A stretch of 64,000 nt of DNA from Actinomycetospora sp. TBRC 11914 (GTDB taxonomy: Bacteria > Actinomycetota > Actinomycetes > Mycobacteriales > Pseudonocardiaceae): assembly GCF_012933465.1 (NCBI RefSeq), contig NZ_JABBND010000016.1:62001-126000 (forward strand), read 5' to 3'. The position numbers were made by a program, and so were the translations under genes. The notes beneath the pieces are model-generated. The model saw only the letters and a program-made list of their open reading frames with translations, was not told where the DNA came from and did no database searches. This document shows positions 1-64,000 of the stretch, piece after piece. The number at the start of each line of letters is the position of its first letter. Position 1 is the first letter of the stretch.

Positions 1-523
1 TCGTGCCGAAGCCGACCACCACGACGTGGTCTCGCACGCGGGACCTCCAACTCCGGACGCGGAACGCCTGGCGGGAGCGTTCGGTGAGCAGCTCGACCGT
101 GGTACCGACCAGGACGATGAGGAAGAGCACGCGCAGCGGGGTGATCACGAGGATCGTCCACAGCCGCGCGGACTCGGTGACCGGGACGATGTCCCCGTAC
201 CCGGTGGTGGAGAGGGACACCGTCGCGTAGTACAGCGCGTCGACGAAGCCGAGCGGCGTGCCGTTGGAGTCACGGTAGGCGTCGCGCTGGACGTAGACGA
301 GCAGCCCGGCCGCGACGAGCGCGCCGAGGGCGACCATCGCCCGGCGGACCAGGGCGACGAGCGGGCCGATGCGCCGGTCGGGCATCACGACGATCGCCCC
401 GGCGCCGTCGGACGGATCGCGCCCCGCGTCGGGTCCTCGGGGCCCGGGGCCCCTGGTCCGCTCCACGGGCGGCAGCGTATCGGCGGTGGGCCGCCCCACC
501 CCGGACCCCGGGGCGTCCCGCAT
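1..523 (-). CDS. Potassium channel with RCK/TrkA-N domain (partial, C-terminus off the window)
   Basis: Reading leftward in the frame of codon 521-523, the protein has a basic cytoplasmic start, a first membrane helix (about 242-340), a pore loop with the K+ selectivity filter TTGYGD (near 188-205), a second helix, and then RDHVVVVGFG at the window edge. That last segment is the start of a Rossmann RCK/TrkA-N domain. This is the 2TM-RCK layout of ligand-gated K+ channels (MthK/YugO class) in the cytoplasmic membrane. The ATG at 523 is the first in frame; 385 (MPDRR) is an alternative start that drops a Pro/Gly-rich leader. The ligand-binding part is missing only because the window ends. Confidence 0.88.
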   Translation of the reverse strand, partial: MRDAPGSGVGRPTADTLPPVERTRGPGPRGPDAGRDPSDGAGAIVVMPDRRIGPLVALVRRAMVALGALVAAGLLVYVQRDAYRDSNGTPLGFVDALYYATVSLSTTGYGDIVPVTESARLWTILVITPLRVLFLIVLVGTTVELLTERSRQAFRVRSWRSRVRDHVVVVGFGT

Positions 524-667
524 TCGAGTGAACTTTCAACGGTCCATGTCAGGAGTCCTGGGTATCCCTCTCACAGCAGGTGACGGACGTGGGCGACGCC
601 CCCCTTCTGGGCACGGAGGGTCAGGCCGCCGGTCACGGAGAGCAGTACGAGAGGAGCGTGGACCGTC

Positions 668-1000
668 ATGGGTGATCGGTTCGCCTGCCACACCGTGGCC
701 GGGTCGGGGATCGAGGGCTGCTCGGTGCGGCCCGAGCCGGGTTCTCCCGACGACGGGGCGGGGCACGACTGGGTCGACACGGTCGCCGCGCTGGACGACT
801 GCGACGGCTACGTCGTGCTCATGGTCGACCCGCAGACCGCCGAGGTCGACGCGCACGGCCCCTTCGGCGGGCCCGACGCCGCGGTGGCCGCCGAGGGCCT
901 GCGCGCCTCGCTCGACGCCGAGGGCCTCGACGACGTCGCGGTTCGCATCGTCCGCCTGCACCTGCCGACCGATCGGCCGACGGGCCCCGCTGTCGCCTGA
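668..1000 (+). CDS. Small hypothetical acidic protein
   Basis: This 110-residue protein is soluble and acidic, with no signal peptide or membrane helix. Third codon positions are almost all G or C, as in its neighbours, which supports coding. The ATG is preceded by GAGAGGAG about 10 nt upstream. The middle (DGYVVLMVDPQTAEVDAHGPFGGPD) alternates hydrophobic and acidic residues like a small alpha/beta fold. I do not recognise the family. It is divergent from the K+ channel, so the 144-nt gap probably holds both promoters. Confidence 0.7.
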   Translation: MGDRFACHTVAGSGIEGCSVRPEPGSPDDGAGHDWVDTVAALDDCDGYVVLMVDPQTAEVDAHGPFGGPDAAVAAEGLRASLDAEGLDDVAVRIVRLHLPTDRPTGPAVA

Positions 1001-1100
1001 GCCGGGACCACGGGCCCCTCCGGACCAACGCCGACCACCGGTCGGGCGTAGCCGGTGCGGCGGTGGAAACGTTCCGGGCGCGCCGGACGACGAGCCGGGC

Positions 1101-1256
1101 ATGGGTGACCACGAGCGACACCACCTGCCCCTGCAGGTCGACCGGGACCTCGCCGGCGAGCAGCGGCTCGAGGCGGCCGCCCGGGTGCGCCACCTCGTGG
1201 CGGCCCTCGTCCCGGTCCAGCGGTGCGCGCCGACCGACCTGCCCCGTCCCCGCTGA
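1101..1256 (+). CDS. Possible 51-residue hypothetical protein
   Basis: This short ORF (MGDHERHHLPLQ... ending LPRPR) has strongly GC-biased third positions, which is the main reason to list it. It lies 100 nt downstream of the 110-residue hypothetical gene and on the same strand. No convincing Shine-Dalgarno precedes the ATG and I recognise no family. It could also be chance, since long open frames are common at this GC content. Confidence 0.35.
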   Translation: MGDHERHHLPLQVDRDLAGEQRLEAAARVRHLVAALVPVQRCAPTDLPRPR

Positions 1257-1433
1257 GACCGGGACCTCCCGACACAAGCCGCCGTGACCCGGCCCACCCC
1301 TCGGTGTCGACCGGACGAGCGGGATCCGGCCCCGTGAGTGCCGTCGTCCTTCCCCACCGCCCGCCGCCCGGGTAGAACGGCTGATCGTCGGATCCCGGTC
1401 CGACGACGGCGGAGCAGGGTGGAGGAACCGCGG

Positions 1434-3263
1434 ATGACCGCGACGGGGCGCTGGCGCGCCCATCTCGACGGTGCCCGGCGTGCGCGCGGGGCACGAGGGA
1501 CGGACCACGCGCTCGACGCGGCGGAGCCGCCCCGCCTGAGCGAGGTCGACCTCGCCGGCCTGGGGGTCCACCCGCCCCTCCCCGCGCCCGCCTTCGAGCG
1601 CGACGCCGACCACCGCGTCGAGGCCGCCGTCGGCGGCGACGACCCCGTGGTGATCGTCGCGGGCCCGCGGCTCGGCGGCGCCACCCACGCGCTCGCGCGG
1701 GCCGCCCGCCTCCTGCTCGGCGACCACCGCGTCGTCCGCCCCGACCCGGCCGCGCTCGGCGGGGCCGACCCGCTGGGCTCCCCCGCCGACCCCGCCCTCG
1801 TCGCCGCCCTCTCCGGCACCGGCGCCGGCCCGGAGCCCGGCGTGGTCGTCTGGCTGGACGCGGTCGGTCCCGGTCTGCTGGCGGCGCTGCGCCGGGCCCG
1901 GCCGCCCGCCGGGGTCCGGGTCCTCGCGACCGTCGACGCGGCCCTGCTGCACCCCGACGTGACCCCGGGCGAGGTGGACCGGGACGTCACGGTCGTGCGC
2001 CTGCCCGACGTGCTCTCCGCCGACGAGGCGGCCCGGGCGACCGCGACCGGCCTGTCCGTCGCGGCCGGGGCGCGGCTCGGCGACGTGCTCGTCGACCTCG
2101 ACCCCCACCGCGCGCTCCTCCTCCCCGGGAGCACCCGGCGGCGGAGCTGGCGGGGCGAGGACCACACCGCCGCGACGGCACGCGCGGCCGTGCTGCGCGC
2201 CGCGGTCGACTGGGACCGCCTCGGCGTGCCGCACGCCCTGCCCACGCCGCTGCTCGCCCGGCTCGCCCTCGCCTACGCCCGCGACCTCGCCCGGGACGAC
2301 GATCCGGACTCCGTCCCCGGGGTGGACGACCTCGGCCGGGCGGTGGAGGCCCTCGTCGCCGAGCGACCCCGCCGGGGAGGGACGCCGGCCCTGCGCCGGC
2401 TGCGCCTCGCCGAGGGTGTGCACCACGCACCGGCCCGCCTGCTCACGGCGGTGGCGGACGCCCTCGGCGCCGACGGCTGGGTCCCGCCCGGGCGCCTCGG
2501 CGAGGTCGTCGGCGACCTGCTCGACGGCCCGGGTGTGCGGGCCCGGCGCCGCGCGGTCGGCGTCCTGGCCCTGCACCGGCGGTTCGACGACCTCGCCGCG
2601 GTGCTCCTGCGCCCGCCCCCGGACCGGGCCGCGCCCGCGTCGACGACCCCCGGCGAGCACTACCGGCTCGGCGTCGCCGCGCTGCAGGCGGGCCGGGCGG
2701 CCGACGCCCGCCGGTGGTTCGGGGCCGTCCTCGACGGCACCCCCGACGACGGCACCGAGCGCGCGCTGCGGGCCCGCACGGCGTTCTGGCTGGGCATCGA
2801 CCGCGACGCCGAGCCGGCCGCGCGCCGCCGCCACCTCGAGCTCGTGGTGCGCGACGGGCCGCCGCGCGACGCCTCCGACGCGGGGCTGCTCCTCGCGGGC
2901 CTGGAGCGCGACGCCGGACGCTTCGACGCCCAGCGGGGCTGCCTGCGCGCGGCGGTCGCCGCCGCGCGCGGGGCGGGCGACACGGGCCGCGAGGCCGAGG
3001 CCACCCTCGACCTCGCCCACCTCGACCGGCACAGCGGACGGACCGCCGAGGCCCGCTCCGGGTACGACCGGGTCCGTGGGCTCGTCGGCGACGAGACCCC
3101 GAACGGCACCGTGGCGGTCCGGGCGCTGGCCGAGCTCGACGCGGCCGAGCAGGCGCCGGCCGACGGGCCGGAGCCCGGGGGTGGCGCCACCCTCGTCCCG
3201 GACCCGGTGCCCGAGCAGCGCCAGGGCGAGCCGGCGTCCGACGGACGCCCCGTGGGGCGGTAG
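1434..3263 (+). CDS. TPR-repeat protein with degenerate NTPase-like N-terminus
   Basis: This is a 609-residue cytoplasmic protein. GGAGG sits 8 nt before the ATG and sets the start, although the frame is open further upstream. Residues about 70-100 contain VVIVAGPRLGGATHALA, a loop resembling a P-loop but lacking the GKT/S lysine. The middle is alpha-helical, and the C-terminal third has helix pairs typical of tetratricopeptide repeats (EHYRLGVAALQAGRAADARR and similar). The layout resembles the sensor/scaffold half of STAND-type regulators, but without an intact Walker A motif ATP binding is doubtful. A role in protein-protein assembly is an inference. Confidence 0.75.
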   Translation: MTATGRWRAHLDGARRARGARGTDHALDAAEPPRLSEVDLAGLGVHPPLPAPAFERDADHRVEAAVGGDDPVVIVAGPRLGGATHALARAARLLLGDHRVVRPDPAALGGADPLGSPADPALVAALSGTGAGPEPGVVVWLDAVGPGLLAALRRARPPAGVRVLATVDAALLHPDVTPGEVDRDVTVVRLPDVLSADEAARATATGLSVAAGARLGDVLVDLDPHRALLLPGSTRRRSWRGEDHTAATARAAVLRAAVDWDRLGVPHALPTPLLARLALAYARDLARDDDPDSVPGVDDLGRAVEALVAERPRRGGTPALRRLRLAEGVHHAPARLLTAVADALGADGWVPPGRLGEVVGDLLDGPGVRARRRAVGVLALHRRFDDLAAVLLRPPPDRAAPASTTPGEHYRLGVAALQAGRAADARRWFGAVLDGTPDDGTERALRARTAFWLGIDRDAEPAARRRHLELVVRDGPPRDASDAGLLLAGLERDAGRFDAQRGCLRAAVAAARGAGDTGREAEATLDLAHLDRHSGRTAEARSGYDRVRGLVGDETPNGTVAVRALAELDAAEQAPADGPEPGGGATLVPDPVPEQRQGEPASDGRPVGR

Positions 3264-3278
3264 GGCTGCGGTAGGGGC

Positions 3279-3800
3279 TCAGGCCCCGACGCGGCGCGCG
3301 TCGTCGGCCGCCGCGCGCGGGGCGGGGACCCCGGCGGCGACGGTCGCGGGCAGCGGCGTGAAGACCGACCCGCCGAGCAGACCGCGCCCGGTACCGGCCG
3401 AGGCGAGGAGCGCGTCCTGGGCCCGCCGCGGGAGCGCGGTGACGTCGAGGGCACCGAGGGCGGCGAGCTCGTCGAGGACGCGCTGCGGCCACGACCGCGA
3501 GGAACCCCCGGACACCGGGACCCCGCCCCGCGCCGGCGCGCACCGCGCCCCGAGGGCGGCCAGCGCGTCGGCCGGGACCACGCCGCGGGCGGCGTCGAGG
3601 AAGACGGTGCCGAGGTGGTCGTGGAGGATCGCGACGTTGTGGGCGGTGGCCGGGAAGCCGGCCCGGGCGAGCAGCGTCGGCGCGTAGCCCGGCGAGAGGC
3701 GCGGGGCCGCGGACGTCATCGCCGGGCCGCTGCGCAGGACGAGCACCAGGACCACGGCCGCGAGTCCGGCCAGCACGACGGTGGTGACGACGATCCCCAT
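3279..3800 (-). CDS. Single-pass membrane protein of unknown function
   Basis: This 173-residue protein opens with one strongly hydrophobic helix (residues 3-22, VVTTVVLAGLAAVVLVLVL). A soluble Ala/Leu-rich domain of about 150 residues follows, with no motif I recognise. It is convergent with the TPR gene (16 nt apart). The N-terminal anchor has no lipobox or obvious cleavage site, so the domain is probably membrane-tethered. Confidence 0.7.
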   Translation of the reverse strand: MGIVVTTVVLAGLAAVVLVLVLRSGPAMTSAAPRLSPGYAPTLLARAGFPATAHNVAILHDHLGTVFLDAARGVVPADALAALGARCAPARGGVPVSGGSSRSWPQRVLDELAALGALDVTALPRRAQDALLASAGTGRGLLGGSVFTPLPATVAAGVPAPRAAADDARRVGA

Positions 3801-4246
3801 GACGGCCCCCTCAGCCCGCAGCAGCCGCCCTGGCCACTGCCTGTGACCTGACTCTCGAACGCCGAGACCCCATCGTTACGAGGCCGTAGCCGATACACCC
3901 GACCGGGCGAACCGATCCGGCCCGTGGTGACCCGCACCGACACGATGCGTGCCGTGACCGCATCGTGATGTCACTCGTCGCAACCTCCCCGGACATCACC
4001 CGATCGGTGCACGGCGCGATGCGGTTCCTCCCCTATGTTGAGTCGCACCGCGACGGCGGGGGCAGGACTCCCCCGGACGCGGGCGCCGGTCGCTCGTGCG
4101 ATCGGCCGGGGGATCGACGCTCGGTGGGGGAACGCATGCGCGCACCGCTCCGGGATCGCCGCGCCCCCACCACCTCCCGCGGGCGACGTCGTCCGCCGGG
4201 TCGGCTGGCCCATCGCCGAAGTCCTACTGCGCCCCGAGGAGTCGTC
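3801..4246. promoter_or_regulatory. 446-nt divergent intergenic region with nested inverted repeats
   Basis: No convincing gene lies here. Two neighbouring inverted repeats are present: ACGATGCG (3942-3949) with CGCATCGT (3959-3966), and GTGATGTC (3965-3972) with GACATCAC (3992-3999). They sit between the two divergent genes and could be operator or hairpin sites. A TATGTT box lies near 4034. The regulatory role is inferred from position only. Confidence 0.3.
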
Positions 4247-4450
4247 ATGTCGTTCGCCGGGAACGTCGCCCTCGCCGCCGGCTCGTCCGCGGCCGCCTGG
4301 CTCGCCGCCCCGCTGGTGAGCGCCGCGGTGCACGGCACCACCGACCAGCGCACGCTCGCGGCCTGGAAGGACGAGACGGGCCCGATCCCGCTGCCGCGGC
4401 TCGACGGCCGGGAGTCCGACGGGCACGAGGCCCCCGCGCGACACGCCTGA
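4247..4450 (+). CDS. Small membrane-anchored hypothetical protein
   Basis: The protein has 67 residues. An N-terminal hydrophobic stretch (MSFAGNVALAAGSSAAAWLAAPLVSAAV, residues 1-28) is followed by a polar tail. GAGGAG at 4236-4241 places the ATG at 4247, although the frame is open upstream. It resembles the short actinobacterial membrane peptides often left as hypothetical. No family could be assigned. Confidence 0.6.
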   Translation: MSFAGNVALAAGSSAAAWLAAPLVSAAVHGTTDQRTLAAWKDETGPIPLPRLDGRESDGHEAPARHA

Positions 4451-4558
4451 GGAGAACGTCCCCGATCGGCGGAACCAGCTCGGCCGCCCGGCGGGCGATG
4501 GAGAGGGAGAGCTCGCCCGCCCACTTCCGGTCCGCACAGTCCAGGGACGTGATCTGCC

Positions 4559-4924
4559 GTGTTCCGCAGCACCGCGCGTCGCGCGACCCCGCAGCCCAGC
4601 CCGTCCGCCGACCGCGCCGCGCGCGGCCGGCACCACCGTGCGGTCCGCGACCGCGAGACCCGCGACCGGCAGGAGGCGCTGCGCCGGGCCCGGCGCCGGA
4701 CCAGCCAGGTCGACGCCTACGAGGCGGTGTCCGGCCCGCTGCCGACCGCGACGGCCGCGCAGCGCAGCACCCCGACCCGGCCGGAGCCGCTCGGGCCGCC
4801 GCGCATCGACAACACGGTCGCCCGCCGCGACCCCCTCACCGCCCCGTTCCCCGCCGCTCCCCACCTGCCGGGGGCGCGCCGGGCGCCGGACGGCCCGCTG
4901 CGCGTGCCGGCCCGGGCCGTGTGA
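4559..4924 (+). CDS. Arg/Pro-rich hypothetical protein
   Basis: This 121-residue protein has a GTG start. The sequence is disordered-looking and very rich in Arg, Pro and Ala, with a short helical segment around residues 25-50 (RDRETRDRQEALRRARRR). Third-position GC is near total across the frame, which supports coding. It is convergent with zwf (43 nt apart). No domain was recognised. Confidence 0.5.
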   Translation: MFRSTARRATPQPSPSADRAARGRHHRAVRDRETRDRQEALRRARRRTSQVDAYEAVSGPLPTATAAQRSTPTRPEPLGPPRIDNTVARRDPLTAPFPAAPHLPGARRAPDGPLRVPARAV

Positions 4925-4967
4925 CCCCGGCCGGACCGCACCGCGCCGGAGCGGACCCGGCCGGGCC

Positions 4968-6506
4968 CTACTTGTTCTCCCGCCAGGCGCGCTCGAAGGG
5001 GAGCCGCCAGGCGTTGGGCGCGATGAGCTGGTGGATCGCGTTCGGGCCCCAGGAGCCGACCGGGTAGGGCTTGACCGGCGGCGGGTCCGCGAGCAGCGGT
5101 TGCGACCGGTCCCAGAGCGACTCGATGCCCTCGGCGGTGGTGAACAGCGTGTGGTCGCCGCGCATGGCGTCGAGGATCAGCCGCTCGTAGGCCTCGAGGA
5201 CGTCCGCGGCCTCGCCGATCTCCTGCGTGGAGAACTGCATCGAGAGCTTCTGCAGCCGCATCCCGGGTCCGGGCCGCTTCCCGTAGAAGGACAGCGAGAC
5301 CCGGGAGGAGTCCGCGAGGTCGAAGGTCAGGTGGTCCGGGCCCTGGGCGCCGACGCCCGAGCCCTGCGGGAACATCGTCCGCGGCGCCTCCTTGAACGCG
5401 ATCGAGATGATCCGCTGGCCCTCGGCGAGCTTCTTGCCGGTGCGCAGGTAGAACGGCACGCCCGCCCACCGCCAGTTGTCGAGGCCGGCGCGCAGCGCGA
5501 TGAAGGTCTCGGTGTCCGAGTCCGACGCGACCCCGGGCTCCTCGCGGTAGCCGCCGTACTGGCCCCGCACCACGTCGGTCGGGTGGATCGGCAGCAGCGA
5601 GCGGAAGACCTTGTTCTTCTCCTCGCTGATCGCCCGGGGCTCCAGCGCCGTCGGCGGCTCCATCGCGACGAAGGCCATGACCTGCATCAGGTGCGTGACG
5701 ACCATGTCCTTGTAGGCCCCGGTCGCCTCGTAGAAGCTGGCCCGCTGGTCCAGCCCCAGCGACTCGGGGATGTCGATCTGGATGTGGTCGATGAAATTGC
5801 GGTTCCAGATCGGCTCGAACAGGCCGTTGGCGAACCGGAACGCCAGGACGTTCTGCGCGGCCTCCTTGCCGAGGAAGTGGTCGATCCGGAAGACCTGCGA
5901 CTCGTCGAACACCTGGTGCACGAAGTCGTTGAGGCGGACGGCGCTCTCCAGGTCGTACCCGAAGGGCTTCTCCATGATGATCCGCGCCCCGCGGACGAGG
6001 TCGGCATCGCGCAGCATCTCGAGCACGGCCTGCGCGGCCTTGGGCGGCACCGAGAGGTAGTGCAGCAACCGGACGCCGTCGGTGGCCCGGCCGGTGCGCT
6101 GCGCGGTGTCGCCCACGAGCTGGGACGCGGCCTCCTTGACCGCCGACGCCAGCGCCTCGGGGCCCTCGGTCTGGCCGACGTAGCTCAGCCGGGCGGCGAA
6201 GTCGTCCCAGTCGGACTCGGCGAGGCGGTGCATGCCGAAGTTCTGCACCGCGTCGTGCGCGAGGTCCCGGAACTGCTCGGTCGTCAGGTCCTCCATCGCG
6301 GTCCCGACGATGCGGATGTCCGGGGCCAGCTCGGACTCGGCGAGGTAGGCCAGGCCCGGGAGCAGCTTGCGCTTCGCGAGGTCCCCGGTGCAGCCGAAGA
6401 GCACGATGACGTGCGGCGCGATCGGGTCGAGGTCGCGGCGGAACGGCCGCGAGCCCGGCCCGGGATAGGCGATGTCGGATTTGTCGGGCCGGACCGGGTC
6501 GGACAT
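4968..6506 (-). CDS. zwf: Glucose-6-phosphate 1-dehydrogenase
   Basis: This cytoplasmic enzyme oxidises glucose 6-phosphate to 6-phosphogluconolactone with NADP+, the entry step of the oxidative pentose-phosphate path. At 512 residues it is full length. The nucleotide fold shows GCTGDLAKRK at about 38-47, EKPFG at 179-183, and the substrate/catalytic motif RIDHFLGK at 207-214. The ATG at 6506 is chosen because GAGGAG lies 7 nt upstream; an overlapping GTG at 6509 is the alternative. The usual actinobacterial companions (opcA, pgl, tal, tkt) are not next to it, so this may be a second or relocated copy. Confidence 0.96.
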   Translation of the reverse strand: MSDPVRPDKSDIAYPGPGSRPFRRDLDPIAPHVIVLFGCTGDLAKRKLLPGLAYLAESELAPDIRIVGTAMEDLTTEQFRDLAHDAVQNFGMHRLAESDWDDFAARLSYVGQTEGPEALASAVKEAASQLVGDTAQRTGRATDGVRLLHYLSVPPKAAQAVLEMLRDADLVRGARIIMEKPFGYDLESAVRLNDFVHQVFDESQVFRIDHFLGKEAAQNVLAFRFANGLFEPIWNRNFIDHIQIDIPESLGLDQRASFYEATGAYKDMVVTHLMQVMAFVAMEPPTALEPRAISEEKNKVFRSLLPIHPTDVVRGQYGGYREEPGVASDSDTETFIALRAGLDNWRWAGVPFYLRTGKKLAEGQRIISIAFKEAPRTMFPQGSGVGAQGPDHLTFDLADSSRVSLSFYGKRPGPGMRLQKLSMQFSTQEIGEAADVLEAYERLILDAMRGDHTLFTTAEGIESLWDRSQPLLADPPPVKPYPVGSWGPNAIHQLIAPNAWRLPFERAWRENK

Positions 6507-6605
6507 CACGGGTCTCCTCGCACGCAGGCCTGAAGAGCTTCCGGTGACCGTAGCCCGGTCGTGTGGCGGGTGTGTGTCGGCGAACCGTCGAGCCGGTGTG
6601 GCCGC

Positions 6606-7847
6606 CTACCGGATCCAGGCGGGGTGGACGCGGGGGACGTGCGCGAGGGCGTCGAACTCGCGGTCCGGCACGAGCGGGATGCGGCCGCGCAGCTGCCCGG
6701 AGTCGACGACGGCGCCGAGCCGCCGCGTCGTCGTCGGGGCGCCGGCCCAGCGCGCGACCGGTCCCCCGGTGTCGCGGGCGGCGCGGAGGTCCACGAGGCG
6801 GTCCTCGTCCCCGAGGGCCGTCCGCAGGTCGGCCTCGACGGTGCCGCTCAACCGCGGCAGGCGGAGTGTCTTGGGGCGGGGGCGGACCGCGCCGATCAGC
6901 CGGCGCCGCACCGTGGAGGTCCCGCCCTCGCCGACGAGGCCCGCGACCGCGTAGTAGGCCTCGCCCAGGGCGGCCCGCAGATGCCGGCCCACCGTCGTCG
7001 GGTCGCCCACCCGTACCTGGTCGTCGTGACCCCAGAAGACCACGGCGGGCGTGCGGCCCGAGGCCTCGGCCGCCCGCCCCACGGCCTCGGCCGCGAGCCG
7101 CGCCCGCAGGACCGGCGCGCTCTCGGTCGGGACGGCCTCGGCCTCCTCGGCGTCGCGCGGCTCGCGCACGCGGGGCGCGCAGGCGACCTCCGCGGCCCGG
7201 GCGAGGATCCAGGCGTGCTCGAGGGCCTCGCGGTAGCGGGCGGGCGAGGTCTCGGCGACGAGACGTGCCTCCTCGGCGACCATCCGGCCGTGCAGGCCGA
7301 CCACGGCGTCGCGCACCCTGGCGGGCAGGACGCGGGCGTCGGGGTCGGTGTCGAGCAGGTCGGCCAGGGCGTCCCGGGCGTCGGGCAGCAGGTCGGGCGC
7401 GGCGGCCCGCAGGTAGCCGCCCAGGGCCTTGACCGACAGCGCCGGACGGACCGGGTCGACCCCGACCACCCGGATTCGGTCGGTCTCGGGGAGGAGTTCG
7501 TTGTGGTCGCGCAGCCGCGAGACGAGGTCGACGACCTCGCGGGTGTCGTACTGCCAGCCCCCGAGCCCGGCCACGGCCTCGCCGGGCGCCCCGACCCCGC
7601 GCACCACGGCGTCGAGCCCGGTGGCCCCGGCCTCGCTCGTCCCGAGCGCGACGACCCGGACGCCCAGCTCCTCGACGGCGAACTCCACCAGCCGGCTGCC
7701 GGCCTGGAGGAGCTCCCGGGCGCCGTGCGCCGCCGCCCCGACACCGAGCACCCGCACGCCGGTCAGGGCGGGGCGCCACGCCGCGAGCCCGACCTCGTCC
7801 AGCGGCACCGCCCGATCGGCCAACCAGCGCGCGACCTCGTCGTCCAC
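6606..7847 (-). CDS. Erythromycin-esterase-like protein with altered active site
   Basis: This 413-residue protein is homologous to the erythromycin esterase (EreA/B, succinoglycan-biosynthesis-like) fold. Evidence is LGVGAAAHGARELLQ (residues 34-48), WQYDTREVVDLVSRLRDHN, RVVGVDP and FWGHDDQV. In the family, the first motif reads GEATHG and the strand ending at 69 ends in Glu. Here the Glu before the His is Ala38 and the second Glu is Gly69, while the two His remain. Hydrolysis by the known mechanism is therefore unlikely or altered. The GTG at 7847 is chosen because homology begins just after it; the frame stays open to 8036. It is divergent from the DUF2235 gene. Confidence 0.82.
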   Translation of the reverse strand: MDDEVARWLADRAVPLDEVGLAAWRPALTGVRVLGVGAAAHGARELLQAGSRLVEFAVEELGVRVVALGTSEAGATGLDAVVRGVGAPGEAVAGLGGWQYDTREVVDLVSRLRDHNELLPETDRIRVVGVDPVRPALSVKALGGYLRAAAPDLLPDARDALADLLDTDPDARVLPARVRDAVVGLHGRMVAEEARLVAETSPARYREALEHAWILARAAEVACAPRVREPRDAEEAEAVPTESAPVLRARLAAEAVGRAAEASGRTPAVVFWGHDDQVRVGDPTTVGRHLRAALGEAYYAVAGLVGEGGTSTVRRRLIGAVRPRPKTLRLPRLSGTVEADLRTALGDEDRLVDLRAARDTGGPVARWAGAPTTTRRLGAVVDSGQLRGRIPLVPDREFDALAHVPRVHPAWIR

Positions 7848-7988
7848 GTGGGCGACCCTACGGCCGGGCGGCGGGCCGTCCCGGCCGACCCCGTAGGTCA
7901 CCCCGCGGAGCGAACGGGTCCGCGCGGCCCAACGCCTGCCGCGTGGCGGGGTGACCCGGCGGCGCCGGGACCGTCCGGGCGAGCCCGC

Positions 7989-8002
7989 TAGCCTCCTGCG
8001 CC
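7989..8002 (+). promoter_or_regulatory. Leaderless-type -10 box (TAGCCT) before the DUF2235 gene
   Basis: TAGCCT at 7989-7994 is followed by 8 nt and then the GTG start. There is no Shine-Dalgarno. A -10 hexamer at this distance implies a transcript starting at or near the start codon. Confidence 0.55.
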
Positions 8003-9481
8003 GTGCGACGCCTGGTGGTCTGCTGCGACGGCACATGGGAGACCCCGAAGCAGCGGACCAACGTCTCGCTCGTCGCCGACGCCCTCGCGCAGGGCCCCGA
8101 CCAGGTCGTCCGCTACTTCCCCGGCGTCGGCACCGGCGCCGACCCGGTCACCCGGGTGCTCGAGGGCGGGCTCGGCCTCGGGCTCGACGTCCGCATCCGC
8201 GAGGCCTACACCTGGCTCGCCGAGACCTGGCGGCCCGGGGACGTGGTCGTCCTGCTCGGCTTCAGCCGCGGCGCCTTCACCGTCCGCAGCCTCGCCGGGA
8301 TGCTCGCCGCCTGCGGGCTCGTCGCCGTCGCGCCCGGGGACTCCCGCCGGGCACGCGACCGGCTCGTGCGCCGGGTGTTCCGCGACGGCTACCAGCGCGG
8401 CCGCCCCCTCGACGGCCTCGCGTTCCAGCCCGGCTTCGCCCCCGAGGACACCGCGCCCATCGCGCTGGTCGGCGTCTGGGACACCGTCGGCGCGCTCGGC
8501 ATCCCCCGGACCTTCGGCCTGCTCTCCGCGCTGCTCTCCCGCCGGATCGAGGGCTTCCACGACCTGCGCCTGGCCCGCGACGTCCGGCACGCCCGCCAGG
8601 CCCTCGCCCTCGACGAGCGCCGCGGCCCGTTCCAGCCCGCGGTGTGGGCCGAGCCCGCCCCCGGCACCCACGAGTCGTTCGTCCAGCTCTGGTTCGCCGG
8701 CACCCACGGCGACGTCGGCGGCTCGCAGGACCAGCCCCGGGGGCTCTCGGACCTGACGCTGCGGTGGATGACCGAGGAGGCGACGGCGGCGGTCGGGCTC
8801 ACCTGGCGCGACGGCCCACCCGGCGGCGCCGGCGACCCCCTCGGCCACCTCGACCCCGGTCCCGACGGCATGTGGCGCTACCTGGCGCCGCGGCCCCGCA
8901 CCGTCCCGCGGGTCGCGGAGGGGGCGCCCGACGTCCACCCCTCGGCCGTGGCCCGCCGCGCCGCCGGTCTCGTCCCGCCCTACCGGCCCGGCCGGGTGCC
9001 GGAGCCGGGGGTCCCCGTCGACGCCGTCGTCGCCGCCGACGCCCCGTGGGTGGAGACCGGGCTGTACCTGCCCGCGGGCCGCTACACGCTCACGACGGCG
9101 GGCTCCTGGTCCGACCACGGCGCGTCCACCGGCCCGGCCGGCTTCGCCCGCTGGCCCTGGCGTGCCTGGCCCGACTACGCGCTCGGCGCGGTCCTCGCCG
9201 TCTACCGCCGCGTGGTGCGCCGCTGCACCAGCCGCAGCGCCGACGCCCTCGCCGCCCCCCGCCGCGACACCCGCCGGATGGCCCTCGTGGCCGCGGTCGC
9301 GGACGACCTGCGCCACCCCGACGGCTCGCTCGACGAGGGCACCGTCGTGTCCGTCGGACGGGACGGGACGGCGACCCTCGAGCTCTGCCGGCCCGGCTAC
9401 CTCTACGCGTACGCGAACGACTCGTGGCTCGGCTACGGCCGCAACCGGGGGGCCGCGACCCTCACGGTGACCCGCTCGTGA
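8003..9481 (+). CDS. DUF2235 alpha/beta-hydrolase
   Basis: This 492-residue protein has the N-terminal CCDGTWE signature (residues 7-13) and the nucleophile elbow GFSRG (86-90, Ser88), which mark the DUF2235 family. Members include phospholipase effectors of type VI systems (Tle1), but most actinobacterial members are uncharacterised. No signal peptide is visible. The C-terminal third (from about residue 345) is a separate region with a jelly-roll-like alternation. Its stop overlaps the GTG of the next gene (GTGA at 9478-9481), so the hydrolase and EEP phosphatase are probably translated together. No type VI genes are nearby. Confidence 0.85.
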   Translation: MRRLVVCCDGTWETPKQRTNVSLVADALAQGPDQVVRYFPGVGTGADPVTRVLEGGLGLGLDVRIREAYTWLAETWRPGDVVVLLGFSRGAFTVRSLAGMLAACGLVAVAPGDSRRARDRLVRRVFRDGYQRGRPLDGLAFQPGFAPEDTAPIALVGVWDTVGALGIPRTFGLLSALLSRRIEGFHDLRLARDVRHARQALALDERRGPFQPAVWAEPAPGTHESFVQLWFAGTHGDVGGSQDQPRGLSDLTLRWMTEEATAAVGLTWRDGPPGGAGDPLGHLDPGPDGMWRYLAPRPRTVPRVAEGAPDVHPSAVARRAAGLVPPYRPGRVPEPGVPVDAVVAADAPWVETGLYLPAGRYTLTTAGSWSDHGASTGPAGFARWPWRAWPDYALGAVLAVYRRVVRRCTSRSADALAAPRRDTRRMALVAAVADDLRHPDGSLDEGTVVSVGRDGTATLELCRPGYLYAYANDSWLGYGRNRGAATLTVTRS

Positions 9482-10479
9482 CCGGACCGGGCGCCGACAC
9501 CGGGCCGATCCGCGTGCGCCGGGGCCCCCGCCGGTCGCGGGTGCTGCTCGGCGTGGTCGTCGTCGCCGTGGTGGCCGTCGTGCTCGTGCCCGACCGGCTC
9601 GGGCTCGACGGGGTGCTGCCGGTCGTCGGGTTCGTCCTCGTGCGCGCGCCGGCGACGATCGTGGTGGTGGTCCTCGCGCTGCTGGCGCTCGCGGTGCGCG
9701 CGCGGTGGTGGCCCACGGTCGTGCCGGTGCTGCTGGTCGCGGCGGTCTCGGTGGCGACCCTCCTGCCGCGGGTGCTGCCCGACGGTCCCGGCCCCGACCC
9801 GGGCCCGGACCTCGTCGTCATGACCCTCAACGTCGACCGCGGCAGCGCCGACGTCACCGCGCTCTCCCGCCTGCTGCACCTGCGCCGGCCCGACGTCGTG
9901 GTGCTCCCCGAGGCCGGCGAGCCGTTCCGGGCCCGGCTGGCGCCGCTGGTCGCGGACCTGGGCTACCGGTCGTGGTCGTCGACGCCGGCCGCGCAGGCCG
10001 ACGCCGAGGGCACGACGATCCTCGCCGGGCCCTCGCTCGGCCCGGTCCGGGCCGACGTCGTGCGCGACGTCCGGTTCCCCTGGCTGCAGATCTCCGGCGG
10101 GGCGCTGGGCCCGACGCGGCTCGTGGGCGTGCACGTCGCGTCGCCGGTCCCGACGCTGCTCGAGGCGTGGCCGGCGGAGCTCGGCTCGCTGCAGCGCTGG
10201 TGCGGGCCCGGGGTGGGTCCGGCCGCCGTCGTCGGCGACCTCAACGGCACCGCCGACATCGCGGCCTGGCGGCGGGGCACCGCGGGCTGCACCGACGCCG
10301 GCGACGCGGCCGGGAAGGGCCTGCTCGCGACGTGGCCGACCGCCACCCCCCGCTGGCTCGGCGCCCAGCTCGACCACGTGCTCGTCGGGGGCGGGGTCGG
10401 CGTCGACGGGTTCGACGTGGTCGAGGTGCCGGGGACCGACCACCGCGGCGTGCTCGCCACCATCCATACGGTGGCCTGA
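9478..10479 (+). CDS. Membrane-anchored endonuclease/exonuclease/phosphatase (EEP) family protein
   Basis: This 333-residue protein has three N-terminal helices (about 20-90), then a periplasm-facing EEP domain. EEP signatures are LTLNV near the first catalytic strand (MTLNVDRG), VVLPEAGE (metal-binding Glu), GDLNGT, and the C-terminal LDHVL and GTDHRGVLAT (catalytic Asp-His). The substrate may be a phosphodiester or phospholipid head group; that is family knowledge and is not shown here. A paralogue with the same layout lies at 13061-14083. The start GTG overlaps the hydrolase stop. Confidence 0.85.
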   Translation: MTGPGADTGPIRVRRGPRRSRVLLGVVVVAVVAVVLVPDRLGLDGVLPVVGFVLVRAPATIVVVVLALLALAVRARWWPTVVPVLLVAAVSVATLLPRVLPDGPGPDPGPDLVVMTLNVDRGSADVTALSRLLHLRRPDVVVLPEAGEPFRARLAPLVADLGYRSWSSTPAAQADAEGTTILAGPSLGPVRADVVRDVRFPWLQISGGALGPTRLVGVHVASPVPTLLEAWPAELGSLQRWCGPGVGPAAVVGDLNGTADIAAWRRGTAGCTDAGDAAGKGLLATWPTATPRWLGAQLDHVLVGGGVGVDGFDVVEVPGTDHRGVLATIHTVA

Positions 10480-10481
10480 GG

Positions 10482-11324
10482 TCAGCCGGGCAGCAGCGAG
10501 GAGACGTCGGCGACCTGGTCGGCGGGCGGGGGCACGACGGCGGGCGCGGAGCCGACGTCGGAGAAGGTGAGGGTGGTCGTCGTCGTGGTCGGGGTGCCGG
10601 CGGGCGCGTTCGGCGTCGCGGGGACCGTCACCGTCTGCCCGACCCGCTTGAGCTTGCCGCCGCCGTCGACCCACACGTCGACCGGCAGCAGGTTCGACCC
10701 GATCTGGGCCTTGAGCCGGTCGACGCCGGGCTTCGTCGCGGGGTCGGACGCACCCGGGACCTTGTCGAGGTCGACGGCGCCGGCGTAGTGCGTGGTGGCC
10801 ACGCCGTCGACCTGCTCCGGGCCGACGAGGCGGGTGGTGTCGCTGATGGCGCGCAGGTAGCCCAGCTGCTCGGCCGGGTTGCCGGTGGTCCCGACGCCGA
10901 GCGCCCCCAGCGGGGCCCCGTACCCGGACTGCGCGAGCCGGTCCACGTCCACCGACACCCACTGCTTGCCCCCGGCCACCGCGCCGACGACCGCGGCGGC
11001 CGCGGGCGGGAGCTGCGCGGCGAGGGTGCCGCCGCTGAACACCACGCGGACGCCCCCGAGCGAGGGCACCTGCAGCGTCAGGTCCGCGGCCTGGTGGGCC
11101 GGGTCGACCACCCCGGAGCCGTTCAGCGGGATCGACTGCCCCGCCACCGCGGTCTGCCCGGTGACGACGGCGTGCGACGGCCCGGCCGCCGCGGTGGCGA
11201 CGACGGCCTCGCGCACGATCTCCGCGGGTGGCCGGCCCACGGTCGGTCCGGTCTGGGCGCAGCCCGCCAGGAGGGCGAGGACGCCGAGGACGGGGACCAG
11301 GACCGCGACGAGCCGGGGGGACAC
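10482..11324 (-). CDS. LppX/LprAFG-like lipoprotein
   Basis: This 280-residue exported lipoprotein has the signal helix LVAVLVPVLGVLALLAGC with lipobox LAGC, so Cys about residue 20 should be lipidated. The mature part has the LppX/LprAFG-type pattern of a U-shaped half-barrel: QWVSVDVDRL, GNPAEQLGYLRA, VGPEQVDGVATTHYAG and LPVDVWVDGGGKLKRV. Known members (LprG, LppX) carry lipids or lipoglycans across the cell envelope. The GTG at 11324 follows a GGAGA. It is convergent with the EEP gene by only 2 nt. A paralogue is at 19672-20526. Confidence 0.85.
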   Translation of the reverse strand: MSPRLVAVLVPVLGVLALLAGCAQTGPTVGRPPAEIVREAVVATAAAGPSHAVVTGQTAVAGQSIPLNGSGVVDPAHQAADLTLQVPSLGGVRVVFSGGTLAAQLPPAAAAVVGAVAGGKQWVSVDVDRLAQSGYGAPLGALGVGTTGNPAEQLGYLRAISDTTRLVGPEQVDGVATTHYAGAVDLDKVPGASDPATKPGVDRLKAQIGSNLLPVDVWVDGGGKLKRVGQTVTVPATPNAPAGTPTTTTTTLTFSDVGSAPAVVPPPADQVADVSSLLPG

Positions 11325-11389
11325 ATCTCCATGGTCGCTCCCGGACCGTGGGCCGCCGGCGCCGGGCCCGCCGGGGTCGGCCGCCGTGG

Positions 11390-11521
11390 GCGAACGGCGC
11401 CGTCCACGGATCAGATGCGAGGAATGCGCCGTTGCTGCCACGTGGCCCGCGTCGGCTCCACGAGCGAACGGCGCCGTCCACCCACCAGATGCCAGGAATG
11501 CGCCATTGCTGCCACGGGGCC
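11390..11521. repeat. Two direct copies of a 58-bp intergenic repeat
   Basis: Copy 1 is 11390-11447 and copy 2 is 11464-11521, with a period of 74 nt and about 51-52 of 58 bases identical. Each begins with GCGAACGGCGCCGT, which contains the perfect palindrome ACGGCGCCGT, and ends with TTGCTGCCAC. They lie between the lipoprotein start and the next gene's stop. Confidence 0.8.
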
Positions 11522-11532
11522 GGCGCGCCGCC

Positions 11533-12750
11533 TCAGCGCCAGCGGTGCGTCCGCCGGCCCTTGATCGTCGTGGCGAGCTGGCGCTGCCAGAGGGCCCAGG
11601 TCTCGGGGTCGAGGGTCTGGCCGGCGGGCGGGGTGGCGGTGCGGGTGCGTCCGGTCGACGGGCCCTCCGAAGCGGCGGAGGACCCGCTCGAGTACCCGGT
11701 GGAGGACCCGCTCGAGTACCCGGCCGCCGGCCGGCCGGACCGCGCCCCGGCACCGACCGGGGCCGGGAGCGGACCCGACGGGTGGCCGTGGCCGGTGACG
11801 TCGGGGCGGAGCACCGGGCCCGAGGTGGGCGCCGCGGGCAACGGGCCCGAGGGGTGGCCGGCCGGTAGCGGGGGCGGCGGGACGACCGCCGGCCGCTCGC
11901 CGGTCGGCGCCGGGGCGGGCTGCTGCGCCCCGGCACCGACGGGGATGCGGCCCGAGCCGGGACGCTCGGCCGGGGGGAGCACCGGTCGAGAGTCCACGGC
12001 GGGCAGGCCGGACGGCGCCGGGCCGACGACGGCGGCGCGGGAGCGGCCCAGGGCGATCGGCGCCCACGGCCAGAACCGCTCGGCGGACCGCGTCTTGACG
12101 AAGCCGAGCCCCATGACCAGCCCGAAGATGAGGTGGCCGATCAGCGAGAGCGTCAGCGTCGTGGGCGTGACCTTGAACATCATCGTCTGGCCCTTCGGGG
12201 CGATCCAGACGGTGGCGATCAGCCCGGCCCACACCGGGAAGACCGCGAACGCGACGGCCACGGCGACGACCTGCTTCGCCGGGCGGCGGTGCAGGCCCAC
12301 GAACGCGGCGCCCACGAAGAACGCCACACCGATCCCGCCGCCGTCACCGAGGTAGCGCCACAGGTAGCCGACCCAGGCGCCGGCCGACTTCGACGCGCCG
12401 TCGCCGATGATCCACGTGCCCATGGTGGGGATGAAGTCGGCCCACCAGCCGAGCATGTAGACGGTGTCGAGCCGGAAGACGTCGTAGAGGCCGCAGGCGA
12501 CGATCCCCCAGAGGAAGCCGTGGAGGATGACCCGGTCCTCGGGGTGGGGATCGAAGATCGAGAGCCCGACGATCACGGCCGCCAGTGGGATCACCAGCAG
12601 TGCCGCGCTCGCGTTCATCTCGATCAGGCCGAAGACCTGCGCGGAGATCGCGAGCAGGGGGAGCGCCGAGAGCAGCAGGTGCAGACCGACCCGCAGCAGG
12701 CCCCTCCGGCTCACGGGAGCCGTACCCGGGGAGACGTCCGTCGTGTTCAT
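11533..12750 (-). CDS. Multi-pass membrane protein with Pro/Ser/Gly-rich tail
   Basis: This 405-residue protein has about seven hydrophobic helices between residues 20 and 215 (for example LLLSALPLLAISAQVFGL and LIGHLIFGLVMGLGF). A cytoplasmic-looking tail of about 170 residues follows, rich in Pro, Gly and Ser, with the repeat GYSSGSS twice. It ends in a charged amphipathic segment (DPETWALWQRQLATTIKGRR). The ATG at 12750 is chosen over an open upstream frame because the helices follow directly. I do not recognise the family. Confidence 0.75.
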   Translation of the reverse strand: MNTTDVSPGTAPVSRRGLLRVGLHLLLSALPLLAISAQVFGLIEMNASAALLVIPLAAVIVGLSIFDPHPEDRVILHGFLWGIVACGLYDVFRLDTVYMLGWWADFIPTMGTWIIGDGASKSAGAWVGYLWRYLGDGGGIGVAFFVGAAFVGLHRRPAKQVVAVAVAFAVFPVWAGLIATVWIAPKGQTMMFKVTPTTLTLSLIGHLIFGLVMGLGFVKTRSAERFWPWAPIALGRSRAAVVGPAPSGLPAVDSRPVLPPAERPGSGRIPVGAGAQQPAPAPTGERPAVVPPPPLPAGHPSGPLPAAPTSGPVLRPDVTGHGHPSGPLPAPVGAGARSGRPAAGYSSGSSTGYSSGSSAASEGPSTGRTRTATPPAGQTLDPETWALWQRQLATTIKGRRTHRWR

Positions 12751-13060
12751 CGGCGAGGAAGTTAGGGGCGCCCCGCCCCGGCCCGACCCCAACCTGAGAG
12801 TCCCACACGTCCGACGCGACCACGAGCGATCACGGCGCGCTCACCGGTCGCGTGCCTCGTCCGTCCGGAGCAGTCGACGGCCCCGTGAGGGGCGATGGGT
12901 GACCGGTCGGCTCCGGAGGGTTCTCAGCTCGGACGCTCACCGCCCGCGAACGCCCGCACGGCGGCGCCGAGCGGTCACGCCCCGGCGTGTCGCGGTGACG
13001 CCCCGCCGACGCCGCCCGTCGTCGCACGGGGACCTGACGATGCCGACCTATCCTCGATCG
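12751..13060. promoter_or_regulatory. Divergent intergenic region with TATCCT box
   Basis: About 310 nt separate the membrane protein from the second EEP gene. TATCCT at 13049-13054 followed by 6 nt and GTG at 13061 looks like a leaderless promoter/start. I see no gene and no other clear structure in the rest. Confidence 0.45.
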
Positions 13061-14083
13061 GTGACCACGACCGGGCGGCCCCTGCGCACCCGGTCCCCCG
13101 GTGAGGCGCCGGGACGCGCGGCCGCACGCCGTGCCGTGGTGCTCGCCGTCGCCACCCTGCTCGCCGTCGTGGTCCTCGTCCCGGACACCGTCGGGCTGGA
13201 CCGGGTGCTGCCGTTCGCGGTCCTCGCCGCGCTGCGCCCGGACCTCGCCGCCGGCCTCGGCGGCGTCGCGCTCGTCCTGCTGGCGTGGCGCCGGCGCTGG
13301 TGGCCGGCCCTGGTGCCCGTGCTCGTCGTGGCGGCGGTCGCGGGGGCGGTCGTGGTGCCGCGGGCGGTCGCCGCGCCCGCCCCGCCGCCCGGGGGCACCG
13401 CGCTCACGGTGCTCGAGCTGAACGCGTTCGAGGGGCACGCCGACCCCCGCGCGATCGCCGCCCTCGCCCGCTCCCAGGGCGCCGACCTCATCGTGCTGCC
13501 GGAGTCCGGGGAGCGGATGCGGGCCCGGCTCGCCCCGCTGCTGCCGGGCTGGCGCACCTGGACGAACGCGCCGCCGTCGGCGCCCGACGTCCGCGGCATC
13601 GTCGTCGCCGCCGCGCCCCGCGCCGGCGACGTCACCGCCCGCCGCCTCGACACCGACACGCGCTACCCGTGGGCCGAGGTCACCGGCGGCATCCTCGGCC
13701 CGACGCGGCTGGTCGCGGTGCACCTGGTGTCACCGGTCCCGGGCTGGGTCTCCTACTGGCCCGGCGAGCTCGAGATGCTGCGGCAGTGGTGCGCCCCGGG
13801 CGGCGACCCGACCCCGGCGATGGTGGTGGGCGACCTCAACGCCACCGGAGACCATTCGGCGTTCCGCGCCGGCACCGCGGGCTGCACCGACGCGGCGACC
13901 GCGACCGGCGGCTCGCTCGTGCCCACCTGGCGCTCGAGCTTCCCGCGCTGGTTCGGCGCGCAGATCGACCACGTGCTCACCCGCCCGGGCGCCGACGGCT
14001 CCGGCCCGCGGGCCCGGTCGACCGAGGTGGTCGCGGTGCCGGGGAGCGATCACCGCGCCCTGCTGACCCGGCTGCGCCTGTAG
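13061..14083 (+). CDS. Membrane-anchored EEP family phosphatase, paralogue
   Basis: The protein has 340 residues and the same layout as the product of 9478-10479: three hydrophobic helices (about 25-105) followed by an EEP domain with LELNAFEG, IVLPESGE, GDLNATGD, QIDHVL and GSDHRALLTRL. Shared stretches such as ILGPTRLVAVHLVSPVP and GTAGCTDA show a gene duplication. The GTG at 13061 is preferred because of the -10 box 6 nt upstream; the ATG at 13040 would add seven residues. tatC follows 66 nt downstream. Confidence 0.83.
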   Translation: MTTTGRPLRTRSPGEAPGRAAARRAVVLAVATLLAVVVLVPDTVGLDRVLPFAVLAALRPDLAAGLGGVALVLLAWRRRWWPALVPVLVVAAVAGAVVVPRAVAAPAPPPGGTALTVLELNAFEGHADPRAIAALARSQGADLIVLPESGERMRARLAPLLPGWRTWTNAPPSAPDVRGIVVAAAPRAGDVTARRLDTDTRYPWAEVTGGILGPTRLVAVHLVSPVPGWVSYWPGELEMLRQWCAPGGDPTPAMVVGDLNATGDHSAFRAGTAGCTDAATATGGSLVPTWRSSFPRWFGAQIDHVLTRPGADGSGPRARSTEVVAVPGSDHRALLTRLRL

Positions 14084-14088
14084 CGCCC

Positions 14089-14149
14089 GTCACCGGGGTC
14101 ACCGGCCAGGTCACCGGGGGTACACGGCCCGCCCGTAGGCTCTGGTGCC
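14089..14149 (+). promoter_or_regulatory. tatC promoter region with three GTCACCGG repeats
   Basis: GTCACCGG occurs at 14089-14096, 14098-14105 and 14110-14117. TAGGCT at 14136-14141 lies 8 nt before the GTG of tatC. The repeats sit where an activator or the -35 region would be. A regulatory role is inferred. Confidence 0.4.
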
Positions 14150-15151
14150 GTGGCACGACCGACGTGGATGCGGGTCCCCCGCTGGCTGCGTCCGCGCCGG
14201 GGCAACCCCGACGGCACGATGACGCTGCTCGAGCACATCCACGAGCTGCGCCGGCGCCTCATGATCGGGGTCATCGCGGTCGTCGTCGGGACGATCATCG
14301 GCGTCCTCTGGTACCAGTACCGGATCTTCGGGTTGCCGTCGCTGGGCCAGCTGCTCACCGAGCCCTACTGCCGCCTGCCCCCGAGCGCCCGCCTCACCCT
14401 GGGCAACCCCAACCAGTGCCAGCTCGTGGCCTTCGCCCCGTTCGAGCAGCTGGCCCTGCTGATCAAGGTGGGCGTCGCGGCGGGCGTCGTGCTCGCCAGT
14501 CCGGTGTGGCTCTCCCAGCTCTGGGGCTTCATCACGCCGGGGCTGCACGCGCACGAGCGGCGCTTCGCCCGGATCTTCATCGGCACGGGCACGCTGCTCT
14601 TCCTCGCGGGCGCGGTGCTGGCCTACCTGGTGCTCACCCAGGCGCTGTACTTCCTCGTCACCGTCGGCGGCGGCATCCAGATCACCGCGCTGCGGGGCGA
14701 GGACTACTTCAGCCTGCTCATCACGCTGCTCGTCATCTTCGGCGTGAGCTTCGAGCTGCCGCTGCTGATGATCATGCTCAACCGCGTCGGGATCTTCCCC
14801 TACTCGCGGATCAAGGCGTGGCGGCGCGGCCTGGTCTTCGCGATCTTCGTGTTCGCCGCGATCGCGACGCCGGGCCAGGACCCGTTCTCGATGCTGGCGC
14901 TCGGGCTCTCGCTCACCGTGCTGTTCGAGATCGCCGCGCAGGTGTGCCGCGTCCACGACCGGCGGGCGGTGAAGGCGTCGCCGTGGGCGGGCCTCGCCGA
15001 CGACGAGGCCGGGCCCTCCCCGGTGGCGGGACCGGCGGCGACGGTCGAGCCGGTCCGGGCGTCGGCACCGGTCGCACCCTCGCGCCTCGACGGCCCGGCC
15101 GGCAACGGCTCCGGCCCGCCCGACCCGCCGCGCTTCGACGACGTCACCTAG
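14150..15151 (+). CDS. tatC: Twin-arginine translocase subunit TatC
   Basis: This inner-membrane receptor component of the Tat export system has 333 residues and six predicted helices. The conserved start is MTLLEHIHELRRRL (family: LxEHLxELRxR), followed by LASPVWLSQLWGFITPGL and EDYFSLLITLLVIFGVSFELP. The last 70 or so residues form an Ala/Pro-rich cytoplasmic tail beyond the usual core. tatA or tatB is not adjacent, and neither are the pafBC/helY neighbours usual in actinobacteria, so this is either a relocated or an additional copy. The start GTG has no Shine-Dalgarno but a -10 box 8 nt upstream. Confidence 0.95.
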   Translation: MARPTWMRVPRWLRPRRGNPDGTMTLLEHIHELRRRLMIGVIAVVVGTIIGVLWYQYRIFGLPSLGQLLTEPYCRLPPSARLTLGNPNQCQLVAFAPFEQLALLIKVGVAAGVVLASPVWLSQLWGFITPGLHAHERRFARIFIGTGTLLFLAGAVLAYLVLTQALYFLVTVGGGIQITALRGEDYFSLLITLLVIFGVSFELPLLMIMLNRVGIFPYSRIKAWRRGLVFAIFVFAAIATPGQDPFSMLALGLSLTVLFEIAAQVCRVHDRRAVKASPWAGLADDEAGPSPVAGPAATVEPVRASAPVAPSRLDGPAGNGSGPPDPPRFDDVT

Positions 15152-15224
15152 GTGGCCTTCGGCCTCGTGAGCAGAAAGTGTCGCTATACCGGCACTTTCT
15201 GCTCACGAGCGCGGAGCGCACCGT
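15151..15224. repeat. Hairpin repeat / bidirectional terminator after tatC
   Basis: Two arms form a perfect 17-bp inverted repeat (15164-15180 and 15193-15209) with a 12-nt loop. Flanks extend it imperfectly to about 34 nt per side. The arm core is CTCGTGAGCAGAAAGTG. The right arm encodes the last codons and stop of the convergent gene. The same unit recurs at 23830-23867. Confidence 0.85.
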
Positions 15225-15546
15225 GGTGGGCGTGGCGGGGGCGGACCGGACGGCCGTGCCCGTCGTGGTGCCCACCGGGCAGGCCGCACCACGAGCAGTC
15301 CGGGCCGGCCGGCCGCGGACCGGGCACGCGCATCAGCGCGTGGTCGGCCTCGCGCACCGGCGCGGGTTCGAGGTCGAGCGCGAGCGGGCGGTAGCGGCGG
15401 TGCCACAGCCACCGGGCCAGTACGACGAGCCCTCCCGCGACCAGGGCGACGACCGCCAGCCATTTGAGGAGCAGGACCGCACACAGCGCGATGACGGTGC
15501 CCACGAGGGCACTCGGGACGGGGACGCGCAGCGGGCCGGACGACAC
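15184..15546 (-). CDS. Small membrane protein with Cys/His tail
   Basis: The protein has 120 residues, two close hydrophobic helices (about 8-47: ALVGTVIALCAVLLLKWLAVVALVAGGLVVLARWLW) and a polar tail. The tail contains CSWCGLPGGHHDGHGRPVRPRH, which could bind a metal ion. The GTG at 15546 has TAGCCT 7 nt upstream (15554-15559 complement), a leaderless signature. The stop and last residues lie inside the hairpin arm downstream of tatC. The function is unknown. Confidence 0.65.
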   Translation of the reverse strand: MSSGPLRVPVPSALVGTVIALCAVLLLKWLAVVALVAGGLVVLARWLWHRRYRPLALDLEPAPVREADHALMRVPGPRPAGPDCSWCGLPGGHHDGHGRPVRPRHAHHGALRAREQKVPV

Positions 15547-15707
15547 CCGAACGAGGCTAGGTCGTGGCCGCGCGTGGGCGGCGGCGACGCGCCGGGCGCA
15601 CAGCTCAGGAGCCCCCCGGAGAGACGACGGCCCGGGCGGACCGCGGGGTCGGGGGTCCCGCGGCCCGTCCGGGCTCGTGGAGGGTGTCGTCGCGGCGCCG
15701 CGCGGCG

Positions 15708-16475
15708 TTACACCGCGTCGGCGACGTCCCCGCCCGCGGCCGCGGCGGCCTCGTCGGACCAGCGCACCGAGCGGGTCGTCACGGCGACGCCGTCGGGTGT
15801 CGTGCCCCCGGCCAGCGCTCCGGCGCGGACGCAGCAGTGCACCCACAGCTGGAACTGGATCTCCCGGGCGACGCCGAGGCGGTTGTAGACGAGGTCGGCG
15901 AGCAGGTCCCCGGCGCGGGCCCAGGTGGTGATGCTGAACTCGAGGACGTCGTCGGCCACGGCGGTCGCGGCGAACTCGATCTGGCCCGCCTCCACGTGCC
16001 CGTCGAGGGTGGCGAGACGGAACGAGGAGCGGGCGTCGTCGTCGGTGCGGTCGACCACGCGCACCGGGCCGTCCCAGGGGCCGGGCATCCGGACGACCAT
16101 CTCGTCGCCCACGGCGAGGGCGTGCCGGGTGTCGCCGGTGCGGACGAAGCGGGCCACCCCCGGGATCATCGCCTGGTTCATGTCGGCCGCGAGCACCGCG
16201 ACGAGGGCCCGCGGTCCCAGCCGGGGCGAGAGGACCCGGGTCCGGAAGACGCGGTGCAGCATCGGCCCGTGGCCGACGCCGATCGGCTGGTCGCGCCCGT
16301 CGGCGTCGAGCAGCGGCGGCGGCGCGTCCTCGTCGGGGTCGCCGTCGAGGCGCTGGTGGGTCACGCGGACCCCCGGCAGGCCCCAGATGCGTCCGAGGGC
16401 GACGAGGCCGCGCGGGAGCTCGGTGAGCATGAGGGCCTCGCGCACGACCTGGCGCGGCCCGGGGACCATCTGCAC
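15708..16475 (-). CDS. DUF1990 family protein
   Basis: This 255-residue cytoplasmic protein carries the DUF1990/UPF0548 region in its C-terminal half: VGDEMVVRMPGPWDGPVRVVD, GHVEAGQIEF and STTWARAGDLLADLVYNRLGVAREIQFQLW. The N-terminal part is not recognised. The GTG at 16475 or the ATG at 16469 are possible starts. The frame is open far upstream, but that region is the antisense shadow of the next gene. The biochemical role of the family is not established. Confidence 0.78.
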   Translation of the reverse strand: MQMVPGPRQVVREALMLTELPRGLVALGRIWGLPGVRVTHQRLDGDPDEDAPPPLLDADGRDQPIGVGHGPMLHRVFRTRVLSPRLGPRALVAVLAADMNQAMIPGVARFVRTGDTRHALAVGDEMVVRMPGPWDGPVRVVDRTDDDARSSFRLATLDGHVEAGQIEFAATAVADDVLEFSITTWARAGDLLADLVYNRLGVAREIQFQLWVHCCVRAGALAGGTTPDGVAVTTRSVRWSDEAAAAAGGDVADAV

Positions 16476-16504
16476 GAGCGGCGGATACCCCGGTCGTCGT
16501 GTCC

Positions 16505-16948
16505 CTAGCGGGTGCGCTCCGTGACACCGCGGGGGGCGCACCGGCGGCGCAGGCCGTCGGCCAGGCCGTCGAGGTGCGACGCCGCCGTCGTGCCGGTGGC
16601 GAGCCCGACGAGGGCCGCCGCCCAGCCGGTGCGCTCGAGGGTGAGCTCCACGACGGAGCCGCCCGGCGGCGACGGCGCGATCCCGACGACGAGGCGCGAG
16701 GCCGACCCGAGACCGGTGGCGGTCCAGGTGAACCCCCGGTGCGGGCGGACCTCGCCGACGCGCCACTGGCTCGGCGGCAGGCGCCGGGCCCGCACCCGGA
16801 CGCCGCCACCGGCCACGTGGGGCGCGCCGTCGAACGGCACGACCTCCTGCAGCGCGGGCGCCCACTCGGGCCAGCGCGCCACGTCGGTCAGCACCGCCCA
16901 GACGTAGTCCGGGCACGCGCCGACGCGGACCTCGCGGTGGTGGTGCAC
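16505..16948 (-). CDS. SRPBCC (START-like) domain protein
   Basis: This 147-residue single-domain protein has the Bet v1/polyketide-cyclase-like pattern: HHHREVRVGACPDYVWAVLTDVARWPEWAPAL at the N-terminus, a beta-rich centre and the long C-terminal helix. Such domains bind hydrophobic ligands in a cavity. GGGAGG lies 7 nt before the GTG start at 16948. It precedes the DUF1990 gene by 29 nt on the same strand, so the two are likely cotranscribed. Confidence 0.85.
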   Translation of the reverse strand: MHHHREVRVGACPDYVWAVLTDVARWPEWAPALQEVVPFDGAPHVAGGGVRVRARRLPPSQWRVGEVRPHRGFTWTATGLGSASRLVVGIAPSPPGGSVVELTLERTGWAAALVGLATGTTAASHLDGLADGLRRRCAPRGVTERTR

Positions 16949-17019
16949 TCCGGGGCCTCCCTGCCTCGTCGCCGACCCGAGGGTAAGGAGCGCGGCGGCG
17001 CCGGCGGAAGCGGTGGGCG

Positions 17020-17463
17020 TCAGCGGGGCAGCGCGGCCAGGGCCTCGAGGGCGGGAAGGGCCCGGCGCAGCGCCTCGCGCTGGTCCGGGGCGAGGCGGTC
17101 CATCCCGGCCTCGAGCAGCACCGCGCGGTCGACGCGCTCGGCGGCCAGGGCCGCGGTGCCGGTGTCGGTGAGCGCGATCCAGGCCGACCGGGCGTCCGCC
17201 GGGTCGGGGACGCGGTGGACGAGCCCCGCGGCCTCGAGGGCGGCCACGGTCCGGCTCATCGTGGGCGCGGTGACGCCCTCGAGCCGGGCGAGGTCGCCGA
17301 GGCGCTGCCGGCCGTGGTCGGACAGCGTGGCGAGCGCGGAGGTCTGCAGCGGGTGCAGCCCGGCGCCCGTGACCGCGCGGAGGCGCCGGTTGAGCCGGCC
17401 GACGGCCAGCCGGAGGCGGACGGGCACGTCGGCCGAGGGAGACGGGGTGGACGGGGCGCTCAC
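17020..17463 (-). CDS. MarR family transcriptional regulator
   Basis: This 147-residue protein has the winged-helix MarR fold: HPLQTSALATLSDHGRQRLGDLARLEGVTAPTMSRTVAALEAAGLVHRVPDPADARSAWIALTDTG is the recognition helix and wing with the DxRS/A motif (split here only for description). The GTG at 17463 has GGAGG 8 nt upstream; the frame extends to 17547 but has no better site. It is divergent from a second MarR-like gene leading to an ABC exporter. Confidence 0.88.
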   Translation of the reverse strand: MSAPSTPSPSADVPVRLRLAVGRLNRRLRAVTGAGLHPLQTSALATLSDHGRQRLGDLARLEGVTAPTMSRTVAALEAAGLVHRVPDPADARSAWIALTDTGTAALAAERVDRAVLLEAGMDRLAPDQREALRRALPALEALAALPR

Positions 17464-17536
17464 TCGGGCCACCTCCTCTGCCTGGCCTGCCTCCACGGTA
17501 GTCCCGGCACGGGGCCGGGTGACGCCGGTCGCTCGC

Positions 17537-17573
17537 TTGGACAACATCTCTGTGCCAGAGCTAATCTTCGACC
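17537..17573 (+). promoter_or_regulatory. Promoter and possible operator in front of the second MarR gene
   Basis: TGGACA (17538-17543) and TAATCT (17562-17567) form -35/-10 boxes spaced 18 nt apart. The GTG start follows after 6 nt, so the mRNA is probably leaderless. Between the boxes lies CTCTG (17548-17552) with CAGAG (17556-17560), an inverted repeat where a MarR dimer could block polymerase. Confidence 0.55.
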
Positions 17574-18047
17574 GTGACCACCACCATCGGCCTCGCCGAG
17601 GGCCTCATGCCCGCGGTCGTCGCCCTGCGCCGCGCGGTCCGGCGGCGCACCCGCGAGCGCATGGGCGTCCCGGCCCTGCCCCCGGCCCAGGTCGAGCTGC
17701 TGCGCGCCGTGCAGGACGCCCCGGGCATCGGGGTGGCCGGCGTCGCGCGACGCCTGCGGCTGGCGGACAACTCGGTGAGCACCCTCGTGCGCACCGCCGT
17801 CGCCGACGGCCACCTGCGGCGCACCCCGGACCCGGCCGACCGGCGGGCGGCGCGCCTCGAGCTCACCGACGCCGCGCACGAGCGCCTGCGCCGCTGGCGG
17901 GCCGTCCGCGGCGAGGTCGTCGACGCGGCCCTGGCCCGGCTCGACCCGGCCGACCACGAGGCGATCGCGGCGGCCCTGCCAGCACTCACCCGGCTCCTCG
18001 ACGCCGTCGAGGAGCCCGGTCCGCACGAGGAGGAGGGAGCGCGATGA
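17574..18047 (+). CDS. MarR-like winged-helix regulator of the ABC exporter
   Basis: This 157-residue MarR-type protein has a recognition helix and wing (GVARRLRLADNSVSTLVRTAV followed by RRTPDPADRRAARLELT) and flanking dimerisation helices. It heads a unit in which each gene overlaps the next: its stop overlaps the ATG of the ATPase gene (ATGA at 18044-18047). That context suggests it controls exporter expression, perhaps with the divergent MarR at 17020-17463. The inducer is unknown. Confidence 0.85.
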   Translation: MTTTIGLAEGLMPAVVALRRAVRRRTRERMGVPALPPAQVELLRAVQDAPGIGVAGVARRLRLADNSVSTLVRTAVADGHLRRTPDPADRRAARLELTDAAHERLRRWRAVRGEVVDAALARLDPADHEAIAAALPALTRLLDAVEEPGPHEEEGAR

Positions 18048-18883
18048 CCGACACCGTGCACGCCGTGACCGACCCGGTCCGCACCCGGGGCCTGCGCTAC
18101 GCCTTCGGCGACCACGTCGCCGTCGACGGGCTGGACCTCGCGCTGCACCCCGGCGAGGTCTTCGGCCTGCTGGGCCCCAACGGGGCGGGGAAGACCACCA
18201 CGATCCGCGTGATCACGACGCTGCTGCCCGCGCCGCCGGGCACGGTCACCGTCGCCGGGCTCGACGTCGCCCGCCACCGCCGGCAGGTGCGCCGGCTGCT
18301 CGGGTACGTGCCCCAGCAGCTCTCCGCCGACGGGTCGCTCACCGGCCGGGAGAACGTCGCGCTCTTCGCGCGCCTCTTCGACCTGCCGCGCCGCGACCGC
18401 GCGGGCGCCGTCGACGGCGTCCTCGACGCGATGGGGCTCACCGAGGCCGCCGACCGCACGGCGTCCACCTACTCCGGCGGCATGGTCCGCCGCCTGGAGC
18501 TGGCACAGGCCCTGGTCAGCGCCCCGCAGGTGCTGGTGCTCGACGAGCCCACGGTCGGCCTGGACCCGGTCGCCCGCTCCGGGGTGTGGGACCGCATCCA
18601 CGAGGTCCGCCGCGAGACCGGCATGACGGTGCTCGTCACCACCCACGCCATGGAGGAGGCCGAGCTGCACTGCGACCGCGTCGCCCTGCTGCACCGCGGC
18701 ACCAAGCGCGCCGAGGGCACCCCGGCCGAGCTGACCGCCGCGCTGGGGAGGGTGGGGGGAGTTCCAGCGACCCTCGACGACGTCTTCCGCCACCACACCG
18801 GCGACACCCTCGCCCAGGCCGCCGGAGAAGGGAGCATGCGCGATGTCCGTACTGCCCGCCGCACCGCCCGCCGCGTCGGCTGA
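18044..18883 (+). CDS. ABC exporter ATP-binding protein (DrrA type)
   Basis: This 279-residue cytoplasmic ATPase has Walker A GPNGAGKTTT (44-53), a Q-loop at VPQQ, signature YSGGM, Walker B LVLDEPTVGLDP and switch His in TTHAMEEAE. Drug-resistance ATPases of the DrrA/ABC-2 class share this pattern and the C-terminal extension (TLDDVFRHHTGDT). It overlaps the permease gene by 41 nt. The substrate is unknown; antibiotics and lipids are both exported by relatives. Confidence 0.93.
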   Translation: MTDTVHAVTDPVRTRGLRYAFGDHVAVDGLDLALHPGEVFGLLGPNGAGKTTTIRVITTLLPAPPGTVTVAGLDVARHRRQVRRLLGYVPQQLSADGSLTGRENVALFARLFDLPRRDRAGAVDGVLDAMGLTEAADRTASTYSGGMVRRLELAQALVSAPQVLVLDEPTVGLDPVARSGVWDRIHEVRRETGMTVLVTTHAMEEAELHCDRVALLHRGTKRAEGTPAELTAALGRVGGVPATLDDVFRHHTGDTLAQAAGEGSMRDVRTARRTARRVG

Positions 18884-19670
18884 GCGGCTCTCGCCCGTCG
18901 GCGAGGTGGCGCTGCTCGTCCGCCGCATGGGCGCGATGTGCCTGGTCGAGCTGCAGAAGCTGCGCCACGACCGCACCGAGCTGGTCACCCGCACCATCCA
19001 GCCCGCCCTGTGGCTGATCGTGTTCGGGACGACGTTCAGCCGCATCCACGCGATCCCGACCGGGTCGACGCCCTACCTGGACTTCCTGGCCCCCGGCATC
19101 CTCGCCCAGTCCGCACTGTTCATCGCGATCTTCTACGGCATCCAGGTCATCTGGGAGCGCGACGCCGGGGTGCTCGCGAAGCTGCTGGTGACGCCGACCC
19201 CACGGACGGCGCTGGTCACCTCCAAGGCGTTCGCGGCCGGGATCCGGGCGCTGGTACAGGCCCTCGTCGTCGTCGTGATCGCGCTGCTGCTCGGCGTCGG
19301 GATCACGCTGAACCCCGCGAAGTGGGTGGCCGCGGCCGCCGTCGTCGTCCTCGGGTCGGCGTTCTTCTGCTGCCTGTCGATCACGCTCGCGGGGGTCGTG
19401 CTCTCCCGCGACCGGCTCATGGGCATCGGCCAGGCGATCACGATGCCGCTGTTCTTCGCCTCGAACGCGCTCTACCCGGTGGAGGTCATGCCGACCTGGC
19501 TGCAGTGGATCAACCACGTCAACCCGCTGTCCTACGAGGTGGACGCGCTGCGCGGGCTGCTCGTCGGCACGCCGGCCCGGCTCGGGCTCGACGCGGTGGT
19601 GCTCGTGGTGGCCGCCGTCGTGATGATCTCGGTCGCCTCGGCGCTGCTCCCGCGGCTCGCGCGGGGGTGA
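18843..19670 (+). CDS. ABC-2 type exporter permease (DrrB type)
   Basis: This 275-residue integral membrane protein has six helices. The coupling helix region VTRTIQPALWLIVFG, GILAQSALFIAIFYGIQVIWERDAG and the signature PLFFASNALYPVEVMPTWLQWINHVNPLSYEVDALR are typical of DrrB permeases. Together with the preceding ATPase it should form a homodimeric-permease exporter. It is the last gene of the MarR-ATPase-permease unit. Confidence 0.93.
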   Translation: MSVLPAAPPAASAERLSPVGEVALLVRRMGAMCLVELQKLRHDRTELVTRTIQPALWLIVFGTTFSRIHAIPTGSTPYLDFLAPGILAQSALFIAIFYGIQVIWERDAGVLAKLLVTPTPRTALVTSKAFAAGIRALVQALVVVVIALLLGVGITLNPAKWVAAAAVVVLGSAFFCCLSITLAGVVLSRDRLMGIGQAITMPLFFASNALYPVEVMPTWLQWINHVNPLSYEVDALRGLLVGTPARLGLDAVVLVVAAVVMISVASALLPRLARG

Positions 19671-19671
19671 C

Positions 19672-20526
19672 TCACCCGTCGCCCGAGCCGAGCTCGGCGA
19701 ACAGGTTCCGGACCCCGACGGCGGGCGGCGCGGTCGCCGCCGGCCGGGGTCCGGGGTCGGCGAGCGTCGTGGTCGCGGTCGCGCCGCCGCCGGGCAGGTC
19801 GGCGGGGCGCAGCACCTCGACGACGCGGCGCAGCCGGCCCGCGTCGTCGACCCAGACCTCGACCGGGAGGGCGCTCGTCGCGAGCTCGGCGCGGAAGCGC
19901 TCCACCAGCGGCGCGAGCCCCGGGGTGGCCGTGGCGACGGCGGTCAGGTCGACCGTGCCCCGGTAGTGGGTGGTCGGCGTCCCGTCGATCGTCTCGGGCC
20001 CGACGAGGGCCGCGTCGTCGCGCAGGCCGGCGAGCAGCGCGGGGAGGTCGGCCGGGTTGCCGGTGGCGCCCGCCCCGAGCTGGACCACCGTGTCGCCGAA
20101 GAGCCCGACGTCGACGCGGTCGAGGTCGACCGACACCCACTGGCGGCCGCGGGCGAGGTCGCCCACCGCCCGGGGCGGCAGCGCGGCGTAGGCCGTGCGC
20201 CCGACGAGGACCGCGTTCACCGCGCCGAGGCGGGAGACGCGCAGCGCGAGGGTCGCGGTGCCGCCGCGGAAGTCGACGGTGCCGGTGCCGGTCGTCGACG
20301 CCGGGCGGCCGCGAGCGGGCCCGGCCGACGCGGTCGTCACGCTCGCGCCGCCGGCGGCGGCCGTCGCGGCAGCGGCGTCCCGGACGGCCCGGGAGGCGGT
20401 GGCGGGGTCGGCGGCGCCCGCGTCCTCGCCCGTCGAGCACCCGGCGAGGACGGCCAGGCACAGCAGCGCGGCCAGTGCCGCCAGCCGGCCGCGCCCGGCG
20501 TCGTCGGGACCCACGACAACCGTCAA
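19672..20526 (-). CDS. LppX/LprAFG-like lipoprotein, paralogue
   Basis: This 284-residue lipoprotein has signal helix LAALAALLCLAVLAGC with lipobox. Its mature domain aligns along its length with the product of 10482-11324 (QWVSVDLDRV, GATGNPADLPALLAGL, VGPETIDGTPTTHYRGTVDL, LPVEVWVDDAGRLRRV). The family shuttles acylated lipids or lipoglycans in mycobacteria. The start is TTG at 20526 or GTG at 20514. It is convergent with the permease gene by 1 nt. Confidence 0.83.
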   Translation of the reverse strand: MTVVVGPDDAGRGRLAALAALLCLAVLAGCSTGEDAGAADPATASRAVRDAAAATAAAGGASVTTASAGPARGRPASTTGTGTVDFRGGTATLALRVSRLGAVNAVLVGRTAYAALPPRAVGDLARGRQWVSVDLDRVDVGLFGDTVVQLGAGATGNPADLPALLAGLRDDAALVGPETIDGTPTTHYRGTVDLTAVATATPGLAPLVERFRAELATSALPVEVWVDDAGRLRRVVEVLRPADLPGGGATATTTLADPGPRPAATAPPAVGVRNLFAELGSGDG

Positions 20527-20579
20527 CGAGCGGGGACGCCGACGACGGTGCGGTGATCACCCGATCGTGTCGCGCGACC

Positions 20580-22166
20580 TCAGATGCGGGTGTCCCGCCC
20601 GCGCCACCAGGCGTCGCGCAGCTCCCGCTTGAGGATCTTCCCGGCACCGGACTTGGGGAGCGGCCCGTCCTGCAGGTCGATGCCCCGCGGGAGCTTGTAG
20701 CCGGCGATCGTGAGGCGGCAGTGCGCCACGAGCTCGTCGCCGGTGACCTCGGTGCGGGTCTGGACCACCGCGTGGACCGCCTCGCCGAACCGGTCGTCGG
20801 GGACGCCGAACACCGCCGCCTCCACCACCGCCGGGTGGGAGTACAGCGCGTTCTCCACCTCCGCGGAGTACACGTTCTCGCCGCCCGAGACGATCATGTC
20901 CTTGGCCCGATCGACGAGGAACAGGTACCCGGCCTCGTCGAGGTAGCCCAGGTCCCCCGAGGTGAACCAGCCGTCGCGCAGCACCTTCGCGGTCTCCTCG
21001 GGCTTGTGCCAGTACCCGGCGGTGACGTTGGCGCCGCGGATCGCGACCTCGCCGACCTCCCCGGGCCCCAGCGGGGTGCGCTCGGTGACGTCGAGGATCG
21101 TCACCTCCACCCCGACCGCCGGCCGACCGCACGACATGGCCCGCGGCCCGTCGAGGCGCAGCTGCTCGTCGGGGTGCAGCGTCACGATCGGCGCGGTCTC
21201 GGTGAGCCCGTAGATGTGCAGCATCGAGGCCTGCGGGAACGTCGCGTGGGTCCGCCTGAGCAGCTCGCGGGCCGCCGGGCTGGAGCCGTGGGAGAGCCAG
21301 CGCAGGCTCGACACGTCCCGCGGGCGCTCGGCCTGCTCGACGGCGAGGGCGTCCATCATCGTGGGCACCACCAGCGTCGCGGTGATCCGCTCGCGCTCGA
21401 CGACGTCGAGCACCCCGGCCCCGGTGAACGCCGGCACCAGCACCTGGGTGCCGGCCGCCCACGTGGTGGCCAGCGCCCCGATGGTGCCCGCGGCGTGGAA
21501 CATCGGTGCGACCACCATGAACCGGGTGTCCTCGGTGAACGGCCAGCACGCCATGAAGTGGAAGGCGTTCGCCACGAGGTTCCCGTGGGTGAGCATCACG
21601 CCCTTGGCCGCGCCCGTCGTGCCGCCGGTGTAGAAGATGCCGGCCAGGTCGTGCTCGCCGGGCGCGTCCTCGCCGTCGGGCAGGTCGGCGGGCTCGGTGG
21701 CGGCGAGGAGGGCGTCGTACTCCCCGACGAGGTCGACCACGCGGACGCCCAGCTCGTCGACGCCGGCGACGGCCCGGTCGGTGAACAGGACCCGCGTGCC
21801 CGAGTCGGAGATCGAGTAGCAGCGCTCGGGGTCGGAGTGGCGGGTGTTGAGCGGGACGATGACCAGCCCCGCGATCGGGAGCGCGAGGTGCAGCTCGAGG
21901 TAGCGGTGGCAGTTGACCGACAGCACCGCCACCCGGTCACCGCGCCGCAGCCCCAGCCCGCCGAGCGCGGCGACGAGGCGGCGGACGCGCTCGCCGAGCT
22001 CGCGGTAGGACTCCGTGGCGAGCGGGCAGACCACCGCGGTGGCGTCGGGCGCGACGGCGAGGGCCCGGCGCAGGGGCGCCGCGATCGTCCGCGTGGCGTT
22101 GCGGGCGTCGCCCGCGGGCGCCAGCCCCGTGCCCGCCGGGGACTCCTGGGCCTCCAGCGTCGTCAT
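20580..22166 (-). CDS. Acyl-CoA ligase (AMP-binding, fatty-acid type)
   Basis: This 528-residue enzyme activates a carboxylic acid with ATP and CoA. Motifs in order are the P-loop YTGGTTGAAKG (179-189), YGLTETAPI, TSGDLGYLDEAG, GGENVYSAEVE, and the C-terminal catalytic lysine in PKSGAGKILKRELR. It resembles medium/long-chain fatty acyl-CoA synthetases. The ATG at 22166 has GGGAGG upstream; the frame is open to 22322 but crosses the operator. Transcription is divergent from a TetR gene with a palindrome between, so regulation by an acyl-CoA or fatty acid is likely. Confidence 0.93.
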   Translation of the reverse strand: MTTLEAQESPAGTGLAPAGDARNATRTIAAPLRRALAVAPDATAVVCPLATESYRELGERVRRLVAALGGLGLRRGDRVAVLSVNCHRYLELHLALPIAGLVIVPLNTRHSDPERCYSISDSGTRVLFTDRAVAGVDELGVRVVDLVGEYDALLAATEPADLPDGEDAPGEHDLAGIFYTGGTTGAAKGVMLTHGNLVANAFHFMACWPFTEDTRFMVVAPMFHAAGTIGALATTWAAGTQVLVPAFTGAGVLDVVERERITATLVVPTMMDALAVEQAERPRDVSSLRWLSHGSSPAARELLRRTHATFPQASMLHIYGLTETAPIVTLHPDEQLRLDGPRAMSCGRPAVGVEVTILDVTERTPLGPGEVGEVAIRGANVTAGYWHKPEETAKVLRDGWFTSGDLGYLDEAGYLFLVDRAKDMIVSGGENVYSAEVENALYSHPAVVEAAVFGVPDDRFGEAVHAVVQTRTEVTGDELVAHCRLTIAGYKLPRGIDLQDGPLPKSGAGKILKRELRDAWWRGRDTRI

Positions 22167-22186
22167 CGACCTGCCTCCCGCTCGCG

Positions 22187-22202
22187 CCGAACGATCGTTC
22201 GG
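22187..22202. promoter_or_regulatory. TetR operator palindrome
   Basis: CCGAACGATCGTTCGG is a perfect 16-bp palindrome placed 20 nt before the acyl-CoA ligase start and about 107 nt before the TetR gene start. A possible -10 (TAGAGT, 22207-22212) for the TetR gene abuts it. The position fits a dual repressor site. Confidence 0.75.
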
Positions 22203-22309
22203 TGGGTAGAGTAGCAGGCGGCGTGATCGGCAACACCCCTCCGATCGGCCGCGCGCGGGATCGCCCGCGGGCGCCGTGGCGAGCCCACGAGGACGACAGG
22301 AGCCCGGCC

Positions 22310-22936
22310 ATGAGCGCGGCACGCGACGTTGTGACGAGCCCGGACGGGGCGACCCGACGCCCGGGCCGCGCGGAGCCCTACACCTTCGACTCGCTGGTCG
22401 AGGTCGCCGCCCGGGCGTTCCTCGAGCGGGGGTACGACGCCACCAGCATGGAGGACCTGTCTCGGGCGGCAGGCATCACCAAGTCGTCCTTCTACCACCA
22501 CGTCTCGGGCAAGGAGGCGCTGCTGCGGGGCGCACTCGACCGGGCGCTCGACGGGCTGTTCGGCGTCCTCGCCGAGCCGCGGGCGCTCGAGGGGCCGCCG
22601 GTGGCGCGGCTGCGCCACATCGTGCGCCGCCAGGTCGAGGTCCTCGGGACCGAGCTCCCCTACGTGACGCTGCTCCTGCGGCTGCGCGGCAACACCGAGA
22701 CCGAGCGGTGGGCGCTTGGCCGGCGCCGCGAGTTCGACCAGGCGGTCGCGGCGCTCGTCCGGGAGGCGACCGACGCGGGCGCGACGCGTCCCGACCTCGA
22801 CCCCGTGGTCGCGGCCCGCCTGCTCTCGGGGACGGTGAACTCCCTCATCGAGTGGTACCGCCCCGAGCGGCTGGCCCTCGCCGACCTCGTCGACGCCGTC
22901 GAGCGCCAGGTGTTCGACGGGCTCCTGGGCGGCTGA
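22310..22936 (+). CDS. TetR family transcriptional regulator
   Basis: This 208-residue regulator has an N-terminal helix-turn-helix, SLVEVAARAFLERGYDATSMEDLSRAAGITKSSFYHHV (described here as residues about 25-62), followed by a helical ligand domain. AGGAG 7-8 nt upstream fixes the ATG at 22310. It probably represses itself and the divergent acyl-CoA ligase through the 16-bp palindrome. By analogy with KstR2- or FadR-type TetR proteins, the ligand may be an acyl-CoA. Confidence 0.92.
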   Translation: MSAARDVVTSPDGATRRPGRAEPYTFDSLVEVAARAFLERGYDATSMEDLSRAAGITKSSFYHHVSGKEALLRGALDRALDGLFGVLAEPRALEGPPVARLRHIVRRQVEVLGTELPYVTLLLRLRGNTETERWALGRRREFDQAVAALVREATDAGATRPDLDPVVAARLLSGTVNSLIEWYRPERLALADLVDAVERQVFDGLLGG

Positions 22937-22984
22937 TCGCCCCCTGACCCCCGCGGGTGATCGTCACCGGGAGAGACTGGGCCC

Positions 22985-23830
22985 GTGGACCCCGACGACG
23001 GCGACGCCGGCGAGCCCGCGACCACCGGCGCCTCCGACCCCGACACCCGCGCCGCCCGCTTCCGCGCCGCCGCGATCCGGGCCGGGCAGCGGGCCCGGGA
23101 GCTCGACCGGTCCCCCGGCCTGCAGCGCGCGGTCAAGCGGGTGCGCGACGCGCTGCCCGGCGACGCGCACTTCGGCGACCCCCTCTCCCTCGGCGGCGCC
23201 CGCCACACCGAGGCGGCCGGGCGGGCCATCGTCGGGCTCACCGGCGACCGTCCCGGCGTCACCCGCGAGCTCGGCCTCGGCGGGGTCCAGGTGTGGCAGT
23301 CGGTGCTCGAGCGGTTCGGGCGCGGCGGCGGCGAGCACGAGCTGGTGCTGGTGTTCACCGACCTCGTCGAGTTCTCCCGCTGGTCGCTCGCGGCCGGCGA
23401 CGACGCGGTGCTGCGCGTGCTCCGGGAGGTCGGTGACACGTGGGAACCGCCGATGACCGAGCGCGCGGGCACCGTCGTCAAGCGCCTCGGTGACGGCCTC
23501 ATGGTCGCCTTCGCCGACCCGGCCGCGGCGCTGGCCGCCGTGGTCGAGGCCCGGCGCCGGCTCGGGGAGCTGCGGGTGGAGGGCTGGACGCCCCGGATGC
23601 GGGCGGGTCTGCACTCCGGGCACCCGCGGCGGGTCGGCGGCGACTACCTCGGCGTCGCGGTCAACACGGCCGGGCGGCTCGGCGACGCGGGCGGGCCCGG
23701 CGAGATCCTCGTCAGCGGCGACCTGCTGCGCCGGCTCGACGCGACGACGGTGAGCGCCCGGCGCAAGCGGCGGGTGCGGCTCAAGGGCGTCGCCGACGAC
23801 CTCGAGGTGTACGCGGTCGAGCCCCTATAG
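22985..23830 (+). CDS. Class III adenylate/guanylate cyclase
   Basis: The protein has 281 residues, with a helical N-terminal region of about 115 residues and a C-terminal cyclase homology domain. The two metal-binding Asp are D126 (VFTDLVEF) and D170 (KRLGDGLMVAF). The transition-state Asn/Arg pair is N227 and R231 (VAVNTAGRL). Lys166 in VVKRLGDG fits ATP selection. All key catalytic residues are therefore present. No membrane helix or HAMP domain is seen, so it is a soluble cyclase. The GTG start has GAGACT 6 nt upstream, a weak leaderless-type box. Confidence 0.92.
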   Translation: MDPDDGDAGEPATTGASDPDTRAARFRAAAIRAGQRARELDRSPGLQRAVKRVRDALPGDAHFGDPLSLGGARHTEAAGRAIVGLTGDRPGVTRELGLGGVQVWQSVLERFGRGGGEHELVLVFTDLVEFSRWSLAAGDDAVLRVLREVGDTWEPPMTERAGTVVKRLGDGLMVAFADPAAALAAVVEARRRLGELRVEGWTPRMRAGLHSGHPRRVGGDYLGVAVNTAGRLGDAGGPGEILVSGDLLRRLDATTVSARRKRRVRLKGVADDLEVYAVEPL

Positions 23831-23867
23831 GTGCGCTTCGCGCTCGTGAGCAGAAAAGGTCGGTATA
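23830..23867 (+). repeat. Third copy of the GTGAGCAGAAA repeat unit
   Basis: This unit runs from GGTGCGCTTCGCGCTCGTGA through GCAGAAAAGGTCGGTATAC. It matches the left arm of the hairpin at 15151 nearly base for base, including the TATAC end. Here it has no opposing arm, so it is a half element directly after the cyclase stop codon. Confidence 0.8.
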
Positions 23868-23893
23868 CGGCCCGGAGATCACGCTCCCGGAGA

Positions 23894-23945
23894 GCACGAA
23901 CGGCCGGTCGGTGACCTTCGATGGTCACCAACCGGCCGTTCGTGC
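23894..23945. terminator. Long hairpin between the cyclase and ugd genes
   Basis: A 23-bp inverted repeat with one mismatch (23894-23916 against 23923-23945) and a 6-nt loop TTCGAT lies between convergent genes. It starts 18 nt after the ugd stop and has no U-tract. A bidirectional terminator is the likely role. Confidence 0.75.
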
Positions 23946-23962
23946 GTCCCGAGGGACGGTCC

Positions 23963-25333
23963 TCAGTCGACGACGCCGTCCCCGCGGCGGCCGAGGCCGA
24001 CGGCGGTGAGGCCGGCGCGGCGCAGCAGGGCCGGGTCGACGACGTTGCGGGTGTCGATCACCAGCGGCCGCTTCATCGCCGCCGCCATCACCGACCAGTC
24101 CAGCGCCCGGAACTGCGGCCACTCGGTGAGCACCAGCACCGCCTCCGCGCCCTGCGCCGCCGACACCGCGTCCGCGGCCAGCGGCACCCCCTCGATCTCG
24201 GTCGGCGCCGGCTCCCCATCGCGGAACTTCAGCGCGTCCGGGCCGTCCACGAACGCCGGGTCGAACCCCACCAGGTCCGCCCCCGCCTGGCGCAGCAGCG
24301 CCGCGATCGCCAGCGCCGGCGAATCCCGCAGGTCGTCGGTGCCCGCCTTGAACGTCAGCCCCAGTAGCGCCAGCCGCACCCGCGACAACGACCCGGTGCG
24401 CTTGCCGGTCACCGCCAGGCGCACCTTGTCCACGATCCGCTGCCGCTGCCGGGTGTTGGTGTCGATCGTCGCCCGTAGCAGCCGGAACTCGAAGTCCGCC
24501 GCGTCGGCCACCTGCAACAGCGCGTGGGTGTCCTTGGGCAGGCACGACCCGCCCCACCCCGGCCCCGGCGACAGGAACGCCTGCCCGATCCGCCGGTCGT
24601 AGCCGATCCCCTCGGTCACGTCACCGATGTCCGCGCCCACCCGCTCGCACAGCTCGGCCATCGCGTTGACGTACGACAGCTTCATCGCCAGGAAGCAGTT
24701 CGCCGCGTACTTCATCAGCTCCGCCGACGCCGCATCGGTCAGCACCGTCGGCGCCCCCAACCGCGCGTACAGCGCCGCCACCCGCTCCGCGGCGTCCTGG
24801 TTGTCCGACCCCACCACGATCCGGTCCGGCCCCAGGAAGTCCTTGACCGCCGCACCCTCACGCAGGAACTCCGGGTTCGACACCACCGCCACGTCGGTGC
24901 GCTCGAGCATCTCCGCGGTCCGCGCCGCCGTCCCCACCGGCACCGTCGACTTGTTCACCACCACCGTGCCCGGCGCCAGCGACGTCCCGATCTCCTCGAT
25001 CACCGACTCCACCGCCCGCAGGTCGGCCACCCCGCCGGCGCCCATCGGCGTCGGCACGCACAGGAACACCACCTCGGGCGAGCGCCCGTCCTCGAACGAC
25101 TCCAACGCCACCGAGTTGCCCACCACGAACGACAACCGGCCCGCCGAGGTCTGCTCCGCGACCAGCTCCGCCAGCCCCGGCTCCACGATGTCGACCACCC
25201 CGCGGCGCAACCGCTCCACCTTCGCCGCGTCGATGTCCGCGCCCACCACCTCGTGACCCAGCGACGCCAGACACGCCCCCGTGGTCAGCCCGACGTAGCC
25301 CGTCCCCACCACCATGACCCGCCGTGCGAACAC
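23963..25333 (-). CDS. ugd: UDP-glucose 6-dehydrogenase
   Basis: This 456-residue enzyme oxidises UDP-glucose to UDP-glucuronate with two NAD+. The Rossmann motif GTGYVG is at 10-15, the substrate loop SNPEFLREG at 152-160, and the catalytic Cys264 in GGSCLPKD (261-268); FKAGTDDLRDSP lies near 350. The GTG at 25333 has GGGGAG upstream and sits just before the nucleotide fold. It is last in the leftward polysaccharide run and would supply glucuronate for the glycan. Confidence 0.95.
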   Translation of the reverse strand: MFARRVMVVGTGYVGLTTGACLASLGHEVVGADIDAAKVERLRRGVVDIVEPGLAELVAEQTSAGRLSFVVGNSVALESFEDGRSPEVVFLCVPTPMGAGGVADLRAVESVIEEIGTSLAPGTVVVNKSTVPVGTAARTAEMLERTDVAVVSNPEFLREGAAVKDFLGPDRIVVGSDNQDAAERVAALYARLGAPTVLTDAASAELMKYAANCFLAMKLSYVNAMAELCERVGADIGDVTEGIGYDRRIGQAFLSPGPGWGGSCLPKDTHALLQVADAADFEFRLLRATIDTNTRQRQRIVDKVRLAVTGKRTGSLSRVRLALLGLTFKAGTDDLRDSPALAIAALLRQAGADLVGFDPAFVDGPDALKFRDGEPAPTEIEGVPLAADAVSAAQGAEAVLVLTEWPQFRALDWSVMAAAMKRPLVIDTRNVVDPALLRRAGLTAVGLGRRGDGVVD

Positions 25334-25457
25334 GTCGGACTCCCCTCTCCGTCCGGCTCCGCCTGGTCGCGGGAGCCCGCCACCGGTGATCAGCGGTCTC
25401 GGCCGCCTACGCTGCCAGATCACGGTCGGTGAGCGGACGACCGCGGTCCCCTCGACG

Positions 25458-26819
25458 TCACGAGGCGCCCGTGACCGCGTTCGCGTAGTCCTGCCGGGTC
25501 AGGCCCGACGACGGGTCGTCGAGCACCGCCTCGAAGGCGAGGAAGAAGCCGGCGAGGGCGCAGCCGCGGGCGTAGGCGGGGCTGCGGCGGATCTGGGCGG
25601 CCTCGCTGTCCGAGGTCGCGGTGCCGCCGGTCTGGGCGGCGGGCGGCCCCGGGTTCTCCCCGACGGCGGCGAGGCCGGCCCGGGCGGCCTGGGCGCGGGC
25701 GAAGCGCAGGTTCGACCACGTGGCGACCGGCGTGCCCGACGCGACGCTGGTCGTGGCGTCGTCGGCGGCGCACATGTCCTGCGCCGGGCTCGCCGCGCGG
25801 GCGGCGACGGCGCTCGCGTCGTCCACGCCGGTGAGGTCGACGACGAGGGGCCCGGCGACGTTGCCGGCCAGGACCGGGAACTGGTCGACGTAGTTCAGGC
25901 CGCGCCCGAGCGAGCCGTCGCGGTCGCCGGTGCCGTTCAGCAGCGCGTTCGACGCCGTCGTGAGGTCGGCGGGCAGGACGCCCTTGCCGGGCGAGGGGAC
26001 GTGGACCGCCCCGGCGTAGCCCGCGGCGCGCAGCGCGTCGACCTGGCCCTTGATCGCGTAGGCCAGCGAGCGGGAGTACCAGAGGAACCAGTTGCGGGCC
26101 ATGGCCGCGGTGACGGTCGTGCCGTTCCAGGTCTTCTGGCCGGGGACCCAGCCGGGCATCGGCGTCGTCGGGGTGCCGGCCGCGATCCCGGTGCCGCGCT
26201 GCGGGGCGGCGCCGAAGGCCCACCAGCTCTGCAGGAAGCCGTCGCCGGCCTCGTTCGGGCCGGGGAAGCCGACCTCGCCGGCGGCGCTGGTGCCGACCCG
26301 GATGCCGTCGAGGCGGGAGGCGGGCAGGTCGGCGACGAGCCGCGTCAGGTAGTCGGCCTCGGCGCCGCGCACCGCGGACGAGAAGACGGTGTCGATCGCG
26401 CCGGTGGCCGGGCTCTTGCCGCGCTGGTCGACCAGCGCCGCGCCGGAGAGCCCGCGCACCCACGACGGCGGGTACTGCGTGCCGGTCCCGACGACGACGC
26501 GGATCCCGGCGTCGAGGCACGCGGTGACCCGGTTGCGGAGGTCGGTGACGTAGTCGGCGTTCTCGACGCCGGGCGCCGAGGGCAGGAAGCGGTCCCAGTA
26601 GGCCTCGACCTCGACGACGCCGATGCCGACGGCGCGGTTCGCCGCGATGTCGGACGCGCTGCAGGTGGAGTCGACGAGGCCCCAGGCCGGGTCGGTCGCG
26701 GCGTGCGCGGCCGGCGGGCGGAGGCCGAGCAGGAGGAGGGGCACGAGGAGCAGGAGCACGACGAGCGCGCTGGTGCGGGAGTGGTCGGACGGACACGAGA
26801 GGCGGTTGAGGCGTGACAT
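25458..26819 (-). CDS. Secreted TIM-barrel (glycoside-hydrolase-like) protein
   Basis: This 453-residue protein has an N-terminal signal helix (SALVVLLLLVPLLLLGLRPPAAHA). The mature part has the alternating pattern of a TIM barrel: VVEVEAYWDRFLP, GIRVVVGTGTQYPPSWV, RLDGIRVGTSAAGEVGFPGP, GYAGAVHVPSPGKGVLPADL and LAAVGENPGPP. Candidate acid/base and nucleophile are Glu in TSAAGE and Glu in VGENPG. I do not know a named family with certainty; GH5/GH42-like is an inference. A paralogue at 26968-28287 is just upstream in the same direction. Confidence 0.75.
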   Translation of the reverse strand: MSRLNRLSCPSDHSRTSALVVLLLLVPLLLLGLRPPAAHAATDPAWGLVDSTCSASDIAANRAVGIGVVEVEAYWDRFLPSAPGVENADYVTDLRNRVTACLDAGIRVVVGTGTQYPPSWVRGLSGAALVDQRGKSPATGAIDTVFSSAVRGAEADYLTRLVADLPASRLDGIRVGTSAAGEVGFPGPNEAGDGFLQSWWAFGAAPQRGTGIAAGTPTTPMPGWVPGQKTWNGTTVTAAMARNWFLWYSRSLAYAIKGQVDALRAAGYAGAVHVPSPGKGVLPADLTTASNALLNGTGDRDGSLGRGLNYVDQFPVLAGNVAGPLVVDLTGVDDASAVAARAASPAQDMCAADDATTSVASGTPVATWSNLRFARAQAARAGLAAVGENPGPPAAQTGGTATSDSEAAQIRRSPAYARGCALAGFFLAFEAVLDDPSSGLTRQDYANAVTGAS

Positions 26820-26967
26820 GCCCGGGGCATCGCCTCGTCCGGCCCCGGATGGCACACCTCGGGGTCAGTCCTGACCGTTCAGCTCAACCGATCCACACGG
26901 CTGGCGCAGTAGCACCCTCGTCCTTCCGCCAAGCGACGGATCGCCCGAACAGCCGTACCGGCGCGGC

Positions 26968-28287
26968 TCAGCCCGCGACCGCGGCCGCGTAGTCACCCGG
27001 CACGAGACCGCTGCGCGAGGTGTAGAGGTCGTCCTCGAACGCGAACAGGAACGCCCGCAGGCCACAGGCGCGGGCGTAGTCCGGGGCGTGGCGGAGCTGC
27101 TCGCGCTCGCTGTCGGACCCCGCGGTGCCCCCGGTCTGCGGCCCGGGCGGTCCGGGGTTCTCCCCCACCAGGGGCAGGCGGGCGCGGGTCGCGGCCGCCG
27201 CCGCGACCCGCTGGTTGGGCCAGGTGTCGAGCGCCGGGGCCTTCGTGGCCACCGCGGCGGCGTCGCCGGGGGCGCAGCGGTCCTGCGGCGGCGCGAGCCC
27301 GCGGGCCGCCACCGCGGTCGCGTCGTCGAGGCCGGTCACGTCGACGACCGCCCCGGGCACCGCGGCCGCCAGCGCCGGGAAGCCGCCCACGTAGTCGAGG
27401 CCCCGTCGCAGCGCCCCGTCGCGCACCGCGGTCGCGAGCCGCACCGCCACGGCCGCGTCGAGGTCGGCGGGGAGCACGCCCCGGCCGGCGGCGGGGACGT
27501 GGACGGGGCCGCCGTACCCGGCGGCGCGCAGGGTCGCCGCCCGCGCCCCCACCGCCCGGACCACCGCGCCGGAGTACCAGGCGAACCAGGCGCGGGCCTG
27601 CCCGGCGGACACCGCGCGGCCCCGCCAGGTGGGCTGTCCCGGGATCCACCCGGGCATCGGCGTGGCCGCCTGCCCCCGCGCGAGACCCACCCCGAGCTGC
27701 GGCGCGGCACCGAAGGCCCACCAGCTGTCGAAGGCCGCGCCCGAGGCCTCCGGGCCGGGGTAGCCGAGCTCGCCGGCCGTCGAGGTCCCGATCCGGATCC
27801 CGGCCAGCCGCCGGGCGGGCACGGCGGCGAGCAGGTGGCGCAGGTGGTCGTCGGCGGCCGTCGCGACCGCGCCGGAGAACACCTCGTCGACGACGCCGGT
27901 CGTCGGGGACCGGCCCGCCTGGTCGCGCGGCGCCGCCCCGGGCAGGGCGCGCACCCACGCCGGCGGGTACTGCAGGCCCGACCCGAGGACCACCTGCAGC
28001 CCCGCGTCGAGGCAGCGCGTGACGTCCGCGCCGAGCGCGGCCGCGTACCCGGCGTCGACGGCCCCGTGAGCGGGTTCCAGCCGGTCCCAGTGCGCCTCGA
28101 CGACGACCACGGAGACCCCCGGGATCCGCGCCGCGAGCCGGTCCGGGGCGCACGTCGAGGCGAGGAGCCCCCATACGGGGGTCGACGCAGTGGACGCCGC
28201 GACGGCGGGCGCCGCGACCGCGGGCGGGGCGCCCGACGCGGCCAGCAGCCAGACCAGCGCGAGGAGCAGTCCCGCCCGCGCGGTCAC
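26968..28287 (-). CDS. Secreted TIM-barrel protein, paralogue
   Basis: This 439-residue protein has a signal helix (LLLALVWLLAASGAPPAVA). It aligns throughout with the product of 25458-26819: VVVVEAHWDRLEP, VVLGSGLQYPPAWVRALPGAA, GIRIGTSTAGELGYPGP, WWAFGAAPQLG, TPMPGW and VGENPGPPGPQTGGTAGSDSE. The candidate catalytic Glu residues are conserved in both. The GTG at 28287 overlaps the acyltransferase stop (GTGA at 28284-28287), so it is coupled to the glycan operon. A role in trimming or anchoring the exported polymer is an inference. Confidence 0.76.
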   Translation of the reverse strand: MTARAGLLLALVWLLAASGAPPAVAAPAVAASTASTPVWGLLASTCAPDRLAARIPGVSVVVVEAHWDRLEPAHGAVDAGYAAALGADVTRCLDAGLQVVLGSGLQYPPAWVRALPGAAPRDQAGRSPTTGVVDEVFSGAVATAADDHLRHLLAAVPARRLAGIRIGTSTAGELGYPGPEASGAAFDSWWAFGAAPQLGVGLARGQAATPMPGWIPGQPTWRGRAVSAGQARAWFAWYSGAVVRAVGARAATLRAAGYGGPVHVPAAGRGVLPADLDAAVAVRLATAVRDGALRRGLDYVGGFPALAAAVPGAVVDVTGLDDATAVAARGLAPPQDRCAPGDAAAVATKAPALDTWPNQRVAAAAATRARLPLVGENPGPPGPQTGGTAGSDSEREQLRHAPDYARACGLRAFLFAFEDDLYTSRSGLVPGDYAAAVAG

Positions 28288-29498
28288 GTCGAGGATGACC
28301 CGACGGCGCGGTCGGTCCGCTCGTCCACCGAGCGCCGCGGCGCCGTCGCGGGCCGCCGCACGATCCGGCGCATCCACCTCTGGGCCGGCCGCTCGATCAG
28401 CCGGTAGGCGAGGACGGCGAGCACGAACGAGCCGAGCAGCAGCAGGAGCGTGCCGACGATTCCCCACGCGCCCGGGAACGTGCGCGGGTTGATGACGAGC
28501 GACGCGGCCAGGATCCACGGCACGTGCACGAGGAAGAGCGCGACGCTGTACTCCCCGCCCAGCAGGCTCCACCGGTGCCCGAGGAAGGCGTTCACGGCAC
28601 CGCGCTCCTGCGCGAGCGCGACCACGACGAGCCCGGCGATCGGCAGCGAGAGCATGCTGGGCCGCCCGGTCGCGGCGAGGACCGCGATCGCGGCGAAGGT
28701 CAGGACCACCAGAGGCCCGGTGACGCGGCCCAGCCAGGCCGGGATGCGGGACCCGACGTGGGTGAGCTGGCAGAGCGCGCAGCCGGCGAGGAACGCCCCG
28801 AACGCCCGGGGCAGGGGCATCTCGTAGGTGATCGTGGCGTCGTCGAACCCGAGGAACGAGTAGGCGACCAGCGGGATCGCGCAGGCCACCACGTACCCGA
28901 GCACGCACGCCCACGTGCTGCGCAGCCGCAGCACCAGCGGCAGCAGGATCGGCAGGACCAGGTAGCAGGCCCACTCCGCGGACAGCGACCAGACCGGGCC
29001 GTTCCAGGTCAGCGCGTGCGCCCCGCCCCACCCCGAGGTCAGGGTGATCTGGCGGACGAGGTCCCAGCCCAGGTTGCCGCCGTGCGGGATCTCGTGGCCG
29101 ACGGCCCGGGAGCCCAGCACCGCGGCGACCATGACGGCCAGCACGGCGAGGTGGATCGGGTAGAACCGCGAGAGCCGGGCCCAGAGGAACTTCCCGAACG
29201 TGCCCCACCCCGGCCAGCGGGCGAAGGTCCTGCGGTAGCCGGAGCTGATGACGAACCCGGACAGCACGAAGAACAGGTCCAGCGCGACGTAGCCGTGGTG
29301 CCAGACCGCGGTCCAGTACGGCGTCGTCGGCGGCATCATCGCGCTGGCGAACGGGGCCAGGTGCACGGCGACGACGACGAGCGCGAGGTAGCCGCGGATC
29401 CCCACCAGGCTCGCGATGAGGCCGCCGGCCGGCGCGGCCGGCTTCCTGGTCGGTGCGGCCGCGGACGCCGTCGCGCCCGGCGCCGGTGTCGAGGTCAC
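28284..29498 (-). CDS. Acyltransferase-3 (OafA/YrhL-type) membrane protein
   Basis: This 404-residue protein has about ten membrane helices and the acyltransferase-3 hallmarks: GIRGYLALVVVAVH (catalytic His in the first helix), FFVLSGFVISSGY, WARLSRFYPIHL and WSLSAEWACYLVLP. Family members O-acetylate or O-succinylate sugars on the outer face of the membrane. AAGGAGG 6 nt upstream fixes the GTG at 29498. It probably decorates the polysaccharide made by the operon. Confidence 0.92.
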   Translation of the reverse strand: MTSTPAPGATASAAAPTRKPAAPAGGLIASLVGIRGYLALVVVAVHLAPFASAMMPPTTPYWTAVWHHGYVALDLFFVLSGFVISSGYRRTFARWPGWGTFGKFLWARLSRFYPIHLAVLAVMVAAVLGSRAVGHEIPHGGNLGWDLVRQITLTSGWGGAHALTWNGPVWSLSAEWACYLVLPILLPLVLRLRSTWACVLGYVVACAIPLVAYSFLGFDDATITYEMPLPRAFGAFLAGCALCQLTHVGSRIPAWLGRVTGPLVVLTFAAIAVLAATGRPSMLSLPIAGLVVVALAQERGAVNAFLGHRWSLLGGEYSVALFLVHVPWILAASLVINPRTFPGAWGIVGTLLLLLGSFVLAVLAYRLIERPAQRWMRRIVRRPATAPRRSVDERTDRAVGSSST

Positions 29499-29542
29499 GG
29501 TGATCCTCCTTGGTCCCTCGGGGGTCTCGGCGGGGCGGCGGG

Positions 29543-31324
29543 TCACGCCGGCCCGGTCAGCGGAAGAGAGCGGTCGTCGGGCGCGACGGCACGCGTCGTC
29601 GAGCCCGGGAGCGGCCGGTCGAGGTCGTAGACGAGCAGGTCGCCGCTGGTGCGCCCGTGCGCCGAGATGACCACGGGGAAGTCGCGGGCCAGCTCCGCGT
29701 TCAGCTCCGTCGAGGAGTTCGCGAGGCCCTGGGCCGAGAGCGCGGTCGAGACCATCGCGTAGCGGCAGTCGTTGCGGCGGGCCACGTCGAGCGAGGTCAG
29801 CTTGTGCACCCCGAAGCCGGGCATGACGAACTGTGCGGTCTGCTCGCCGAGGCAGATCTGCGCGGAGTGGTCGACCTGCGCGAAGACCTGCGGGATCACG
29901 CGGGCGTAGGCGTCGTCGCGCGTCGTGTGGACCTGCCACCAGCCCGCCAGCGACCCCGCGAAGAGGGCGACGACCGCCACCCCGACCAGCACCCGCCACG
30001 GCGCCCGCCAGCGGCCGGCCTGCGTGACGAGGAGCCCGATGACCACGGTCGAGGGCACCGCGAGCAGGTAGAACGTCTGCTCCTCGACCTCGCCGAGGGC
30101 CCCGGTGTAGAGGATCGCGGCGAGCACGCCCGCGAGCCAGCAGGTGACGAGCGAGAGCGTGGCCTCGGCGGGGTCGGCCGAGACCCGCGGATCCCCCGCG
30201 CGGATGCGGCCGTGCGCACCGCCCGCCGGCGCGGCGTGCGCGCCCCTCCTGCGGGTGCGGGGGCTGCGCAGCGTCCGCCACCCGATGAGGAGCAGGTAGA
30301 GCGCGTAGCAGACGGCCACACCGATCAGCGCGTACGAGGACGCGAAGAGCGAGAGGTTGGCGAGGATGCGGCTGACGAACCCGGGCGAGTTGCTGTGCGC
30401 GGTGAAGCCGGTCTCCTTGATCAGGCCCACCGCGCGGAAGGTCCCGGCGAGGGTCTGGTCGAACCACCAGCCGATGTCGCCCCGCAGCAGGACGATCAGC
30501 ACGTACACGCCGTAGACGCCGAACTGCAGCCCGAGCACGCCGGCGGCCTCGCGGCGCCGTAGTCCCCACGCGGTGACGATCATGATCATCAGAGGGACGG
30601 CGGTGATCAGGCCCGACGTGCTCTTGGTCGTCACGGCCAGCCCGAAGAACACGCCACCGGCCACGAGGAACGCGCGCCGCGCGGGCACCGTCTCGCGCTC
30701 GACCGCCACGAGCAGGCACAGCACGCCCGCGAGGACGCAGAACATCATCGGCGCCTCGAGCATCACCCGGCTGTCGAAGCGCACGACGAACGCGTCGAGG
30801 GCGTAGACGAGCCCGGAGACCAGCGACGCCCACCGGCCCACCACCCGGCGGGTGACGGCGACGACGAGCAGCGTGTTGACGAACGCGAAGACCAGCAGGG
30901 CCGGGCGCAGGCCCAGCACGGCCCCGACGGTCATGTGGTCGACCGGGTGGGTGACGAACAGCGAGAAGTACAGGAAGGCCAGTGGCGGGTGCAGGTAGAA
31001 CGGCTCGTCGAAGAGCTCCGCGCCCCGTCCGGCGGCGAACGAGTTCGCCACGTCCGCGTACTGGACCTCGTCCATGAACAGCTCGTAGGCCTGCGTCTGG
31101 TGGAACGCGCGCAGCCCGACGGCGAGCGCGGCGAGCGCCACCGCGCCGACGACGTAGACCCACTGCCCGGTGCCGCCCGACCCGGGCACCACCCGGCCGA
31201 TCCGGCGCGCGAGCCCGGAGCCGGCGTCGGTCCGGTCCGACCGGCCGGTCGGGGGCGCGTCGTCGGTGGTCTGGGGGGCGGAGCGGCGGACGAGCCGGGC
31301 CACCGAGGAGGACGAGTCACTCAC
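29543..31324 (-). CDS. GT39/ArnT-like membrane glycosyltransferase
   Basis: This 593-residue polytopic protein has about eleven helices. After the first helix comes LFMDEVQYADVANSFAAGRG; the acidic DE pair in this first extracytoplasmic loop is the catalytic hallmark of GT-C enzymes (GT39/GT83). A large C-terminal extracytoplasmic domain follows (VIPQVFAQVDHSAQICLGEQ onward). Such enzymes transfer sugars from polyprenyl phosphate to glycans or proteins outside the membrane. The start GTG at 31324 overlaps the preceding gene's end by 8 nt. Confidence 0.88.
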   Translation of the reverse strand: MSDSSSSVARLVRRSAPQTTDDAPPTGRSDRTDAGSGLARRIGRVVPGSGGTGQWVYVVGAVALAALAVGLRAFHQTQAYELFMDEVQYADVANSFAAGRGAELFDEPFYLHPPLAFLYFSLFVTHPVDHMTVGAVLGLRPALLVFAFVNTLLVVAVTRRVVGRWASLVSGLVYALDAFVVRFDSRVMLEAPMMFCVLAGVLCLLVAVERETVPARRAFLVAGGVFFGLAVTTKSTSGLITAVPLMIMIVTAWGLRRREAAGVLGLQFGVYGVYVLIVLLRGDIGWWFDQTLAGTFRAVGLIKETGFTAHSNSPGFVSRILANLSLFASSYALIGVAVCYALYLLLIGWRTLRSPRTRRRGAHAAPAGGAHGRIRAGDPRVSADPAEATLSLVTCWLAGVLAAILYTGALGEVEEQTFYLLAVPSTVVIGLLVTQAGRWRAPWRVLVGVAVVALFAGSLAGWWQVHTTRDDAYARVIPQVFAQVDHSAQICLGEQTAQFVMPGFGVHKLTSLDVARRNDCRYAMVSTALSAQGLANSSTELNAELARDFPVVISAHGRTSGDLLVYDLDRPLPGSTTRAVAPDDRSLPLTGPA

Positions 31325-34181
31325 CGGCGCCCCGCCGTCCGCCGTCCGCGGCGGCGTGGTGCGTCGCGGGCCGGTCCTCGGCGACCACGCGCCGGTAGAA
31401 GGCGTCCTGGGTGGCCGCGAGGGTGTCCCAGTCGTGCACGCGGGCCATCTCCGGCCCGCGCCGGCACACCACCGCGCGCCACGGGTCGTCACCGGCGACC
31501 GAGACCAGCGCCGCGGCGTAGGCCGCGACGTCGAAGCCGTCGTCGGTCGGGCCGTCGCGGGGCACCAGCACCCCGCCCTCGGCGGGCACGACCTCGCGCA
31601 GGCAGTCGATGTCGTAGGCGACGACCGGGGTCCCGACGGCGAGGGCCTCGGCCGCGACGATCCCGAACGTCTCGAACCGCGACGGCACCGCCGCGACCCG
31701 CGCCCCGGCGACCAGCTCGGCCTTGTCCCGGCCCGCGACCCAGCCGAGGAAGCGCACCCGGTCGGTGATCCCGAGCTCGGCGGCCCGCTCGCGCAGCGCC
31801 GCCTCGTCGGGCCCGGCGCCCGCGAGCAGCAGGTCGCCCTCGAGGCGGGGCGCCGCGAGGGCCCACGCGTCGAGCAGCAGGTCCAGACCCTTCTGGGCGA
31901 TCTCCAGCCGGCCGACGAACACCACGTCCGCGCGCTCGTCCACCGGCCGCGGCGCGACGGTGAAGGCCACCGGGTCGACGCCGTTGCCGATGACGGCGAC
32001 CTCGGCGCGCGGGGTGAGGGCCTGGGTGGCGGCACCGACGCCGTGGGACACCGCGACGATCCGGCGGTGGGTGCGCACACCCCAGCGCTCCACCCAGTGC
32101 ACCGGCACGTGGTACTGCCGGGCCTTCTCGCGGGCGTTGAGCCACTGCACGACCCCGACGACGGGCACGCGCGTCCAGGCCGGGATCGCCATCGAGGAGA
32201 TCGGGGCGAAGAAGTCCTCGACGACGAGGTCGACCGGCCCGGGCCCGGTGTCGTCGCCCGGACGGCGGCGGCCCGCGCGGCGGGCCGCGAGGAACGCCGC
32301 GGCCATGTACGGGAGGAGGCGGGTCAGCCGGGTGCGCCCGCGCCCGACGTGCGGGTGGACCCAGGACACCGAGCCGGTGCCGTGCCGCTCCACCCGGTCG
32401 GTCGCCCCCGGGTAGCGCCCGGTGAGGACGGTGACGTGGTGGCCCGCGGCGGCGAGCCGGCGGTCGATCTCGGCGGTGCGCAGCGCCCCGCCGCCGGAGC
32501 CGGGCATGGCCGGGTCCTCGAAGGCGAGGTGCAGGACGTGCAGCCCCCCGTGGTCCCGGTCGGGCGTCCCGTCGGCCGGCCCGGGCCGGGGCGCGACGCG
32601 GCCGCCGAGGACGGGCAGCCCGACGAGCCCGAGGCCGACCACCCCGACGGCGACCACCCAGCCGAGCACCGAGAACGGCCCGGGCAGCAGCCGGACCAGC
32701 GCGAGCAGCGCCACGACGACGACCGCGTAGCCCAGCCCCGCGGCCCCGGCGCGCACCAGGCCCGGCTCGGTGCCGACCGGCCGCGGCCGGTGCGTGGCGC
32801 CGAGCACCGCGACCAGCGCGGCGCCGGCGGCGGCGCCGAGCGCGGCGCCGGCGGCGAGGCCCCCGGTCGCCCCGGCGGGCACGCCCGGCAGGCCGGCCAG
32901 GGCCCCCGTCGCGCCGAGCGCGAGGCCGCCGGTCAGGGCGAGCACGGCCGCGGCGAGCGCCACGGCCAGGGCCCGGCGGGCCCGGACCGCGAGCAGCAGC
33001 GTCGCGAGCACCGTCGTCGTCCCCAGCCCGACGCCCATCACCGCGAGCACCGGCAGGAGGGCGACCGACGGGAGGTACGCGGCGGGCAGGACGAGGCCGA
33101 CGAGCGGGGCGGGCACCGTCGCGACGACCGCGGCGGCGGGCACGACGAGGCGCACGTAGGACCCGAGCGCCTCGCGCAGGCGCAGGTCGCGGGCCGGGCC
33201 GGCGGCGACCCGCAGGACGGGGAAGCTGACCAGCGCGGTGCCGACGGCGACGTACACCGGCGCCTTGGCCAGCGTCGACACCGCCTGGTAGCCCGCGGCC
33301 GCCGCGGCGTCGGCGGGCGCGGTGACGACGGTGGCCACGACGACGGCGTCGGCGGCGGCGAGCGCGGACAGCACCGCCTGCGCGGCGGCCACCCCGCCGG
33401 TCTCCGCCCACCGGGCCCGGTCGAGCAGCGCGGCGCGCACCTCGCGCCACGCGATGCCGCGGAACGGGCCGGCCGCGGGCCGCAGCGACACCGCGAGCAC
33501 GGCGGCGGCGCCGACGGCGAACCCGCCGACCGCACCCCACGCCCCCGCGCCGAGCACCACCGCGACGACGCTGGCCACGAGCCGGATCGCGACCTCGCCC
33601 ACGGTGAGCACCGCGTACCGCAGGAAGCGCGACTCGCCCTGGAGGAAGCCCCACACCGGGGCGATCGCGAACAGCGCGAGCCCGGAGACCGCCGCCGCGA
33701 GCGCGATCGGCAGGCCGTCGACCGGGGCGACCGGCGCGACGACCAGCCCCAGGACGAGCGCCGCGAGCACGCCGACCAGCACCGACACCCCGACCGCGAA
33801 CGCGGTGGCCGCCCGGCGCGGGGCCGCGTCCCGCGGGTGGGCGCGCACCACGTGGGCCAGGGGGAAGGGGATGAGCGCCGCCGAGGCGACCCCCGCGGTG
33901 CCGACGACGGCGACCGCCGCGGCGAAGGCGGTGTACTCCGCGGCGGGCAGCAGGTGGGCCATGACCAGCGTGACGGCGTAGCTGAGCAGCCCCACCAGCC
34001 CGCCCGAGGCGGAGAGCAGGGTCGCGGTGCCGCCGGTGGCCCGCTCCCCCGCGGGCGCGACGGGGGCCGGCGGTACCGGCTCGGCACCGCCCGCGACGGG
34101 TGCGGCGGGCAGCAACGAGCCGGCCGCGGTGGGGAGGGTCGGCTCGGGGTCGTCGCGCTCCCGCGACGGGGCGGTCGTCAT
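31317..34181 (-). CDS. Fusion of a Wzx-like flippase and a GT4 glycosyltransferase
   Basis: The protein has 954 residues and two unrelated halves in one open frame. Residues about 50-525 form 12-14 helices with the MOP-superfamily polysaccharide flippase pattern (GLVGLLSYAVTLVMAHLLP, GFLQGESRFLRYAVL). Residues about 546-930 form a GT-B glycosyltransferase: HVLHLAFEDPAMPGSGGGALR, VSHGVGAATQAL, VIGNGVDPVAF, VFVGRLEIAQKGLDLLL and PSRFETFGIVAAEALAVGTPVV (the EX7E motif). The start ATG overlaps the previous gene's stop (34178-34181). The fusion would place chain assembly at the flippase entrance. Confidence 0.9.
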   Translation of the reverse strand: MTTAPSRERDDPEPTLPTAAGSLLPAAPVAGGAEPVPPAPVAPAGERATGGTATLLSASGGLVGLLSYAVTLVMAHLLPAAEYTAFAAAVAVVGTAGVASAALIPFPLAHVVRAHPRDAAPRRAATAFAVGVSVLVGVLAALVLGLVVAPVAPVDGLPIALAAAVSGLALFAIAPVWGFLQGESRFLRYAVLTVGEVAIRLVASVVAVVLGAGAWGAVGGFAVGAAAVLAVSLRPAAGPFRGIAWREVRAALLDRARWAETGGVAAAQAVLSALAAADAVVVATVVTAPADAAAAAGYQAVSTLAKAPVYVAVGTALVSFPVLRVAAGPARDLRLREALGSYVRLVVPAAAVVATVPAPLVGLVLPAAYLPSVALLPVLAVMGVGLGTTTVLATLLLAVRARRALAVALAAAVLALTGGLALGATGALAGLPGVPAGATGGLAAGAALGAAAGAALVAVLGATHRPRPVGTEPGLVRAGAAGLGYAVVVVALLALVRLLPGPFSVLGWVVAVGVVGLGLVGLPVLGGRVAPRPGPADGTPDRDHGGLHVLHLAFEDPAMPGSGGGALRTAEIDRRLAAAGHHVTVLTGRYPGATDRVERHGTGSVSWVHPHVGRGRTRLTRLLPYMAAAFLAARRAGRRRPGDDTGPGPVDLVVEDFFAPISSMAIPAWTRVPVVGVVQWLNAREKARQYHVPVHWVERWGVRTHRRIVAVSHGVGAATQALTPRAEVAVIGNGVDPVAFTVAPRPVDERADVVFVGRLEIAQKGLDLLLDAWALAAPRLEGDLLLAGAGPDEAALRERAAELGITDRVRFLGWVAGRDKAELVAGARVAAVPSRFETFGIVAAEALAVGTPVVAYDIDCLREVVPAEGGVLVPRDGPTDDGFDVAAYAAALVSVAGDDPWRAVVCRRGPEMARVHDWDTLAATQDAFYRRVVAEDRPATHHAAADGGRRGAGE

Positions 34182-35788
34182 CGCGCTCCGAGGTCGGCCG
34201 CCCCCTCCGTGGCGGCGCTGGTGGGCCCGGGACGCGTGCGGCCGACGGCGACCGCCGTCGGGCCGCCGAGCAGCTCGTGGCGGCTCGCGAGCCGGACGTA
34301 CGGGTCCTGCGCGCCGATCCGCCCCAGCACCGCGAGGGCGTCGACCTCGTCGCAGCCGCGCAGGAGCGCGACCAGCTCGCCGGGTCCCTCCGACCCGGGC
34401 GCCACCCGGACGGCGACCTCGTCGGTGAGGCGCAGCGCCGCGGCCGCGTCCCAGGGCCGGTCGTGGCCGAAGTGGGCCACGGTCGTCATGTCCGAGCGGG
34501 CCCGCCGCCGGGTCGCGGCACGGTGCAGCGCCGAGCGGTCGGCGGGCGGGAGGTGCGAGTCCTCCGCGTCGACCCGGTGGAAGGAGCGCATCTCGGAGAG
34601 CACCGAGCCGGCCAGCAGCTCGGCCGAGCGGTCCCAGCCGAAGCAGGACGCCCAGTCCCGGCAGGCCTGCGAGATCTCCCGGGCGCGGCCGGGGTCGGCG
34701 AGCTCGGCGAGGGTGCGGGGCAGGGCCGCGGCGAAGTCGTCGATGCCGTCGACGAGCCAGCCCGTCACGCCGTCGAGAACCGAGTCACGGATGCCGGTCG
34801 CCCGCAGCGCGAGGCAGGGGACGCCGGCGGCGGCGCCCTCGAGCACGACGAGCCCCCAGCCCTCGCCGTCGGAGGTGGAGGTGGTCAGCCACGCCGAGTC
34901 CATCAGGGCGTCGCGCTCGGCGTCGGGCAGCCGGCCGTGGAAGCGCACGACGCGGCCCAGGCCCAGCTCGACCGCGGTGCGGCGCAACGAGGTGAGCTCC
35001 GGACCGTCGCCGATGATCTCGACCTGGAGGTCGGGAACGTGGGGCAGCGCTGCCCACACCGCGTGCAGCAGCAGGTCGACCCGCTTGTGCGGGACCAGCC
35101 GACTGGTCAGCACGATCGTCGGGCGGTCCGCGCGGGTGGCGGTCGGGCCCGTGCGCGGGTGCTGGGTCATGCCGTTGGTGACGACGTCGATGGGCCCGTC
35201 GAACTTCAGCCGGCGCCGCAGCTCCTGGCGGGTCGACGCGGAGACGGCCACGGTCCGCTTGCCCGAGTACACCCGCCGGGCGACGCGGCCCTCGAGGAGC
35301 CGGCCGACGGCCGCCCCGGTCGGGGAGAACCGCGTGGAGAACTGGTCCTGGTGCACGTGGTGGACCACCTGCACCGTCGGGACGGTGTTGCGGGTGAACA
35401 GCGGCGAGAAGAAGGGGATGCCGTTCTGGCAATCGACGACGGCGTCGAACCGCTGGCGCACGCTGCCGCGCAGCAGGCTCAGCGCCGCCCGCGCGTAGAC
35501 CGACATCGTGGCGCCGGCCCGGCGGATCTCGATGCCGTCGATCTCGTCGTGGGCGGTCTGCCCGGCGTCGCGGGCGGTCAGCCAGGTGACGTGCACGCCG
35601 GCCGCCACCCAGCGCTTGGAGATCTCGTGGGCGTAGAGCTCGGCGCCCCCGGCCTGCGAGTGCCGGACGTCGCGCCAGTTGAGGACGAGCACCCGGCAGC
35701 CCGCGAGCTGCTCGGTGGCGCGGCCGAGGACGGGGACGGCGACCGGCGTGTCGCCGAGGTCGGTCCCGGGGGTGAGGGTGGAGGTCAC
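34178..35788 (-). CDS. GT4 family glycosyltransferase
   Basis: This 536-residue cytoplasmic GT-B enzyme has VLVLNWRDVRHSQAGGAELYAHEI at the acceptor side, FDAVVDCQNGIPFFSPLF, VLTSRLVPHKRVDLLLHAV for donor binding, and STSDGEGWGLVVLEGAAAGVP as the EX7E-type motif. A C-terminal extension of about 130 residues is not recognised. It overlaps both neighbours by ATGA, so it is coupled to the GT2 upstream and the flippase-GT4 fusion downstream. Confidence 0.9.
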   Translation of the reverse strand: MTSTLTPGTDLGDTPVAVPVLGRATEQLAGCRVLVLNWRDVRHSQAGGAELYAHEISKRWVAAGVHVTWLTARDAGQTAHDEIDGIEIRRAGATMSVYARAALSLLRGSVRQRFDAVVDCQNGIPFFSPLFTRNTVPTVQVVHHVHQDQFSTRFSPTGAAVGRLLEGRVARRVYSGKRTVAVSASTRQELRRRLKFDGPIDVVTNGMTQHPRTGPTATRADRPTIVLTSRLVPHKRVDLLLHAVWAALPHVPDLQVEIIGDGPELTSLRRTAVELGLGRVVRFHGRLPDAERDALMDSAWLTTSTSDGEGWGLVVLEGAAAGVPCLALRATGIRDSVLDGVTGWLVDGIDDFAAALPRTLAELADPGRAREISQACRDWASCFGWDRSAELLAGSVLSEMRSFHRVDAEDSHLPPADRSALHRAATRRRARSDMTTVAHFGHDRPWDAAAALRLTDEVAVRVAPGSEGPGELVALLRGCDEVDALAVLGRIGAQDPYVRLASRHELLGGPTAVAVGRTRPGPTSAATEGAADLGAR

Positions 35789-36831
35789 GACGCGCTCCCG
35801 GAGGTCGCAGGCAGGTCGGTGGGGCCGGGTGCCGTCCCGGCGTCGGCGCGGGAGGGCAGCACCGGCCCGGTCCCGCGGTTGAGCTCACGGTGGAGCTTGG
35901 CGACGGCGGTGAACGCGGCCAGGCCGTCGCGGACCGGCCGCAGCGTCGAGCCGGCGGTGTCGGTCCAGGTCACCGGGATCTCCTCGATGCGGCCGCCGTC
36001 GTCACGGATGAGGCGCAGCAGCTCGATGTCGAAGGCGAAGCCGGTGGAGCGGGCGCGCCACATCGCGTTCTGCGCGGCGACCCGGTCGAAGAACTTGAAG
36101 CCGCACTGGGTGTCGCGGATGCCGGGCACCAGCGGGCGCGACAGCATCCGGAACGCGGTGCCGCCGAGACGGCGGCCGAGCGGCTGCTTGCCGGCGATCG
36201 ACGCGCCCGGGGCGTGGCGCGACGCGATGGCCGCGGCGGCGCCGCCGTCGAGGGCCGCCATGACCGGGAGGAACGTCTCGAGCGGCGTGGAGAGGTCGGC
36301 GTCGGTGAAGCCGACGATGCGCGACCGGCTCGTGCGCAGCCCCCGGTGCACCGCGGCACCCTTCCCGGCCTGGGAGCAGCCGATGGCGATGGCCTCGACG
36401 CACCAGCCGGTGGCCACGTTGCAGGCCCGGCCGGTGACGGCGAGGACGGTCGCGGCGGTGTCGTCGACGCTGCCGTTGTCGACGACCACGACCCGCGAGG
36501 TCCACGGCTGCTCGGACAGGAACGCCACCATCGCGGCGAGCGTCGCGGGCAGGCGCCCCGACTCGTTGTACGCGGGGATGATCACCTCGAGGTCCACCGG
36601 CGAGCGACCGGCGGGGTCCTCGCGGTGCGCCTCCGGGTGCTCGGTGAGCTCTCCCGAGGCGCGCGAGACCGCCCGCGCGACCGCCGAGACCACGGCGTCG
36701 TCGACCACGTCGACCAGCTCCGAGCTCCGGACCGCGTCGCCGAGCTCCGTCGGGCGGCGCTCGCCGGCCCCGGTCCGCAGGGCGGGGTGCGGAGCGATGA
36801 CATCCCCCAGTCCGTCCATCACGTTCTGCAC
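35785..36831 (-). CDS. GT2 family glycosyltransferase (polyprenyl-phosphate glucosyltransferase-like)
   Basis: This 348-residue GT-A enzyme has VDLEVIIPAYNESGRLPATL, VVVVDNGSVDDTA, and the metal-binding DADLSTP motif in GFTDADLSTPLE. It also has DTQCGFKFFDR, characteristic of dolichyl/polyprenyl-phosphate beta-glucosyltransferases. It has no C-terminal membrane helices, unlike GtrB. It is the first gene of the leftward coupled operon (GT2, GT4, flippase-GT4, GT39, acyltransferase, TIM barrel). It could supply the lipid-linked donor used by the GT39-like enzyme. Confidence 0.9.
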   Translation of the reverse strand: MQNVMDGLGDVIAPHPALRTGAGERRPTELGDAVRSSELVDVVDDAVVSAVARAVSRASGELTEHPEAHREDPAGRSPVDLEVIIPAYNESGRLPATLAAMVAFLSEQPWTSRVVVVDNGSVDDTAATVLAVTGRACNVATGWCVEAIAIGCSQAGKGAAVHRGLRTSRSRIVGFTDADLSTPLETFLPVMAALDGGAAAAIASRHAPGASIAGKQPLGRRLGGTAFRMLSRPLVPGIRDTQCGFKFFDRVAAQNAMWRARSTGFAFDIELLRLIRDDGGRIEEIPVTWTDTAGSTLRPVRDGLAAFTAVAKLHRELNRGTGPVLPSRADAGTAPGPTDLPATSGSAS

Positions 36832-36941
36832 GCCGCCAGCATCGACCGTTCAGCCCAAGAACTAACCCCCTTGCTCCAGGGCCGTTCGGGCTAGCCGGGC
36901 GCGTTTCACCTGGTGGAGGCGTGTCTGCCGCTCCATGGAGT

Positions 36942-36964
36942 CCCGACTGCTCCGGTCGGGTTTT
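36942..36964 (+). terminator. Orphan Rho-independent terminator-like hairpin
   Basis: CCCGAC (36942-36947) pairs with GTCGGG (36955-36960) around a 7-nt loop and is followed directly by TTTT. This is one of the few hairpins in the window with a U-tract. No plus-strand gene lies upstream within the gap, so it may end a short RNA or an antisense transcript from the GT2 promoter region. Confidence 0.5.
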
Positions 36965-37549
36965 CACACCGGCGGGTGACCGTCCGCCCCGGCGCGTCGA
37001 CGGCACGCGCGTGTCGGCCCGGGAGTGCGCAGTCGCGGGGAGGGCCGGACAGGGTATGCCGCGGGGACGGCAGCGGGCCGTCGTCGTGCCCGTCGGGGGC
37101 GCGTGCTCCGGGCGCCGCGATCACTCCCGGTGAGGCCGTCGTCCACGGTCTCGCCAGGGCCCGGTGCGGCACCGCGGGACCGGCCTCGTCAGGGCCGTCG
37201 GGCCGTCCGGGTCGGCTCCCGGAGCCGCTGTGGATCGGGCGTCCGGGGGGCCGCCGGAGGCCGAACCCTGTCGACGTCACCTCGTCGGATCGCTGTGCGC
37301 AGCCGGTTCCCGGGTCGCCAGGACGGGGTGGGCCGGTCCCGCCGTCATCGTCGGGACCTCCGCCCGACGTCGGGGTGAAACATCGAGATGCCCACTGTGT
37401 CCACCCGGGGAACGTGACCGGTATCTCTTCACGGTTCGGCAACCTTCTCGACGTGGTCCCGAACCCGGCTCCCATCAGGCCCTATCGTCGATGCCCGACG
37501 CATTCCGGGTGGTCTTACTGAACCGATCGAGCAACGGAGCGTGACCGAC

Positions 37550-37583
37550 CACGGTGTTCACCGTGCCCGCCCGCCCCTAACGT
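37550..37583 (+). promoter_or_regulatory. Promoter with palindromic operator upstream of the betaine methyltransferase
   Basis: CACGGTG and CACCGTG are perfect inverted halves around TT (37550-37565). The -35-like TGTTCA (37555-37560) lies inside this palindrome, and TAACGT (37578-37583) sits 17 nt further as the -10. A leader of about 48 nt with GGAGGG (37616-37621) precedes the ATG. A regulator bound here would overlap the -35. Confidence 0.5.
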
Positions 37584-37631
37584 CTCCTCTCCGGAAGCGT
37601 CACCACCCGACGTCCGGAGGGAAACCACCAG

Positions 37632-39329
37632 ATGACGACAGCCGCAGACCGGAGCCCCGACACCGCGGCTGGCCTCGACCCTGAGTACTCCGAGGCCGAT
37701 GTCCACCAGGAGTTCGGTGAGAACCCGAACGAGGTGCGCGACACGAACCACTACAAGGACGAGTACATCAAGGGATTCGTCGACAAGTGGGACGACTACA
37801 TCGGCTGGGAGGGACGCGCCGCCAGCGAGGGCTCGTTCTTCATCGACCAGCTGCGCGCCCGCGGCGTGGAGAAGGTCCTCGACGTCGCGACCGGCACCGG
37901 GTTCAACTCGGTGCAGCTGCTCGAGGCGGGCTTCGAGACCGTCTCGGCCGACGGCAGCGCCGAGATGCTGGCGCGGGCCTTCGCGAACGGCCGCGAGCGC
38001 GGGCACGTGCTGCGGGTGGTCCAGGCCGACTGGCGCTGGCTCAACCGCGACGTCCACGGCGAGTACGACGCGATCATCTGCCTGGGCAACTCCTTCACGC
38101 ACCTCTTCTCGGAGCGTGACCGCCGCAAGGCGCTGGCGGAGTTCTACGCGATGCTCTCGCACGACGGCGTGCTGATCCTCGACCAGCGCAACTACGACTC
38201 GATCCTGGACGAGGGCTTCTCCTCGAAGCACAAGTACTACTACAGCGGCGACACCGTCACCGCCGAGCCCGAGTACCTCGACGACGGCCTCGCGCGCTTC
38301 CGGTACACGTTCCACGACGACGGGTCCGTGTACCACCTCAACATGTTCCCGCTGCGCAAGGACTACGTGCGCCGCCTCATGCGCGAGGTCGGGTTCCAGA
38401 AGATCGACACCTACGGCGACTTCCAGGACACCTACGGCGAGGACACCCCCGACTTCTGGATCCACGTGGCTGAGAAGACCTACCGCACCGACGAAGAGCT
38501 GGCCGACTCGTACTCGACGGCGGTCCACACCGCGCGCGACTACTACAACTCGACCGACGCCGACACCTTCTACCACGAGGTGTGGGGCGGCGAGGACATC
38601 CACGTCGGGCTCTACGACAGCCCCGACGAGCCGATCGCGCCCGCCTCGGCGCGCACGGTGGAGCGGATGGCCGAGACCGCGGGCATCACCGCCGACACCC
38701 GCGTCCTCGACATGGGCGCCGGCTACGGCGGCGCGGCCCGGCACCTGGCCCGGAAGTACGGCTGCCGGGTGACCTGCCTCAACCTCTCCGAGGTCGAGAA
38801 CGAGCGGAACCGGGAGAAGACCCGCGAGCAGGGTCTCGACCACCTCGTCGACGTCGTCGACGGCTCGTTCGAGAACATGCCGATCCAGGACAACGCCTAC
38901 GACCTCGTGTGGTCGCAGGACGCGTTCCTGCACTCCGGCGAGCGGACGACGATCGTCTCCGAGATCGACCGCGTCCTGGTGCCGAGCGGGCAGATCGTGT
39001 TCACCGACCCGATGGCCGCCGACGGCGCCGACACCTCGCAGCTCACGCCGATCCTGGCGCGCCTGCACCTGGACTCGCTCGGCTCGCCCGGGTTCTACCG
39101 CGAGGAGTTCGCGAAGCACGGGTTCACCGACTACTCCTTCGAGGACCACACCGACCAGCTCACGACGCACTACGGCCGGGTGCTCCAGGAGCTCGAGAAG
39201 GCGGAGAAGGCGTTCGCCGGCAAGATCTCCGAGGAGTACATCTCGAACATGAAGACGGGTCTGAAGAACTGGGTCAACGGCGGCAAGTCGGGCCAGCTGT
39301 CCTGGGGCATCTTCCGCATCCGCCACTGA
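37632..39329 (+). CDS. Bifunctional glycine/sarcosine and sarcosine/dimethylglycine N-methyltransferase
   Basis: The protein has 565 residues and two methyltransferase domains. The N-terminal half (SAM motif VLDVATGTGFNS, 82-93) matches glycine sarcosine N-methyltransferase. The C-terminal half (SAM motif VLDMGAGYGGAARHL, 358-372) matches sarcosine dimethylglycine N-methyltransferase. Together they convert glycine to glycine betaine with three S-adenosylmethionine. The natural fusion and length match the enzyme known from the halophilic actinomycete Actinopolyspora. Betaine is an osmoprotectant, so the gene probably serves salt or drought tolerance. It stands alone as a single-gene unit. Confidence 0.93.
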   Translation: MTTAADRSPDTAAGLDPEYSEADVHQEFGENPNEVRDTNHYKDEYIKGFVDKWDDYIGWEGRAASEGSFFIDQLRARGVEKVLDVATGTGFNSVQLLEAGFETVSADGSAEMLARAFANGRERGHVLRVVQADWRWLNRDVHGEYDAIICLGNSFTHLFSERDRRKALAEFYAMLSHDGVLILDQRNYDSILDEGFSSKHKYYYSGDTVTAEPEYLDDGLARFRYTFHDDGSVYHLNMFPLRKDYVRRLMREVGFQKIDTYGDFQDTYGEDTPDFWIHVAEKTYRTDEELADSYSTAVHTARDYYNSTDADTFYHEVWGGEDIHVGLYDSPDEPIAPASARTVERMAETAGITADTRVLDMGAGYGGAARHLARKYGCRVTCLNLSEVENERNREKTREQGLDHLVDVVDGSFENMPIQDNAYDLVWSQDAFLHSGERTTIVSEIDRVLVPSGQIVFTDPMAADGADTSQLTPILARLHLDSLGSPGFYREEFAKHGFTDYSFEDHTDQLTTHYGRVLQELEKAEKAFAGKISEEYISNMKTGLKNWVNGGKSGQLSWGIFRIRH

Positions 39330-39372
39330 GTCCGGGTCCGGTGGGGCTGCTGCTCCCCTGTGTTGCAAGCGA

Positions 39373-39410
39373 AGCGTCGTTGCTTGCATCCAGTGGCAGA
39401 AAAGCCCCGT
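39373..39410 (+). repeat. Left copy of a 38-bp perfect inverted repeat
   Basis: This sequence is the exact reverse complement of 40602-40639. Similarity extends imperfectly on both sides to about 50 bp. It contains its own short stem, TGCAAGC/GCTTGCA, around 39364-39389. The pair encloses the AbiEi/DUF559-like gene. Confidence 0.9.
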
Positions 39411-39437
39411 CGTCGGAACAGTGGTGAGCACGGCACT

Positions 39438-39478
39438 ACTACGGCGGGCGTATCGCGGGTTGGTACGCCCGCCGTAGT
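39438..39478 (+). terminator. Hairpin downstream of the betaine gene
   Basis: A perfect 15-bp inverted repeat, ACTACGGCGGGCGTA (39438-39452) with its complement (39464-39478), has an 11-nt loop. It lies about 110 nt after the methyltransferase stop and before the next gene. No U-tract follows. Confidence 0.6.
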
Positions 39479-39571
39479 CGTCGGTCCACACCCGTCGCGG
39501 GATGCCTATCCCTCCCCAGGACGGCCCGCCGCGTTACCGGTCGCGCGCCGACCGGGCCCAGCGTGGCGGCC

Positions 39572-40552
39572 ATGCGACGCAACATCCGGACGGACGACCT
39601 GGACCTCCTGAGGGCGCACGCCGTCGACGGCGTCATCGCCGTGTGCGTGCTCGTGGCTCTCGGGATCCCGGAGAGCACCGTGTACCGCCGGTGCCGCGCC
39701 CGGGGGCCCTGGCAGCTCCTGGCGCCGGGCGTCGTCCTGCTCAGCACCGGCACACCGACGAGACGCCAGTACCTCCGTGCGGCGCTGCTCCACGGCGGTC
39801 GCGGCACGGTGATCACGGGACTCGACGCGGCCCGTGCCCACGGCCTGCGTCGCGGCGAGCTCCCCGAGCACGTCCACGTGCTCATCCCCGGCGCCCGCCA
39901 GGTGCGCAGCGTGCGGAACATCGTCGTCGAACGGACCGGACGGCTCTCGCCGAACCCGCTCATCCGTGACGGTCTCCCCGTCGCGCCCGTCGAGCGGTGC
40001 GTCCTCGACGCGGTGCGCCGGCTGCGCGACGAGTCGGACATCGCGGCGATCCTGACCGAGCCGGTGCAGCGGCGGATGATCCTCAAGGAGACCCTGGAGG
40101 AGGAGCTCGAGGCCGGGTGCCGCAAGGGGTCGGCCACCCCGCGGAAGGTCCTCCACGCGATCCGTGACGGGGTCCGCTCCCCCGCCGAGTTCGACGTCCG
40201 CACCTGGTGGCTGTCCCGGCCCGAGCTCGAGCCGGTCCACTTCAACGTCGCCCTCTTCGACGAGGACGGGACGTTCCTGGGCATCGCCGACGCCTACGAC
40301 GACCAGGTGGGGTTGGTCGTGCCCGTCGACTCCGTCGAACAGCACTTCGCGACCCCGCAGCAGGTGGCCCTCACGGAGCGGCAGCACCGCGCCTACCGGG
40401 CGGCTGGGCTCCACGTCCTCGGCATCCGGCCCAGCCGGGTGCGCACCGACCCCGACGGGCTACTCCGCGACGTCCTCGACGCCCTGCGAGTCGCTGCGGC
40501 CCTCCCGCCGGCCCGGGTGACCTGGCGCCCCGACGTGGCCGCACGGGCATGA
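39572..40552 (+). CDS. AbiEi/DUF559-like protein (antitoxin-domain plus degenerate PD-(D/E)XK fold)
   Basis: This 326-residue protein belongs to a large actinobacterial family annotated as AbiEi-like or DUF559. The N-terminal winged-helix (VLVALGIPESTVYRRCRARGPWQLLAPGVVLL, residues about 25-55) fits the AbiEi antitoxin domain. The C-terminal part follows the DUF559/Vsr nuclease pattern (FNVALFDEDGTFLGIADAYDD, then RAAGLHVLGIRPSRV). The expected E-x-D/K catalytic pair is replaced (VPVDS), so nuclease activity is doubtful. No AbiEii toxin partner is adjacent. The ATG at 39572 is chosen; GTG at 39563 is possible. The gene is enclosed by 38-bp inverted repeats. Confidence 0.78.
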   Translation: MRRNIRTDDLDLLRAHAVDGVIAVCVLVALGIPESTVYRRCRARGPWQLLAPGVVLLSTGTPTRRQYLRAALLHGGRGTVITGLDAARAHGLRRGELPEHVHVLIPGARQVRSVRNIVVERTGRLSPNPLIRDGLPVAPVERCVLDAVRRLRDESDIAAILTEPVQRRMILKETLEEELEAGCRKGSATPRKVLHAIRDGVRSPAEFDVRTWWLSRPELEPVHFNVALFDEDGTFLGIADAYDDQVGLVVPVDSVEQHFATPQQVALTERQHRAYRAAGLHVLGIRPSRVRTDPDGLLRDVLDALRVAAALPPARVTWRPDVAARA

Positions 40553-40602
40553 TCGCGGGTCGACGACGAGGCCGCACGGGCCTGATCGCGGATCGACGAC
40601 AA
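40537..40602 (+). repeat. Tandem 33-bp duplication over the 3-prime end of the AbiEi-like gene
   Basis: Copies 40537-40569 and 40570-40602 differ at about three positions. The unit includes the last codons and the stop of the gene (GCACGGGCATGA in copy 1, GCACGGGCCTGA in copy 2). The second copy runs into the right inverted repeat. Confidence 0.8.
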
Positions 40603-40639
40603 CGGGGCTTTTCTGCCACTGGATGCAAGCAACGACGCT
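40602..40639 (-). repeat. Right copy of the 38-bp perfect inverted repeat
   Basis: This is the exact reverse complement of 39373-39410. It lies between the AbiEi-like gene and the convergent deacetylase gene, whose stop is about 23 nt further on. No target-site duplication is evident outside the two copies. Confidence 0.9.
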
Positions 40640-40661
40640 CCGCTGGCACCCACGGCGGCGA

Positions 40662-41606
40662 TCACCGGCTCGTCAGCGCCGACACCCCACGCCCGACCAC
40701 CGAGCGGGCCTTCCGCCAGGTCTTGGACACCACGGTCGAGAGGTCGTCGGTCGGCGTGAGGATCACCCGGCGCATCTCGTAGGGCGACCCCGACGGGCCG
40801 GCCAGCCCCGGACGGGTCGTCACCGCGCACCGGTAGCCCAGCTCGGACACCAGCCGGGTGGTGGTCGCGGAGTAGTCGCTCGCCGAGCCGTTGGGGAACG
40901 CCAGGGTGTCGATCGGGATACCGAGCCCCGACTCCAGCTCCCGCCGCGAGTCGGCGAGCTCCGCCAGCTGCCCCGCCTCGGTCTCCCGCTCCAGGATCGC
41001 GTGCGTCACGGTGTGCGACCCCACCTCGTGGCCGGCCGCGAGCAGCGACTTCGCCCCGCCCCAGTCCATGAAGAGGCCCTCGCCGACGGAGGTCGGCGCC
41101 GGGTCGAGCTCCTCGGCCACCCGGGCGACCTCCGCGACCCGGCTCGCGTGGTCGAGGCCCTTCACCGACGCGCGCACCGCCGCGTGGGCGGCCTCCCGCG
41201 CGGCCGGCGACGCGAGCTCGTACACCGTGTCCCCGACCGCCAGCCGCGGCGCCCGGGCCCGCTCGAACGCGGCGGAGAGGTCCTCCCACCAGGCGCCGAC
41301 GGTGCCCGACAGGAAGCCGGGCACGAGGAAGAACGTGGCCGGGAACCCGTGCTCGGCCAGCATCGGCACGCCGAGCTCGAGGTTGTCGAGGTACCCGTCG
41401 TCGAACGTCAGCACGACCGCCCGCGGCGGCAGCGGCTCCCCCGCCTCCATCCTGCCCAGCGCGTCGCCGAGGGAGAGCACGTTGGCGAACCGCGCGATCG
41501 TCCGCAGCTGCTTCGCGAAGCCCAGCCGGCCCACGCCCGGCGGGTCCGGGAACCCCGGTGTCGGGTCGATGTTGTGCCAGCCGAGCACGAGGAGCCGGTT
41601 GCTCAT
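40662..41606 (-). CDS. Polysaccharide deacetylase (NodB homology, CE4)
   Basis: This 314-residue enzyme has the CE4 motifs: TFDDGY (67-72, catalytic and metal Asp), then SHTVTHAIL with the two metal His, and a later LAFPNGSASDYS. Members remove N-acetyl groups from GlcNAc-containing glycans. There is no signal peptide, so it may act on a cytoplasmic intermediate, or be one of the many CE4-like enzymes lacking export signals. The ATG at 41606 overlaps the stop of the upstream gene (ATGA, 41603-41606). Confidence 0.9.
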   Translation of the reverse strand: MSNRLLVLGWHNIDPTPGFPDPPGVGRLGFAKQLRTIARFANVLSLGDALGRMEAGEPLPPRAVVLTFDDGYLDNLELGVPMLAEHGFPATFFLVPGFLSGTVGAWWEDLSAAFERARAPRLAVGDTVYELASPAAREAAHAAVRASVKGLDHASRVAEVARVAEELDPAPTSVGEGLFMDWGGAKSLLAAGHEVGSHTVTHAILERETEAGQLAELADSRRELESGLGIPIDTLAFPNGSASDYSATTTRLVSELGYRCAVTTRPGLAGPSGSPYEMRRVILTPTDDLSTVVSKTWRKARSVVGRGVSALTSR

Positions 41607-42487
41607 GCGAACCGATCGTAGGCGCCGTCCCGGACGTCCCCGCCCCCGGTGGCGGCGACGGCGTCGGCCACGACGCGGGCCACCGCGGCCCGCCGGGCGG
41701 GGTCGGCCCGCAGCGACCGCGAGAGCTCGAGGTGCACGAAGGTCGTGCCGAGGCGCGCGGCGAGCCGCCCCTGGACGTTGCGGGTGCCCGAGAGCCGCTC
41801 GCATCCGGGCTCCCCGCCGCCGCGGACCCGTTCGCCCGCCGCGCGCAGGCCCTGCGTCACCTCCGCGAGCAGCGCCGAGCCCGGTCCGGCCCCGGACGAG
41901 GCGACGACGTCGAAGTCCGGCCGGTCCCGGCACCCGTGCACCTGCACCTGCGGGGTCCCGTGGGCCGCGACGATCCCCGCGGCGAGCCGGGCGAACACCG
42001 AGTCCGGCCGGTGGGAGACGTCGGCCGGGAACTCGGCGCGCCGTCTCGCCCCCGGCGGCGCGCCCGCGTGGCGGTGCGCCCCGGCCTGGAGCAGCAGCGC
42101 CCCGTCCAGGCGCGCCAGCACCCCGAGCCCGAGGCGCTCGGTGCGCAGGTCCGAGTGCGGGTGCGGGATCTCGACGACGACCTGCGGGGCGGGGTCCCCG
42201 ACGACCGCGGGCAGGACGACGAGGCCCCACGCGCGCGGCGTGCGCGGGTCGGCCACGAGCAGGGTGCGCCCGCCGACGCGGCGCACCGCGAAGCCGGCGG
42301 CCCGGCCGGCCGCGTCCAGCTCCCGGACGGGCGCCCCCGCGCATGCCGCGAGGACCGCGACGACGAGGCCGTCGACCGCCGGGTCCTCGGCCGGGCGCGG
42401 CGGCCGGTAGGGGCCGTCCACGCGCAGGGAGGTCGTGAACCGTTCGACGGCGCGGGCGAGCGGCCCGTCCTCCGCGTCGCCCTCCAC
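41603..42487 (-). CDS. Uncharacterised protein with conserved-looking His/Glu motifs
   Basis: The protein has 294 residues and no signal peptide. Potential metal ligands cluster in EIPHPHSDLRTERLG (about 100-115), AGAHRHAG, DVSHRPDSVF and VQVHGCRD. The order H-x-H, E, H-x-H, H, H resembles a metal-dependent amidase or peptidase, but I cannot name the family. It is translationally coupled to the deacetylase, which suggests a joint step in glycan or peptide modification. The GTG at 42487 has CAGGCT 6 nt upstream. Confidence 0.65.
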   Translation of the reverse strand: MEGDAEDGPLARAVERFTTSLRVDGPYRPPRPAEDPAVDGLVVAVLAACAGAPVRELDAAGRAAGFAVRRVGGRTLLVADPRTPRAWGLVVLPAVVGDPAPQVVVEIPHPHSDLRTERLGLGVLARLDGALLLQAGAHRHAGAPPGARRRAEFPADVSHRPDSVFARLAAGIVAAHGTPQVQVHGCRDRPDFDVVASSGAGPGSALLAEVTQGLRAAGERVRGGGEPGCERLSGTRNVQGRLAARLGTTFVHLELSRSLRADPARRAAVARVVADAVAATGGGDVRDGAYDRFA

Positions 42488-42554
42488 CCCCGGAGCCTGC
42501 CACGGCCGGCGGCCGGACACCGAGCGGTCGAGCAGCGACCAAGCCGGGTCGTGC

Positions 42555-43019
42555 TCAGGCGCCGGCCGGGTATGCCGGGCCCCACGCCGGACGTTCGACG
42601 CGGCCGGCGGAGCCCTCCACCGGCCCGCCGTAGACCGACCGGGGGCCGCCGCTGGGCGGGTTGCCGAACGGTGGGGTCCCGAACGGCGCCACGTAGAAGT
42701 CGAGCGGGCGGCGCGGGGCGTTGAGGAAGGCCGCGGCCTCGGGGTCGGGCTCGAACGGCAGCTCCGCGCCGAACGGGAACACCGACTCCGCGAGGGCCGA
42801 GGCCGAGGCCGCCCCGACGGCGGGCGACGCCCACCCGGGCACGGCCGGCTCGCCGTCCGGGCCACCCGCCCAGGACGGCGCGGCCGCCTGGGGACCCGAG
42901 GCCGGCCTGAGGGCCACCAGCCGGCGCCGGCCCGCGCGAGGGCCCGCCGACCCCAGTTCCTCCGGACCGCCGTCGTCACTACCCGCGATGCGGGAACCAC
43001 GCTCCGCCATGTCGACCAT
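42555..43019 (-). CDS. Pro/Gly/Ala-rich hypothetical protein
   Basis: This 154-residue protein has low complexity and is rich in Pro, Gly and Ala, with a slightly ordered centre (DPEAAAFLNAPRRPLDFYVAPFGTPPFGNPP). It has no signal peptide, membrane helix or known domain. Third-position bias supports coding. The start is ATG at 43019 or 43010. It lies upstream of and in line with the 294-residue gene. Confidence 0.5.
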   Translation of the reverse strand: MVDMAERGSRIAGSDDGGPEELGSAGPRAGRRRLVALRPASGPQAAAPSWAGGPDGEPAVPGWASPAVGAASASALAESVFPFGAELPFEPDPEAAAFLNAPRRPLDFYVAPFGTPPFGNPPSGGPRSVYGGPVEGSAGRVERPAWGPAYPAGA

Positions 43020-43474
43020 TCTCGGAGGCACCCCGTCGACGTCCCGGTCGGGGGACCCGCCTTCGGCCGACCGGGGTTGCACCGGGGCCGCCGGTCCGGC
43101 ACCGCGTCGCGGGGGGCCCGGGGGGCGCGGCCGATCGGGCCCGTGGACCCGGTGACGCCTCCGTGGTGCGGCCCAACGGAGCCCCGCGAACGGTCACCCT
43201 CGGTACTCGATCCGCGGGTGACGTGCCGCCCACCACCGTCACCCCGGGGCGCGGCGACGCGTTGGGCTCTCCGGGACGACGAGCCGCACCGGCCCGCCGC
43301 CGACCGCGACGCCGCGGTGCCCCGAGGCCTCCCCCGACCGGTCGACACCGGCGCCGAACCCGGCACCCCGGTGAGGCGCCCGTGAGGTGGTCGCGCAAGA
43401 TGTGCGCCCAGAGCGAACGATGTTGGTCCTTCTGAGCACACATACGGTCGTTCCACGGACAGGAGGAACTCCTG
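43020..43474. other. 455-nt intergenic region upstream of the aminotransferase
   Basis: Open frames here lack motifs and ribosome sites, and I call no gene. The only clear structure is a hairpin that overlaps the ribosome-binding site of the next gene, listed separately. Confidence 0.4.
43460..43474 (+). promoter_or_regulatory. Hairpin sequestering the aminotransferase ribosome-binding site
   Basis: CAGGAG-GAA-CTCCTG is a perfect 6-bp stem with a 3-nt loop that contains the Shine-Dalgarno AGGAGG and ends directly at the ATG (43475). Folding would mask the ribosome site. Confidence 0.55.
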
Positions 43475-44830
43475 ATGGACTATCCTGGCCCCTCGTTCGC
43501 CCGTTCGAATGAACTGCAGAGCCGCCTGCACGACATGGTCCCCGGCGGCGCCCACACCTACGCCCGGGGCGACGACCAGTACCCCGAGGACATGGCGCCG
43601 ATCATCGAGCGCGGCCTCGGCGCCCGGGTCTGGGACGCCGACGGCAACTGCTTCGTCGAGTACGGCATGGGCCTGCGGGCGGTGACCCTCGGTCACCAGT
43701 ACGGGCCGGTCGTCGACGCGGTGCGGGACGCACTGACCCGCGGGGTGAGCTTCACCCGCCCCTCGACGCTCGAGGTCGCGGCGGCCGAGGACTTCCTGTC
43801 GCTCGTCCCCGGAGCCGAGATGGTCAAGTTCGCGAAGAACGGCTCCGACGCCACCACCGCGGCCCTCCGCCTCGCGCGGGCCGTGACCGGGCGGGACCTG
43901 GTGGCCGTCGCCGACCAGCCCTTCTTCTCCACCGACGACTGGTTCATCGGCGCCACCGGCATGCCCGGCGGCATCCCCGTCCCCGCGCGCCACGAGGCCG
44001 TCCGCTTCACCTTCAACGACCTCGAGTCGCTGCAGACGGCGGTCGCGGCGCACCCCGGCCGGATCGCGGCGGTGTTCATGGAGGCCGCGACCGGCCTCGT
44101 CGCCCCCGACCCGGGCTACCTGCGGGCCGTCCGCGACCTGTGCACCGCCGAGGGCATCGTGCTCGTCTTCGACGAGATGATCACCGGGTTCCGGTGGGCG
44201 GCCGGCGGCGCCCAGGAGGTCTACGGCGTCGTGCCCGACCTCTCCACCTGGGGCAAGGCGATGGGCAACGGCTTCTCGATCGCGGCCCTCGCGGGGCGGC
44301 GCGAGCTGATGGAGCGCGGCGGCCTGGACACCGACGACGAGCGGGTGTTCCTGCTCTCGACCACGAGCGGGCCGGAGCTCGTCGGGCTCGCCGCGTTCCG
44401 GGCGGTCGCGGAGGCCTACCGCACCACCGACCCCGTCGGGACCATGCGCCGCACCGGCGGGCGCCTCGCTGCCGAGGTGAACGCCGTGGTCGACGACGCC
44501 GGGCTCTCCGACCACCTCGACGTCGCGGGCGACCCGAGCTGCCTGGTGTTCCGCACGCGCGACGCGCACGGCCTGCCGTCGCAGGAGTACCGCACGCTCT
44601 TCCTCGCTGAGCTGCTGCGCGGCGGCGTGCTCGGGCAGTCGTTCGTGGTGTCCGCGGCGCACACCGCCGCCGACGTCGACCTCACCGTCGCGGCCGTGGC
44701 GGCCGCCCTGCCGACCTACGCGAAGGCGATCGAGCTGGGGACCACGGACGGGCTGCTCGAGGGCCGCCCGGTGGCGCCCGCCCTGCGCCCGCACGCGACG
44801 CCGCGCCGGCGGGCCGCCGTGGTCGGCTGA
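43475..44830 (+). CDS. Class III PLP-dependent aminotransferase (glutamate-1-semialdehyde aminomutase-like)
   Basis: This 451-residue fold-type I enzyme has GGAHTYARGDDQYPEDMAPIIERG, KNGSDATTAALRLARAVTG, VFDEMITGFRW (cofactor Asp) and STWGKAMGNGFSIAALAGR with the Schiff-base Lys. The sequence resembles the glutamate-1-semialdehyde aminomutase subgroup. The absence of heme genes nearby and its place in a glycan cluster suggest a role in making an amino sugar or amino-acid substituent. It is transcribed alone, and a 2OG-type oxygenase gene converges on it. Confidence 0.9.
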   Translation: MDYPGPSFARSNELQSRLHDMVPGGAHTYARGDDQYPEDMAPIIERGLGARVWDADGNCFVEYGMGLRAVTLGHQYGPVVDAVRDALTRGVSFTRPSTLEVAAAEDFLSLVPGAEMVKFAKNGSDATTAALRLARAVTGRDLVAVADQPFFSTDDWFIGATGMPGGIPVPARHEAVRFTFNDLESLQTAVAAHPGRIAAVFMEAATGLVAPDPGYLRAVRDLCTAEGIVLVFDEMITGFRWAAGGAQEVYGVVPDLSTWGKAMGNGFSIAALAGRRELMERGGLDTDDERVFLLSTTSGPELVGLAAFRAVAEAYRTTDPVGTMRRTGGRLAAEVNAVVDDAGLSDHLDVAGDPSCLVFRTRDAHGLPSQEYRTLFLAELLRGGVLGQSFVVSAAHTAADVDLTVAAVAAALPTYAKAIELGTTDGLLEGRPVAPALRPHATPRRRAAVVG

Positions 44831-44840
44831 CCCGGGGACG

Positions 44841-45740
44841 TCAGCCCGGCACGCCCAGCACGGCGACGCCGTCGTAGCGCGCGGCGAGCTCCTCGGGCAT
44901 CGGCGCGAGGTCCGAGCAGCGGCGGAAGTCGCGCAGCGAGGTCCCCGAGCACTCCGAGTCGACGTTGCGCGACCCGCGCCCGGCCTCGACGTCGTCGATG
45001 TCGACCACGCGGAAGTCGATCGAGAAGCGGGTGCGCCCGGAGGTGTTGGGCACCGACGAGTGCAGCTGGTTGCCCGAGAACACCATCATCCCGCCGACCT
45101 CGGGCACGACCCGGACCTGCGGGTCCAGCTCGACCGGCTCCTCGGGCTTCGGCTGCTCGCGGGTGTCCTTGCCGATCTGCGAGGCCGCCGAGAACCGGCT
45201 GGTGCGGTTCCACTCGGCGTAGTCGTAGCGCCGGGACCCGTTCTTGACACCCTGCGTCATGTACTTCGGGTGGAACGCCATGACGTTGTCGGCGGTCACC
45301 GGGTAGACCGGCATCCACCAGTTGGTCTGGCACATCGGCGCCGAGTACCAGGTGTCGCGGTGCGGGTGGAACGCGTACGCGATCCCCGTCGTCAGGTAGT
45401 CGTTCGACGTCGAGGTCCGCAGCCGCGGCACGTCGAAGTAGGTCCGCTGCGGGTCGCAGCCGCGCTCGGAGAGCACCGCCGGCAGCAGCTCCTTGCAGCG
45501 CGGGTGGTGGATGAAGCGCGGCTTGAGCTCCGCCAGCAGCGCGGCGAACTTCTCGACGTCCATGTGGTGCTGCGCGGTCTCCGGGTCGAGGTCGCCGAAC
45601 GCCTCCTCGACCAGGCCGCGCGTGAAGTCCACCAGCGCGAGCGTCGCCGGCGAGGCGCCGTACACCATGACGTCGCCGCGGTACAGGTGGTCGCGTCGCG
45701 TGGCGTCGTCGAACGACGGGTTCGACAGGACGTTGGTCAC
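44841..45740 (-). CDS. Iron/2-oxoglutarate-type oxygenase (StrG/PhyH-like)
   Basis: This 299-residue protein has the double-stranded beta-helix metal site: HPHRDTWYS (His-x-Asp) and a distal His in GNQLHSSVPNTSGRTRFSIDFRVVD with the 2-oxoglutarate Arg. TNWWMPVYPVT is also typical. Such enzymes hydroxylate unactivated carbons. The streptomycin gene strG encodes a related protein of unclear role, and a shorter homologue is at 49834-50496. Its convergent neighbour is the aminotransferase, so the substrate could be an aminated sugar or amino acid. This last point is inference. Confidence 0.82.
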   Translation of the reverse strand: MTNVLSNPSFDDATRRDHLYRGDVMVYGASPATLALVDFTRGLVEEAFGDLDPETAQHHMDVEKFAALLAELKPRFIHHPRCKELLPAVLSERGCDPQRTYFDVPRLRTSTSNDYLTTGIAYAFHPHRDTWYSAPMCQTNWWMPVYPVTADNVMAFHPKYMTQGVKNGSRRYDYAEWNRTSRFSAASQIGKDTREQPKPEEPVELDPQVRVVPEVGGMMVFSGNQLHSSVPNTSGRTRFSIDFRVVDIDDVEAGRGSRNVDSECSGTSLRDFRRCSDLAPMPEELAARYDGVAVLGVPG

Positions 45741-45993
45741 CTGGCACTCCTCCCCGCGCCGACTCCCCGTTCGGGGGCCGCCGCCGGTCCGTCCGTTCGA
45801 TCTCTCGGCAACGTTATGACGTGCTCCCCCCGGAGGGGTTGTCAGGGGGTGGCGAGATCACGGACGGCGCCGTGGTCCGTGTACGGAGAGTTCCCGCGCC
45901 CCACGCCCGCCGCAGGCGTCCGTCGCCGGTCGCCTGGTGCCCCACGACGACGTCCGCCCACACATCGCGGCCGAGGCCCCCACCCGAGCGCGC
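45741..45993. other. Intergenic region with a GC-rich hairpin
   Basis: CACGGAC (45859-45865) pairs with GTCCGTG (45875-45881) around a 9-nt loop. It lies downstream of the GT4 gene and upstream of the oxygenase gene, both leftward, so it could terminate the former. No gene is seen. Confidence 0.35.
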
Positions 45994-47055
45994 TCAGCCG
46001 ACCACGCCGCGGACGATGTCCCGCAGCTCGGCGGCCATGTTCGCCGAGGTGAAGCGGGCCTCGACCTCCTTGCGGCCGGCCTGCCCCATCTGGGCTGCGC
46101 GGTCGGGGTCGGAGAGCAGCTCGGCGATCGCGTCGGCCATGGCCACCGGGTCGTCCGGGGGGACGAGCAGCCCCGTCCGGCCGTGGTCGACGTAGGTCTC
46201 CATCCCCGGGTTGTCGGTCGCGACGACGGGGCGGCCGCTGGCCAGGCCCTCGAGCGCCACCGTGAGCCCCGCCCCGACCGGGTTGGGCCGCAGCGCGATC
46301 GCGACGACGGTGGACCGCCGGTAGAGCCCGCGCATCGCCGCGTTCATCCGGCGGGCGTGGACGACGCCCGCCTCGGGCGCGAGCTGCACCGGCAGCGTCG
46401 TCGCCAGCTCCAGCCACGCCGGCACCCCGCCGGCGCGCACGCGCTCGACCGCGCCGACGAGCGTGGCGTGGTCGCGGTTGCGGTCGTCACCGACGCTGGT
46501 GACGGTGACGCCGCCCGGGTCGCGGCCCTCCCACGGCTGCTCCGGGTAGAACTCCGGGTCGATCCCGAGGGTCACCCCGTGGACCCGGTCCGGGTCGAGG
46601 TCCCAGTGCTCCCGCAGGATCGGCACCAGCCCCGGCGACTGCGTGAAGAGCCCGGCCGCGCGGCGCAGCGCGGTCATCGCGACGCGGCGGTGCGTCGGCC
46701 GCAGGAGGTCCGGGCGCACGAGCCAGCCCACGCCGGAGACCACGGGCCGGCGCCGGGAGGTGAGCAGCGCGGGGAGGCCGTTGCGCTCGTCCATGCACAG
46801 CAGGGCGTCGGCACCACGTCGCTGCGCCGCGCCGGAGACGGCGGTGACGGCCTCGTACATGTCGAGGCGGTCGCGCACCTTGCGGGAGGCGTAGGCGAGC
46901 GCGCCGTGGGCGGGGCGGCGGAAGGTGACGACGTCGCCCTCGTCGCCGAGGTGGTGGAGGCCGTAGGGGGTGTGGTCCGGGATCTCGCCACGCGCGTTCC
47001 GGAGCCGGTACTCCTCCACGTCGAGCTCTTCGGGCAGCTCCACGTGCACGTGCAT
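45994..47055 (-). CDS. GT4 family glycosyltransferase
   Basis: This 353-residue GT-B glycosyltransferase has VTVTSVGDDRNRDHATLVGAVERV at the domain junction, IALRPNPVGAGLTVALEGLASGRPVVATDNPG as the donor-site motif, and GRTGLLVPPDDPVAMADAIAELL. In the EX7E motif the first Glu is replaced (N-P-V-G-A-G-L-T-V-A-L-E), which is tolerated in some GT4 subfamilies. The ATG at 47055 has TGAGG upstream; a GTG at 47070 is possible. The acceptor is unknown. Confidence 0.86.
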   Translation of the reverse strand: MHVHVELPEELDVEEYRLRNARGEIPDHTPYGLHHLGDEGDVVTFRRPAHGALAYASRKVRDRLDMYEAVTAVSGAAQRRGADALLCMDERNGLPALLTSRRRPVVSGVGWLVRPDLLRPTHRRVAMTALRRAAGLFTQSPGLVPILREHWDLDPDRVHGVTLGIDPEFYPEQPWEGRDPGGVTVTSVGDDRNRDHATLVGAVERVRAGGVPAWLELATTLPVQLAPEAGVVHARRMNAAMRGLYRRSTVVAIALRPNPVGAGLTVALEGLASGRPVVATDNPGMETYVDHGRTGLLVPPDDPVAMADAIAELLSDPDRAAQMGQAGRKEVEARFTSANMAAELRDIVRGVVG

Positions 47056-47430
47056 GGTCGACCACCTCACCTGACCCGATCGGGCGTATCGCGCACGCTA
47101 CCGTTGCCCTCGGCGGCGCCCGACGCCCGGATTGCCCGGGTGCGCCCGGCCCCCGCACGCCGGCCCGTCCGCCGCGCGGGGACCCCGTCGTCGCAACCCC
47201 GTCACGGCCCGTCGGCCCGCCCGGTGTGACGGGGCGCCCACCTGCTCGTCGGGCGGGTGACGCAACCCCCGGCGGTCACGGAACGTCTTGTGGTCGTCCC
47301 GTCGTCCGCGCTCGGAGCAGGGAGGACGGGCACCCCGAGGAACCCCGGGACCACATCGCTACCGTGGTCACCCGACCCGACCGGTCGCCGATCGGATCGC
47401 CCCCGGCCCCGACAGGACGGACCCAGGATC
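47056..47430. other. 375-nt divergent intergenic region
   Basis: Two GT4 genes diverge from here. Open frames continue the downstream gene's frame upstream to 47257 but without homology or a ribosome site, so I leave them non-coding. No clear operator was seen. Confidence 0.35.
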
Positions 47431-48669
47431 TTGCCCGGCAGAGCGCTCATCCTCGTCGAGAACCTCTCGGTGCCGTTCGACCGCCGCGTGTGGCAGGAGG
47501 CCACGACGCTGCGCGACCACGGCTGGGACGTCGAGGTGATCTGCCCGCTGGGGACCGAGCGGGACACCGAGCGCGAGGCGGTCGTCGACGGGGTCGCGAT
47601 CCACCGCTACCCGCTGACGGCGGCGTCCGGCGGCCCGCAGGGCTACCTCAAGGAGTACGCCTCCGCCCTCTACCACTCGATCCGGCTGGCCCGCGCGATC
47701 ACGCGCCGCGCCCCGGTCGACGTCGTGCACCTGTGCAACCCGCCGGACCTGCTCTTCCTCGTGGCCCTCGTGCTGCGGGTGATCGGGCGCCGGCACGGGG
47801 TGCGCACCCGGGTGGTGTTCGACCAGCACGACCTCGTGCCCGAGCTCTACCTCTCCCGGTTCCGCCCCAAGCGCGACGCGCTGTACTGGGGCCTGCGCGT
47901 GGTCGAGTTCCTGACCTACCGCACCGCCGACACCGTCATCTCGACCAACGAGAGCTACCGCGCCAAGGCCGTCGGCCGGGGCCGGGTCCGCGGCTCCCGC
48001 GCCTTCACGGTGCGCAGCGCGCCCGCCCTGGACCGCTTCAAGCAGGTCCCGCCGGAGCCGGAGCTGGCGAAGGGCCGGGAGCACCTGCTGGTCTACCTCG
48101 GCGTCATGGGCCCGCAGGACGGTGTGGACTACGCCGTGCGCGCCCTCTCCCAGCTCGCGGAGCGCCGCGACGACTGGCACGCCGCGTTCCTCGGCGGTGG
48201 TGACGCCTACGACGACGTCGTCGACCTGGCGCACCGTCTGGGCCTCGACGACCGCGTGACCTTCACCGGCATGGCCGACACGCCGCTGGTGCGCCGCTAC
48301 CTCTCGACGGCGTGCCTGGGCATCGCGCCCGACCCGCTGAACCCGCTCAACGACGTGTCCACCATGAACAAGATCATGGAGTACATGGCGATGGGGCTGC
48401 CGATGGTCTCCTTCGACCTCACCGAGAGCCGGGTCTCCGCCGGCGACGCGGCGCTGTTCGCCCGCCCCAACGACGTCGACGAGTACGCCGCGCTGGTCTC
48501 CGAGCTGCTCGACGACCCGGTGCGCCGCAAGCAGATGGGCGAGGTCGGGCGCGAGCGCGTCGCCGGCGCGCTCTCCTGGACCCGCTCGGAGGAGTCGCTG
48601 CTCGCGGCCTACGCGACGGTCGACCCCGACCCGGCGTGCCCCACGACGCCGGCGGTCACCGACCGGTGA
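47431..48669 (+). CDS. GT4 family glycosyltransferase
   Basis: This 412-residue GT-B enzyme begins with RALILVENLSVPFDRRVWQEATTLRDHGWDVEVICP, a signature of WbuB/GumH-like sugar transferases of exopolysaccharide clusters. VFDQHDLVPELYLSRF, VYLGVMGPQDGVDYAVRAL and LGIAPDPLNPLNDVSTMNKIMEYMAMGLPMVSFDL follow. The TTG at 47431 is chosen because the fold begins directly after it; GTG at 47257 would add 58 unconserved residues. It overlaps the next gene by GTGA. Confidence 0.88.
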   Translation: MPGRALILVENLSVPFDRRVWQEATTLRDHGWDVEVICPLGTERDTEREAVVDGVAIHRYPLTAASGGPQGYLKEYASALYHSIRLARAITRRAPVDVVHLCNPPDLLFLVALVLRVIGRRHGVRTRVVFDQHDLVPELYLSRFRPKRDALYWGLRVVEFLTYRTADTVISTNESYRAKAVGRGRVRGSRAFTVRSAPALDRFKQVPPEPELAKGREHLLVYLGVMGPQDGVDYAVRALSQLAERRDDWHAAFLGGGDAYDDVVDLAHRLGLDDRVTFTGMADTPLVRRYLSTACLGIAPDPLNPLNDVSTMNKIMEYMAMGLPMVSFDLTESRVSAGDAALFARPNDVDEYAALVSELLDDPVRRKQMGEVGRERVAGALSWTRSEESLLAAYATVDPDPACPTTPAVTDR

Positions 48670-49787
48670 CCGGCCCGACGGAGCGGCGCGGGGGGGACCG
48701 GCTCCGGGTGCTCGTCGTCGGACAGGCGTCGTCGACGCCCGGCGGCATCGCCGCGGTCCAGCGGCTGCACCAGCGGTTCCTCGACGCCCGCGACGACGTC
48801 GACGTGCGGGTCGCGATCACCTACGACGAGGTGGGCCCGCTGCGGCGGCTGTGGCTCATGGTCCACGGCATCGCCCGGGCCCTCGCGCTCGTGCTCACCG
48901 GCCGCGTCGACGTCGTGCACCTCCACCTCGCCAAGGGCCTCTCCGCGCTGCGCAAGGGCGTCGTCGTCGCGGCCGCCCGGTCCCGCGGCGTGCCGACCGT
49001 GCTGCACACCCACGCCGGCGCCTTCGCCGACTGGTTCGACGGCCTGCCCGCGCCGCTGCGGCGGGCGGTGGCCCGGATGCTGCGGGCCGACCGCGTCGTC
49101 GCGCTCTCCCCGGGCGCCCGCGAGGTCTACACCTCCCGCCTCGGCCTGCCCGACGACCGCGTCGCCGTGCTCGCCAACCCCGTGGAGTGGCCGGCCGAGG
49201 TGCCCGAGCGCGACCCGCGCACCGACACCGTCGAGGCGGTGTTCCTCGGACGGCTCATCGACCGCAAGGGGGTGTTCGACCTCGTCGACGCCCTCGCCGG
49301 CCTGGACGCCGCACACCGCGCCCGGCTGCACGTGACGGTCGCCGGCCACGGCGACGCGGACGCCGTGCGGCGTGCGGTGGACCGGCACGGCCTCGACGCC
49401 ACCGTCGACGTCCGCACCTGGATCGGGCCCGACGAGCGCGACGAGCTCCTGCGCACCGCCCAGATCCTCCTGCTGCCGAGCTGGTGGGAGGGCCTGCCCA
49501 TGTCGGTGCTCGAGGGCATGGCGTGGGGCCTGTGCCCGGTGGTCACCCCCGTCGGGGGCCTCGCCACGCTGGTGCGCGACGGGGACAACGGCGTCGTCGT
49601 GCCCGTCGGGGACCCCCCGGCGCTCACCGCGGCGCTGGACAAGCTCCTCTCGGACGACGAGGTCCGGGTCCACCTCGGGGCGCGCGCCCGCGAGAGCGTC
49701 CGCGCCTTCGGCGCCGACGCCTGGGCCGACCGGCTCGTGACCCTCTACCGGGAGCTCGCCGGCTCCCGACCCGACACCACCGCCTGA
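48666..49787 (+). CDS. GT4 family glycosyltransferase
   Basis: This 373-residue GT-B enzyme has VLVVGQASSTPGGIAAVQRLHQRFL (acceptor domain), VVHLHLAKGLSALRKG, VFLGRLIDRKGVFDLVDAL and LLPSWWEGLPMSVLEGMAWGLCPVVTPVGG (EX7E). Its GTG overlaps the stop of the preceding GT4 gene (48666-48669). With that gene and the downstream oxygenase it forms a three-gene rightward unit. Confidence 0.92.
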   Translation: MTGPTERRGGDRLRVLVVGQASSTPGGIAAVQRLHQRFLDARDDVDVRVAITYDEVGPLRRLWLMVHGIARALALVLTGRVDVVHLHLAKGLSALRKGVVVAAARSRGVPTVLHTHAGAFADWFDGLPAPLRRAVARMLRADRVVALSPGAREVYTSRLGLPDDRVAVLANPVEWPAEVPERDPRTDTVEAVFLGRLIDRKGVFDLVDALAGLDAAHRARLHVTVAGHGDADAVRRAVDRHGLDATVDVRTWIGPDERDELLRTAQILLLPSWWEGLPMSVLEGMAWGLCPVVTPVGGLATLVRDGDNGVVVPVGDPPALTAALDKLLSDDEVRVHLGARARESVRAFGADAWADRLVTLYRELAGSRPDTTA

Positions 49788-49833
49788 GAAGAACAGCTCC
49801 CCCACCGGAGCGACGACGAAGGAAGGGCTCCCC

Positions 49834-50496
49834 ATGGCCGACCGGAGCGAGCACGGCACCGTGCTGACGTACGACCCGATCGAGTTCCCGTTCGCGACCG
49901 TGGTCGCGAAGATCCTGGACACGCCGGACCTCGAGAAGATCCACGACCTCGGTCGGCGGTCCGACGTGGACAACCACGATCAGGACTCCGACGACCACAC
50001 GATCTTCTACCGCGAGTACGACCAGGTGCGGGACCTCTACGACCGCTTCCTCGTCGAGTGGATCCTCCCGCAGTACGGCGAGGACCTCGCGGTGCAGCGC
50101 GTCCCCACCTTCCGCGTGCACCGGCCCGGCTCGGTCGCGGTGAGCGAGTTCCACAAGGACTCCGACTACAACCACCAGCCGGCCACGCTGAACTACTGGC
50201 TGCCGCTGACCCGCGCCTACGGCAACAACTCGATGTGGATCGAGGACTCGCCGGGCAGCGACACGTACTCGCCGGTGGTCGTCGACCCGGGCGAGGTGTG
50301 GCGCTTCGACGCGGTGAACAACCGCCACGGGAACTACCCCAACGACACCCCGACCTCCCGGGTGAGCTTCGACTTCCGCGCGATCCCGCTGCGCCTCTTC
50401 GTCGACGAGGGCAAGTCCACCGTCAACGCCAAGCGCCGGATGGACCTCGAGGGCTACTACCGCAAGCTGGGCGCCGACGGGACGTTCCAGAGCTAG
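49834..50496 (+). CDS. StrG-like iron/2-oxoglutarate oxygenase
   Basis: This 220-residue protein has EFHKDSDYNHQPATLNYWLPLT (metal His-x-Asp) and, about 70 residues later, NNRHGNYPNDTPTSRVSFDFRAIPLRLF (distal His and 2OG-binding Arg). The pattern matches streptomycin protein StrG and related sugar-pathway oxygenases. It lies 46 nt after a GT4 gene, with AAGGAAGG before the ATG, so it belongs to that operon. A second homologue is at 44841-45740. Hydroxylation or epimerisation of a sugar-linked substrate is an inference. Confidence 0.83.
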   Translation: MADRSEHGTVLTYDPIEFPFATVVAKILDTPDLEKIHDLGRRSDVDNHDQDSDDHTIFYREYDQVRDLYDRFLVEWILPQYGEDLAVQRVPTFRVHRPGSVAVSEFHKDSDYNHQPATLNYWLPLTRAYGNNSMWIEDSPGSDTYSPVVVDPGEVWRFDAVNNRHGNYPNDTPTSRVSFDFRAIPLRLFVDEGKSTVNAKRRMDLEGYYRKLGADGTFQS

Positions 50497-50498
50497 CG

Positions 50499-50544
50499 CA
50501 TGTGAACGGATGTGGTCGCCATGACGACCACATCCGTTCACATG
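50499..50544. terminator. Perfect 20-bp hairpin between convergent genes
   Basis: CATGTGAACGGATGTGGTCG (50499-50518) and its exact complement (50525-50544) flank a 6-nt loop. It starts 3 nt after the oxygenase stop, and the galE stop codon lies inside the right arm. A bidirectional terminator is likely. Confidence 0.8.
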
Positions 50545-51485
50545 ACCATCTGGTCTATCCCCCGCGACGCGCGCCAGCCGAGCACGTCCGCGATCCGGGT
50601 CGCGTCGGCGACGACGCGGGCCGGGTCGCCGGGGCGCCGCGGCGCCACCCGGTAGGGCACCGGCCGGCCGCGCACCCGCTCGACGGCGCCCACCACCTCG
50701 AGCACGCTGGTGGGCTCGTTGCGCCCCACGTTGAGCACCCCCGGCGAGGGAGCGTCGTCGTCGAGCAGCACCTGCGCCGCCGCCACGTGGGCCTCGGCGA
50801 GGTCCTCGACGTGGACGTAGTCGCGCAGGCAGGTGCCGTCGGGCGTCGGCCAGTCGTCGCCGAACACGCTCAGCGGCTCGCCCGACTCCGCCGCCCGCGC
50901 CACGAGCGGCAGCAGGTTCGTCGCCCCGCGGTCGGCCAGCGCCGCCGACGCCGCACCCGCCACGTTGAAGTAGCGCAGCGCGCACCAGCGCAGCCCCGCG
51001 GCCTCGGCGTGGCGGCGCACCGCCCACTCGCCGGCGAGCTTCGTCTCGCCGTACGGGCTCGTCGGCAGCGTCGGGAAGTCCTCGCCCACCGGGTCCGCGC
51101 CCGTCTCGCCGTAGACCGCCGCGCTCGAGGAGTACAGGACGCGGCCGATCCCGGCCGCCGTCGCCGCCCGCAGCAGCGCGACGGTGCCCCCGACGTTCTC
51201 CTCGTAGTAGTGCAGCGGCACGGCGACCGACTCCGGCACCGACTTCTTCGCGGCGAGGTGCACCACGCCGTCCAGGCGACGCCGGGAGGTGAGGCCGGTG
51301 AGCATCGCGGGCAGGTCCGGGTCGAGCAGGCTCGTGCGCACCAGGTGGACGTCGTCGGGCAGGCGCTCCGCCAGTCCGCTCGAGAGGTCGTCGAGCACGA
51401 CGGCGTCGTGACCCGCGGCCCGCAGGGCGCGCAGGACGTGGGCGCCGATGTAGCCGGCCCCACCGGTCAGCAGCCAGGTGCTCAC
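50538..51485 (-). CDS. galE: UDP-glucose 4-epimerase
   Basis: This 315-residue extended SDR has GGAGYIGAH (8-16) for NAD, SSSAAVYGE and the catalytic Tyr-x3-Lys in SPYGETKLAGEW, and RYFNVAGA, as expected for GalE. It interconverts UDP-glucose and UDP-galactose (or the N-acetyl forms). The GTG at 51485 has TAGGGT 7 nt upstream, a leaderless start, and diverges from the flippase gene by 89 nt. The last three codons and stop are inside the terminator hairpin. Confidence 0.92.
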   Translation of the reverse strand: MSTWLLTGGAGYIGAHVLRALRAAGHDAVVLDDLSSGLAERLPDDVHLVRTSLLDPDLPAMLTGLTSRRRLDGVVHLAAKKSVPESVAVPLHYYEENVGGTVALLRAATAAGIGRVLYSSSAAVYGETGADPVGEDFPTLPTSPYGETKLAGEWAVRRHAEAAGLRWCALRYFNVAGAASAALADRGATNLLPLVARAAESGEPLSVFGDDWPTPDGTCLRDYVHVEDLAEAHVAAAQVLLDDDAPSPGVLNVGRNEPTSVLEVVGAVERVRGRPVPYRVAPRRPGDPARVVADATRIADVLGWRASRGIDQMVM

Positions 51486-51492
51486 CGCCCGG

Positions 51493-51566
51493 ACCCTAGT
51501 CAGCGGTCCCATCCGTGTCTCCGGGCGCCCGCCGCCGACGGTCGTGCGCCCTCGCACGAGTAGCAT
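51493..51566. promoter_or_regulatory. Back-to-back leaderless promoters of galE and the flippase gene
   Basis: On the minus strand, TAGGGT (51493-51498) is 7 nt from the galE GTG. On the plus strand, TAGCAT (51561-51566) is 8 nt from the flippase ATG (51575). Neither start has a Shine-Dalgarno. Confidence 0.55.
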
Positions 51567-51574
51567 CCGAAACG

Positions 51575-53368
51575 ATGAGCACCCGGTCCACGGCGATCGC
51601 GCGTGGCGTCGTCATCCAGGTGCTGGCGAAGTTCTCGGCCCTCCCGCTGTCGATGGTGACGATCGCCATCGCGACCCGCTACCTCGGTTCGAACGGCTAC
51701 GGCGTCATGGCCACCGCCGTCGTCTTCGCGCAGACGTTCGAGGCGTTCACCGAGCTCGGCGTAGGCACGATCGTCGTGCGGCGGGTGACCGGGCACGGCG
51801 GGAACCTCGAGCGCCTCGTCGGGATGAACGTCTCCTTCTCGACGCTGTACGCGCTGCCGCTGGCGATCGTCGCGGGCGTCGCGGGGGTCGGGGTCTACTG
51901 GGGCGACTGGCAGCAGCAGGCCGCGGTGCTCGTGCTCGCTGGCGGGCTGATCTTCACCACGATCTCCAGCTGCTACGAACCGGTCTTCGACATCAAGGTC
52001 CGGTACTCGTCGGCGGCCTCCGCGGAGTTCTTCTCGCGGATCCTGACGCTGTCCTCCGCGGCCGCCGTCGCCTACTTCGACCTGGGCCTGCTCGCGATGT
52101 GCGCCGTGCAGATCCTCCCCCAGGCGCTCCGGTTGGTCATCCAGTGGTGGGGCGCGCGGCGCCTGGCCGAGATCCGCTGGGTGGTCGACTGGCGGCGGAT
52201 GGGCGGCCTGCTCAAGGAGGCCTTCCCGCTCACCGTCATCGCGGTCATCGCGGTGCTCTACTGGCGCGCGGACGGCCTCATCCTCTCCGTGCTCGCCCCG
52301 GCCGAGCAGGTCTCGGGCTACTACACGGCCCTGCAGATCGCCTTCACGCTGACGCTCATCTCGCAGGTCTTCGAGAGATCCGTGCTCTCGACGATCAACG
52401 AGACGTTCAACACCGACCGACCACGGTTCGCCCGGGCCGTCGACCAGGGCTACCGCTTCCTGCTGCTCGTCGGGGTACCGATCGCGGTGATCGGCTGGCC
52501 GCTGGCGCACCGCATGGCCGACATCGTCGGCGGCAAGGGCGGGGTCGGCGCGTTCGCTGGGCCACCGCTGCAGTTCTTCTTCATCGCGGTGGCGATGACG
52601 TTCCTGTCCGCGATCGTCTCCGACGGCCTCATCGCGGCCCACGAGCAGCGCTACCTGACGACGATGTCGACGATCAACCTCGTCGTGAACTGCGTCGGCA
52701 ACGTCCTGCTCGTCCCCCACCTCGGCGCGGTGGCCTGCGGGATCATGCTCCTGGTCACCGAGACCATCGGCGTCACGATGTCGCAGTGGCGCCTGCGCCG
52801 GCACGGGGTGCACCCGCTCCCGTTCGGCTACCTGCTGCGGCTGCTGCCCGCGGGCGCGCTGGCGCTGGGCGCGATCTGGCTGACCTACGACCTGCCGCTG
52901 ATCGTGCCGCTGGCGGCGGGCGGGATCGCCTACTTCGGCGGCGCCCTGCTCGTCGGGGCGATCCCGGCGAGCATGCGCAACGCGCTCCTCGGGGCCCTGC
53001 GCCCGCGCAGCCTCGACCGCATGGAGGCGGAGGCGGCCGCCGCGGCCGACCAGGAGGGCCTCGGCGTCGCGCCCTCGGGGCCCACGGTCGGGCCCTTCCC
53101 GGACCCGGGCGCGCTGGACGCGGAGACGACGGTGCTGCCCGAGATGGCGCGGGTGCCGGACTCCCGCGCCCCCGCGGACGCGCTCGACGCCGAGACCACC
53201 CAGCTGCGGCCCCAGGCGGTGGCCGCCGCCGGTCGCAGCGGTCGGCGCGACCAGGTGCCCGACGTCACGGACGTCCCGACCATGGAGCTCGACCTCGCGG
53301 CGCTCCAGACCATCCGGATGCGCCAGCAGGGCAAGTACGTCGACCTGCGGGTCATCCGACGGGGGTGA
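51575..53368 (+). CDS. Wzx-like polysaccharide flippase with C-terminal extension
   Basis: The protein has 597 residues. The first 470 or so form about 13 helices of the MOP/PST flippase type (VLAKFSALPLSMVTIAIATRYLGSNGYGVMA, VLYWRADGLILSVLAPAEQVSGYYTALQIAF). This protein would flip lipid-linked oligosaccharides outward. A cytoplasmic tail of about 120 residues is rich in acidic residues and contains a repeated DAETT element (ALDAETTVLP and ALDAETTQLR). Similar Thr-rich tails are phosphorylated in other actinobacterial proteins, but this is speculative here. It is the second flippase of the window. Confidence 0.9.
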   Translation: MSTRSTAIARGVVIQVLAKFSALPLSMVTIAIATRYLGSNGYGVMATAVVFAQTFEAFTELGVGTIVVRRVTGHGGNLERLVGMNVSFSTLYALPLAIVAGVAGVGVYWGDWQQQAAVLVLAGGLIFTTISSCYEPVFDIKVRYSSAASAEFFSRILTLSSAAAVAYFDLGLLAMCAVQILPQALRLVIQWWGARRLAEIRWVVDWRRMGGLLKEAFPLTVIAVIAVLYWRADGLILSVLAPAEQVSGYYTALQIAFTLTLISQVFERSVLSTINETFNTDRPRFARAVDQGYRFLLLVGVPIAVIGWPLAHRMADIVGGKGGVGAFAGPPLQFFFIAVAMTFLSAIVSDGLIAAHEQRYLTTMSTINLVVNCVGNVLLVPHLGAVACGIMLLVTETIGVTMSQWRLRRHGVHPLPFGYLLRLLPAGALALGAIWLTYDLPLIVPLAAGGIAYFGGALLVGAIPASMRNALLGALRPRSLDRMEAEAAAAADQEGLGVAPSGPTVGPFPDPGALDAETTVLPEMARVPDSRAPADALDAETTQLRPQAVAAAGRSGRRDQVPDVTDVPTMELDLAALQTIRMRQQGKYVDLRVIRRG

Positions 53369-53470
53369 TCCGGCGGGGTAGGAGCCGGGTCACCCGTCGC
53401 TGCGTGCCACGATGCGGCGACGCCGCGTCCACGCCCCGGACCGGCCGCTCGGGAAGGGGAGACGCACGAG

Positions 53471-55483
53471 GTGACCCGTGACCTGGCGGTGCTGATCGTG
53501 TCGTACCGGCGGGCGGACCTGCTCGAGGCCGCCCTGCGCAGCGTCGAGAAGCACCTGCCGGACACCCCGGTCCACGTCTGGGACAACGCCTCGTCGGGCT
53601 CGGAGCAGGTGCGCGAGCTCGCCCACGCGTGGCCGGAGGTCCACTGGACGTTCTCCGACACCAACGTCGGCTACATCACCGCGATGAACCAGCTCGCGGC
53701 GCAGGTGCCCGACGCGGACATGCTCCACCTCAACCCGGACGCCGAGCTGCTCGGGCCGCTCACGGCGGCCCGGGCCGCCCTCGCGCAGCCGCGGGTCGCG
53801 GCCGTCTCGCCGACGGTGGTCGACCCGGAGGGGCGGGAGCGGCCGTGGGACGTGGCGCACCGGGCGCCGTCGGTGCTGCGGACCCTGGCCGACGCCGCCG
53901 GATACGCCCGCCGGCTCAGCGACCACCGCTGGCTCTCGGGGCTCTCGGACCTCTACCCCCGCCCGCCGCACGAGGTGGACGGCTTCATGGCCGGCTGCTG
54001 CCTGCTGATCTCCCGCGAGGCCTGGACGGCGCTGGGTCCGTTCGACGAGCGGTTCTTCGTCTACGGCGAGGACGCGACCTGGCAGCCCTCGGCCCGCCGG
54101 GCCGGATGGCGGCTCCTGCTGGTGGACGACGACGGCCCGCAGGTCGTCCACACCCCCGCCGGGACCCAGACCGACGACCCCCTGACCGCGCAGCGCGGCA
54201 CCGACCTGCTGAAGGCCTCCCAGATCATGTTCCTGGGCAACGCGCACAACCGCGGCCCCGGCACGGTGTTCTCGCTCGGCTCGGCGACCCTGGAGCGGGT
54301 GCAGCGCTCGAAGCGGTCCGTGCGCCGCACGCGGCTCACCCTCCAGCGCGACCGCGCCGCGGGCCGGCCCGGGGTCCTCGTGACGACCAACGACCTCGAC
54401 CTCGGCGGCGCGGAGCGCCAGCGGGTGCTGCTGGCCAACGCCCTGGTCGACCGCGGCCACCCGGTCACCGTGGTGTGCCTGCAGGGACTCGGCCTCTACA
54501 CCGCGGAGCTCGACCCGCGCGTGCGCCTCGAGTTCTCGCCGTGGTGGCAGCCGGTGGTGGACGTCGCCGGCGACGAGGCCGTCGTCGTCGGGGGCGTGAC
54601 GAACACCGAGGTCGGCTTCGCGACGACGTGGCGGGCGCTGGGCCGCGGGAACCGCGGCCTCGGTGGGCAGCGGCGCTGGTGGATGCCGGCGACGCACGAC
54701 CCCGCCGAGCTCGACCGCCCCACGTACTCCGGGGCGCTCGCCGCGGCCCTGCGCCGCGCCGACGGGCTGCTCGTCCTGTCCGCGCAGCACCACACCGACC
54801 TGACCCGCCACCAGCGGCTCACCGACCTCGTCCTGACCGCGCCGAACGGCATCCCGGCCGCCGACCCGCGGCCCTTCCGCCCGGCGGCCGACCCGGCGAT
54901 GCCGGTGCGGTTCGCGATGCTGACCCGCCTCGTCGAGTACAAGAACCCGCTGCTGCTCATCGAGGCCCTCGACGCGCTGGACCGCGAGGACTGGACGCTC
55001 GACGTCTTCGGCGACGGGCCCGACCGCGACCGGCTCGTGGCGGCGACGCCCGCGCACCTGCGCGACCGCGTCCGCTGGCCGGGCCAGGTGGCCGGCCCCG
55101 ACGCCGCGTTCGCCGAGACCGACGTGCTCTGCGTGCCGAGCGGCTTCGAGGCGTTCCCGCTCGTCATGGTCGAGGCGATGACCCGCGCGGTGCCGGTGAT
55201 GGCGTCCGCGAGCGGGACGGTCCCGGAGATGCTCGACGACGGCGCGGCCGGCGTCGTGGTCCACCCGACCACCGTCGAGGCCTGGACCGCGGCCCTGCGC
55301 GGCGTCCTCGACGACCGCGACGGGCTCGCGGCCCTCGGCGAGGCCGGGCGGGTGCGGGCCCTCGCGCACTACACCGACGCCGCGATGGCCGACGCCTACC
55401 AGCAGGCCATCGCCCGCCTCGTCGGGCACTCCTTCCCGGGCGCCCCCGACGAGCCCGCCCGGGAGATCGGAGCCGCCCGATGA
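53471..55483 (+). CDS. Bidomain glycosyltransferase: GT2 fused to GT4
   Basis: The protein has 670 residues. Residues 1-270 are a GT2/GT-A domain: LIVSYRRADLLEAALRSV, WDNASSGS, HLNPDAELLG (DxD equivalent), DGFMAGCCLLISREAW and FFVYGEDATW (rhamnosyltransferase-like). Residues about 301-660 are a GT4/GT-B domain: GVLVTTNDLDLGGAERQRVLL, AMLTRLVEYKNPLLLIEAL and VPSGFEAFPLVMVEAMTRAVPVMAS (EX7E). One chain could add two successive sugars. GGGGAGA precedes the GTG. It overlaps the next gene by ATGA. Confidence 0.92.
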   Translation: MTRDLAVLIVSYRRADLLEAALRSVEKHLPDTPVHVWDNASSGSEQVRELAHAWPEVHWTFSDTNVGYITAMNQLAAQVPDADMLHLNPDAELLGPLTAARAALAQPRVAAVSPTVVDPEGRERPWDVAHRAPSVLRTLADAAGYARRLSDHRWLSGLSDLYPRPPHEVDGFMAGCCLLISREAWTALGPFDERFFVYGEDATWQPSARRAGWRLLLVDDDGPQVVHTPAGTQTDDPLTAQRGTDLLKASQIMFLGNAHNRGPGTVFSLGSATLERVQRSKRSVRRTRLTLQRDRAAGRPGVLVTTNDLDLGGAERQRVLLANALVDRGHPVTVVCLQGLGLYTAELDPRVRLEFSPWWQPVVDVAGDEAVVVGGVTNTEVGFATTWRALGRGNRGLGGQRRWWMPATHDPAELDRPTYSGALAAALRRADGLLVLSAQHHTDLTRHQRLTDLVLTAPNGIPAADPRPFRPAADPAMPVRFAMLTRLVEYKNPLLLIEALDALDREDWTLDVFGDGPDRDRLVAATPAHLRDRVRWPGQVAGPDAAFAETDVLCVPSGFEAFPLVMVEAMTRAVPVMASASGTVPEMLDDGAAGVVVHPTTVEAWTAALRGVLDDRDGLAALGEAGRVRALAHYTDAAMADAYQQAIARLVGHSFPGAPDEPAREIGAAR

Positions 55484-56517
55484 GGATCCTCTGGCTCTCG
55501 CCCTGGCTGCGGACGCTGACGCGGGTACAGGTCGACGCGCTCCGGGCCGCCGGGCACACCGCGCTCGTCGTCACGACCGACCAGCACTACGAGAAGGTCA
55601 CCGCGCGGCCCGACGAGCGCGTCCTCGACCCGGCCATCAAGGACCCCCGGACGCTGCCCGCGCTGGCGCGGGTCACGGCCGAGGCCCGGCGGTTCGCGCC
55701 CGACGTCGTCGTGTCGGAGCTGATGCACGACCCGCGCTGGCTGCCGATGACGCGGCTCGCGCCGCTCGTGCAGGTCGTCCACGACGACCGGCCGCACGGC
55801 GCCGACGAGGAGCGGCCCTGGTACCGCGACGCCGTCCTCGACCACCAGACGCGCGCCGCGGCGGCCGTCGTCGCCCCCAGCGCCCACGTGGCGGCCGTCC
55901 TGTCCGCGCGCTTCGGGCGCCGGGTCGACGTCGTCCCGCTGACCTCCGACGTGCCGGAGTCGGACCTGCCGCCGGTCCCGGTGCCGGCCGCGGAGCGCCG
56001 CGACGTCGTGCTCCTCGGGCGGATGTCGCCCTACAAGAACGTCGACGTGGCGCTCCGGGCGTGGGCGGCGCACACGGCCTCGCCCTCCTACGCGGGCGAC
56101 CGCCTGCTCCTGCTCGGCGACGGCCCCCTGGACCGGATGGCGCTGCCCGAGCACGTCGAGTGGCGGCGCGAGCGGTTCACCTACGCCGACGTGCTGCCGG
56201 TGCTGGCGCGGGCCAAGGCCTCGCTCGCGCACTACCGGCTCGCCACGCAGAGCGGCGTGCAGGTCCTCTCCATGCAGCTCGGTATCCCGACGGTCGTCTC
56301 CGACTCCGGCGGGCTCCCCGAGTTCGCGCCGCCCGACCTGCCCCCGCTCGGGATCGACGACGTCGAGGGCCTCACCGCGGTGCTCGGCAAGCTCGCCGAC
56401 CCGGTGACCGCCGCGGGACTCGGGGCGTCGGCGCGGGAGCACTACGGGCGCCACTTCTCGGCCGACCTGGCGGCGTCGGCGTGGACCGAGGTCTTCACGC
56501 GGATGGGGCGGCGCTGA
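55480..56517 (+). CDS. GT4 family glycosyltransferase
   Basis: This 345-residue GT-B enzyme begins at MRILWLSPWLRTLTRVQVDALRAAGH. VVLLGRMSPYKNVDVALRAWAAH binds the donor. LAHYRLATQSGVQVLSMQLGIPTVVSDSGGLPE replaces the usual EX7E motif, with Gln where the first Glu is expected. That could mean altered catalysis. It is coupled to the GT2-GT4 gene by an ATGA overlap and ends the rightward unit. Confidence 0.87.
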   Translation: MRILWLSPWLRTLTRVQVDALRAAGHTALVVTTDQHYEKVTARPDERVLDPAIKDPRTLPALARVTAEARRFAPDVVVSELMHDPRWLPMTRLAPLVQVVHDDRPHGADEERPWYRDAVLDHQTRAAAAVVAPSAHVAAVLSARFGRRVDVVPLTSDVPESDLPPVPVPAAERRDVVLLGRMSPYKNVDVALRAWAAHTASPSYAGDRLLLLGDGPLDRMALPEHVEWRRERFTYADVLPVLARAKASLAHYRLATQSGVQVLSMQLGIPTVVSDSGGLPEFAPPDLPPLGIDDVEGLTAVLGKLADPVTAAGLGASAREHYGRHFSADLAASAWTEVFTRMGRR

Positions 56518-56695
56518 CGCGGCGCGGTGTGGCTGGGGTCGGGCCGAGTGGGACACCAGGCAGGCCCACCGTCCGGTGGAGCTGCCCCACGTACTCCTGA
56601 TCAGCGGCCTGGTCGGGCGCCGCTCGTCGTCCATGCGACGGATCCCGGGCCGGACACACCTCCGCCCGGCCCCGGACCCGCGAGGGCCCGGTGAC

Positions 56696-56710
56696 CGGGC
56701 GGTGAGGCGG
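56696..56710. terminator. GC hairpin downstream of the Wzz-like gene
   Basis: GCCCGG-TGA-CCGGGC forms a 6-bp stem with a 3-nt loop just past the stop of the leftward gene at 56720. There is no U-tract. Confidence 0.4.
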
Positions 56711-56719
56711 GGCGGGGGC

Positions 56720-59008
56720 TCAGCCGTCGCGGGAGCCGCGGTCGGTGTCGGTCGAGGCCGACGAGCCCACGCGGTTCGGGGCGCCGTTGGTGCGGGGCCG
56801 CGGTGTGGGGCTCGGGCCGCCCTTGCGGCGCATATCGACGGCGACCGTGTCGGCGTCGAGGCCACCCGGGCGCGCCGGGGGCGTCCCGCCCTTCGGGGCG
56901 GGCGTGCCGGCGGGGGTGCCCTTCGGCTTGATCGACACCGGCTTCCCGGGCGCGGGGAACCGCGGGGTCGGCGAGGCGGCGCCCGCCGTCCCGACGGTCG
57001 TGGTCGGGGCGTCCGAGCCGGCGGCCGAGGCCGACGAGGCGGCCGGGCCGGGCTTCGCGCCCGGGCTCGGCTTCGCGCCCGGGCTCGGCTTCGCGCCCGG
57101 GCTGGGCTTCGCGCCGGGGCTCGGCGCTCCGGTGCGGGACCCGTTCTGCGCGGAGCCGTTGCGGTTCGCCGCCGAGCCGTTCTGGGCCGAGCCGTTCTGG
57201 GCCGAGCCGCTCTGGGCCGAGCCGTTCTGGGCCGAGCCGTTCTGCGGGGATCCCTTCTGCGGCGGCCCGTTCTGCGCGGACGCATTCTGGGGCGAGCCGT
57301 TCTGCCCCGAGCCGGCCGACGCCGGGCTCTTGGGAGCCGGACCACCCTGCGACGGGCCACCCTGCGACGGACCACCCTGCGACGGGCCCTTGCCCGCGGC
57401 GGGGCCCGCCTGGCCCGAGCTCTTCGGCGCGGCGGCCCCCGGCGGCTTCGGCCCGGCCGGCTGTGCCGGGGAGCCGTTCTGCGCGGGCTTGGCGTTGGCG
57501 GGGCCGCCGGCGGCGGAACCGCCGCCCGAGGGCCCACCCGTGCTCCGCGCGGCGGCCGCACCCGCGGCACCCGCCGCACCCGCGGCAGCGCCGGCCGCCC
57601 CCGCGGCCTTCGCGGGTGCGGACGACGGACCACCCTTCGGCGCACCGGAGCTGCCCGGGCCGGGCGACGGACGGCCGTTCTGGCCCGACGGCGAGGGGCT
57701 CGGCTTCGCGGGCCCGGCGGCGGGCTGCGCGCCGGCCGAGCCGGAGGACCCGGAGCCGCTCTGCGGGGTCGGCGAGGAGGGGGTCGGCTTCTGCGCGCCG
57801 CCGGCGCCCCCGGAGGACGCGGGCTTCGGGCCCGGCTGCCCGTTCTGCTGTTGGGACCCCTGGCCGGGTCCCGAGCTCGCGGACTTCGCCGCGGCGGCGG
57901 CCGCTGCCGCCGCGCCGCCCGCGGTAGCGGCCGCGGCGGCGTCCTTGCCGGAGGTCCCGCCGGGCTTGCCGGCCTGCTGGCCCGACGACTGCCCCGGAGC
58001 GTTCGCGGGCTTCGGACCGCTCCCCTGCCCGGAGCCGGAGCCCGGGCCACCCTGGCCCGACCCGCCGGCGTTCGGTCCGGCACCGGACCCGCCCGCCGAG
58101 GCACCGGCCGACGCGGCGGCCGCCCCGGACGAGGAGCCCTCGCCGTCGCGCGCCACCCGCTGCGTGGCCTCCGACGACCCCGGACCGCCCGTTCCCAGCG
58201 AGCCCAGGGCGACGGGGGTGGTCGGCGTCGGGTCGATCGCGGGCCCGGGAGGCGGCGGCCCCATCGGGCGGGGCGGCGGGGGCAGTGGGCGTCCCGGCGG
58301 CGGGTAGTAGCCGGGCGGCGGCGCCATCATCGGGTTCGCGCCCGTGGGCGGTCCGACCACGCGGGGCGCGCTGCCCGGGTCGCTATTGATCCAGGAGCGC
58401 ACCCGGCCCCAGAGACGGCGCAGGAACGGCGCGAAGAAGAGGGCCACCGCGAGCAGCACGAGCAGCAGCCCGACGACCGCGCCGACCAGCACGAACACCA
58501 CCGCCGGCGGCATCGGCCGCTCGGTGGGCGTCGACGGGTCGGAGATGACCTGGGTGTTGACGCGCGGCGGCTGCCCCGGGGGCGTCTCGAGCGCGCCGAT
58601 CGCCTGGGTGAAGGCCTGGGTCTCGGCCTGACCGGCCCGCACCGCGTCCTGGGGGCTCGAGCCCTTGACGCTCAGCGTGATGACGGTGGTGTCGCCGTCG
58701 ATGCTGCCCGTGACCCGCTGCGCCAGGTCGGTGCTGTCGATGCCGAGCTGCCGGGCGGCGGGGACGACCACCTGGTCGCTCGACGCGAGCTGCGCGTACG
58801 TCGACATCCGCTGGTTGATGTACTGGTTGGTGTTGTAGGCGCTGTCCGACGAGTCCGAGGACCCGCCTCCGGAGATCAGCACCTGTGAGCTCGAGGTGTA
58901 GTCGGCCCCGGCGAGCCGGAGGTCGACGACGAGCCCGACGACGGCACCGAGCACGGCACCGAGCACGAGCACCCACCACGCCTTGCGCAGTGCGGACGAC
59001 ACGGTCAT
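56720..59008 (-). CDS. Wzz-like chain-length/export protein with a very long low-complexity tail
   Basis: The protein has 762 residues. A first helix (about 11-30), a periplasmic domain with a Wzz-type fold (YTSSSQVLISGGGSS to SDPSTPTERPMPPA) and a second helix (about 168-197) match the YveK/Wzz co-polymerase family, which sets polymer length. Everything after residue 200 is a disordered cytoplasmic tail of about 560 residues rich in Gly, Ser, Pro, Ala, Gln and Asn, with short tandem repeats. No Walker motif or tyrosine cluster is present, so it is not a BY-kinase. The ATG at 59008 is 8 nt behind the previous stop. Confidence 0.88.
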   Translation of the reverse strand: MTVSSALRKAWWVLVLGAVLGAVVGLVVDLRLAGADYTSSSQVLISGGGSSDSSDSAYNTNQYINQRMSTYAQLASSDQVVVPAARQLGIDSTDLAQRVTGSIDGDTTVITLSVKGSSPQDAVRAGQAETQAFTQAIGALETPPGQPPRVNTQVISDPSTPTERPMPPAVVFVLVGAVVGLLLVLLAVALFFAPFLRRLWGRVRSWINSDPGSAPRVVGPPTGANPMMAPPPGYYPPPGRPLPPPPRPMGPPPPGPAIDPTPTTPVALGSLGTGGPGSSEATQRVARDGEGSSSGAAAASAGASAGGSGAGPNAGGSGQGGPGSGSGQGSGPKPANAPGQSSGQQAGKPGGTSGKDAAAAATAGGAAAAAAAAAKSASSGPGQGSQQQNGQPGPKPASSGGAGGAQKPTPSSPTPQSGSGSSGSAGAQPAAGPAKPSPSPSGQNGRPSPGPGSSGAPKGGPSSAPAKAAGAAGAAAGAAGAAGAAAARSTGGPSGGGSAAGGPANAKPAQNGSPAQPAGPKPPGAAAPKSSGQAGPAAGKGPSQGGPSQGGPSQGGPAPKSPASAGSGQNGSPQNASAQNGPPQKGSPQNGSAQNGSAQSGSAQNGSAQNGSAANRNGSAQNGSRTGAPSPGAKPSPGAKPSPGAKPSPGAKPGPAASSASAAGSDAPTTTVGTAGAASPTPRFPAPGKPVSIKPKGTPAGTPAPKGGTPPARPGGLDADTVAVDMRRKGGPSPTPRPRTNGAPNRVGSSASTDTDRGSRDG
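57051..57122. repeat. Four tandem copies of an 18-bp unit inside the Wzz-like gene
   Basis: Units GGCTTCGCGCCCGGGCTC start at 57051, 57069, 57087 and 57105 with at most one or two changes each. They encode SPGAKP repeats on the minus strand. The copy number is likely variable through slippage. Confidence 0.9.
57174..57248. repeat. Five tandem copies of a 15-bp unit encoding QNGSA
   Basis: GAGCCGTTCTGGGCC recurs at 57174, 57189, 57204, 57219 and 57234, the last degenerate. On the minus strand it encodes repeated Gln-Asn-Gly-Ser-Ala within the disordered tail. Confidence 0.9.
57342..57386. repeat. Three tandem copies of a 15-bp unit encoding PSQGG
   Basis: CCACCCTGCGACGGG recurs at 57342, 57357 and 57372 with one base change. 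It encodes Pro-Ser-Gln-Gly-Gly repeats. Confidence 0.9.
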
Positions 59009-59016
59009 CGGTGAGC

Positions 59017-61329
59017 TCACTCCTCCATGGTGCCCGCGCGGGCCGCGGGCCTTCTCGGGGGGCTCGGTACGGGGCCGGACCGGGGTCGGCGATCGGGACC
59101 GGGACCGGGACCGCCCGCCCCGACCCCGGGGCGGCGTGGTGCGGGGGCGCCGGGCACGGGCCAGGGCGTCCACGTCGCGAAGGCCGACGCGGCCGCCATG
59201 AGCGTGACGACGATGATGATCGACGGCCGGTCCACGAGCATGGTCTGCAGGCTCGCCTGCGCCGCGAGGCACGCGATCCCCATGCCCAGGACCACGACCA
59301 TCGGCGCGCCCGGTGTCCGGCGTCTCCACGAGGTCACGACCACGGAGAGCACGCGGACCCCGGCGAAGGCGTACGCGAGCAGGCCGAACACGCCCATGTA
59401 GAGCCAGATCCGCAGGTACTGGTTGTGGATGTAGGGCCGCGGGTCGACGACGGTGCGGCTGTGCTCGTCGTCGTAGGTGATGAGCTCGCCGCCGTAGTAC
59501 TGGCCGACGCCGACGCCCAGCCACGGCTGTCTCTCGAGCGTCGCGTACGCGGCGGCGTTTTCCCGCAGCCGGTCCGGGAGGCTGTCCTCGCCGTACGCCT
59601 GCCCGGTCACGACACTGGAGGCGCGCAGGGCGATCTGCTTGGCCTGGCCGCCGGCCAGCCCGGTGAGGGCGATGCTGAAGCCGATCGCGCCGATGACGAC
59701 GAGCACGGCCGCGCGCCGCACCAGGCCCTTGGGCCCGTGGGTGACGGCGGCGACGGCCACGATGAGCAGGACCAGCGGTGCCCAGGTGGACCGGTTGAAG
59801 CTCGCGGCCTCGTGCGCGATGCCGATGAGCAGCAGGCCCAGCCAGACCCACCGCGGCTTGCGCGGCATGAGCGCCGAGAGCAGCAGGACGAGCAGCGGGG
59901 CCCAGAGGTTCAGGGTCGGGCCGGAGAGCCGGGCGACGTCCGACGTCGACGAGCCGGTGATCACCGAGCTGCGCTCGTCGACCAGCAGCCGGCTCCAGCC
60001 CGCGGCCGCCGCGACCAGCACCACCGCGCTGCAGACGCCCGCGAGGTAGAGGAGCACGGACACCAGCTGGTGCGGGCGGCGGGCGAAGGCGAAGTAGACC
60101 GGGAAGAACGCCGCCACCATGAGCAGCGCCCGGTAGTTGTCGATCATCAGGCCGAACTCGCCGCCGAGCGCCAGCGCCGCGACCGCGCCGATGGTGGCCG
60201 CGACGAGGATCGCACCGGCCGGGCCCGCGAACACCGAGCGCGGGGCGAACCCGACGCTGCGTCCGCGCAGGGTCAGCAGCAGCGCGAGCAGCAGGGCGAC
60301 CTCGAGCACCGTCGGGGTGACGGGTCCGAGCTTGACGACGTCGACCTTCTCCGGGAACACGCCGACGCCGGTGAACAGCAGGGCGACCGCGGACCAGCGC
60401 GGGTCGGCGGTCCGCCACGACCACACCGCCGCGGCCAGCACCGCGAACAGCGGGAACACCATGGAGCCGGTGATGCCGTACCCGGCGATCGCCACGGCGG
60501 CGACCCCGACGGTGATCTTGCCCTCGGGACGGCGGAGACCGGCCAGGAGCCCCCGCATCTCGTCGCCCATCACGGTGGCGTTGAGCTCGACCATCCGGCG
60601 CCGCGACCGCACGGTGTGCGGCGGGAGGTCGCGTGCCCAGCGCCCGGGGCGCAGCAGGGAGCAGGCCAGCAGCGACACGATGAACCCGGCGACGCCGCCG
60701 AGGACGCCCCACCAGCGCGCCTCCTGCACGCCGTGGTCGACCACCGGCCCGCCCGGGTTCACCAGGGTCCCGGCGATCTTCGACTGCTGGGTGCCGGGGT
60801 AGCGCTCGCTCGCGACGATGACGTCGATCGTCGCGCGCGCCGCGGTGGTCGCGTCGGCCGCGACCGTCGCCCGGTCGTTCGACGTGGCGGTGACCTGGAG
60901 GACCTCGGTGCCCGACAGGTGCTTGCCGGTGACGGTCACGGTGGCCGGGTCGAACGGGGTACCCCCGCCGGTCGCGGCGATCTGGACGGCGCGCTGCGCG
61001 ACGGCCTCGCTGCCGGCGACGCCCTCCCAGCTGGTGATGCGGTCCTGCACGTACCGCGAGCCCTTCGCGATGTTGTCGTCCGTCGTCATCGTGTTGTTGA
61101 AGACGATCTCGGCGGTGCTCTGGTAGTGCCCCACCGTGCTGAGGAAGGCCGCGAAGGTGGCCAGCCCGGCGACGAGGGTGGTGACCACGACGACGAGGGC
61201 GGCGACCCGGACGTGCGAGGAGGGGCGTCGCGGGGGCGTGGGCGGATTCCCGCCCGGTCGGCCCGGACCACCGGGACCGGGCTGCGCGCCCGTCGCCCGG
61301 GGGGCCTCGACTGCCGTCATGCTGCCCAT
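59017..61329 (-). CDS. Fusion of Wzz-like co-polymerase domain and O-antigen polymerase/ligase (Wzy)
   Basis: The protein has 770 residues. Residues 40-226 repeat the Wzz plan: helix (41-63), an extracytoplasmic domain (YQSTAEIVFNNT to VDHGVQEAR) and a second helix (206-226). Residues about 260-735 form 11-13 helices of the O-antigen polymerase/ligase family, with a large loop holding LERQPWLGVGVGQYYGGELI and PYIHNQYLRIWLYMGVFGLLAY (Wzy_C/WaaL signature). One chain thus combines length control and polymerisation. The next gene encodes a separate Wzz-like protein 8 nt downstream. Confidence 0.9.
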   Translation of the reverse strand: MGSMTAVEAPRATGAQPGPGGPGRPGGNPPTPPRRPSSHVRVAALVVVVTTLVAGLATFAAFLSTVGHYQSTAEIVFNNTMTTDDNIAKGSRYVQDRITSWEGVAGSEAVAQRAVQIAATGGGTPFDPATVTVTGKHLSGTEVLQVTATSNDRATVAADATTAARATIDVIVASERYPGTQQSKIAGTLVNPGGPVVDHGVQEARWWGVLGGVAGFIVSLLACSLLRPGRWARDLPPHTVRSRRRMVELNATVMGDEMRGLLAGLRRPEGKITVGVAAVAIAGYGITGSMVFPLFAVLAAAVWSWRTADPRWSAVALLFTGVGVFPEKVDVVKLGPVTPTVLEVALLLALLLTLRGRSVGFAPRSVFAGPAGAILVAATIGAVAALALGGEFGLMIDNYRALLMVAAFFPVYFAFARRPHQLVSVLLYLAGVCSAVVLVAAAAGWSRLLVDERSSVITGSSTSDVARLSGPTLNLWAPLLVLLLSALMPRKPRWVWLGLLLIGIAHEAASFNRSTWAPLVLLIVAVAAVTHGPKGLVRRAAVLVVIGAIGFSIALTGLAGGQAKQIALRASSVVTGQAYGEDSLPDRLRENAAAYATLERQPWLGVGVGQYYGGELITYDDEHSRTVVDPRPYIHNQYLRIWLYMGVFGLLAYAFAGVRVLSVVVTSWRRRTPGAPMVVVLGMGIACLAAQASLQTMLVDRPSIIIVVTLMAAASAFATWTPWPVPGAPAPRRPGVGAGGPGPGPDRRPRSGPVPSPPRRPAARAGTMEE

Positions 61330-61570
61330 CCCATCGCTCGCTCGGGGCCATCCTGGTCGTCGCGCGTCCAGGCGCTGTCAGATCCTGCTCCCCGGTCCGG
61401 GGTCCTCATCGGATCCCGGGCCTCCACGGTCCCCACGGACGACCACCCGCCCCGGGAGTCTAGGGCGGCCGTCCGACGGCCGAGGCACCCGCCGTCGTCG
61501 GGAGCAGTCCCGCCCGTCCACCACAAGACGCCGCGCCGCGTGGCGCGGTGCGCCCCGAGTGAGACGTGCC
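61330..61570. other. Intergenic region upstream of the Wzz-Wzy gene
   Basis: About 240 nt separate two leftward genes. I see no gene, hairpin or clear promoter box, although the promoter for the Wzz-Wzy pair probably lies here. Confidence 0.3.
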
Positions 61571-62740
61571 TCAGCTCACGCCCGTCTCATGGACGGGGTC
61601 CGCGACCTTCACCACCGGGTCGACGACGACCCAGCGCCCGCCCGACGATTCCACCTCCGGCATGCGGGAACGCATCTCGCCGAGCAGGTCGGTGACGAAC
61701 AGGACCACCTCGTCCGGGCGGCGCCGGACGACCTCGTCGGGCGCCACGATCGGCACGCCGACGCCGGGGAAGCGCCTGCCCTGCTTGCCCGGGGAGCCGT
61801 CCGCGACGGCGGGCAGCAGGTCGGGGCCGATGCGGGCCCGGTTGAGCAGCGGCACGGCCCGCGAGGCCGCCGCGTACCCGATCACCGACCGGCCCGCCTC
61901 CGCGCCCTCGGCGAGGTGCGCGCGGAGCGCGTCGGCGCTGGCGGCGGTGGCCGCATCGAGCCCCGCGACCACGGCGGGGTCGAGCACACCGGCTTCGAGC
62001 TCGCGGGTGACGAGCCCCTCGACCGACGGCACGTCGGCGGGGCCCGGCACCCCGCTCCGGCGCGCGGCGAGGAGCACGGTGCCGCCGTAGAGGTCGAACC
62101 AGAAGGCGTGGGTGGCCTCGAAGCCGACGGCCGCGAGCATGCGCACCAGCACCGGCGTGGAGTAGTAGGCGAAGTGGCCGTGCCGCAGCGCGTTCCACCC
62201 GCCGTCGGCGACGATCGCGGCGAGGCTGTGGAACTGCAGCAGCAGCGTGCCGCCCGGCGCGGTCGCGGCCGCCCGCTCGGCGAGCCCGGCCGTCTGGTCG
62301 GCGGCGTGCATCAGCCCGAAGCAGTCGACGACGACGTCGGCCGGCTCGCTCGACGGGGCCTCGGTGAGCCCGACGGCCGCGAGCAGGTCCAGCCACGACC
62401 CGCCGTGCGGGCTGCCGAACTCGGTGACGGTGCGCCGTGGCGCACCGTCCGGTCCGGCGAGCAGGCCCGCGGCCTGCACCCGGGCGACGGCGTCGCGGGC
62501 CTGCTCGACCATCGCGGCCGGCTCGGCGCCGCGCGGCTCCTCGGGCGTCGTGGGGTCCTCCGCGAGGTTCCCCAGCCCGCACTGCGCGCACAGCCACATC
62601 CGGAGCGGGTGCACCGGGTCGGGGCCCGGGTCGTCCGCGGCGGGGAAGTGGTCGGCCGCGGGCTGGTCACCGAGGTCGAGGACGACGCTGCCGTCGGTGC
62701 TCCCGCACCAGCGGCAGGTCACGGGCTGGGGGCTCGGCAC
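61571..62740 (-). CDS. C-methyltransferase-like protein (sugar 3-C-methyltransferase family)
   Basis: This 389-residue protein has the N-terminal zinc module CRWCGSTDG ... CAQCGLGNL. A SAM-like domain follows (VTEFGSPHGGSWLDLL, then LLLQFHSLAAIVADGGWNALRHGHFAYYS) and a C-terminal subdomain with RSVIGYAAASRAVPLLNRARI. The order matches TylC3/NovU-type sugar C-methyltransferases. The glycine-rich SAM loop is unusual (EFGSPHGG instead of EIGSNDG) and the catalytic HEH is HGH, so activity could differ. The start is GTG at 62740. It is divergent from the epimerase gene. Confidence 0.83.
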   Translation of the reverse strand: MPSPQPVTCRWCGSTDGSVVLDLGDQPAADHFPAADDPGPDPVHPLRMWLCAQCGLGNLAEDPTTPEEPRGAEPAAMVEQARDAVARVQAAGLLAGPDGAPRRTVTEFGSPHGGSWLDLLAAVGLTEAPSSEPADVVVDCFGLMHAADQTAGLAERAAATAPGGTLLLQFHSLAAIVADGGWNALRHGHFAYYSTPVLVRMLAAVGFEATHAFWFDLYGGTVLLAARRSGVPGPADVPSVEGLVTRELEAGVLDPAVVAGLDAATAASADALRAHLAEGAEAGRSVIGYAAASRAVPLLNRARIGPDLLPAVADGSPGKQGRRFPGVGVPIVAPDEVVRRRPDEVVLFVTDLLGEMRSRMPEVESSGGRWVVVDPVVKVADPVHETGVS

Positions 62741-62781
62741 GGGTCGGGGTCCTCTCGGGCGGTGGTGGGAGGCTTGCGGGC

Positions 62782-63327
62782 ATGGAGGTTCGCACGAGCG
62801 CGATCGACGGTGTCCTGGTGTTCGTCCCCACCCCGCACCGCGACGACCGGGGACTGTTCACCCGCACGTTCGACACCGCGATCGCCGCCGAGCACGGCGT
62901 CGACCTCGGGCCGGTCGCGCAGGACAGCCAGTCCCGGTCGCGGGCCGGGACGATCCGGGGCATGCACGGCCGCCGCGGAGCCGGCGAGGCGAAGCTGGTG
63001 CGGGTGGCGCACGGCGCGGTCCACGACGTCCTCGTCGACGCCCGGCCGACGTCGCCGACGTTCGGCACCGTGGCGGGCTTCCGGCTCGACGACGTCGACT
63101 TCCACCACCTCTACGTGCCCGCCGGCCTGCTGCACGGGTTCCAGGCCCTCACCGACGCCGACGTCTGCTACCGGATCGACACCCCGCACGCGCCGGGCGA
63201 GGACGTCGGGGTGGCGTACGACGACCCGGACCTCGCGATCTCCTGGCCCCTCGAGGTCACCGCGATCTCCGAGCGCGACCGGACGGCGGGCTCCTGGAAG
63301 GACCTGCGGGCCCAGCTCGGCGCCTGA
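62782..63327 (+). CDS. RmlC-like dTDP-4-keto sugar epimerase
   Basis: This 181-residue cupin has the RmlC features: PHRDDRGLFTRTFD, RAGTIRGMHGRRGAGEAKLVRVAHGAVHDVLVDAR with the catalytic His in RGMH, and VPAGLLHGFQALTDADVCYRID. Where 3,5-epimerases have a catalytic Tyr-Tyr before the P-x-x-E-x-G motif, this protein has Pro-His (DTPHAPGEDVG). It may therefore epimerise only one centre or act differently. It is divergent from the C-methyltransferase, and both would act on the same class of 4-keto-6-deoxysugar. Confidence 0.86.
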   Translation: MEVRTSAIDGVLVFVPTPHRDDRGLFTRTFDTAIAAEHGVDLGPVAQDSQSRSRAGTIRGMHGRRGAGEAKLVRVAHGAVHDVLVDARPTSPTFGTVAGFRLDDVDFHHLYVPAGLLHGFQALTDADVCYRIDTPHAPGEDVGVAYDDPDLAISWPLEVTAISERDRTAGSWKDLRAQLGA

Positions 63328-63394
63328 CCCGACGCCGCGAGGGGAGGATCCGGCCGCTCTTGTCGACCGAGGGTTCCCCGCGCGCGGCGGGCCG

Positions 63395-64000
63395 TCAGGA
63401 GACCGGGCGCAGCGTGGCGTCGAGCGTCCCCGCCGCCTGGCGGTGGGCCAGCACCGCGAGGCGGGTGAAGCGCTGGTCGAACGCCTCCTGGGTGAGTCCG
63501 CGCTCCCGGTACTCCCGCAGCAGCTCGGCGGCGCCGTCGGCCACCGACCACGCGCACCGGAACTCGGGCAGCATCTTCTCGATCTTGGTGAAGTCCACGC
63601 GGTAGGAGCGCGGGTCGCCGCCGGTCTCGCCGGTGACCAGCAGCTCCGCCTCCGGTACGACGACCTTGACGGCCTCGGCGATGTCGCGGACCTGCACGTT
63701 GTTCTCGGTGCTCCCGACGTTGAACGCCTGCCCGCGCACGACGTCGGCCGGCGCCTCCATGGCGGTGATCGCGGCGGAGACGATGTCGCGGCCGTGGCAG
63801 AGCGGGCGCCACGGGGTGCCGTCGCTCATCACCTTGATGACCCCGGAGAGCACCGCGTGCCCGACGAGGTTGTTCAGCACGATGTCGGCGCGCAGTCGCG
63901 GCGAGAAGCCGAACGCGGTGGCGTTGCGCATCGACACCGGCACGAAGTCGTCGTCGGCCAGGTCGACCAGGTCGGCCTCCACCCGCACCTTCGACTCCGC
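63395..64000 (-). CDS. NAD-dependent epimerase/dehydratase (partial, N-terminus off the window)
   Basis: Only the C-terminal 200 or so residues are visible. AESKVRVEADLVDLADDDFVPVSMRNATAFGFSPRLRADIVLNNLV begins just after the catalytic Tyr-x3-Lys site (the visible Lys is in AESK). SDGTPWRPLCHGRDIVSAAI and QAFNVGSTENNVQVRDIAEAV are typical of extended SDR enzymes of sugar-nucleotide pathways. The gene enters from beyond 64000. It is convergent with the RmlC-like gene and probably belongs to the same deoxysugar path. Confidence 0.9.
   Translation of the reverse strand, partial: AESKVRVEADLVDLADDDFVPVSMRNATAFGFSPRLRADIVLNNLVGHAVLSGVIKVMSDGTPWRPLCHGRDIVSAAITAMEAPADVVRGQAFNVGSTENNVQVRDIAEAVKVVVPEAELLVTGETGGDPRSYRVDFTKIEKMLPEFRCAWSVADGAAELLREYRERGLTQEAFDQRFTRLAVLAHRQAAGTLDATLRPVS

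Follow-up and report, generated by a model that had tools for sequence, protein, structure and literature searches.

CDP-vinelose and kansosamine are, like virenose, C-methyl sugars. For virenose, a biosynthetic route has been proposed in silico, and such proposals make use of dTDP or GDP (PMC3539893). In Sinorhizobium meliloti, a published table describes SMb21416-21418 as ddhA, ddhB, and an NDP-hexose 3-C-methyltransferase, with no product given in that table (PMC4053727). In the modification of the capsular heptose of Campylobacter jejuni, the C4-dehydrogenase Cj1427 (PMC10680097) is followed by epimerases and C4-reductases (PMC10680097; PMC7949155). Here we describe a locus of the soil actinobacterium Actinomycetospora sp. 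TBRC 11914 which is located in, and extends beyond, a stretch of 64,000 nucleotides that was analysed and is designated the window. We think it fairly likely that a class III aminotransferase (AT) and a PhyH-superfamily Fe(II)/2OG oxygenase (OxyA) encoded there tailor the product of a sugar-nucleotide pathway and that this sugar enters a surface polysaccharide of the Wzx/Wzy type. The gene set containing AT and OxyA, which is shared with cyanobacteria and other phyla, probably builds a methyl-branched, aminated sugar without description in the literature searched; among the titles and abstract beginnings listed, which represent open-access articles with subscription journals mostly outside, the module of sugar-nucleotide genes was not found. 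What was observed is the gene content, the protein families, the conserved linkage, and the invariance of candidate metal ligands in OxyA.

The original prediction had placed a class III aminotransferase, two oxygenases, and three GT4 genes within a glycan locus at positions 43475-50496, which was confirmed, as all six genes are present there and show a GC-by-codon-position signature of the coding type in a region of 75% GC. AT (43475..44830, plus strand), a PLP-dependent member of PF00202 and of the NF004856 (PRK06209) family, is followed by OxyA (44841..45740, minus), the GT4 glycosyltransferases 1 (45994..47055, minus), 2 (47431..48669, plus), and 3 (48666..49787, plus), whose starts were refined, and OxyB, a second putative Fe/2OG oxygenase (49834..50496, plus). 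The polysaccharide cluster far exceeds this interval and continues past the end of the window. It comprises a GalE-type epimerase (50538..51485, minus; TIGR01179, 321 bits, cut-off 262), a Wzx-type flippase (51575..53368, plus; PF13440, 78.6 bits, cut-off 23), a GT2-GT4 fusion glycosyltransferase (53471..55483, plus), a further GT4 glycosyltransferase (55480..56517, plus), a Wzz-like chain-length protein whose long tail is of low complexity (56720..59008, minus; TIGR01006, 39 bits versus a cut-off of 296), a polymerase of the Wzy/O-antigen-ligase type (59017..61188, minus; PF04932, 50.3 bits, cut-off 31.7), CMT2, a second protein of the C-methyltransferase family (61571..62740, minus; PF08421 and PF08484), an RfbC/RmlC-like 3,5-epimerase (62782..63327, plus; PF00908; TIGR01221, 135 bits versus a cut-off of 156), and an extended SDR (63395..64000, minus), whose gene runs on to window-equivalent position 64423. 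Past the window, on the strand of the SDR, follow PIG-L (window-equivalent positions 64463-65110), an RfbF-like cytidylyltransferase (65110-65931), CMT1, which is of the sugar 3-C-methyltransferase type (65962-67254), and a WbaP-type sugar transferase (67286-68926; TIGR03025, 392 bits, cut-off 296). With initiator, flippase, and polymerase each above the cut-off of TIGR03025, PF13440, and PF04932, respectively, the WbaP/Wzx/Wzy polysaccharide locus is complete; scores with the narrower NCBIfam models WbaP, WcaJ, and MurJ/Wzx are under their cut-offs. Conservation of the genes together in relatives, on which the original prediction had made itself dependent, was found in the six relatives fetched, where gene order and relative strands are constant apart from the lack of OxyA in one of them (G015) and one insertion.

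The module, i.e. the RfbF-like cytidylyltransferase, CMT1, the Cj1427-like C4-dehydrogenase (SDR), the RmlC-like epimerase (RfbC), and PIG-L, lies 18-22 kb downstream of AT and OxyA in this genome, mostly past the window. CMT1 contains a zinc-binding PF08421 domain (75.5 bits) and a C-terminal PF08484 domain (210.8 bits), and the solved structures nearest to it are those of sugar 3-C-methyltransferases (4rv9, matched over residues 7-415 with E 2.6e-84), which places it in this family. The closest solved structure for the SDR, which is without a 4,6-dehydratase motif, is 6vo6 (E 1.3e-31), which we take to be Cj1427. For RfbF the closest one is 1tzf (E 2.4e-46); against TIGR02623, the model for glucose-1-phosphate cytidylyltransferase with an equivalog cut-off of 300.25, the protein of the window genome reaches 190.3 bits, those of four module loci 180-212 bits, and that of one Frankia-type locus 286 bits, and since these scores are under the cut-off, CDP is only the probable nucleotide. 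It is supported by the gene run of Lewinella, which holds a CDP-glucose 4,6-dehydratase above the equivalog cut-off (362 versus 278). The same enzyme suggests a 6-deoxy route in Lewinella and thus speaks there against C4 oxidation alone; the SDR was not found on the 10-kb Lewinella contig, and a relative of the dehydratase was found in no other of 80 OxyA loci.

Linkage to the module was found for both AT and OxyA. In scans of phylum genomes, in which the best four or five candidates per genome were scored, AT was detected at E<=1e-80 in 9 of 395 genomes other than that of the window, and CMT1 is located on the same contig at a distance of 0.2-17.8 kb in eight of the nine (five genera), the exception being G343, whose AT has 39% identity. 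CMT1 overall is present in 31 of 396 phylum genomes, and the co-occurrence has a P value of 3.7e-9 if relatedness is ignored. On plasmids, all nine AT loci examined (of 32 matches) contain SDR, CMT1, RfbF, PIG-L, and RfbC. The gene-neighbourhood analysis of the oxygenases that had been proposed with the original prediction revealed that OxyA, too, is often linked to the module: a species-genome scan yielded 201 relatives, and within 10 kb of the best 80 of these 201 loci tblastn located CMT1 in 41, CMT1 plus RfbF in 39, PIG-L in 36, SDR in 39, RfbC in 41, and AT in 18. The 41 loci in which CMT1 plus RfbF were not seen at this distance include nine of Actinomycetospora, where the module is located further off, and sixteen of the Frankia type, which represent a different setting. 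Two Nostoc loci carry the run SDR-CMT1-RfbF-PIGL-RfbC-OxyA-AT-DUF4910 on one strand, and comparable AT/OxyA/module runs, with RfbC on the opposite strand, are found in Nocardioides and Mycolicibacterium. Within the genus, all 18 genomes analysed possess CMT1 plus AT and/or OxyA.

The close spacing of AT and OxyA could indicate that they act in sequence, OxyA oxidising the C-methyl branch to the aldehyde level and AT then turning this aldehyde into an aminomethyl branch. The two genes lie tail to tail, with 8-68 bases between the matched ends, in all nine genus genomes that have both, and are adjacent in Nostoc, Nocardioides, Mycolicibacterium, and Lewinella; moreover, the solved relatives of AT also include acetylornithine and 4-aminobutyrate aminotransferases, class III enzymes which act on terminal aldehydes. 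We nevertheless consider such a sequence unlikely. Besides the nine genus genomes with both genes, seven of the 18 have AT without OxyA and two OxyA without AT (one of the two being 84% complete), a pattern which weakens the idea that OxyA feeds AT; eight of the nine plasmid AT loci are devoid of OxyA in flanks of 12-18 kb, and in two further loci, of Rhodococcus sp. HM1 (L082) and of a MAG of actinobacterial origin (L090), module and OxyA occur with no AT within 10 kb. As AT and OxyA occur without each other, they probably represent separate tailoring steps.

OxyA is a member, by a narrow margin, of the PhyH family PF05721 (23.5 bits, gathering cut-off 22), for which a Nostoc relative gave no match at E<=0.01. 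H127, D129, H227, and R238 are invariant in all 46 aligned sequences, and the first three are the candidate ligands of a 2-His-1-carboxylate iron triad, as assigned by motif. The predicted structure of OxyA has a pLDDT of 82.6, with residues 118-130, which hold the HxD motif, below 50; its best structural matches are PtlH (Z 14.1) and PHYHD1 (Z 12.1), in line with a PhyH-type fold, and a Foldseek search with the model gave modest TM-scores of 0.33-0.45 by query length among the matches listed. Sequence searches of solved structures with OxyA and OxyB yielded no usable match. For relatives of OxyA with 32% identity on Aminobacter and Pseudomonas plasmids, the annotation shows no sugar-nucleotide gene within 10 kb, and six phylum genomes with relatives of 33-38% identity have no CMT1 at E<=1e-80; these relatives are treated here as presumable other subfamilies. 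On plasmids of S. fredii and Phyllobacterium, OxyA occurs without any module gene within 20 kb. The OxyA profile matches leucine hydroxylase weakly (E 0.37), AT resembles an amino-acid aminomutase family, and in five of the six relatives fetched (all but G015) an additional gene between OxyA and GT4 glycosyltransferase 1 encodes a class IV aminotransferase of the branched-chain type, all of which would fit the synthesis of an oxidised amino-acid substituent of the polymer by AT and the oxygenases. That this is their function appears improbable, however, because the window and G015 lack the class IV gene at this site, neither a ligase nor a carrier protein was identified among the cluster genes scanned, the AMP-binding enzyme of the window (20580-22322) falls outside the cluster, and AT tracks the sugar C-methyltransferase.

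The two oxygenases, which shared one label in the original prediction, are both part of the locus but are not equivalent. In contrast to the widespread and often module-linked OxyA, close relatives of OxyB were seen in Actinomycetospora only (8 of 18 genus genomes); none was detected in 396 phylum genomes besides its own, and none outside the genus among 61 relatives. OxyB has no Pfam match at E<=0.1, and with TIGR04324 ('sporadic carbohydrate cluster 2OG-Fe(II) oxygenase', cut-off 150) it scores 36.2 bits and OxyA 18.6 bits. A putative HxD motif at H107/D109 and H165 were assigned by motif, and the predicted structure has a pLDDT of 35.5, the underlying alignment consisting of six rows of 92-95% identity. 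Relatives with 28-37% identity are present in four plasmid records, and on the plasmids of Azospirillum and Mycetohabitans they follow a large protein annotated as methyltransferase. OxyB may serve as an additional oxygenase for one of the polymer types of the genus. Of the label StrG/PhyH-type, the PhyH part holds for OxyA, and StrG appears only as the annotated name of two among the four OxyB relatives on plasmids (28-29% identity).

This annotation and the C-6' aminotransferases among the solved relatives of AT (79 bits) are in favour of an aminoglycoside-type small molecule, the parallel drawn in the original prediction. It is regarded as highly improbable, since WbaP, Wzx, Wzy, and many glycosyltransferases mark a polymer locus, GSA-type enzymes (169 bits) are far nearer to AT, which belongs to NF004856 and accompanies a module with an NDP-sugar C-methyltransferase, and no DegT or dehydroquinate-synthase-like Pfam match was obtained among the cluster genes scanned, which covered all but a few small ORFs. 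AT matches PF00202 with 112 bits and NF004856, an NCBIfam family named glutamate-1-semialdehyde aminomutase, with 638.7 bits (curated cut-off 486), and five of five AT relatives from sugar modules score 667-730 bits. Although the NCBIfam label and the presence in every genus genome of a second, HemL-like gene with 30-34% identity to AT might suggest that AT is the housekeeping glutamate-1-semialdehyde aminomutase, this is hardly credible, as AT reaches 209.6 bits with TIGR00713 (cut-off 527.3) and a separate HemL encoded elsewhere in the genome 582 bits, and 2 of the 18 genus genomes gave no match for AT proper.

For AT and OxyA as sugar-tailoring enzymes, the following scheme can be proposed, in which all reactions, their positions and order, the nucleotide, and the product are predicted from sequence. 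The RfbF-like enzyme would provide a CDP-hexose, whose C4 would be oxidised to a ketone by the Cj1427-like SDR; CMT1 would then attach a methyl branch to C3, the RmlC-like protein would epimerise C3 or C5, and AT would convert the C4 ketone to an amine. Hydroxylation or oxidation of the sugar by OxyA might be an independent step, PIG-L might free an amine, and WbaP, the glycosyltransferases, Wzx, and Wzy would serve for polymer assembly and export. PIG-L, DUF4910, and CMT2 are without a firm place in this scheme. To our knowledge, nucleotide-sugar C4 aminotransferases belong to the DegT family rather than to class III, and we know of no class III aminotransferase acting on nucleotide sugars. 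The original idea that AT and the oxygenases install an oxidised, aminated sugar without description in the literature searched is retained as probable. Possible, but doubtful, is a more far-reaching version, according to which the operon spread between Actinomycetota, cyanobacteria, Bacteroidota, and rhizobia and specifies a new CDP-activated, 3-C-methyl-branched amino sugar, formed in most carriers via C4 oxidation instead of 4,6-dehydration, with a class III enzyme for its amination and a PhyH-family enzyme for its hydroxylation; NF004856 would then be a sugar aminotransferase family under a wrong name. The data suggest that the gene name glutamate-1-semialdehyde aminomutase is misleading in polysaccharide loci, and they offer a concrete pathway for a surface sugar recurring across several phyla and link a PhyH-family oxygenase to nucleotide-sugar genes.

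What the proposed pathway has in common with sugars of the virenose/vinelose/kansosamine type is a methyl branch placed at C3 of a keto nucleotide sugar; none of these sugars was connected in the present analysis with an aminotransferase of NF004856 or an oxygenase of the PhyH type. As in S. meliloti SMb21416-21418, a cytidylyltransferase and a C-methyltransferase occur together, but the table for that trio lists a CDP-glucose 4,6-dehydratase and neither an aminotransferase nor an oxygenase (PMC4053727). As in the heptose modification of C. jejuni, an SDR of the C4-oxidation type adjoins an RmlC-like epimerase, whereas no C4 reductase was identified in the present locus, C-methylation and amination are added, and the nucleotide is probably CDP instead of GDP. 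Finally, CMT1 is a full-length relative of the 3-C-methyltransferases of antibiotic pathways (D-mycarose, 4rv9; TcaB9) and has the PF08421 and PF08484 domains, but here it belongs to a polysaccharide locus in which its partners are a protein resembling cytidylyltransferases, the Cj1427-like SDR, PIG-L, and, as the class III aminotransferase and the PhyH oxygenase, AT and OxyA.

The genes on which the original prediction rested, a class III aminotransferase (AT) and two putative iron/2-oxoglutarate oxygenases surrounding three GT4 genes, are all present and show coding-type GC content by codon position: AT (43475-44830, +), the PhyH-type oxygenase OxyA (44841-45740, -), the three GT4 genes, and OxyB (49834-50496, +), which carries an oxygenase motif. 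Further along the window, which corresponds to 62001-126000 of contig C8 in a genome of 6.5 Mb, GalE and a Wzx-type flippase are followed by a GT2-GT4 fusion and a further GT4, then by a Wzz-like protein and a Wzy-type polymerase, by CMT2 (a second member of the C-methyltransferase family), an RmlC-like epimerase and an SDR. PIG-L, an RfbF-like nucleotidyltransferase, a protein of the sugar 3-C-methyltransferase type (CMT1) and a WbaP-type sugar transferase lie outside the window, beyond its end. The AT/OxyA/OxyB region is part of a complete polysaccharide locus, and the parallel to aminoglycoside pathways that had been drawn is not borne out; the context that matters is supplied by genes some 20 kb downstream and by loci of other phyla.

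Several other proteins of the window deserve mention. The Wzz-like chain-length protein (56720-59008, -) has a very long low-complexity tail of Pro, Ala, Gly, Ser and Gln. A fused glycine/sarcosine and sarcosine/dimethylglycine N-methyltransferase (37632-39329, +; NF051855, 480 bits versus 350; NF041675, 382 bits, under the cut-off of 550), likely serving glycine betaine synthesis, flanks the polysaccharide locus in nine relatives with 86-94% identity. A 954-residue protein (31317-34181, -) has a C-terminal GT4 half and an N-terminal half that weakly resembles flippases (20.5 bits to PF01943, under its cut-off of 28). The product of 8003-9481 (+) matches the catalytic domain of Tle1-like phospholipases (223 bits to PF09994).

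AT passes the cut-off of NF004856 (639 bits; cut-off 486) and stays far under that of TIGR00713 (hemL; 210 bits; cut-off 527), for which the genome's own HemL, encoded on contig C4, reaches 582 bits. The title of NF004856, glutamate-1-semialdehyde 2,1-aminomutase, is probably misleading for members from sugar modules, five of which, from several phyla, were tested and all exceeded the cut-off (L099, L119, L069, L097, L039). OxyA passes PF05721 narrowly, and its predicted model (pLDDT 82.6) matches the PhyH-type oxygenases PtlH (Z 14.1; 226 residues at rmsd 3.9) and PHYHD1 (Z 12.1; 222 residues at rmsd 4.4). All 46 aligned rows share H127, D129, H227 and R238, the model being of low confidence where H127 and D129 are located. 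OxyB was assigned by its HxD motif and distal His, its predicted model not being usable.

Within the genus, 18 Actinomycetospora genomes were compared, AT being scored as present for high-scoring matches (71-100% identity). CMT1 occurs in all 18 (split across two contigs in G008), AT in 16, OxyA in 11 and OxyB in 8; nine genomes possess both AT and OxyA, seven AT alone, two OxyA alone and none neither. G005 and G008, the latter assembly 84% complete, gave no more than weak matches to other aminotransferases. In all nine genomes with both, AT and OxyA are arranged tail to tail with 8-68 bases between the matched ends, and OxyB is accompanied by AT in 8/8 and by OxyA in 7/8 cases. Of the 16 genomes with AT, 14 have it on one contig with CMT1, 20-32 kb apart; the other two assemblies comprise about 380 and 640 contigs. 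On this distribution, a core shared by the whole genus carries AT and OxyA as additions separable from each other. In five relatives (G001, G003, G007, G014, G016), a class IV, branched-chain-type aminotransferase under the equivalog cut-offs (e.g. L015, 9472-10419, +) is located between OxyA and the first GT4 gene; it is absent there in the window and in G015, where there is no room for it.

Beyond the genus, AT (E<=1e-80) was found in 10 of 396 genomes of the phylum, the window's own included, with the best four candidates per genome scored. On the same basis CMT1 was present in 31 of the 396 and lay within 18 kb of AT in eight of the nine other AT genomes (hypergeometric P 3.7e-9, kinship ignored; five genera, one of which contributes four of the eight); in the ninth, G343 (AT identity 39%), CMT1 was not found. 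Among 32 plasmid records with AT (E<=1e-60), nine were examined, and all nine carry SDR, CMT1, RfbF, PIG-L and the RmlC-like RfbC, seven DUF4910 and one, from S. americanum CCGM7, OxyA. S. fredii CCBAU 83666 has AT and OxyA about 55 kb apart on one plasmid, and a second AT copy in the window genome (54%) has an RfbF next to it at the end of a contig.

For OxyA, scanning the species-genome collection with a pattern yielded 201 relatives, and within 10 kb of the best 80 of these we found RfbF in 54, DUF4910 in 52, CMT1 in 41, RfbC in 41, SDR in 39, PIG-L in 36, AT in 18 and OxyB in 5 cases. In this neighbourhood analysis, of the kind originally proposed for the oxygenases, CMT1 and RfbF together accompany OxyA in 39 of these 80 loci and were not seen within 10 kb in the other 41. 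Many loci end early (28 of the 55 of at least 20 kb have both genes), and nine Actinomycetospora loci were scored negative because their module lies beyond the 10 kb limit. A second conserved setting is seen in sixteen Frankia-type loci (e.g. L087, L086, L101), mostly with a 32-36% RfbF relative, another short-chain dehydrogenase (SDR) and DUF4910, and in 15 of them with an IspD-like cytidylyltransferase. Two Nostoc loci have, in some 9 kb and all on a single strand, SDR-CMT1-RfbF-PIGL-RfbC-OxyA-AT-DUF4910, and Mycolicibacterium komossense has CMT1-RfbF-PIGL-SDR-RfbC(-)-CMT2-OxyA-AT; in Lewinella the run also includes a CDP-glucose 4,6-dehydratase. In the phylum set, OxyA (E<=1e-40) occurs in 8 of 396 genomes. 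Besides that of the window, these are one whose OxyA (56% identity) is 2 kb away from CMT1 and six with identities of 33-38% in which CMT1 was not found. As further module companions, L062 encodes the DUF4910/M28-like protein (14717-15985) and a protein without family match over cut-off (15987-16991), the latter in 18 of the best 80 loci.

4,6-Dehydratases carry an Asp-Glu motif; Asp-Lys was observed in the Lewinella dehydratase, and the module SDR has neither of these and contains an S-S/T-C-S-x-YG motif. Its closest solved relative is 6vo6, which we take to be Cj1427. CMT1 is related over its whole length to sugar 3-C-methyltransferases of solved structure, enzymes that act next to a keto group. 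PMC10680097 presents Cj1427 as the C4-dehydrogenase of GDP-heptose, used with alpha-ketoglutarate and with epimerases acting after it, and PMC3539893 presents TylCIII as methylating beside a keto group. The relatives of CMT1 together with the motif and 6vo6 likeness of SDR suggest an order, each step of which we infer, in which SDR would oxidise C4, CMT1 would methylate C3, epimerisation would follow and AT would aminate C4; PIG-L could release an amine. Since AT and OxyA each occur without the other, hydroxylation or oxidation of the same sugar by OxyA is probably a step independent of AT. The activating nucleotide is probably CDP, judged from the RfbF family (RfbF itself scoring under its equivalog cut-off) and from the CDP-glucose 4,6-dehydratase in the Lewinella gene run (362 bits; cut-off 278); for Lewinella, this dehydratase suggests a 6-deoxy route.

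The original proposal of an oxidised amino-sugar or amino-acid decoration is supported in part, an oxidised, aminated sugar decoration being likely. The combination of parts did not turn up among the papers listed by searches of an open-access library; the individual parts are of known kinds, and the proposed pathway is one to a branched nucleotide sugar feeding a polysaccharide.
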